From positions 1 to 23,023 of the IMG/VR virus record IMGVR_UViG_3300036787_000274: a stretch of 23,023 bases of DNA; one strand, 5' to 3'. The position numbers and the translations under genes are program-made. Under the pieces are notes generated by a model that ran no database searches, was not told where the DNA came from, and saw nothing but the letters and a program-made list of their open reading frames with translations. Positions within the stretch are counted from its first letter, which is position 1; each line of letters begins with the position of its first letter. Shown here piece after piece: positions 1-23,023 of this stretch. The stretch is from a virus.

Positions 1-64
1 GCAGGTTGTCCAAACCGGCCGGGGCGCGGCGTTTAGAACCAGCGTGAAAAGCTGGAAGGGTAGC

Positions 65-209
65 ACGGGCCACTGGCCCGTCCCGCCCGGCGACCCGCCG
101 GACGGAATGGGGAGGGGCGCTCCAGGACAGATTCGCGTCGAAGTGTCTTCAGTCCTCCGGCTCTTCCGGTCGGCGAGTCGCCGACCGGAACGGGCGACTT
201 GCCCGTTCC
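65..209. repeat. Cluster of GC-rich hairpins in intergenic DNA
   Basis: The first 293 bases hold no gene that I can support. They contain several perfect inverted repeats: ACGGGCC/GGCCCGT (65-71 with 75-81), CCGGC/GCCGG (87-91 with 97-101), a 13-bp pair TTCCGGTCGGCGA/TCGCCGACCGGAA (164-176 with 178-190), and a 9-bp pair GGAACGGGC/GCCCGTTCC (187-195 with 201-209). The last two overlap and would compete for folding. The text resembles dispersed hairpin repeats I associate with Verrucomicrobiota intergenic regions; that link is recollection, not a search result. They could act as a terminator for a gene left of the window. Confidence 0.5.
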
Positions 210-293
210 ACCCATTTTACACACGGCCTCGGAACGACCTACGGCGGGGGCAGTGTTCAGATGCGCCCAGCCGTGTCCGCGCCAATGTTTGCG

Positions 294-322
294 TTGACGA
301 TTGGGAGAGCGACTTGTAAATT
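294..322 (+). promoter_or_regulatory. Promoter of the tRNA-Asn gene
   Basis: A sigma-70-like promoter is visible: -35 TTGACG (294-299), a 17-base spacer, and -10 TAAATT (317-322), with TG just before the -10. Initiation near 329 would leave about 17 bases of leader before the mature tRNA at 346. In the integrated state this promoter also reads into the integrase ORF downstream of the tRNA. Confidence 0.6.
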
Positions 323-345
323 TTGTGTCCTGGATCGGCCATGAC

Positions 346-420
346 TCCAGAGTAGCTCAATGGTAGAGCGCGCGGCTGTTAACCGTGATGTTGTAGGTTC
401 GAGCCCTACCTCTGGAGCCA
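346..420 (+). tRNA. tRNA-Asn (anticodon GTT), element insertion site
   Basis: A 75-base cloverleaf: acceptor TCCAGAG pairs with CTCTGGA, the anticodon loop reads CTGTTAA with anticodon GTT, the T arm contains GGTTCGAGCC, and the 3' end is G plus an encoded CCA. The D arm contains AGCTCAATGGTAGAGC. The 3' 27 bases are repeated at 14523-14549, so the gene is the integration target and its 3' end is restored by sequence shared with the element. The tRNA looks functional. Confidence 0.95.
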
Positions 421-1832
421 TTTTTATTAGGGAAAACGACGAAACAGGGGTAGTCACTAAAGATTCGCTAAACGTTTTGGCCGGAACCGAAGGCGAAAGC
501 GAACAGGACGTGAAGTTCCCAAAGCGATTGAGGCACCGGGGCAAGGGCGACGTTCTTGCCACGATTTACCGCAAGCCGGGCCGCGGCTACTGCCTTTACT
601 GGCGCGTGACCGTCCTCGAAGACGGCGAGCGCAAGCGCAAAAACCGGCTGAAGGGCTTTGCCACGTATTCGGCGGCGAAGCAGTATGCCGACAAGCTGGT
701 GAAGGACTTGGCGAAGGGCTCGGAGACCGCCGCCCTGTCGCCTGGGCAGGCCAGCGATGCCCTGGCCGCGTTGGACGTGCTCCGGGGCTTCTACGAAGCC
801 AACGGACAGCAGGTGAACCTGAGGTCCGCGGCAGCACAGTTCGCCGAGGCGGCGCGCAAGCTGCGCGGCATGACCCTCGGAGAGGCCGTCGAGCAATACG
901 TGCGCACCGTGGCCGTCGTGAAGCGCAAAGACCTGGCGGAGGCCGTGGCCGAGTTCATCGAAAGCCGACGCCCCTTGACGCAGGCGGAGGACGGGAAGCG
1001 GCCGAGGCTCTCCCCGGTCTATGCCGCCCATGTGGCGAGCTGTTTGGAGAAGTTCGCCCGCATGTTCCCCGGGCACGCGGTCTGCGACTTGAGCAAGGAC
1101 CACCTCGACACCTACGCGGGGCAATTCAAGGACCTTTCACCCAAGAGCCGCAACCACAACCGGGTCACGGTTCGGATGTTCCTGAGCTGGTGCGTGAAAA
1201 AGGACTACTTGGCGGCGACTCACAGGCTGTTTGAAGCAGTGGGACTCAAGTCGGAGGATGCGCAACCCGAGGTAGTCGATCACTACCGGCCCGGGGAATT
1301 GCGCAAGCTGCTCGATGGCGCGCAAGACCAAATGCGCATCGTGATCGCGATGCAGGCCCTGGCCGGGCTGCGGTTGGAGGAAGCCCTGCGGCTGGACTGG
1401 GGCGACGTGTTCGGAATCCCGGGCCATGTCGAAATCGACAGTTCCAAGAGCAAGACCAGGCAGCGAAGGCTGGTCCCGATCTGCCCGGCTTTGAAGCAGT
1501 GGCTCGCGCCGCACCGGCGGATGAAGGGCAAGGTGGTGACGCAGTGGGACGGGCTCAACAGCTACGTCCGGGCGTTCGTAGCGCTGCGGGAAGACGTGGA
1601 TGTTCCGGCTCGGAGAAACGGGTTGAGACATGGCTTTGTGACCTACCACTTCGCAGTGAACAGCAACGAAAACCTGACCGCCGCGATGGCTGGAAACTCG
1701 CCGGGGATAATTCACTCGAACTACCGAGGACTTGCCACGAAAGCTGAGGCCCGGAAATGGTTCACCACTAAGCCCAAGCGCATCGCGGGGGCAGCAAACG
1801 TGATCCCGTTCAGAGAGGAGGCCGCACAATGA
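360..1832 (+). CDS. int: Tyrosine recombinase (integrase), reading frame opens inside the tRNA
   Basis: This site-specific recombinase would integrate and excise the element at tRNA-Asn. The C-terminal catalytic domain (about residues 290-470) shows the first Arg in AGLRLEEALRLDW, a beta-hairpin Lys in SSKSKTRQRRLVPI, the box II form NGLRHGF (Asn replacing the usual first His), AGNS at the His/Trp position, and the nucleophile Tyr455 in HSNYRGL (codon 1722-1724). An N-terminal arm/core-binding region precedes it. The only ATG in frame near the start (360) lies within the mature tRNA, so it is unlikely to be the natural start; TTG 477 or GTG 510 are possible in the integrated form. In the excised circle the same frame is entered from ATG 14495 at the right end, giving about 488 residues. 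The stop overlaps the next gene (ATGA). Confidence 0.93.
   Translation: MVERAAVNRDVVGSSPTSGAIFIRENDETGVVTKDSLNVLAGTEGESEQDVKFPKRLRHRGKGDVLATIYRKPGRGYCLYWRVTVLEDGERKRKNRLKGFATYSAAKQYADKLVKDLAKGSETAALSPGQASDALAALDVLRGFYEANGQQVNLRSAAAQFAEAARKLRGMTLGEAVEQYVRTVAVVKRKDLAEAVAEFIESRRPLTQAEDGKRPRLSPVYAAHVASCLEKFARMFPGHAVCDLSKDHLDTYAGQFKDLSPKSRNHNRVTVRMFLSWCVKKDYLAATHRLFEAVGLKSEDAQPEVVDHYRPGELRKLLDGAQDQMRIVIAMQALAGLRLEEALRLDWGDVFGIPGHVEIDSSKSKTRQRRLVPICPALKQWLAPHRRMKGKVVTQWDGLNSYVRAFVALREDVDVPARRNGLRHGFVTYHFAVNSNENLTAAMAGNSPGIIHSNYRGLATKAEARKWFTTKPKRIAGAANVIPFREEAAQ
394..420 (+). repeat. attL core (27-bp direct repeat, left copy)
   Basis: This is the tRNA-Asn 3' end from the T stem to the CCA, beginning TAGGTTCGAG and ending CTGGAGCCA. 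It is identical to 14523-14549. Flanking bases differ on both sides (G before and T after here; A before and A after in the right copy), which fixes the limits of identity. The strand exchange point lies somewhere within it. Confidence 0.92.
457..478 (+). repeat. Left-end copy of the terminal repeat (candidate arm site)
   Basis: CTAAAGATTCGCTAAACG followed by TTTT matches the right-end repeat at 14378-14399 at 20 of 22 positions. It lies 36 bases inside attL and within the first part of the integrase reading frame. Each unit has two CTAAA half-sites 11 bp apart, about one helical turn, as expected for a protein binding one DNA face. Likely an integrase arm-type or regulatory site; the function is inferred. 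Confidence 0.65.
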
Positions 1833-2632
1833 AACCGTCAAAGAGCAAGATCGCCGTATTGCTCGCCGAGGCGGGCATACATCGCTGCGCGTGGCGGGGG
1901 CTGTGGCCGGCCATTCCCGTTCCGCTCCGTCACGATGAGTTCGACGAGCGGGCGTTGCGAGACGCTCCGTCCAGGCCGGTCTTCAACCTCGAAGACGGGA
2001 CTTCCACACTGATAGCACCGCCAGTCGTCCGGCCCGCATGGGTTGAAAGAATCCAGGAATGGCTGTTGCAGGAAATTCTGCCGATCAAAAAGGGCATGAC
2101 CTGGGGGTGCTACAAAGCAGCCCTCGCTGGCTACGCCTTCGCCGGCTGCGAGCACGAAGCACAAGGCCGGATGAAGGCCGCTGGTGGGCTGGTCTTCCAA
2201 GAGAGCGACGCCAGCGAGTCCGACAAAGAGGAACGGATCGCGGCGCATGTGGCAACGGCAGTGGAGCTCCGAGAATGTCGCGGTCGGCTCAGCAAGGAAG
2301 CGATGAAGAAGGGCTTTGCCTACGGCGTTAAATGCCGCCAGAGGGAGAAAGCCTGGACGCCTTCCGCCGAAATACAGTCTGCCCAAATCTACAAAGCGAT
2401 CCTTCTTAATTGGCGGCATGTTCACCAGCTCACCAGTCAGAAGGCCACAGCAAAGGAGATCGGCCTTTACATCGCGCAGCGTGCAAGAATGTCGAGCGGG
2501 AAGACTTACGCTGAGCACTTCAAACGTTCGGGGGTTACAACCTACCTGAAGCAGTTCCAGAAAATCTGCGGTCAGTTCGGGATTCCCCTGCCATCCCGCG
2601 GTCAGTATTTGAGGAAGACCCCCGCGACATAG
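1829..2632 (+). CDS. Protein of unknown function, coupled to integrase
   Basis: This 267-residue soluble protein starts at ATG 1829, overlapping the integrase stop (ATGA), with a good ribosome-binding site GAGAGGAGG about 8 bases upstream, so it is translationally coupled to the integrase. I do not recognise a domain. The sequence is basic and largely helical. The C-terminal half carries short segments rich in Lys, Gln and Arg (around AKEIGLYIAQRARMSSG, about residues 205-225) that could form a helix-turn-helix-like fold, but I cannot assign one. No signal peptide or membrane segment is visible. Its position directly behind int, within the integration module, suggests a role in recombination or its control; this is inference. 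Confidence 0.8.
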   Translation: MKPSKSKIAVLLAEAGIHRCAWRGLWPAIPVPLRHDEFDERALRDAPSRPVFNLEDGTSTLIAPPVVRPAWVERIQEWLLQEILPIKKGMTWGCYKAALAGYAFAGCEHEAQGRMKAAGGLVFQESDASESDKEERIAAHVATAVELRECRGRLSKEAMKKGFAYGVKCRQREKAWTPSAEIQSAQIYKAILLNWRHVHQLTSQKATAKEIGLYIAQRARMSSGKTYAEHFKRSGVTTYLKQFQKICGQFGIPLPSRGQYLRKTPAT

Positions 2633-2654
2633 TTTTGGAGGCGGTTTCAGGTTT

Positions 2655-2690
2655 TTGATTGTTAGGTGGTAACGGGCCTAAAGTAGGCCC
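2655..2690 (+). promoter_or_regulatory. Putative promoter with operator hairpin abutting the start codon
   Basis: A perfect 7-bp inverted repeat, GGGCCTA (2674-2680), loop AAG, TAGGCCC (2684-2690), ends on the base before ATG 2691. A possible promoter, -35 TTGATT (2655-2660) and -10 TAAAGT (2679-2684), would place the -10 inside the palindrome and give a very short leader. This is the arrangement expected of an operator for autoregulation by the small HTH protein encoded just downstream. There is no Shine-Dalgarno in front of the ATG. The promoter call is weak; the inverted repeat is certain. Confidence 0.45.
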
Positions 2691-2924
2691 ATGAGCGAAT
2701 ATGCAGAACAAGCAGCCCAGGAGGCTGGCCCACACGTAGAGGCGGATGACTTCCTCGACACTGTCGAACTTGCGGCCCGGGTTAAGGTATGCCCCGGAAC
2801 CATCAGTAACTGGCGGAAGACCGGTAAAATCCCTTTCATTCTGACGCCCGGAAGGCTCGTCAGGTTTCACTGGATCTCTGTCCGAAATGCCCTGCTTAGA
2901 ATGCAGAGGGGTGGAGTATTGTGA
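2691..2924 (+). CDS. Excisionase-type helix-turn-helix protein
   Basis: The 77-residue protein has a MerR/excisionase-type winged HTH at about residues 19-70: FLDTVELAARVKVCPGTISN, then WRKTGKIPFI, then a wing strand and a Trp/Val-rich helix. This is the pattern of the HTH_17 / Xis family, in which a small protein bends DNA at att arms or represses early promoters. In this element it would act as recombination directionality factor or as early-operon regulator. The gene opens the replication block: its stop overlaps the GTG of the next gene (GTGA). A 7-bp palindrome lies immediately before its ATG and may be its own operator. The fold call is good; the exact role is inferred. Confidence 0.85.
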   Translation: MSEYAEQAAQEAGPHVEADDFLDTVELAARVKVCPGTISNWRKTGKIPFILTPGRLVRFHWISVRNALLRMQRGGVL

Positions 2925-3850
2925 GCACCAGCATGGAAATCCCCACACGAGCCCTACCGGACGTGTCAACCCTCAGCACGGTCGAGACCGCCGACTTCGC
3001 CCGCCACGAGTCCACCATTGAGCGCGGGCTCAAAAACTTCATCGAGGTTGGCAACGCACTTTGGGACATCATTGACAGACGGCTTTATCGGCAGACGCAC
3101 GCGACGTTCAAGGACTACGTCGAGCAGCGATGGAACATGAGCGTACGGCGTGCCTATCAACTGGCCGAATGCACCGCGACACTCAAGGCGCTTCCGCCGA
3201 GTGTGCAAAATTTTGCACAGACTGAATCCCATGTTGCCGAGCTGGCCAGAATCCCACCTGATCATCGCGTTGAGGTTTTGAAACGAGTTGAGGCAAAGGC
3301 AAGGTCCACTAAGAGGAAGGCGACGGCGAAGGACATCCGCGAGGCCGCCGATACGGAAGACCCGGCAACCGCCCCGACTGTGGAGCGGTTCGAGTGCGAC
3401 CAATGCAGCGCCCGGTTTGAATCCGATGATGACGCCGTGAGTCTTTACGAATGCGCCGAATGTTGCACCATGTTCACGCAGGAAACATCGGCAAACGGTT
3501 CGGGACATAGCTGTCCTGACTGCAATAAATTCGGCGCGAAAGTTTCCGATCATGGTTGTCCTGAGTGCGACGAGGGCGAGCTGGAGGAGATCGGAGCCGA
3601 TGCAGCGCCACCAGGAGAGGACGCGACAGACCCGGCAGTCATCCAGCGTTCAAAGTCTCTGCACGGGCGCAATGATCGGCGGGTTACAAAACAATGGTGG
3701 TATCAGCGGGCGAGCGCAAAGGACCGTGGCGAATTCTTAGAGCAATGGATATTCAGGTCAAACAGGCCCGTCGTCGTTCCGAGTAAAGAGGAATTTCGGA
3801 AGGCCATCGACCGATGGATGGATGACGCGGTCAAGGAGGGCGGGAAATGA
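2921..3850 (+). CDS. ParB-like HTH protein fused to two zinc ribbons
   Basis: The 309-residue protein starts at GTG 2921, overlapping the upstream stop. Residues about 25-145 resemble a helical DNA-binding family found in plasmids and phages: an ERGLKNFIEVGNALWDI helix, then TFKDYVEQRWNMSVRRAYQL (HTH-like), then an ESHVAELARIPPDHR segment. Residues 158-217 hold four CxxC pairs (CDQC 159-162, CAEC 178-181, CPDC 198-201, CPEC 213-216), enough for two zinc ribbons. The C-terminal 80 residues are charged, ending WMDDAVKEGGK. Its place between the excisionase-like gene and the replicative ATPase, overlapping both, suggests replication initiation or partition. The combination is unusual and I cannot name the family. 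Confidence 0.85.
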   Translation: MSTSMEIPTRALPDVSTLSTVETADFARHESTIERGLKNFIEVGNALWDIIDRRLYRQTHATFKDYVEQRWNMSVRRAYQLAECTATLKALPPSVQNFAQTESHVAELARIPPDHRVEVLKRVEAKARSTKRKATAKDIREAADTEDPATAPTVERFECDQCSARFESDDDAVSLYECAECCTMFTQETSANGSGHSCPDCNKFGAKVSDHGCPECDEGELEEIGADAAPPGEDATDPAVIQRSKSLHGRNDRRVTKQWWYQRASAKDRGEFLEQWIFRSNRPVVVPSKEEFRKAIDRWMDDAVKEGGK

Positions 3851-5295
3851 GCGCCACAGAAAAAGCCGTTGCCGCGACGCTGCTTTCACCGAATGGATCG
3901 GACCTGACACCGAATCTTCGCAGGCTTCAGGACGCCGCCCCCGATGGCTGGGACGATTTGCGTTGCGGCGAGGTGGCAAAGGCGATCCGCGTTTTAAGGC
4001 AGCAGGGCAAACCCGTCCACCGGGCCGCCGTGATGGAGCTAGTCCAGTTCGAGGGCTCATCGCTATTCATCGGCGAGCTTGTAGGTAATGAGCTTCCGAT
4101 TGACCTGGCGGAGATCGAAGCGGAAAAGATTTGGAGCGCCTTCGTTCCGAAGCGGATGGCCGCTCTTTTCGAGGAGGGTGCGCAAGCGTTGCTCGCCGGC
4201 CCAACGGAGGCGGGTAGCATCGCCCAGCACGTCAAGGCCGAGCTGGAGTCCTTGCAGAACGAATCAAGGCCGAAATACACCACGCGGTCCATCGGGGACA
4301 TTGAAGTCCCAACGGACGGCGATCCAGCCGAATTGATTCGCCACCGGTTTCTCTGCAAGGGCGGCGGGCTGCTCCTGGCTGCTCCTTCTGGTGTCGGGAA
4401 ATCCACGTTCGCAATTCAGGCGATGCTCTGCTTTGGAGCCGGACGCGCCTGCTTCGGATTCATCCCGACACGCCCGTTGCGATCCGCTTACCTTCAGGGT
4501 GAGAACGACGACCCCGATTTAGCCGAACTGCGCGACGGGATTCTAACCGGGTTGAACTTCACCCCGGAGGAACGCGCCTTGGCTCTGCAAAACGTTCGAT
4601 TCGTGACCGTGGACGATGTTTGCGGCGAGGCGTTCATCCATCAGGTCGTTGAGCCGCTCTGCCGCGATGGCAAGCCGGACCTTGTTTGGATTGATCCACT
4701 GCTTTCTTTCATCGGTGGCGACGTGTCCCGGCAGGAAATTGTCTCGCCCTGGCTTCGGAATCACCTCAACCCGGTTCTCCACCGGCACGGAGTTGGCTGC
4801 GTGTTGATTCATCACACAAACAAACCGCCCAGCGGCAAAGAAAAACCGAACTGGCAGGCCGGCGACCTGGCGTATCTGGGCAGCGGCTCCGCCGAACTGG
4901 CGAACTGGCCGAGGGCCGTCATTGCCATCCGCAGCACCGGCAGCCATACCGTTTTTGAATTGTGCCTGGGCAAACGTGGTGCCCGCGCACACTGGCGCAA
5001 CCCTGACGGCTCTACGTGTTTTTCCCGGTTCATCGCACATGGCACGGATGGAATTTACTGGCGCGAGGCGGACCCGGAGGAATGCCCAGCGCCGGCAGGC
5101 CGCAAGGCACAGTCCTCAGTCGAGGACATTGTGCGGCTGCTGACCGTCCAGTTATCCACATCCGACTGGCAGAAAATGGCCCGGACGGAATGCGGCGTTT
5201 CCGAACGCAGCTTCTATCGGCTCAAGAAACAGGCTGAATCTACCCGCACAATCAGCCAATCAAAAATCGACCAAAAATGGTTCAAAACCCCATGA
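3847..5295 (+). CDS. Replicative helicase / RepA-like AAA ATPase with DnaB-type N-domain
   Basis: The 482-residue protein starts at ATG 3847, overlapping the previous stop. Residues about 1-110 look like the helical N-terminal domain of DnaB (MSATEKAVAATLL, later FIGELVGNELP). The ATPase core has Walker A APSGVGKS (179-186), Walker B DLVWIDP (279-283 region), and a LIHHTNKP motif (320-327) typical of RepA/KaiC-like hexameric ATPases. The last about 60 residues (from VEDIVRLLTV) look like a small winged HTH. It probably unwinds or loads at the element's origin. The iteron-like array begins two bases after its stop, the classic rep-ori order. I would call it RepA-like rather than true DnaB because it is short and lacks a clear DnaB C-terminal signature. 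Confidence 0.88.
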   Translation: MSATEKAVAATLLSPNGSDLTPNLRRLQDAAPDGWDDLRCGEVAKAIRVLRQQGKPVHRAAVMELVQFEGSSLFIGELVGNELPIDLAEIEAEKIWSAFVPKRMAALFEEGAQALLAGPTEAGSIAQHVKAELESLQNESRPKYTTRSIGDIEVPTDGDPAELIRHRFLCKGGGLLLAAPSGVGKSTFAIQAMLCFGAGRACFGFIPTRPLRSAYLQGENDDPDLAELRDGILTGLNFTPEERALALQNVRFVTVDDVCGEAFIHQVVEPLCRDGKPDLVWIDPLLSFIGGDVSRQEIVSPWLRNHLNPVLHRHGVGCVLIHHTNKPPSGKEKPNWQAGDLAYLGSGSAELANWPRAVIAIRSTGSHTVFELCLGKRGARAHWRNPDGSTCFSRFIAHGTDGIYWREADPEECPAPAGRKAQSSVEDIVRLLTVQLSTSDWQKMARTECGVSERSFYRLKKQAESTRTISQSKIDQKWFKTP

Positions 5296-5296
5296 A

Positions 5297-5429
5297 CTGC
5301 CAAAACTGCCAAAACTGCCAAAATACCCTTCTGGCAGTAACCGCCGGCGCTACTGCCACAACTGCCACCCGTAGGGGTGGCAGTGGCAGTGGCAGTAACT
5401 TTGCCAGCTCGGCATCGTGACTACTGCCA
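5297..5429. repeat. Iteron array, candidate replication origin
   Basis: Within 133 bp there are six CTGCCA sites (5297, 5306, 5315, 5353, 5362, 5424) and four inverted TGGCAG sites (5332, 5378, 5384, 5390). The first three form a perfect 9-bp direct repeat (CTGCCAAAA), and the three TGGCAG at 5378-5395 are spaced 6 bp. The sites at 5353-5367 and 5378-5395 face each other across GTAGG and could fold as a large hairpin. The array starts just after the stop of the RepA-like ATPase. This fits an origin with iterons for the Rep/ParB-like proteins; terminator function of the central hairpin is an alternative. Confidence 0.7.
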
Positions 5430-5431
5430 CA

Positions 5432-5656
5432 ATGCAACCTGAAGTCCATTACTTCCTGGTCCAGACCCCCGAAGCCTGCATGACGTTCATCGGTGGACCG
5501 CTGCGGGCTTCCAAGCCCGGTTTCGTGTGGCTCACGGCACCGGATGGGCGGCCCATGTTTGAAGTCAAAGCCGAATGCGTCACCCGTTCAACGAAAGAGG
5601 AAGTCGCCAAACGTATCATCGAGGATCGGCAGATAGCAAAGCAGGCGAACAATTGA
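5432..5656 (+). CDS. Small protein of unknown function
   Basis: A 74-residue protein if started at ATG 5432, or 79 from GTG 5417; neither has a Shine-Dalgarno. The N-terminal half (VHYFLVQTPEACMTFIGG) reads like alternating beta strands, and the C-terminus is a charged helix (TKEEVAKRIIEDRQIAKQ). I do not recognise a family. The start lies at the edge of the iteron array, so its expression may be tied to Rep binding there. Confidence 0.6.
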   Translation: MQPEVHYFLVQTPEACMTFIGGPLRASKPGFVWLTAPDGRPMFEVKAECVTRSTKEEVAKRIIEDRQIAKQANN

Positions 5657-5664
5657 AGTATGCG

Positions 5665-5811
5665 ATGTATGTGGCTTTTTTTGACCATATGAACGCGCGA
5701 CGCAAAGGGAAACTCGGCGAACTTGAGTTTGCCGCACTGCTACGGGCTCAAGGATTCACTGCGCGCCGTGGCCAGCAGTTCGCCGGCGTGAACATCCACC
5801 CAACCCAATGA
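5665..5811 (+). pseudogene. N-terminal remnant of a PDDEXK / Holliday-junction-resolvase-like nuclease
   Basis: The frame from ATG 5665 encodes 48 residues including KGKLGELEFAALLRAQGF and ARRGQQFAG. This is the characteristic N-terminal helix and strand of phage and archaeal Hjc-like PDDEXK nucleases, in which the Glu of GE(x)EFA is a metal ligand. In intact relatives the motif is followed by a segment with the catalytic Asp and E-x-K, which are missing: the frame runs into NIHPTQ and stops. A weak GAAG precedes the start by 6 bases. I read it as a nuclease truncated by deletion; a functional 48-residue protein is less likely. Confidence 0.5.
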
Positions 5812-5821
5812 AAGGAAAACC

Positions 5822-6256
5822 ATGACTGCCGAAGAAACGAAAACCGTAATGACCACGAAACCCGCAGTGCCAACCTACAAGCTCCGTGAATTTATCATCG
5901 AGGCCGGGGATTGTACCGCCTGGAAGAGCTTCCTTCTGGGAGAGCAAGGCCAAGGTGAAGTCGAAAGACTGTCGGGCACCGCTTCCATTGACCGCGAGCT
6001 GGACGTGCTCTGGCTGAAGTCCTGGTTTTGCCGCGACGGTGACCCCATCATCAAGACCGAGGCGCAAGTTGAGGCTGCGTTCGCAGAACTCCAACCTTGG
6101 ATGGGCACGCGATGGGCGGTCCAGTGGGATGATTTCGGCAGTGGCACGTTGCTCGACTGCCGGACGGGACAGCCTGCCGACTTGACTAACCCGGAAGCGG
6201 CTCAGGCGTGTGAAAAAGTTAGGCAGGCCCTCATCGCCAACAGGAGCGCCGCATGA
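5822..6256 (+). CDS. Protein of unknown function (144 residues)
   Basis: The start at ATG 5822 is well supported by AAAGGAAAA about 5-12 bases upstream. The protein is soluble and acidic, with a central stretch of Trp-rich sequence (AWKSFLLGEQG, LWLKSWFCRDGD, ELQPWMGTRWAVQW). I recognise no domain. It ends 35 bases before a likely promoter, so it may be the last gene of the replication block. The function is unknown; being small and non-enzymatic in appearance, it may modulate host or helper functions. Confidence 0.78.
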   Translation: MTAEETKTVMTTKPAVPTYKLREFIIEAGDCTAWKSFLLGEQGQGEVERLSGTASIDRELDVLWLKSWFCRDGDPIIKTEAQVEAAFAELQPWMGTRWAVQWDDFGSGTLLDCRTGQPADLTNPEAAQACEKVRQALIANRSAA

Positions 6257-6268
6257 CAGAAAACGTAT

Positions 6269-6296
6269 TTGCAGTACGAATACCCTTGGCTATATT
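6269..6296 (+). promoter_or_regulatory. Putative promoter of the packaging operon
   Basis: The -35 TTGCAG (6269-6274) and -10 TATATT (6291-6296) are separated by 16 bases. It lies in an AT-richer gap after the 144-residue gene and ahead of the first terminase small subunit gene. Initiation near 6303 would leave about 70 bases of leader to ATG 6372. This would separate a replication operon from a packaging operon. Confidence 0.5.
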
Positions 6297-6336
6297 TCCA
6301 AATGATTTATGGCATTATTGGCCACTACCGGCGACA

Positions 6337-6358
6337 GTGGCAACACACTGTGGCAACA
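6337..6358 (+). repeat. GTGGCAACA direct repeat upstream of terminase small subunit
   Basis: GTGGCAACA occurs at 6337-6345 and 6350-6358, a spacing of 13 bp. It lies between the promoter and the ATG at 6372. Terminase recognition (pac or cos) sites often lie in or next to the small-subunit gene, so these may be binding sites for packaging or for autoregulation. The function is inferred. Confidence 0.35.
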
Positions 6359-6371
6359 TCCGATTGATTTT

Positions 6372-6869
6372 ATGAGTGAAAAGCCGAAAACGTCACTGCC
6401 GGAAAGAACACGAAAACCCGGACGTCCGACTGACTACACGCCGGACCTGGTGCGGAAGTTCTGTGAGGTGGTGGGCGAGGGTGTGCCCCTTATTTACGCC
6501 TGCCGGTGCGTAGGGGTTTCCAAGCAGGCGGTCCGCAACTGGCGACTGGCGCACCCGGACTTCGAGGAACTGATTCAGGACGCAATAGCGAAGGCTATCC
6601 AGGTCCGGTTGGATGTCATCAAAAAGTCGATGCAATCCAAGGACGAAAACGTGTCACTCCGTGCCGCGTGCTGGTGGCTCACACACTGCCCGGACGTCAA
6701 GGGTTACTACAGCAGCGGGGTTGAAATCAGCGGACCCGACGGCGCGCCGCTGGCGATGCAAAGCGTGGTTGTGTATTTGCCGGCCAAAGGTGGTAGCAGC
6801 GCAATCGAGGTCGGCGGGGACGGCCGGAAGGAGATCGAGAACACGAATAAAACGAAAGGACAATCATGA
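6372..6869 (+). CDS. Terminase small subunit-like DNA-binding protein (copy 1)
   Basis: The 165-residue protein starts at ATG 6372; an upstream in-frame ATG (6309) would add 21 residues but overlaps the leader repeats. After GRPTDYTP comes an HTH of the terminase small-subunit type: CEVVGEGVPLIYACRCVGVS, then KQAVRNWRLAHPDFEELI. It continues with a long helix (DAIAKAIQVRLDVIKKSMQ) and the segment ACWWLTHCPDVKGYY. Such proteins form rings that bind pac/cos sites and deliver DNA to the large subunit. It aligns along its length with the protein at 8848-9312 (GRP...T, NWR..HP.F.E), so the element has two divergent copies. The stop overlaps the next start (ATGA). Confidence 0.75.
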   Translation: MSEKPKTSLPERTRKPGRPTDYTPDLVRKFCEVVGEGVPLIYACRCVGVSKQAVRNWRLAHPDFEELIQDAIAKAIQVRLDVIKKSMQSKDENVSLRAACWWLTHCPDVKGYYSSGVEISGPDGAPLAMQSVVVYLPAKGGSSAIEVGGDGRKEIENTNKTKGQS

Positions 6870-7462
6870 GATACAAGGCAACTGAAACCGATATTGAAAA
6901 CGCAAAGGCCATCGCCTCCCAGCTTCGGGCCGGGCTCGACGGGCTGAGCCGGGCAGAGGGCCAGATGAAGACGGCGGTAACTCGCCTCGAACAGTTGGCG
7001 CTGAGCCTGCATGTGGACTTTCTCGCCTTGACCGGCACCGACGATGCCGCCTTGGACGCATACGCGCTCAAGGCCGCTCGCCTGGAGGTGTTGAAAAGGT
7101 GGATCAACTCAGCCGGGCCACTGGGAGATTCTATGCAGCAACTCCAGCGCACACTCTGGGCCGCGAAGGAGTCAATCGAATCCATCGCGCAGCCCCGCAG
7201 CGTCGAGGAAAGCGCTCTGGCGGCTTGCGACTGGACGGAATTGCTACGGCGCATCCCGGATATCGATTTGCCGAATCAGATTAAGACCGTCCGCAACACC
7301 GGCAATCAGGTTGTGCGCGACCTGGATCAACTATTGTCCTGCCGGGTTGGCCTGTTGCTCGGTGATGACGAGCGCCGCGACGGCGTGTTGAGAATTTCCG
7401 GCCGTGGAGTTGTGCGCCAATTGGCAGCGAATGAACGTTCCGCCGGTGTGGCTTTTGAATGA
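6866..7462 (+). CDS. Helical protein of unknown function
   Basis: A 198-residue protein, ATG overlapping the previous stop, so coupled to the terminase small subunit. The first 130 residues are strongly helical and likely coiled coil (KAIASQLRAGLDGLSRAEGQ, then repeated Leu/Ala heptad-like spacing). The C-terminus (RRDGVLRISGRGVVRQLA) is short strands. No membrane segment, metal-binding motif or known domain is seen. A head-assembly interfering or scaffolding-like function is conceivable in a satellite, but the sequence itself does not show it. Confidence 0.75.
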   Translation: MRYKATETDIENAKAIASQLRAGLDGLSRAEGQMKTAVTRLEQLALSLHVDFLALTGTDDAALDAYALKAARLEVLKRWINSAGPLGDSMQQLQRTLWAAKESIESIAQPRSVEESALAACDWTELLRRIPDIDLPNQIKTVRNTGNQVVRDLDQLLSCRVGLLLGDDERRDGVLRISGRGVVRQLAANERSAGVAFE

Positions 7463-7510
7463 TCGAGGCCGCGATTAGCACTCTAACAATCCAACCCGTT
7501 GAATAAACTT

Positions 7511-7708
7511 ATGACAAACCCCAAAAAAGTGTCTGAACTGCGCCCGCACGATTTAACTATTTCCGAGTTGCGGGCCGAACGGGTCCGCTTGCAGGACATG
7601 GTCTCGGCCGGTACCGCACGCTATGTCGATGCCAGCAGGCTGCACCACGTGCTTCAATGCATCCAGCATATTGAGTCCGCCCAAGCCGAGTCGGCGGCGG
7701 CGACGTGA
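7511..7708 (+). CDS. Small helical protein of unknown function
   Basis: A 65-residue protein from ATG 7511 (69 from an in-frame TTG at 7499), 48 bases after the previous gene. It contains LTISELRAERVRLQDMVSAG and a second helix RLHHVLQCIQHIESAQAE, that is, a likely helical hairpin. No Shine-Dalgarno is evident. Its stop overlaps the possible GTG start of the next gene. I recognise no family. Confidence 0.6.
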   Translation: MTNPKKVSELRPHDLTISELRAERVRLQDMVSAGTARYVDASRLHHVLQCIQHIESAQAESAAAT

Positions 7709-8637
7709 TCAATTTCTCCCTGCCGGCTCTGGCCCGTGGATGCGAGCCGCAGCCGCCCACGGGGCGGTCCTTTGTCGGTGGGGAGTTCAGTTTTGAAACC
7801 ATGAGCAAGAGCCGAACATTGAACCTTGGACCGGAAGCCGAGCGCCAGCTCGAAAGGGTGGCCGTCCACGAGTCTGGGCACGAGACGGTTGCCGAGGCTT
7901 TCGGACTGAAGGCGGCTTCCTTCGTCGCGGGCCGGGCCGATGGAGTTTGTACGCATCGGCTGGGCACCCCGCACCAGAACGCGGCCATCAGTTGGGCCGG
8001 GGCACTCGCCGAGGATATGCTCGGTGTCCGGGCTGAACTGCGGACGCTGCCCACCGTGCCGCTATCGAGGGGAACACTTCCCGCATGGTTCGATCAGATG
8101 ATGACGACGAAAGGCAAGCGGCAACTGTCCGCCGCCGACCGCGAAGGGATCGAGGGCTACCCCGTCCAGTCTGCTTGCGATGCCTCATTCAATATCCTTT
8201 CTGAACGGATCGACGCCCTGAGATTCTCGGCTGCGTTGCTGGTCAGGGAAAGTAGAGAACAGGTCTTCCAGTCGATCACTCGTGGCGGCTCCGGTGAGGC
8301 GGACCGGCTCGACGTGGAAATGCATATCCACCAGGTCCGTCAGGCTGCAATCGAGGCCCGGCAACGGGCGGACGCGGCTGAGTTTGACGTGAAATGGGAA
8401 AGTATGGTGCCCCGGACTTTCCCGGTGACAACCGAGCACTTCTTGAAGCGCATTGTTTCGGCTGGGCAATCATCGACCTGGGAGCACGCACAACGCCTAT
8501 TAGACTTCGCGGAGCACCGACGGGTGCGGCACGGCGAACAGGATTTCCTCGGGATTCAGTTCGAGACCGTGGAATGTTGGCTCTATTTCGTGAACGCTTA
8601 TCGTGATTGGTTTGAACGCCGGAGGGTTGCGGCATGA
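7705..8637 (+). CDS. Stand-alone M41-like zinc metallopeptidase
   Basis: The protein has 310 residues from GTG 7705 or 278 from ATG 7801; the longer start overlaps the upstream stop, the shorter begins nearer the conserved part. VAVHESGHETVAEAFG (53-68) contains HESGH, an HExxH zinc-binding site in the sequence context of the FtsH-type M41 peptidase (xVAxHExGHxxVA). AGALAEDMLG (98-107) matches the GxxAEEL region, and LSAADREGI carries Asp145 as the likely third zinc ligand. No AAA ATPase domain or membrane segment is present, unlike FtsH. The C-terminal half is helical and unassigned. Lying between the two terminase small-subunit genes, it may process a helper or satellite protein. Confidence 0.78.
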   Translation: MINFSLPALARGCEPQPPTGRSFVGGEFSFETMSKSRTLNLGPEAERQLERVAVHESGHETVAEAFGLKAASFVAGRADGVCTHRLGTPHQNAAISWAGALAEDMLGVRAELRTLPTVPLSRGTLPAWFDQMMTTKGKRQLSAADREGIEGYPVQSACDASFNILSERIDALRFSAALLVRESREQVFQSITRGGSGEADRLDVEMHIHQVRQAAIEARQRADAAEFDVKWESMVPRTFPVTTEHFLKRIVSAGQSSTWEHAQRLLDFAEHRRVRHGEQDFLGIQFETVECWLYFVNAYRDWFERRRVAA

Positions 8638-8855
8638 GCTGGAACGATGAAGCCGACCACGCGCCGTCATTTCCTGCGCTGAACCGATGGCGCTGGACGG
8701 CCGTCCAGGTACTCGCGAACGAATTCGACGATGCGCCGAAAGAATCGTTGCGCCGATTGCGGATGAACTTGGAATTGATCGGCGACGAAGGCGACTGGCG
8801 GTGCCGGGCGGCGGCGGAACACATCGCCGAACTTGAAGGAAAAAAACATGAGTGA
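8634..8855 (+). CDS. Small protein of unknown function
   Basis: A 73-residue protein whose ATG overlaps the peptidase stop (ATGA) and whose end overlaps the start of the second terminase small subunit by 8 bases. It is Trp- and charge-rich (NRWRWTAVQVLANEF, then ESLRRLRMNLELIGDEGDW) and looks helical. I recognise no domain. The tight packing on both sides makes it a real member of the packaging operon. Confidence 0.72.
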   Translation: MSWNDEADHAPSFPALNRWRWTAVQVLANEFDDAPKESLRRLRMNLELIGDEGDWRCRAAAEHIAELEGKKHE

Positions 8856-9312
8856 GACAATAAAGACAGACAGCGATCTTCCCGACCTGGGCGGCCGTCC
8901 TCGGAAATTCACGGCTGATAGGGTGCAGCGGATTCTTGAGTGTGCAGAGCTTGGGATGCCGTTGAGCCTTTGCGCGGCTGCGGTGAGCATCTCCCAGCAA
9001 TCGCTGATCAACTGGCGCAGGAACCACCCGGAGTTTCAGGAGGCGTTGGAACAAGCCATCGCCCGGGGGTGCGACACCCGTCTCAGGAAAATCAAATCTG
9101 CCAGCGATACGGGTGACTGGCGAGCGAGCGCCTGGCTCCTGGAGCATTGCCAGCCCGAACATTTCTCAAAATCGCGGGTCCAAATCGAAGCGGTGGGAAT
9201 CTTGGAACACAGCTTTGTCATTCCGCAGGAAACACTCACCCAAATCGCCGAGGCGCGAGCAGAACATGAGCGAAAGAAACTCGAATCAGGAAACGGATCG
9301 GGCACAGTTTGA
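8848..9312 (+). CDS. Terminase small subunit-like protein (copy 2)
   Basis: The 154-residue protein starts at ATG 8848 with GAAGGAAAAA just upstream. GGRPRKFTADRVQRI leads into an HTH (CAELGMPLSLCAAAVSISQQ, then SLINWRRNHPEFQEAL), as in phage terminase small subunits that recognise the packaging site. It resembles the copy at 6372-6869 in domain order and spacing but is clearly diverged. Its last 47 bases overlap the start of the terminase large subunit, the usual terS-terL arrangement, so this copy is the more likely packaging partner. The C-terminal tail from IPQETLTQIAEARAEHERKK is a helix that may bind the large subunit. Confidence 0.82.
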   Translation: MSETIKTDSDLPDLGGRPRKFTADRVQRILECAELGMPLSLCAAAVSISQQSLINWRRNHPEFQEALEQAIARGCDTRLRKIKSASDTGDWRASAWLLEHCQPEHFSKSRVQIEAVGILEHSFVIPQETLTQIAEARAEHERKKLESGNGSGTV

Positions 9313-10672
9313 ACTACTGGCCACGTGCCCCGGATTCATCCGCGGCGCGCTGCGGCTCGAAAGCTATCCCTGGGCGGAAGCCATCTTCCACGACCTTGAC
9401 CGGCGTGGCGCGGCTGTCGCGGTCAAGGCGTGCAACGGCGCGGGCAAGACGGAGCGCGTCGCCGCACCCGTGGCGCTCTGGCACGCATCGGTTTTCCCGA
9501 AGAGTTTGACCATTGCAACCGCCGGCGTGTTCCGCCAAGTCAAGGAGCAGCTTTTCCCAGCCATCCGGTCGCACGCGCACAAGTTCCGAGGCTGGACATT
9601 CAACGAGTGCGAAGTCATCACACACAACGGATCGCGCATCCTCGGATTCAGCACAGATGAGCCGGGCAAGTTTGAGGGGTGGCACGCTGACAATCTCTTG
9701 GTGGTCGCCGACGAGGCCAAGTCCATTCCAGACTCAATCTTCGAGGCGGTCGAACGCTGCCAGCCGACGCGCCTGTTGCTGCTGAGCTCGCCGGGCGGGC
9801 GCTCGGGATTTTTCTACTCCGCGTTCAATGAGCGCCGGAAATTCTTCCGGCAGCACACCGTCACCGCCGCGGATTGCCCGCACATTTCCCCGGCCTGGGT
9901 AACGGAGCAGATCGAGAAGTACGGCCCGGATCACCCGCTGGTCCGCAGCATGATCTACGCGGAGTTCATGGACCTGGGTGGTGACTCCGCGGTGATACCG
10001 TTGACCTTCGTGGAACGATGCTTGCAGACCCCGCCTCAGTTCAGCGACACGGGCGAGGTTCAAGCCTTCTGCGATTTTGCCGCAGGCGGTGACGAGAACG
10101 TGCTGGCCGTCCGGCGCGGAAACCGGGTTGAACTGGTCGCGTGCTGGCGCGAGCCGGACACAATGAAGGCTGTTGGCCAGTTCATTATTCACAGCAAAGC
10201 GCAGAAACTGGAGGCGCACCAGATCATGGGCGACGAAGGCGGGTTGGGAATTGCCGTGTGCGACCGGCTCGCCGAATCTGGCTGGGACATCGTGCGCGTG
10301 AATAACGGATCGCCCGCCAGCAAGCCGGATGCGTACACCAACCTGGCTGCGGAAACCTGGTTCGAGGGCCGCACGTTGATCGAGAAGCAGCAAGTCATCT
10401 TGCCGAACGATCCGGCGCTTATCGCGCAGCTCACTTCCCGCCTCGGCTGGCCAGACAGCCGGGGGCGTCTGCAACTTGAGCCCAAATCGGCCCTGCGTGC
10501 GCGGGGGCTGCCTTCGCCGGACCGGGCTGACGCCGTGTTGGGCTGCATGTGGCAACCCTGGATCGGTGGTGCGATTCGCAACGCCTCGGAGTTGATGGGC
10601 GGCAGCAGCGACACCGATGCGAGACCATGGGGGTGGGTTGGCGATGACCGGCTGAACGACAGTGATTTTTAA
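9266..10672 (+). CDS. terL: Phage terminase large subunit (ATPase and nuclease)
   Basis: The 468-residue protein, from ATG 9266, is the DNA-packaging motor. ATPase: Walker A CNGAGKT (56-62), Walker B LLVVADE (144-150) with catalytic Glu150, coupling motif LLLSSPGG (171-178). Nuclease (RNase H-like): acidic residues at CDFAAGGDEN (Asp270), IMGDEGG (Asp323) and SPDRADAVLG (Asp419/Asp422). All key residues are present and the length is normal, so it looks functional. The frame extends upstream to 9113 but that part overlaps the small subunit; the ATG at 9266 follows GAGGCG. No portal or capsid gene follows. I infer that it packages the element into a helper phage's procapsids; a relic of a lost prophage is the alternative. 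Confidence 0.92.
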   Translation: MSERNSNQETDRAQFELLATCPGFIRGALRLESYPWAEAIFHDLDRRGAAVAVKACNGAGKTERVAAPVALWHASVFPKSLTIATAGVFRQVKEQLFPAIRSHAHKFRGWTFNECEVITHNGSRILGFSTDEPGKFEGWHADNLLVVADEAKSIPDSIFEAVERCQPTRLLLLSSPGGRSGFFYSAFNERRKFFRQHTVTAADCPHISPAWVTEQIEKYGPDHPLVRSMIYAEFMDLGGDSAVIPLTFVERCLQTPPQFSDTGEVQAFCDFAAGGDENVLAVRRGNRVELVACWREPDTMKAVGQFIIHSKAQKLEAHQIMGDEGGLGIAVCDRLAESGWDIVRVNNGSPASKPDAYTNLAAETWFEGRTLIEKQQVILPNDPALIAQLTSRLGWPDSRGRLQLEPKSALRARGLPSPDRADAVLGCMWQPWIGGAIRNASELMGGSSDTDARPWGWVGDDRLNDSDF

Positions 10673-10676
10673 AATC

Positions 10677-10877
10677 ATGCCGAGGACCACCAGACAGCAC
10701 AAAGCAAGGCGAGCGGGCCGAACAGAGCCAGCCTCGGACGTGCCGCTGACGATCGCGACCAAGGCCGGGAAAGCGCAGTTCAAGAAATTAGCTTGGCATT
10801 TTCGGGCGCTGGGCTGGATTCGGGCGCCACACCCGGACCAGGGCGGGTTCGATCGACGGAGTGCAAGTCAACCTTGA
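10677..10877 (+). CDS. Possible small basic protein after terL
   Basis: A 66-residue frame from ATG 10677, four bases after the terminase stop, very basic at its N-terminus (MPRTTRQHKARRAGR), then a helix AGKAQFKKLAWHFRALGW. There is no Shine-Dalgarno. The C-terminus (HPDQGGFDRRSASQP) looks like low-information sequence, so the gene may be truncated by a frameshift. It may be a fragment of a packaging or head gene, but I cannot identify one. Confidence 0.35.
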   Translation: MPRTTRQHKARRAGRTEPASDVPLTIATKAGKAQFKKLAWHFRALGWIRAPHPDQGGFDRRSASQP

Positions 10878-10937
10878 ACGGTTGGCGCTGGGGCTTTATA
10901 TCTTTCGGTGCAGTCAGACAAAAAAGGGATGCAAATT

Positions 10938-11240
10938 ATGAGCGAGCCACAAATCGAAGCCAACATCTGCGAAATCGACGGCGACTATTACCAAGTCCAC
11001 CTCCGCGCAGTCCCTCGGGTGGGTGAACTAATTGAACTCACGTCGATCAACCAGGAAGCCACGCACGCGGAGACCAAGCACTACCAGGTTGTCCACGTGA
11101 TGCACAAGATGCGCGACTTGTCCGAAGCGCCCGGCGCCCCTAAAACCGGCTGGCATTTTGTCGAGGTGTTCGTGAAGCCATCGCGGAGCAAGTTTTTCAA
11201 GTTGGGTAAAACGCCGAACGGGCCAGCAGCAAGGAACTGA
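10938..11240 (+). CDS. Small protein of unknown function
   Basis: A 100-residue protein; ATG 10938 is chosen because AAAAAGGG lies 9 bases upstream. The sequence alternates beta strands and short loops (CEIDGDYYQVHLRAVPRVGE, then YQVVHVMHKM, then WHFVEVFVKPSRSKFFKLG), suggesting a small beta-barrel or sandwich. It could be a small nucleic-acid- or protein-binding domain; no family is recognised. It is separated from terL by about 260 bases with only one weak small frame. Confidence 0.7.
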   Translation: MSEPQIEANICEIDGDYYQVHLRAVPRVGELIELTSINQEATHAETKHYQVVHVMHKMRDLSEAPGAPKTGWHFVEVFVKPSRSKFFKLGKTPNGPAARN

Positions 11241-11260
11241 ACCAGGAGAAAGAAAAATCT

Positions 11261-11545
11261 ATGCAACAATTCGTAGTCGTTATCACAACAGACAAGCCGT
11301 TTAACGAAGAGCATCACCCAAGGTTTTTTGAGTTTATTTTGTCCAAGCCTCACGCAGTGAGGATTTCCGATGACACATTTTGTTTTGCTCAGAAAGACGG
11401 GATATCGTTCGCATACGCTGATTTGCTAAAGCACTTGAAAGAGAACGATGAGGTTGCTCTGTTCCAGGTTTCCCGCGCACAGTGGGGAACGTCGCGATCG
11501 GATTTTGATTCACGAATGAAGGAGGTGTTCCGACCATCTACTTAG
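11261..11545 (+). CDS. Small protein of unknown function, last rightward gene
   Basis: A 94-residue protein from ATG 11261 with AGGAGA about 11 bases upstream, 20 bases after the previous gene. The pattern is a ferredoxin-like alternation: strand QFVVVITTDK, helix HPRFFEFILSK, strand VRISDDTFCFA, helix ADLLKHLKENDEV, strand ALFQVSRAQWG. That layout recalls small Cas2/SinR-like folds, but no catalytic residues support such a call. Its base use is a little AT-richer than its neighbours. The function is unknown. Confidence 0.7.
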   Translation: MQQFVVVITTDKPFNEEHHPRFFEFILSKPHAVRISDDTFCFAQKDGISFAYADLLKHLKENDEVALFQVSRAQWGTSRSDFDSRMKEVFRPST

Positions 11546-11554
11546 CGGGGAAAT

Positions 11555-11661
11555 GAACGTCCCGTTCGTCGGCACGGATTAAGTGACGGTAGCCGGGGCT
11601 TCTGCGATACTACCCGCGTCGCATCTCCAATCCGGCACGTTGTTGCATCCGTGACTTAAAC
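11555..11661. other. Gap between convergent genes with imperfect inverted repeats
   Basis: This 150-bp gap separates the rightward operon from the leftward cargo genes. It has a short hairpin GAACG/CGTTC (555-559 with 563-567 of 11 kb) and a longer imperfect inverted pair: GATTAAGTGACGG (11577-11589) against CCGTGACTTAAAC (11649-11661). These may be bidirectional termination signals or a protein site. No classical T-tract terminator is present. Confidence 0.35.
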
Positions 11662-11695
11662 GTTGTGGATCGCCAAGACCGCGAGTGCGCATGAG

Positions 11696-12598
11696 TCACT
11701 GCCCCTTAGGAGCATCCCCTGCTGCCTTTCGTCCCATTATGCTGCTAAGAGCAGCCTTTACCTCCCTCCGATCTGTGAGCGCAATCTGTATCCGATCTGC
11801 CACCTCACAGAGTATCACTTCTGCTTCCTGTGCTCGCGCGAGGCACTCAGCATCATCGAGTTGATGGATGCCCTCACTCAGCACATCGTGGAGGATGGCA
11901 AGCGGATTGTGTCCATCGATTAGTAAAACGGCCGGGATCGCGGAGACCTCTCGCAGCATCTCAATTGCCTTTGAAAACTGTTTTTCAGTCTGCGCCTTTT
12001 CCAGTAGTTGGATTTGCTGTGGTTGAGCCTTCGTTGCTTTTGCGATCTCAAGCACCGAACTGATCAGCTCAAACTTCGTGTTCTCCACAATTCTGCGATA
12101 GTAGGCGTACGCGCCTATTCCAAGTCCACGCGCTATTGCGCGCCTTGCTTGCAGGAAATTCTCCCGGTTCGACTCACCAATAACTTGGAAAAGACGTTTG
12201 GGGATCGGTTGACCGAAAGGAGGCGCCTGGTAGATTTTCGTGCAGATCCCGGGAACGAGATGCTCTCCCTTCCGCTCTGCCTTGAGACCGAAAATCTTTG
12301 AGGACGACAAACAGTCTGTGCAGTTATATACGGCGTAGACATAGAAGTCCGCGCCCCGCTGGAATTTGGCCGAGGCACCGAAAACATGCCGCCGGATGCC
12401 CTCACAATTCTCGTGGTCGCAATGTACACGGATAGCCCCTGGGAATGCAAGATCCCCGAATTCTGGTTGGTCAAAGAGTTTCTGGACATGCCTCGGCGAG
12501 TGCAGAGGCACGTCCTCCAGCAATTGAGTCAGCGAGTATATGCCCGGCGGTTCAAGACTGATGGCCTTTGCGGCCACCGGATTGTTGGGTTCACTCAT
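11696..12598 (-). CDS. Conserved protein of unknown function with zinc-binding Cys pairs
   Basis: A 300-residue leftward protein starting at ATG 12598, no clear Shine-Dalgarno. The N-terminal half has two Cys pairs, C60/C65 and C93/C96 (YNCTDCLS), likely binding zinc. The C-terminal half matches a conserved pattern I know from uncharacterised bacterial proteins: GIGAYAYYRRIVEN (160-173), a KQFSKAIEML helix, IPAVLLIDGHNPLAILH (221-237), then LSEGIHQLDDAECL (240-253). The arrangement recalls DUF4145-like helical domains often linked with restriction and abortive-infection genes. It is the last gene of the cargo block beside a superinfection-immunity gene, so an anti-phage role is plausible, though inferred. 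Confidence 0.78.
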   Translation of the reverse strand: MSEPNNPVAAKAISLEPPGIYSLTQLLEDVPLHSPRHVQKLFDQPEFGDLAFPGAIRVHCDHENCEGIRRHVFGASAKFQRGADFYVYAVYNCTDCLSSSKIFGLKAERKGEHLVPGICTKIYQAPPFGQPIPKRLFQVIGESNRENFLQARRAIARGLGIGAYAYYRRIVENTKFELISSVLEIAKATKAQPQQIQLLEKAQTEKQFSKAIEMLREVSAIPAVLLIDGHNPLAILHDVLSEGIHQLDDAECLARAQEAEVILCEVADRIQIALTDRREVKAALSSIMGRKAAGDAPKGQ

Positions 12599-12641
12599 CG
12601 ATTAATAGCTTGCCAGATCGAAGGCCCATGACAAGTCCGGC

Positions 12642-13058
12642 CTAAGATCCGCGAGCGCGCTCGCGGTAGATGGCCCAGACTAGAGCACCAACCCAGCCAA
12701 AGAGGGTCCATCCGAGGAGGAAATTGATAAGCATTATGGCGGACGAGTTTCGATGACGCCGTTTCTCAGCGATGAGAGTCGGCAGAAAATAGATCGCCGC
12801 CGCAAGCCACCCAAATAACACCGCCGCCAACAAGTTCCCTTCCGTCGTGATGGCGATGTAAACACCGAAAATATAGCCGATGACGAGCAGTGCGACAGCA
12901 TAACCAACCCAGAAGCGGATGCGTAATTGCGGTGCGGATGGCGTTGGCATTTGGTGTGGGTCAATAAACCACTGCCCGCAAGTCGGGCATCTGATCATGC
13001 CTGAAACGACCTGCGTCGGTTCGTGCTCCGCCTTGCACTGAGGACAGCAAACACTCAT
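12642..13058 (-). CDS. Superinfection-immunity (T4 Imm-like) membrane protein with zinc ribbon
   Basis: This 138-residue protein starts at ATG 13058. The N-terminus is a zinc ribbon (C5xxC8 and C24xxC27). Three membrane segments follow at about 49-71, 76-96 and 107-131. The last part, YFLPTLIAEKRRHRNSSAI followed by INFLLGWTLFGWVGALVWAI, is the signature of the superinfection-immunity family: PT(L/I)IA, RxHRN, LNxxLGWTxxGWxxALVWA. In T4, Imm sits in the inner membrane and blocks DNA entry by related phages. Here it could protect the host cell, or the satellite's niche, from superinfecting phage. A perfect 18-bp palindrome CCGCGAGCGCGCTCGCGG (12649-12666) overlaps the end of the coding region. 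Confidence 0.85.
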   Translation of the reverse strand: MSVCCPQCKAEHEPTQVVSGMIRCPTCGQWFIDPHQMPTPSAPQLRIRFWVGYAVALLVIGYIFGVYIAITTEGNLLAAVLFGWLAAAIYFLPTLIAEKRRHRNSSAIMLINFLLGWTLFGWVGALVWAIYRERARGS

Positions 13059-13197
13059 GAGATCATTTTCAACGTCCAGAGCTCAGCCACAGCCACCGGC
13101 GGCGAGCTTCCGAAACCAAGGTGAACTTTATGACTAAATCAACCATGCGAAACTATAGGGGCAGTGGCTGTTGCCTGCAGCGTTTTAGGCCACGTGG

Positions 13198-13641
13198 TCA
13201 TTCAGCGATGAACTTCTCGAAGCAGTGAGGGCAGTAATTCTCTCCACGCCTCAAAGTCGCAATCCAGAGACTCTTGCCACACAACGGGCAGGGGATCGCC
13301 GAATCCGGGGCAGGCTTGGGCTTCGGCGGCGGTGGAATGGGCTTCGGCGGCGGTGGAATGGGCGCGACTGGCGGAACGGTGGCTGCTATAAGAGGTGCGG
13401 GGACAGCCTTGGCGATGGCGACCAAATCGCCTCCGCAGTGCATACATTTGCTCGCTCCCTCGGCAACAACACCTCGACAATGCGGACATTTCGGTCGGAA
13501 ATCCTCCATCAGCGCAACCAGAACCCAGCCGATTGGTCCTAAAAGAGCTGACCAGATGACGCCGGAATCAACACGGTCCCTGTACTTACCTATCAACCCA
13601 CCAATCACGATGCAAACAATCCATGCGATAAAGAATTCCAT
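13198..13641 (-). CDS. Membrane protein with zinc ribbons and a proline-rich linker
   Basis: A 147-residue protein from ATG 13641, chosen over an upstream TTG because GAGAAAGAG precedes it. Residues 1-46 form two membrane segments (FFIAWIVCIVIGGLIG and WSALLGPIGWVLVALM). Then come a zinc ribbon (C52xxC55, C66xxC69), an Ala/Val/Pro linker with repeated IPPPPKP units (95-110), and a second zinc ribbon (C118xxC121, C137xxC140). The GPIGW membrane motif with a zinc ribbon is common in small bacterial membrane proteins of unknown function. It shares topology elements with the adjacent Imm-like protein and probably works with it at the inner membrane. Confidence 0.75.
   Translation of the reverse strand: MEFFIAWIVCIVIGGLIGKYRDRVDSGVIWSALLGPIGWVLVALMEDFRPKCPHCRGVVAEGASKCMHCGGDLVAIAKAVPAPLIAATVPPVAPIPPPPKPIPPPPKPKPAPDSAIPCPLCGKSLWIATLRRGENYCPHCFEKFIAE
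13318..13359 (-). repeat. 21-bp tandem repeat, two exact copies
   Basis: The unit starting GGGCTTCGGCGGCGG at 13318-13338 is repeated exactly at 13339-13359 and encodes the duplicated proline-rich IPPPPKP linker on the minus strand. Slippage would change the linker length in steps of seven residues. Confidence 0.8.
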
Positions 13642-13671
13642 CGTTTGCTCTTTCTCGTGGTGCTGTGGCAA

Positions 13672-14170
13672 CTAACGAACCACACTGAGCCACGCCGAGC
13701 CAAAAACCGTCAACCGCGGATGCGGAACTGAAGCCGTCATCGGCCTTGGTTGCAGCGCCTTCGCAGCCCCCGGACTGGGACTGTAGCGGATTGCTACACG
13801 GGCACCCTGCCAGACGCAGCGACGGCCGGCAAGCCCGAAGTACCCTTGCACCAGTCTCGCCACCGGCAGATGGTCGCAAGCCTCGCGTTTAAAACGCGCC
13901 ACAACACGCCGCGACTCCACTCCGGCATAATTCCCGCCCACCCGAAGCCCAAACCCCGCAGGGCAGCCAGCCAGCGCGCAGGACGAGGCCGAAACGGGCC
14001 GGGTGACGAGGCGTCTCGGGGAGCGTCGCAAGGCCGAACGGTGGGTCACGGGCGCCCGGACAGCGGGGCGGAAGCGCGGGGAACGCTCGGCGGTCCCGGA
14101 GGCAGAGCGCGCCGCGTTACCAACTAGCAATAACGTTGCGCAAGCAGAGCAAATTCTGGCTCCGTTGCGG
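13672..14170. other. Gene-free GC-rich stretch upstream of the cargo genes
   Basis: About 500 bases with no frame that looks coding; open frames on both strands are low-complexity GC shadows. It holds TGTAGC/GCTACA (13782-13787 with 13793-13798), a hairpin with a 5-base loop, and CGCGTTT/AAACGCG (13884-13890 with 13892-13898). The promoter of the leftward cargo block must lie in its left part. Being non-coding, near the element end and conserved in no evident protein, it is a candidate location for a packaging (cos/pac) site, which I cannot demonstrate. Confidence 0.4.
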
Positions 14171-14174
14171 GGTA

Positions 14175-14310
14175 TGCGGGGTTTGTTTTGCGGTTTCCTA
14201 TAAAGTCCCTATATACACACGCGAGGGGGGTTTTAGGGAAACACCGTTTTAAACCCCGCAAACCCCGCGGGCGTTTAGTTTTTTGAACCCGCTAAGGGGC
14301 TGAGCGCCCC
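14175..14310. repeat. Right-end inverted repeats around an AT-rich centre
   Basis: TGCGGGGTTTG (14175-14185) is mirrored by CAAACCCCGC (14259-14268), and the right arm is itself a tandem (AAACCCCGCA then AACCCCGCGG, 14251-14270). Between them lies CCTATAAAGTCCCTATATAC. A separate hairpin GGGGC/GCCCC lies at 14296-14300 and 14306-14310. Such a paired-arm design could serve termination of readthrough, a packaging site, or protein binding near the att end. Confidence 0.45.
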
Positions 14311-14400
14311 CTAAAGGTTCACTAAACTTTTCCGCCCGTTTGGGAGCCACTAAAGGTTCACTAAAGCCGGGTCCGCCCTAAAGGTTCACTAAACGTTTTC
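14311..14400 (+). repeat. Three right-end terminal repeats (candidate arm sites)
   Basis: CTAAAGGTTCACTAAA occurs exactly three times, at 14311-14326, 14350-14365 and 14378-14393. The third extends with CGTTTT and then matches the left-end copy at 457-478. Each repeat holds two CTAAA half-sites 11 bp apart. They lie 120-210 bp inside attR and just upstream of the promoter inferred for the integrase. The design matches arm-type integrase sites, where a single protein may both recombine and autoregulate. Confidence 0.7.
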
Positions 14401-14434
14401 TTTTACCTATTTATAGCTAGATAGCGGAAATAGC

Positions 14435-14497
14435 TTTACTTTATAGGGATTTAGGCGTATAAATGGAAATAGGTTTTAATACCTAGACATAACTATG
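14435..14497 (+). promoter_or_regulatory. Promoter and start codon of the integrase in the circular form
   Basis: The -35 TTTACT (14435-14440), 17-base spacer and -10 TATAAA (14458-14463) form a good promoter in AT-rich DNA. ATG 14495 opens a frame (MNNDLDTPKIGSSPTSGA) that passes through the 27-bp core in the same phase as the integrase frame at 394-420: codon 14522-14524 corresponds to 393-395. After excision, 14522 is followed by the core and then 421 onward, giving one uninterrupted integrase of about 488 residues. In the integrated state the frame meets TAA at 14558-14560. A weak hairpin TAGGT/ACCTA (14470-14474 with 14481-14485) lies in the leader. Confidence 0.7.
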
Positions 14498-14522
14498 AAT
14501 AACGACCTAGATACCCCTAAAA

Positions 14523-14549
14523 TAGGTTCGAGCCCTACCTCTGGAGCCA
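14523..14549 (+). repeat. attR core (27-bp direct repeat, right copy)
   Basis: Exact copy of the tRNA-Asn 3' end at 394-420. No tRNA 5' half is present here, so this copy is a by-product of integration and marks the right end of the element. Host-side sequence begins at 14550. Confidence 0.92.
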
Positions 14550-14603
14550 ATTTCCTTTAAACCCGAACTTATTTCACCACTTTTGTAACCCTCTGGAATC
14601 AAG

Positions 14604-15449
14604 TCATTTGGGCAGCAGACTCAGCAGCTTTGCCTTTACGAAGGCCCCAGCCTTCTGCGGATCGTATTCGGCGCCGACGCGGAGGAGTTGATCCATGTCG
14701 GAGCAGAAGCCGCGGTCAGCAAGGTGCGACTCCAGGATCTCCACGAACTCTGCGCGTCCTGCCGAGCTGCGTTCCTGCTGGAGGTAATGCTGGAACGACT
14801 CGATAATTGCGGCGGGATCGACTCGTGGACGGGCCAGCGTCAGCGCCCAATATAAATCAAAGAGGTCTCGTCCTCGCCTGCGCTGGAACAGTGCGCGCAT
14901 CTTGGTGCCGAGCATCTCGTGGATGTCGTAGCCATTGATCAGCGCCTTGACCGTCGCATCCCGGAATGCGAACTCGAAGGGAATCTCCACGATGGGGCGA
15001 TGCGGTGTGCGCTCGGTCATGTTTGCCTCGACCACAATGTCCAGCGTCGTCCCAGGCTCGCTGATTGATGAAAGGGAGTACGTCATCCGCAACACCCGGG
15101 AAGGTTTCACGGAATTGCGGACTGCCAGAGTGATGGCGCCCCATGCCGAGGTCTTCGGTGTGCCCAGCACATCACTCAAGACCCGCCGGATGGCCCTGCG
15201 GATGTGGTCTTCCGGCCTGTCCCCAAACACAACCAGGTCAATGTCCTCGCTATAACGTGAAGGAGGTGCAAGATGAACCTTGTGCAGCAGCGTGCCGCCG
15301 CTCATGGCGATTTGGCTGCGAAGGAATCGGTCGTTGAACAGCGCCTGCATCGCGCGGCACAGGAGTAGATCTTGCTCGACCTGGCGTTGGCTGGGCCACG
15401 GAACAAGGGCTTGATGGGCGAGGACGTCCCGGCGGGTGAGAGGAGTCAT
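14604..15449 (-). CDS. abiEii: AbiEii/AbiGii-type nucleotidyltransferase toxin
   Basis: The 281-residue protein starts at ATG 15449, overlapping the stop of the upstream gene by 4 bases. It has the family signature: SGGTLLHKVH (50-59), SRYSEDIDLVVF (64-75, with Ser67, Asp69 and Asp71 in the nucleotidyltransferase core), TLDIVVEANM (135-144) and GTKMRALFQRRRGRDLFDLY (181-200). AbiEii-like toxins transfer nucleotides, in studied relatives to tRNA, and halt growth; with AbiEi they give abortive infection. All motifs look intact. It lies just outside attR, so it belongs to host-side or older acquired DNA, and is the last gene of a leftward defence cluster. Confidence 0.88.
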   Translation of the reverse strand: MTPLTRRDVLAHQALVPWPSQRQVEQDLLLCRAMQALFNDRFLRSQIAMSGGTLLHKVHLAPPSRYSEDIDLVVFGDRPEDHIRRAIRRVLSDVLGTPKTSAWGAITLAVRNSVKPSRVLRMTYSLSSISEPGTTLDIVVEANMTERTPHRPIVEIPFEFAFRDATVKALINGYDIHEMLGTKMRALFQRRRGRDLFDLYWALTLARPRVDPAAIIESFQHYLQQERSSAGRAEFVEILESHLADRGFCSDMDQLLRVGAEYDPQKAGAFVKAKLLSLLPK

Positions 15450-16261
15450 AGTCCAGATTCACCCGAGTTGTTGAGAATCCGCCAGCGTGCGATCACGGGT
15501 GCGGTGGTTAGGTTGGCCTTCGTTGGGACGAGCGGGATTAAAGGAAGCGGCGACGGGAGCCAGTCCTGAATGGCTTCGACCAGCTTCGCGCTGCCGGTCC
15601 TCTCGATAATATATCCGAGTCTTTGCGCGGTGCTCGTCTCGTTTTCGGCTTCCAGCACACGTTTCATGTCGGGAACACGCATGAGCGGCAGCAGCGGGGA
15701 GAGTGTCTCAACCGCACGCCCGATTCCCCCCGTCCGCGATGCATACCGGACCAGGTCGAACGCCGTCGCCTCGGGCGTGCTGACCCGCAGCGGCGCATAG
15801 GCGTTCGTCAGGGGCTGTGTTGGGGTTCGCTCAATACCGCGTTTGACAAAGAACCGGACCTGGAGACGGCCTATTGTGATCTGCCGCCGTGGACTGTCGG
15901 TCATTACCTGCGTCACCTGGAGAGCTTGGGAAGTGGAGCCGTAAGTCCCAGCAGCCGATTGAAGTGCCAGATAGTAGGGATGGCCCAGCCAGTTGAAGTA
16001 GTCATCGAGCCACCACGCAACGGGGGGAGCACCCATGGCGATGTGCTCCGGGCCGACGATCAGGAAGAACTGGTGCATTCGCGAGACTCGAACTACCCGA
16101 TTGCCAAGTCGCAGCAACTGGTTTCTTGCCGCCGTCACCGACAACCCCGTTTCCTTGACCAGATTCGGCAGCGGAAAGGCTACGTGACCAGAGGCCAACC
16201 TCCTGTGAACGAATGCTGCTGCTGCTCCTGAGCGTCGGGGTTTTTCGGTGTTTCCTTTCAT
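15446..16261 (-). CDS. abiEi: AbiEi-type antitoxin / transcriptional regulator
   Basis: The 271-residue protein is read from ATG 16261; the frame is open much further upstream, but that part overlaps the neighbouring gene antisense-like and lies before the promoter. An alternative ATG at 16288 is possible. Residues about 10-60 form a winged HTH (FVHRRLASGHVAFPLPNL, then VKETGLSVTAARNQLLRLG). The remainder fits AbiEi: a stretch with AWWLDDYFNWLGHPYYLALQ (about 75-95) and PEATAFDLVRYASRTGGIGR near two thirds. AbiEi neutralises the toxin indirectly and represses its own operon. The 4-base overlap with the toxin start confirms the pair. Confidence 0.85.
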   Translation of the reverse strand: MKGNTEKPRRSGAAAAFVHRRLASGHVAFPLPNLVKETGLSVTAARNQLLRLGNRVVRVSRMHQFFLIVGPEHIAMGAPPVAWWLDDYFNWLGHPYYLALQSAAGTYGSTSQALQVTQVMTDSPRRQITIGRLQVRFFVKRGIERTPTQPLTNAYAPLRVSTPEATAFDLVRYASRTGGIGRAVETLSPLLPLMRVPDMKRVLEAENETSTAQRLGYIIERTGSAKLVEAIQDWLPSPLPLIPLVPTKANLTTAPVIARWRILNNSGESGL

Positions 16262-16275
16262 ATTTTCGTTTGCGC

Positions 16276-16304
16276 ATTGTAGCGTCATACGCTTCAAGTT
16301 GCAA
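16276..16304 (-). promoter_or_regulatory. Promoter of the AbiE operon
   Basis: On the minus strand, -35 TTGCAA (16299-16304), a 17-base spacer and -10 TACAAT (16276-16281) form a near-consensus promoter. Initiation near 16269 leaves only about 8 bases before ATG 16261, which supports that start and suggests a nearly leaderless message. AbiEi probably represses here. Confidence 0.65.
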
Positions 16305-16370
16305 ACACAATTAGAATCCGCTCCCTTTGCAAAATGGACCGCCCCGAAGACGGCACGGTTCGTGAGAAAC

Positions 16371-19238
16371 CTATTTTCTCCGTCGGTGAGACATGGCGCG
16401 GAGAATGGTATCCAACACCCCATCCAGATGTTTGCCGACATCCTCCGCCAGGAAACGCAACACGAAGCAGCCGTTTTCCTGCAGCAGAGCATCCTTCCTC
16501 CGGTCGCGGCGGTAGGCCTCCAGATCTGCCAAATGCTGTGGCCCGTCCAGTTCGACCGCCACATGCGCTTCGGCGCAATACAAGTCAACTTCCATCATTC
16601 CTTCGCCATCAAACGGGATTGGCAGCCGCACATTTAAACGGAAGCGACCAGTGGTTTCCGGCAATGTTTCCAGTCGGCGGTACAGAAATGCTTCACTCGC
16701 GCTTCTGGCCCGATCAACTCCCTCGGTATCGTCAGAAAGGCGGCGGGCGGCATGAACAAAGAGATTCGCCAGGGGAGTGTCCACCCCATCGCGCACGAGC
16801 CGACGCACGCTTGCGGCGTAATCCCTTTTCCATTCTGGATCAACCGGCAGCGGAACATCCGCCGGCCACCCGGCCACGGCGCTCCCGGGCAACAGGATTG
16901 TGTAGCCGACCGCCTCGTATCCCTGGCATCGGCGGTCGAACATATTTGCCAGCATGGGTACGTTGAGATCGGCGTAATCATAAACGCGCACTTCGTGTTT
17001 GCCATCATGCAGCCGGTGCAAACGACCGACATACTGAGCGATGGTCCCCCGCCATGACACCGGTAACGCCAGAAACAGTGTGTCCAGTCGCGGATCGTCG
17101 AAGCCTTCGCCAATATATTTTCCTGTGGCCAGAAGCACGCGCTGGGCATCTGGAGGGCCCGCCGCCATTTGCGCGGTCGCGAGCCGCAACGCTTTCTTCC
17201 CCATGCCGCCCTGGAGTATCGTCAAACAAGAAATTTTGCCGGATAGATATCGGGCTAATTGCTGCAGATGCTCCTTGCGTTCAGTTAGCAAAAGTGGTGA
17301 ACGCCCTTCCCGCACTGCGACCACAACATCATCACAAATCAATTGGTTGCGGGCGGAATCGCCGGCCAACGCTTCGTAAAGACGGTGAAACTCGACTCTC
17401 TGATCGGCGCTCGAGAAATTCGGGGCACGGAAATTGGTGGGACGGACGATTACCGTGTGGCGGAATGGGCGGCCCGCAGCCTGTTGTTTCGCATCAACGC
17501 GATAACGCACCGGTCCGCACTGCATAAAGATGATCGGGTGATGCCCGTCCTTGCGAGTCACCGTCGCAGACAGGCCGGTTATGTATTTCACTTTGGCACG
17601 CCGCGCGACGAGTTCGAAACTCCTGGCGGACAAATGGTGGCACTCGTCCACGACCAGATGGCCGTAATTCGCCACCAGGTCGTTCACGACACCCTTGCGA
17701 ACCAAGCTTTGGATGATAGCGACATCAATTGTCCCGGTCGGTTTCCTGCGCCCGCCTCCTATGCGTCCAATGGCCCTTTCGGGCAGTTTAAGAAATGCAG
17801 ACAAACGCTCGACCCATTGCTCAAGCAACTGCTGCCGGTGAACCAGCACAAGTGTATTTACACCGCGCTGGGCGATCAGCCATGCGGCGAGAACGGTCTT
17901 CCCGAAGGCGGTGGTTGCCGACAGAACGCCCGTGTCGTGCGCGAGCATTGCGTTCGCAGCCCTCTGCTGTTCCGGGCGCAACTCGCCTTTGAAAGAGACG
18001 GCTATGGGACTGCCGCCAAAACGCTGATCGCGCAAAACCGACTTGATCTTCAGACGATCAAGCAGTGCCTGCACATCTTCCAGGCAGCCGCGGGGCAACG
18101 CGATGTGCTGCGGATGGTCGTCGGCGCAATCGATGATGCGCGGCTTGTCGTATGTTGGCAGACGCATGGCCTGCGCTCGATAGAATTCTGGATTCTGAAA
18201 CGCGGCCACCCGGAGAAGGCGGTTGCGCAACGCGGGAGCTAAATTCTGCTTTGCGATATAAATCTGGTCACCCAGGACCAGATCCAGACTCTCCGGCAAC
18301 GCTTCAAGAATCGGAGGTTCCTTCCGCCGCCGTGACGGCGGAGCAGTCCAGGGTGAGTCATCGTCCCCTTCCATCGTCAGCACGGCGCGCACACCGATTA
18401 TTCTCCCCCTGTTCTCCGCGTCCCGCACGACAGCTTCAGCTTGTGTCCTGCTTATCCGCCGCAATGATGCCAGAAACTCCCACTGATCCACGTACGGTTC
18501 CAGTCGCTCATCCAGAAAGACGCTGTTGCCATGGGTTCGCGGCTGTTTTTGCAGTGGTAGTGCGATGAGGTTTCCAAAGCCTCCTTTGGGCAATGTGTCC
18601 TGGTTCGGGAAGAACCGGTCATAGGACCGAAGGCCGATATCAGGGCGTCCTTCCATTGTTTCGGTTAGAAGGTACGATCCAAGATTGCGGGCCAGACGCG
18701 CCGGAAGCGCTTCTTCAAAGAAGAACCAGACATGCGCACCATTGCCGGATCGCGATCGTTCTAAAGCTGCCGGTAATTCCAGCCTTCGGCACGTTTGGAG
18801 AAATGCGCCAGCATCCTCTCGCCAGTCCTGCCGGTCGAAATCAACCGCCAGAAAATGACAGCACTCGTCCCGAAGCATGGGATAGACTCCGATGACAAAG
18901 TCGCGACCCCGATCATCACTTCCCGAAAGGTGCCAGCGAACAATCTCATCGGTCACAGCGAGGAGGCGACGATTCAGGCAGTCTGCGCACTTGATTCTCG
19001 GCTTCTCACAGACGCCTCGCACCCATTCATTCGCGCAGGCCGGTTGGTAACCCGCCCTCCCCGTCTTTCGACTTTCAAAGCGAACCGGATAAACATCCTC
19101 ACGCCCGCGAAATAGGGATCGGAATAGCGCGATTTTGGCGGCAGGCGATGAACCTTGGGTGACCGTTCCGTCTGCTGGATGAGGCAGGACCACCGCGGTC
19201 GAATCGGCGGATTCACTGTGCGAAACCTTCTCTGTCAC
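16371..19238 (-). CDS. TOTE-type conflict protein: AEP primase, SF2 helicase, DUF559 nuclease
   Basis: A 955-residue fusion from GTG 19238; no Met lies near the N-terminus, so GTG is the likely start. The archaeo-eukaryotic primase domain (about 35-260) has the catalytic AVDFD (Asp133, Asp135), RSRSGNGAHVWFFFEE (161-176, His169) and an acidic SYDRFF (Asp207). The helicase (about 415-745) has Walker A ATTAFGKT (441-448), DECH (531-534), GLSATVTRKDG, and motif VI QYVGRLHRLH (736-745). The C-terminal domain (about 870-940) is DUF559/Vsr-like: MMEVDLYCAE (Asp885) and VELDGPQH (Glu896, Asp898). This is the known TOTE conflict-system architecture, thought to act on foreign DNA. All active sites look intact. 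Confidence 0.88.
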   Translation of the reverse strand: MTEKVSHSESADSTAVVLPHPADGTVTQGSSPAAKIALFRSLFRGREDVYPVRFESRKTGRAGYQPACANEWVRGVCEKPRIKCADCLNRRLLAVTDEIVRWHLSGSDDRGRDFVIGVYPMLRDECCHFLAVDFDRQDWREDAGAFLQTCRRLELPAALERSRSGNGAHVWFFFEEALPARLARNLGSYLLTETMEGRPDIGLRSYDRFFPNQDTLPKGGFGNLIALPLQKQPRTHGNSVFLDERLEPYVDQWEFLASLRRISRTQAEAVVRDAENRGRIIGVRAVLTMEGDDDSPWTAPPSRRRKEPPILEALPESLDLVLGDQIYIAKQNLAPALRNRLLRVAAFQNPEFYRAQAMRLPTYDKPRIIDCADDHPQHIALPRGCLEDVQALLDRLKIKSVLRDQRFGGSPIAVSFKGELRPEQQRAANAMLAHDTGVLSATTAFGKTVLAAWLIAQRGVNTLVLVHRQQLLEQWVERLSAFLKLPERAIGRIGGGRRKPTGTIDVAIIQSLVRKGVVNDLVANYGHLVVDECHHLSARSFELVARRAKVKYITGLSATVTRKDGHHPIIFMQCGPVRYRVDAKQQAAGRPFRHTVIVRPTNFRAPNFSSADQRVEFHRLYEALAGDSARNQLICDDVVVAVREGRSPLLLTERKEHLQQLARYLSGKISCLTILQGGMGKKALRLATAQMAAGPPDAQRVLLATGKYIGEGFDDPRLDTLFLALPVSWRGTIAQYVGRLHRLHDGKHEVRVYDYADLNVPMLANMFDRRCQGYEAVGYTILLPGSAVAGWPADVPLPVDPEWKRDYAASVRRLVRDGVDTPLANLFVHAARRLSDDTEGVDRARSASEAFLYRRLETLPETTGRFRLNVRLPIPFDGEGMMEVDLYCAEAHVAVELDGPQHLADLEAYRRDRRKDALLQENGCFVLRFLAEDVGKHLDGVLDTILRAMSHRRRK

Positions 19239-19244
19239 ACACAG

Positions 19245-19273
19245 ACTTTAGTGTGAACGCCCAGTTTTGTCGA
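19245..19273 (-). promoter_or_regulatory. Putative promoter of the TOTE-type gene
   Basis: On the minus strand, -35 TCGACA (19268-19273) and -10 TAAAGT (19245-19250) are 17 bases apart, putting initiation about at GTG 19238, which would make a leaderless message. A short inverted pair CACAC/GTGTG spans the -10 and start region and may be an operator. The promoter lies over the 3' end of the upstream ATPase remnant. Confidence 0.45.
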
Positions 19274-19403
19274 TTGCGAGGAGAACCCGTGATAAATTTT
19301 TGAATCCCACAACCTCGATTTTCTCATCCAGAGGATAGTCTCTCTCGCCAGGGTAAATGACATAAAGTTTTGCGAGGCCCAAGTCACGGACAGCACTCAT
19401 CAT
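19248..19403 (-). pseudogene. C-terminal remnant of an AAA ATPase (DUF4143-like)
   Basis: A 51-residue frame from ATG 19403 to the stop at 19248-19250, too short for a gene of its own. It contains AKLYVIYPGERDYPLDEKIE and then VVGFKNLSRVL. The pattern L.V(I/V)YPG...Y.L.EKI.V......L is typical of the extreme C-terminus of ATPases with a DUF4143 domain. The N-terminal ATPase part is missing; upstream DNA does not continue the frame. It marks a deletion or insertion junction next to the TOTE-type gene. Confidence 0.5.
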
Positions 19404-19793
19404 CGAGTTTGTTCAATGAACTGGACTATGTTGAAGCGGAGGCCGCGAAAGCAGCCGAGACTCACGCGACAGATGAATTGTTAGGGCCATTCTATCGCTG
19501 GATTTTCGAGATCGAGCAAAGAAACAGGTTGATGAACAGGATGCGTAGTGAATCAGAGATGGCAGCTTTCGATTGATTTGACACAGCGATACGAAAAATG
19601 GAACCGGAGGAGATTCTCCCGGCTCCTGACGGGTCTTCAGCAACGAATGGTGCTTCTTTGCCAAAAAAGGTGAGGGCTGCCACCCCACCTCAACTTAACC
19701 TTGTTTAAAGGTCGTCGGCTGTCGGCATCCCCGATTGAACCTCGCCGCCCGAAATGGCCGGTTCTTTGACGCACGATCCCGAAATTTGCAAAC
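19404..19793. other. Gap between the ATPase remnant and the oxidoreductase gene
   Basis: This 390-bp gap holds at most one weak rightward frame ending at 19576, with helical-looking sequence (DYVEAEAAKAAETHATDELL, then GPFYRWIFEIEQRNRLMNRM), which has no convincing start and may be a gene fragment. Nothing else coding is seen. A candidate -35 TTGACG lies at 19766-19771 without a good -10 before ATG 19794. The break in colinearity suggests past rearrangement here. Confidence 0.35.
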
Positions 19794-22700
19794 ATGAGCA
19801 CAAGACAAAAACTGACTCTGGACGGCAATGAAGCCGTCGCCCACGTCGCCTACCGCCTGAACGAGGTGATGGCCATCTACCCCATCACGCCGTCGTCAAC
19901 GATGGCCGAGTTCTGCGATCAGTGGGCGTCCGAACACAAGAACAACCTCTGGGGCACCATCCCTTCCGTGGTGACGCTGCAAAGCGAGGGCGGCGCGGCC
20001 GGCAGCGTGCATGGCGCGTTGCAGACCGGCTCCCTGGCCACCACCTTCACCGCCTCCCAAGGCCTACTGTTGATGATCCCCAACATGTTCAAAATCGCAG
20101 GGGAATTGCTGCCCGCCGTTTTTCACGTCACCGCCCGCGCCGTGGCCGCCCACGCGCTCTCCATTTTCGGCGATCACAGCGACGTGATGGCCGTGCGATC
20201 GACAGGCTGGGCCATGCTGGCCTCGGCCAGCGTGCAGGAGGCCACCGACTTTGCCCTGATCGCCCAGGCCGCGACGCTGCGTTCGCGGATTCCCTTCGTG
20301 CATTTCTTCGATGGCTTCCGCACCTCGCACGAGGTGCAGAAGATCGAGATGCTGACGGAAGCGGATCTGCGGGCGCTCATCAGCGACGAACTCATCGCCG
20401 CCCACCGCGCGCGGGCGATGTCCCCGGACCGGCCCGTGCTGCGCGGCACGGCGCAGAATCCGGACGCCTATTTCCAGGCGCGCGAGGCGTGCAACCCGTT
20501 CTATGCGGCGTGTCCCGGGATCGTGCAGGACGTCATGAACCAGTTTGCCAAAGTGGTGGGCCGCACCTACGAACCTTACCAATACGTCGGAGCGCCCGAC
20601 GCCGACCGCATCATTGTGCTGATGGGATCCGGCTGCGAAACCGCACACGAGACCGCCGATTACCTCATCAAACGGGGCGAACGCGTGGGCGTGTTGAAAG
20701 TCCGGCTGTATCGTCCGTTTGACGTGCGGAAGTTCGTCGAGGCGCTGCCCTCCAGCGTGAAGTCCCTCGCCGTGCTCGATCGGACCAAGGAACCCGGGGC
20801 GACCGGCGAGCCGCTTTACCAGGACGTCATCACCGCGGTGGCGGAGGCCTTGATGACTGGCATCGGCCGGTTGAAAATGATGCCCCGCATCGTCGGCGGC
20901 CGTTACGGGCTGTCTTCCAAAGAATTTACGCCGGCCATGGTCAAGGCCGTGTTCGACAACCTCGCTCAGGCGCAGCCGAAGAATCATTTCACCGTGGGGA
21001 TATCGGACGACGTCTCGAACACCAGCCTGCCGGTGGATTCGGAGTTTTCCACGGAACCGGACAGCGTCATTCGCGCTCTGTTCTACGGGCTGGGCGCCGA
21101 CGGCACGGTAGGCGCAAACAAGAATTCCATCAAGATCATCGGCGAAGGAACGGACAATTACGCGCAGGGATATTTCGTCTATGACTCCAAGAAGTCCGGG
21201 AGCATGACCGTCTCGCACCTCCGCTTCGGGCCGGAGCCGATCCGTTCGACCTATCTGGTCAGCCGCGCCAATTTCGTGGCCTGCCATCTGCCGGCGTTCC
21301 TCGAGAAATACGACATGACCAAACCGCTGGTTCCCGGCGGAACGTTCCTGCTGAACACGCCCTATTCCAAGGACGAGGTCTGGTCCAAGCTGCCGACGCC
21401 GCTGCAGGAGTCGCTCATCGCGAAGAAGGCGAATTTCTATGTCATCGACGCGAGCAAAGTGGCGCGGGACAGCGGCATGGGTGGGCGCATCAACACGATC
21501 ATGCAGGTGTGTTTCTTCGCGTTGTCCGGCGTGCTCTCCCGCGAGAAGGCCATCGAGGCCATCAAGTATTCCATCAAGAAGACCTATGGCAAGAAAGGCG
21601 AGGAGGTCGTGGCCATGAACCTTAAGGCGGTGGACAACACGCTCGAGCATTTGCACCAGGTTCCCCTCTCGCAACGCGCGAACGGCACCGGCGGCCTGCT
21701 GCCCCCGGTCACGCCGAATGCCCCGAGATTTGTGAAGGAAGTCCTCGGCCGCCTCGCCGCCGGCGAAGGCGACGATTTGCCGGTCAGCGTGTTTCCCTGC
21801 GATGGCACGTTCCCGACCGCCACCGCGCAATACGAAAAGCGCAATCTCGCGCAGGATATCCCTGTCTGGGACGAAAAAATCTGCATCCAATGTTTGAAGT
21901 GCGTGGCGATCTGCCCGCATGCGACCATCCGGGCGAAAGTCTATGAACCCGGCGCGCTGGACGGCGCGCCGGCGGGATTCAAGCGCACCGACGCCCGTGT
22001 GCCCGAGTTCAAAGGCATGAAATTCACATTGCAGGTCGCCGCGGAGGATTGCACCGGATGCGCGCTGTGCGTGGACGTCTGCCCCGCGCGCAACAAGGCC
22101 GAGGCCAAACTCAAAGCCATCAACATGCAGCCGCAAGCGCCCCTGCGCGCGCAGGAGAGCGCGAACTGGGATTTCTTCCTCGCGCTGCCCGAGTCGGACC
22201 GGCGCAAACTCAAGACCACGCAACTGCGCCAGCAGCAGCTCATGCGGCCCCTGTTCGAGTTCAGCGGCGCGTGCGCGGGTTGCGGCGAGACTCCCTACAT
22301 AAAGATGCTGTCGCAGTTGTTCGGCGACCGCGCGGTCATCGCAAACGCCACGGGTTGCTCCTCCATTTACAGCGGCAATCTCCCCACCACGCCGTATTGC
22401 GTGGACAAAGGCGGCCGCGGCCCCGCCTGGTGCAACTCGCTCTTCGAAGACAACGCCGAGTTTGGCCTGGGCTTCCGCGTTTCCATCGATAAACAACGTG
22501 AGTTCGCCGGCGAACTCCTGGCGAAACTCGCGCCCCAACTGGGCGACGACCTCGCCAGCGGCATCCTCCACGCCTCGCAGACGGACGAAACCGGCATTCA
22601 CGAACAGCGTGAACGCGTGGCCGCTCTCAAGCAGAAACTTGCCAAGTTGGACGCGCCCGAAGCCAAGCTGCTGTTGTCCGTCGCCGACACGCTCGTCCGC

Positions 22701-23023
22701 AGGAGTGTCTGGATCCTTGGCGGCGACGGCTGGGCCTACGACATCGGCTACGGCGGGTTGGACCACGTGCTGGCGAGCGGGCGCGACGTCAACGTGCTCG
22801 TGCTCGACACGGAGGTGTACTCCAATACCGGCGGGCAGATGTCCAAATCCACGCCGCGGGGGGCGGTGGCGAAGTTCGCGGCGGGCGGCAAGCCGCTCGC
22901 AAAGAAGGATCTCGGGTTGATCGCCATGACGTATGGGAACATTTACGTGGCCAGCGTCGCGATGGGCGCAAAGGACGAGCAGACACTGCGCGCCTTTTTG
23001 GAGGCCGAATCCTATCCCGGCCC
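19794..23023 (+). CDS. nifJ: Pyruvate:ferredoxin (flavodoxin) oxidoreductase, 3' end outside window
   Basis: The single-chain enzyme oxidises pyruvate with CoA to acetyl-CoA and CO2, reducing ferredoxin or flavodoxin; it is cytoplasmic and oxygen-sensitive. From ATG 19794 the frame stays open to the window end (1,076 codons of about 1,170-1,200 usual). The N-terminal domain starts LTLDGNEAVAHVAYRLNEV and has YPITPSSTMAE and the QSEGGAAGSVHGAL motif. Two 4Fe-4S clusters: CIQCLKCVAICP (from Cys697) and CTGCALCVDVCP (from Cys753). A CAGCGETPY motif (Cys827, Cys830) and the thiamine-diphosphate site GGDGWAYDIGYGG (about 974-986), with VYSNTGGQMSKSTP, follow. No Shine-Dalgarno is evident. It is a host core gene, not part of the element. 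Confidence 0.96.
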   Translation, partial: MSTRQKLTLDGNEAVAHVAYRLNEVMAIYPITPSSTMAEFCDQWASEHKNNLWGTIPSVVTLQSEGGAAGSVHGALQTGSLATTFTASQGLLLMIPNMFKIAGELLPAVFHVTARAVAAHALSIFGDHSDVMAVRSTGWAMLASASVQEATDFALIAQAATLRSRIPFVHFFDGFRTSHEVQKIEMLTEADLRALISDELIAAHRARAMSPDRPVLRGTAQNPDAYFQAREACNPFYAACPGIVQDVMNQFAKVVGRTYEPYQYVGAPDADRIIVLMGSGCETAHETADYLIKRGERVGVLKVRLYRPFDVRKFVEALPSSVKSLAVLDRTKEPGATGEPLYQDVITAVAEALMTGIGRLKMMPRIVGGRYGLSSKEFTPAMVKAVFDNLAQAQPKNHFTVGISDDVSNTSLPVDSEFSTEPDSVIRALFYGLGADGTVGANKNSIKIIGEGTDNYAQGYFVYDSKKSGSMTVSHLRFGPEPIRSTYLVSRANFVACHLPAFLEKYDMTKPLVPGGTFLLNTPYSKDEVWSKLPTPLQESLIAKKANFYVIDASKVARDSGMGGRINTIMQVCFFALSGVLSREKAIEAIKYSIKKTYGKKGEEVVAMNLKAVDNTLEHLHQVPLSQRANGTGGLLPPVTPNAPRFVKEVLGRLAAGEGDDLPVSVFPCDGTFPTATAQYEKRNLAQDIPVWDEKICIQCLKCVAICPHATIRAKVYEPGALDGAPAGFKRTDARVPEFKGMKFTLQVAAEDCTGCALCVDVCPARNKAEAKLKAINMQPQAPLRAQESANWDFFLALPESDRRKLKTTQLRQQQLMRPLFEFSGACAGCGETPYIKMLSQLFGDRAVIANATGCSSIYSGNLPTTPYCVDKGGRGPAWCNSLFEDNAEFGLGFRVSIDKQREFAGELLAKLAPQLGDDLASGILHASQTDETGIHEQRERVAALKQKLAKLDAPEAKLLLSVADTLVRRSVWILGGDGWAYDIGYGGLDHVLASGRDVNVLVLDTEVYSNTGGQMSKSTPRGAVAKFAAGGKPLAKKDLGLIAMTYGNIYVASVAMGAKDEQTLRAFLEAESYPG

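Follow-up and report, generated by a model that had tools for sequence, protein, structure and literature searches.

Several mobile elements have been described in which integration changes either the expression or the sequence of the integrase gene. In ICEclc and ICEKp1, the int gene lies at the tRNA-proximal end of the element, a promoter located at the opposite end is joined to it only in the excised circle, and the tRNA promoter is available to it when the element is integrated; ICEKp1 is thus a precedent for both tRNA readthrough of int and a circle promoter (PMC13023037). In these elements int retains its start codon, preceded by a 5' untranslated region and about 200 bp away from the tRNA (PMC13023037). 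In Mx8, which encodes a bacterial tyrosine integrase, the int frame extends across attP and the protein is altered by integration, the part exchanged being the 3' end of the gene and hence the C-terminus (PMC6070905). The Mx8 and SSV integrases were both noted as extending across attP by the authors of Islander. In SSV-type elements attP also lies inside the int frame, and integration breaks the gene and cuts the protein into IntN and IntC; these suicidal integrases have been described as exclusive to archaea (PMC8371274). Finally, phage satellites such as the PICIs are small elements at tRNA sites with an int gene and an excisionase-like regulator, and the part of the PICI source drawn on here describes no split int start (PMC10111431).

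The element described here resembles all of these systems and differs from each. As in ICEclc and ICEKp1, int is tRNA-proximal and a promoter-like site occupies the opposite end; however, the ATG and the N-terminal codons are also found at that opposite end and the core would be translated; whereas integration leaves the int coding sequence of ICEclc and ICEKp1 unchanged, 21 of 22 mapped elements of the present family would gain an in-frame ATG extension in the circle. In contrast to Mx8, the exchange concerns the 5' end, with promoter and start codon. As in the SSV-type elements, attP lies inside the int frame, but the host is bacterial, the loss on integration would be limited to a short N-terminal stretch predicted to be disordered, and the body of the protein stays together with an internal start. 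Like the PICIs the element is small, lies at a tRNA site and has int and an excisionase-like gene; it also has terminase-like genes, and cargo varies widely across its family. Searches of the open-access literature turned up no description of an int start-codon exchange.

The element and its target site

The window, i.e., the whole stretch of 23,023 nucleotides that was analyzed, is a record of a virus collection and contains an element inserted in a tRNA-Asn gene with host DNA on both sides (Table 1). The 27-bp core repeat, TAGGTTCGAGCCCTACCTCTGGAGCCA, was recovered by repeat detection as 31 nt with 97% identity; because its attL and attR copies are identical, the sequence of the inferred circle is unambiguous. 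An empty attB was looked for in relatives, and the boundaries were obtained instead from a same-site pair. The Limisphaerales MAG bog_1460 (G001) carries, at the same tRNA-Asn site, a different element whose int is 62% identical to that of the window. Its right flank is 99% identical to the window's and its left flank nearly identical, and the similarity of the two loci ends at the core on either side, which makes the element boundaries sound. Directly past attR, and thus at the same tRNA site, positions 14550-19238 of the window contain AbiEii/AbiEi-like genes and a TOTE-type primase-helicase with DUF559, likely a cluster with a role in defence or conflict; the first 900 bp of this cluster are 99% identical in G001. 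The right flank also holds an open frame resembling what we take to be a pyruvate:ferredoxin oxidoreductase.

Table 1. Positions of the main features within the 23,023-nucleotide window
Feature	Position	Strand	Remarks
tRNA-Asn (GTT)	346..420	+	Gene targeted by the element and made whole again at the left end; the att core corresponds to its 3' part
att core, left copy (attL)	394..420	+	Translated in the int frame as GSSPTSGA
Whole element	421..14549	+	14129-bp unit, equal to the circle size
Left leader	421..509	+	In-frame stretch from core to internal start; predicted disordered
Left CTAAA-type repeat (probable arm-type site)	455..477	+	Inside the int frame
Conserved internal start codon GTG (short integrase form)	510..512	+	Alignment column with GTG 52, ATG 22, TTG 1 of 84
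Tyrosine recombinase body (int)	510..1832	+	Similarity search, conserved catalytic residues, structure model
HTH_17/excisionase-like gene	2691..2924	+	Relative present in 17 of the 21 other mapped elements
Three right-end CTAAAGGTTCACTAAA repeat copies (probable arm-type sites)	14309..14398	+	Repeat detection
Promoter-like TTTACT-17-TATAAA	14435..14463	+	TTTACT 14435-14440, TATAAA 14458-14463; points into the core
ATG and initial codons of the predicted N-terminal extension specific to the circle	14495..14522	+	MNNDLDTPK plus one base of the codon that follows
att core, right copy (attR)	14523..14549	+	Right boundary of the element

The int gene is the first gene of the element and reads away from the tRNA. 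Its product matches PHROG 1 (E 9.7e-26) and has the R...K...RH...Y signature of tyrosine recombinases, with R317, K344, H403 and Y434 invariant. Downstream lie the HTH_17 excisionase-like gene, a gene for an AAA_25 protein and terS/terL-like genes; most of the cargo is not common to the relatives. Two of the genes are small-terminase-like (6309-6866 and 8833-9309) and accompany the terL-like gene, with no recognised capsid genes in the element. Near the right end, on the opposite strand, an Imm_superinfect protein (superinfection-immunity domain) is encoded at 12642-13058. A query with terL led to L003, a contig of a MuA/MuB-like transposable phage with a terL that shares 67% identity with that of the window; the contig is unrelated to the window beyond this gene and was set aside.

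A family of related integrases was collected through the relatives of G001 and comprises 84 members, with fetched loci and two viral contigs included. Members were found in the same order as G001, Limisphaerales, and because 387 other sampled genomes of the phylum gave no match at E <= 1e-60, the family seems confined to this order. A scan of viral contigs with int as a single protein returned nothing, and searches with int gave one 25%-identical match among phages and none among plasmids. A tRNA or tmRNA gene is adjacent to int in 72 of the 84 members (Asn, Lys, Leu, Pro, Gln, Val, Arg, His, Gly, Met, SeC and tmRNA), and both ends could be mapped, through an identified attR, in 22 elements of 5.5-17.9 kb at Asn, Lys, Val, Pro, Leu, Gln and Arg tRNAs. 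Pattern scans with the right-end and left-leader motifs and with the window's own attP junction found no excised circle or attP contig. Inspection of members with no detected tRNA (among them L044, L051, L058, L061 and L074) for an attP-like junction yielded no clear circle, and those of their contigs that were tested had no terminal overlap. In L074 (upstream of int), L058, L044 and L061, int is preceded by a tRNA 3' fragment only and not by a full tRNA; these fragments may mark secondary sites or junctions in tandem, or may be what is left of decayed tRNAs.

Continuity of the int frame across the core

In the integrated state the int frame is open from 345 to 1832, and its first ATG (360) lies inside the tRNA. 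When the ends are joined at the core, the frame opened by ATG 14495 continues into int and specifies 488 residues with no stop, the predicted protein being MNNDLDTPKIGSSPTSGA-IFIREND..., also written MNNDLDTPKIGSSPTSGAIFIREND.... The different element of G001 likewise has an in-phase ATG at its right end (MQTQPDITSSNQPETPNIGSSPTSGANFPNENGG). The sequence-only reading had proposed that int is split across attP and that this ATG opens a frame crossing the core in the int phase; both proposals are borne out, in the window and in the family. In a single sequence a phase match by itself is a 1-in-3 event. The check named by the sequence-only reading, for relatives with a right end that lacks such an ATG, came out in its favour: all 22/22 mapped elements have an in-phase ATG before the core, and the frame is open through to int in 21/22, against 0/22 and 4/22 for the other two frames. 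This agreement of phase across the family is therefore not due to chance. The single exception, L060, has the ATG in phase and a stop codon in the left leader, which is absent from its sister L056.

The same continuity is seen at the left end, where the int frame crosses the tRNA or tmRNA 3' end in 69 of the 72 members with such an adjacent gene. As a control, tRNA/tmRNA-adjacent integrases of about 30% identity from the same genomes were counted from coordinates, and their frame crosses in 6/15. Of the left leaders, 3/70, 67/70 and 28/70 contain stops in frames 0, 1 and 2, respectively, frame 0 being that of int. Since three members (L012, L060 and L098) carry an int-frame stop there, the long form may be dispensable for some elements, or some may have decayed.

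Members of the family are related and the counts are thus not independent events, so that matched phase shifts and length changes constitute stronger evidence than the counts themselves. The core is read in three different frames by sub-clades of the family (left phase 2, 0 or 1), and the phase of the right-end ATG always matches: sixteen elements use one phase, L053, L106 and L115 a second, and three tRNA-Pro elements a third. The tree requires at least 5 phase changes, which means that matched shifts at both ends arose more than once. Moreover, the distance from the core to the internal start ranges from 74 to 130 nt across the family, and within the main phase class the distances are 74, 77, 80, 83, 86, 89, 92 and 101 nt, all of which keep the frame. 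Matched phases together with length differences in multiples of three are what selection for one continuous frame would predict.

The internal start and the leader

The sequence-only reading had also denied the integrated gene a credible start, and this part of it was wrong. The alignment places GTG 510 in a column that is ATG or GTG in nearly all members, so that the integrated gene keeps a credible start; several other members have an ATG or GTG one codon before this column. Where the column encodes valine the codon is GTG in 52/52 cases, compared with 37.6% GTG among the valine codons in the rest of int (P about 1e-22). In the AlphaFold model disorder extends up to the internal start, and folded structure sets in directly behind it. 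No enrichment of Shine-Dalgarno sequences before the internal start was detected across the family.

Substitutions in the left leader are distributed over codon positions as 94/79/120, and this weak third-position bias indicates that the sequence of the extension is little constrained. A 'DTxxTQ' motif, considered as protein conservation, was dropped because it coincides with GACACA arm-type repeats, which in the relatives occupy the same place as the left CTAAA-type repeat of the window. A conserved palindrome, TTTTCCTNAGGAAAA(TGAGG), stands just past the tRNA end, in the first ~20 nt of the leaders (e.g., L057, L099, L110), and is followed at fixed spacing by paired ACACA repeats, inside the reading frame. 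The palindrome and the ACACA repeats are probable sites for recombination proteins. Given the little sequence constraint and the overlap with probable arm-type repeats, the extension may serve mainly as a spacer whose translation allows initiation to take place at the circle promoter.

The promoter-like site at the right end

A promoter-like sequence before the right-end ATG, as claimed from the window alone, is present (Table 1), and it has a positional counterpart in the family. A TTG is found exactly 36-37 nt before the in-phase ATG in 15/21 elements, and at 59-62 nt in the others, except in the window (TTT). In those 15 the layout is a -35 element, 16-17 nt, a -10 element and then 7-9 nt to the ATG, whereas in the remaining elements the ATG stands about 24 nt further on, mostly behind an AAAGG-like motif. 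The placement of the TTG 36-37 nt before the ATG suggests that it belongs to a -35 box and that the message is leaderless. Generic promoter scores were dropped as evidence: their mean (8.5) was no better than that of shuffles (8.1) and individual scores were near background, so that the case for a promoter rests on position. Between the -10 box and ATG 14495, a hairpin-like inverted repeat, TAGGTTTTAATACCTA, occurs at 14470-14485 of the window and could be an operator or an RNA element.

Proposed mechanism and alternative explanations

The sequences provide the architecture, the phase and openness of the frame, the conservation of both starts and the fixed position of the promoter-like TTG, and from these we infer transcription, translation, two protein forms and excision as follows. 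The attP of the family lies within the 5' part of the int frame. Once the element is excised as a circle, the right-end promoter and ATG would be joined through the tRNA-derived core to the int body, producing an N-extended integrase, in many relatives presumably from a leaderless transcript. Integration would then part promoter, ATG and extension, at the right end, from the int body, which is left beside the tRNA at the left end; this separation, also put forward by the sequence-only reading, is supported by the architecture. The circle-specific transcript would be switched off as soon as the integration product forms, and the integrated gene would make a shorter protein from the internal ATG/GTG (GTG 510 in the window), presumably at low level by tRNA readthrough, which would serve later excision together with the HTH_17 excisionase-like protein. 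Because the internal start is conserved right before the folded part, integration probably swaps a long for a short form instead of leaving a startless int. We regard it as likely that the circle's own promoter drives an N-extended integrase and that integration strips off promoter, ATG and extension, leaving the short form. A more far-reaching version is distinctly tentative: the two states would have two integrases, the N-extended one from the circle dedicated to integration and the short one of the integrated state to excision, with direction residing partly in the N-terminus and the tRNA 3' end coding for part of the long form.

The alternative closest to described systems is that only the promoter is exchanged, as in ICEclc and ICEKp1, translation always beginning at the internal ATG/GTG and the upstream open frame being incidental. 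The near universality of the internal start and the weak constraint on the leader amino acids are in line with it, as is ICEKp1 itself, in which the promoter is swapped with the coding region unchanged (PMC13023037). However, an incidental frame accounts poorly for an ATG that is in phase in every mapped element and open to int in all but one, for a phase that is matched in three core frames, and for an avoidance of stops that is confined to one frame. In addition, in elements whose right-end ATG follows the -10 hexamer by 7-9 nt, the message would start with that ATG, a layout that favours initiation there. Promoter exchange alone is accordingly judged improbable. Chance continuity maintained by common descent, with no selection, is given practically no weight: stops are often absent from tRNA 3' ends, 9/22 elements have frame 2 open across the core as well, and the members are related, but length changes at both ends keep the frame, compensating phase shifts occurred more than once, and the frame of the control integrases crosses in a minority of cases.

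Self-inactivation in the SSV sense, in which integration abolishes int function and excision needs outside help, is very unlikely. Promoter and first start are indeed lost on integration and archaeal precedents exist (PMC8371274), but the whole body, with its conserved catalytic residues and its own conserved start, stays on one side and only a disordered extension is removed.

Biological meaning

An exchange of the start codon and the N-terminus would add to the promoter exchange of ICEclc and ICEKp1 and to the C-terminus exchange of Mx8. If the proposed mechanism is true, it constitutes a one-shot switch in which the integration product physically removes the promoter and the start codon that made the enzyme. 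This would be a family of bacterial elements whose int reading frame is broken near its 5' end by integration, and in which a fragment of a tRNA gene serves as coding sequence in all three frames. In integrated genomes, int genes of this kind would be annotated with wrong N-termini, located inside the tRNA.
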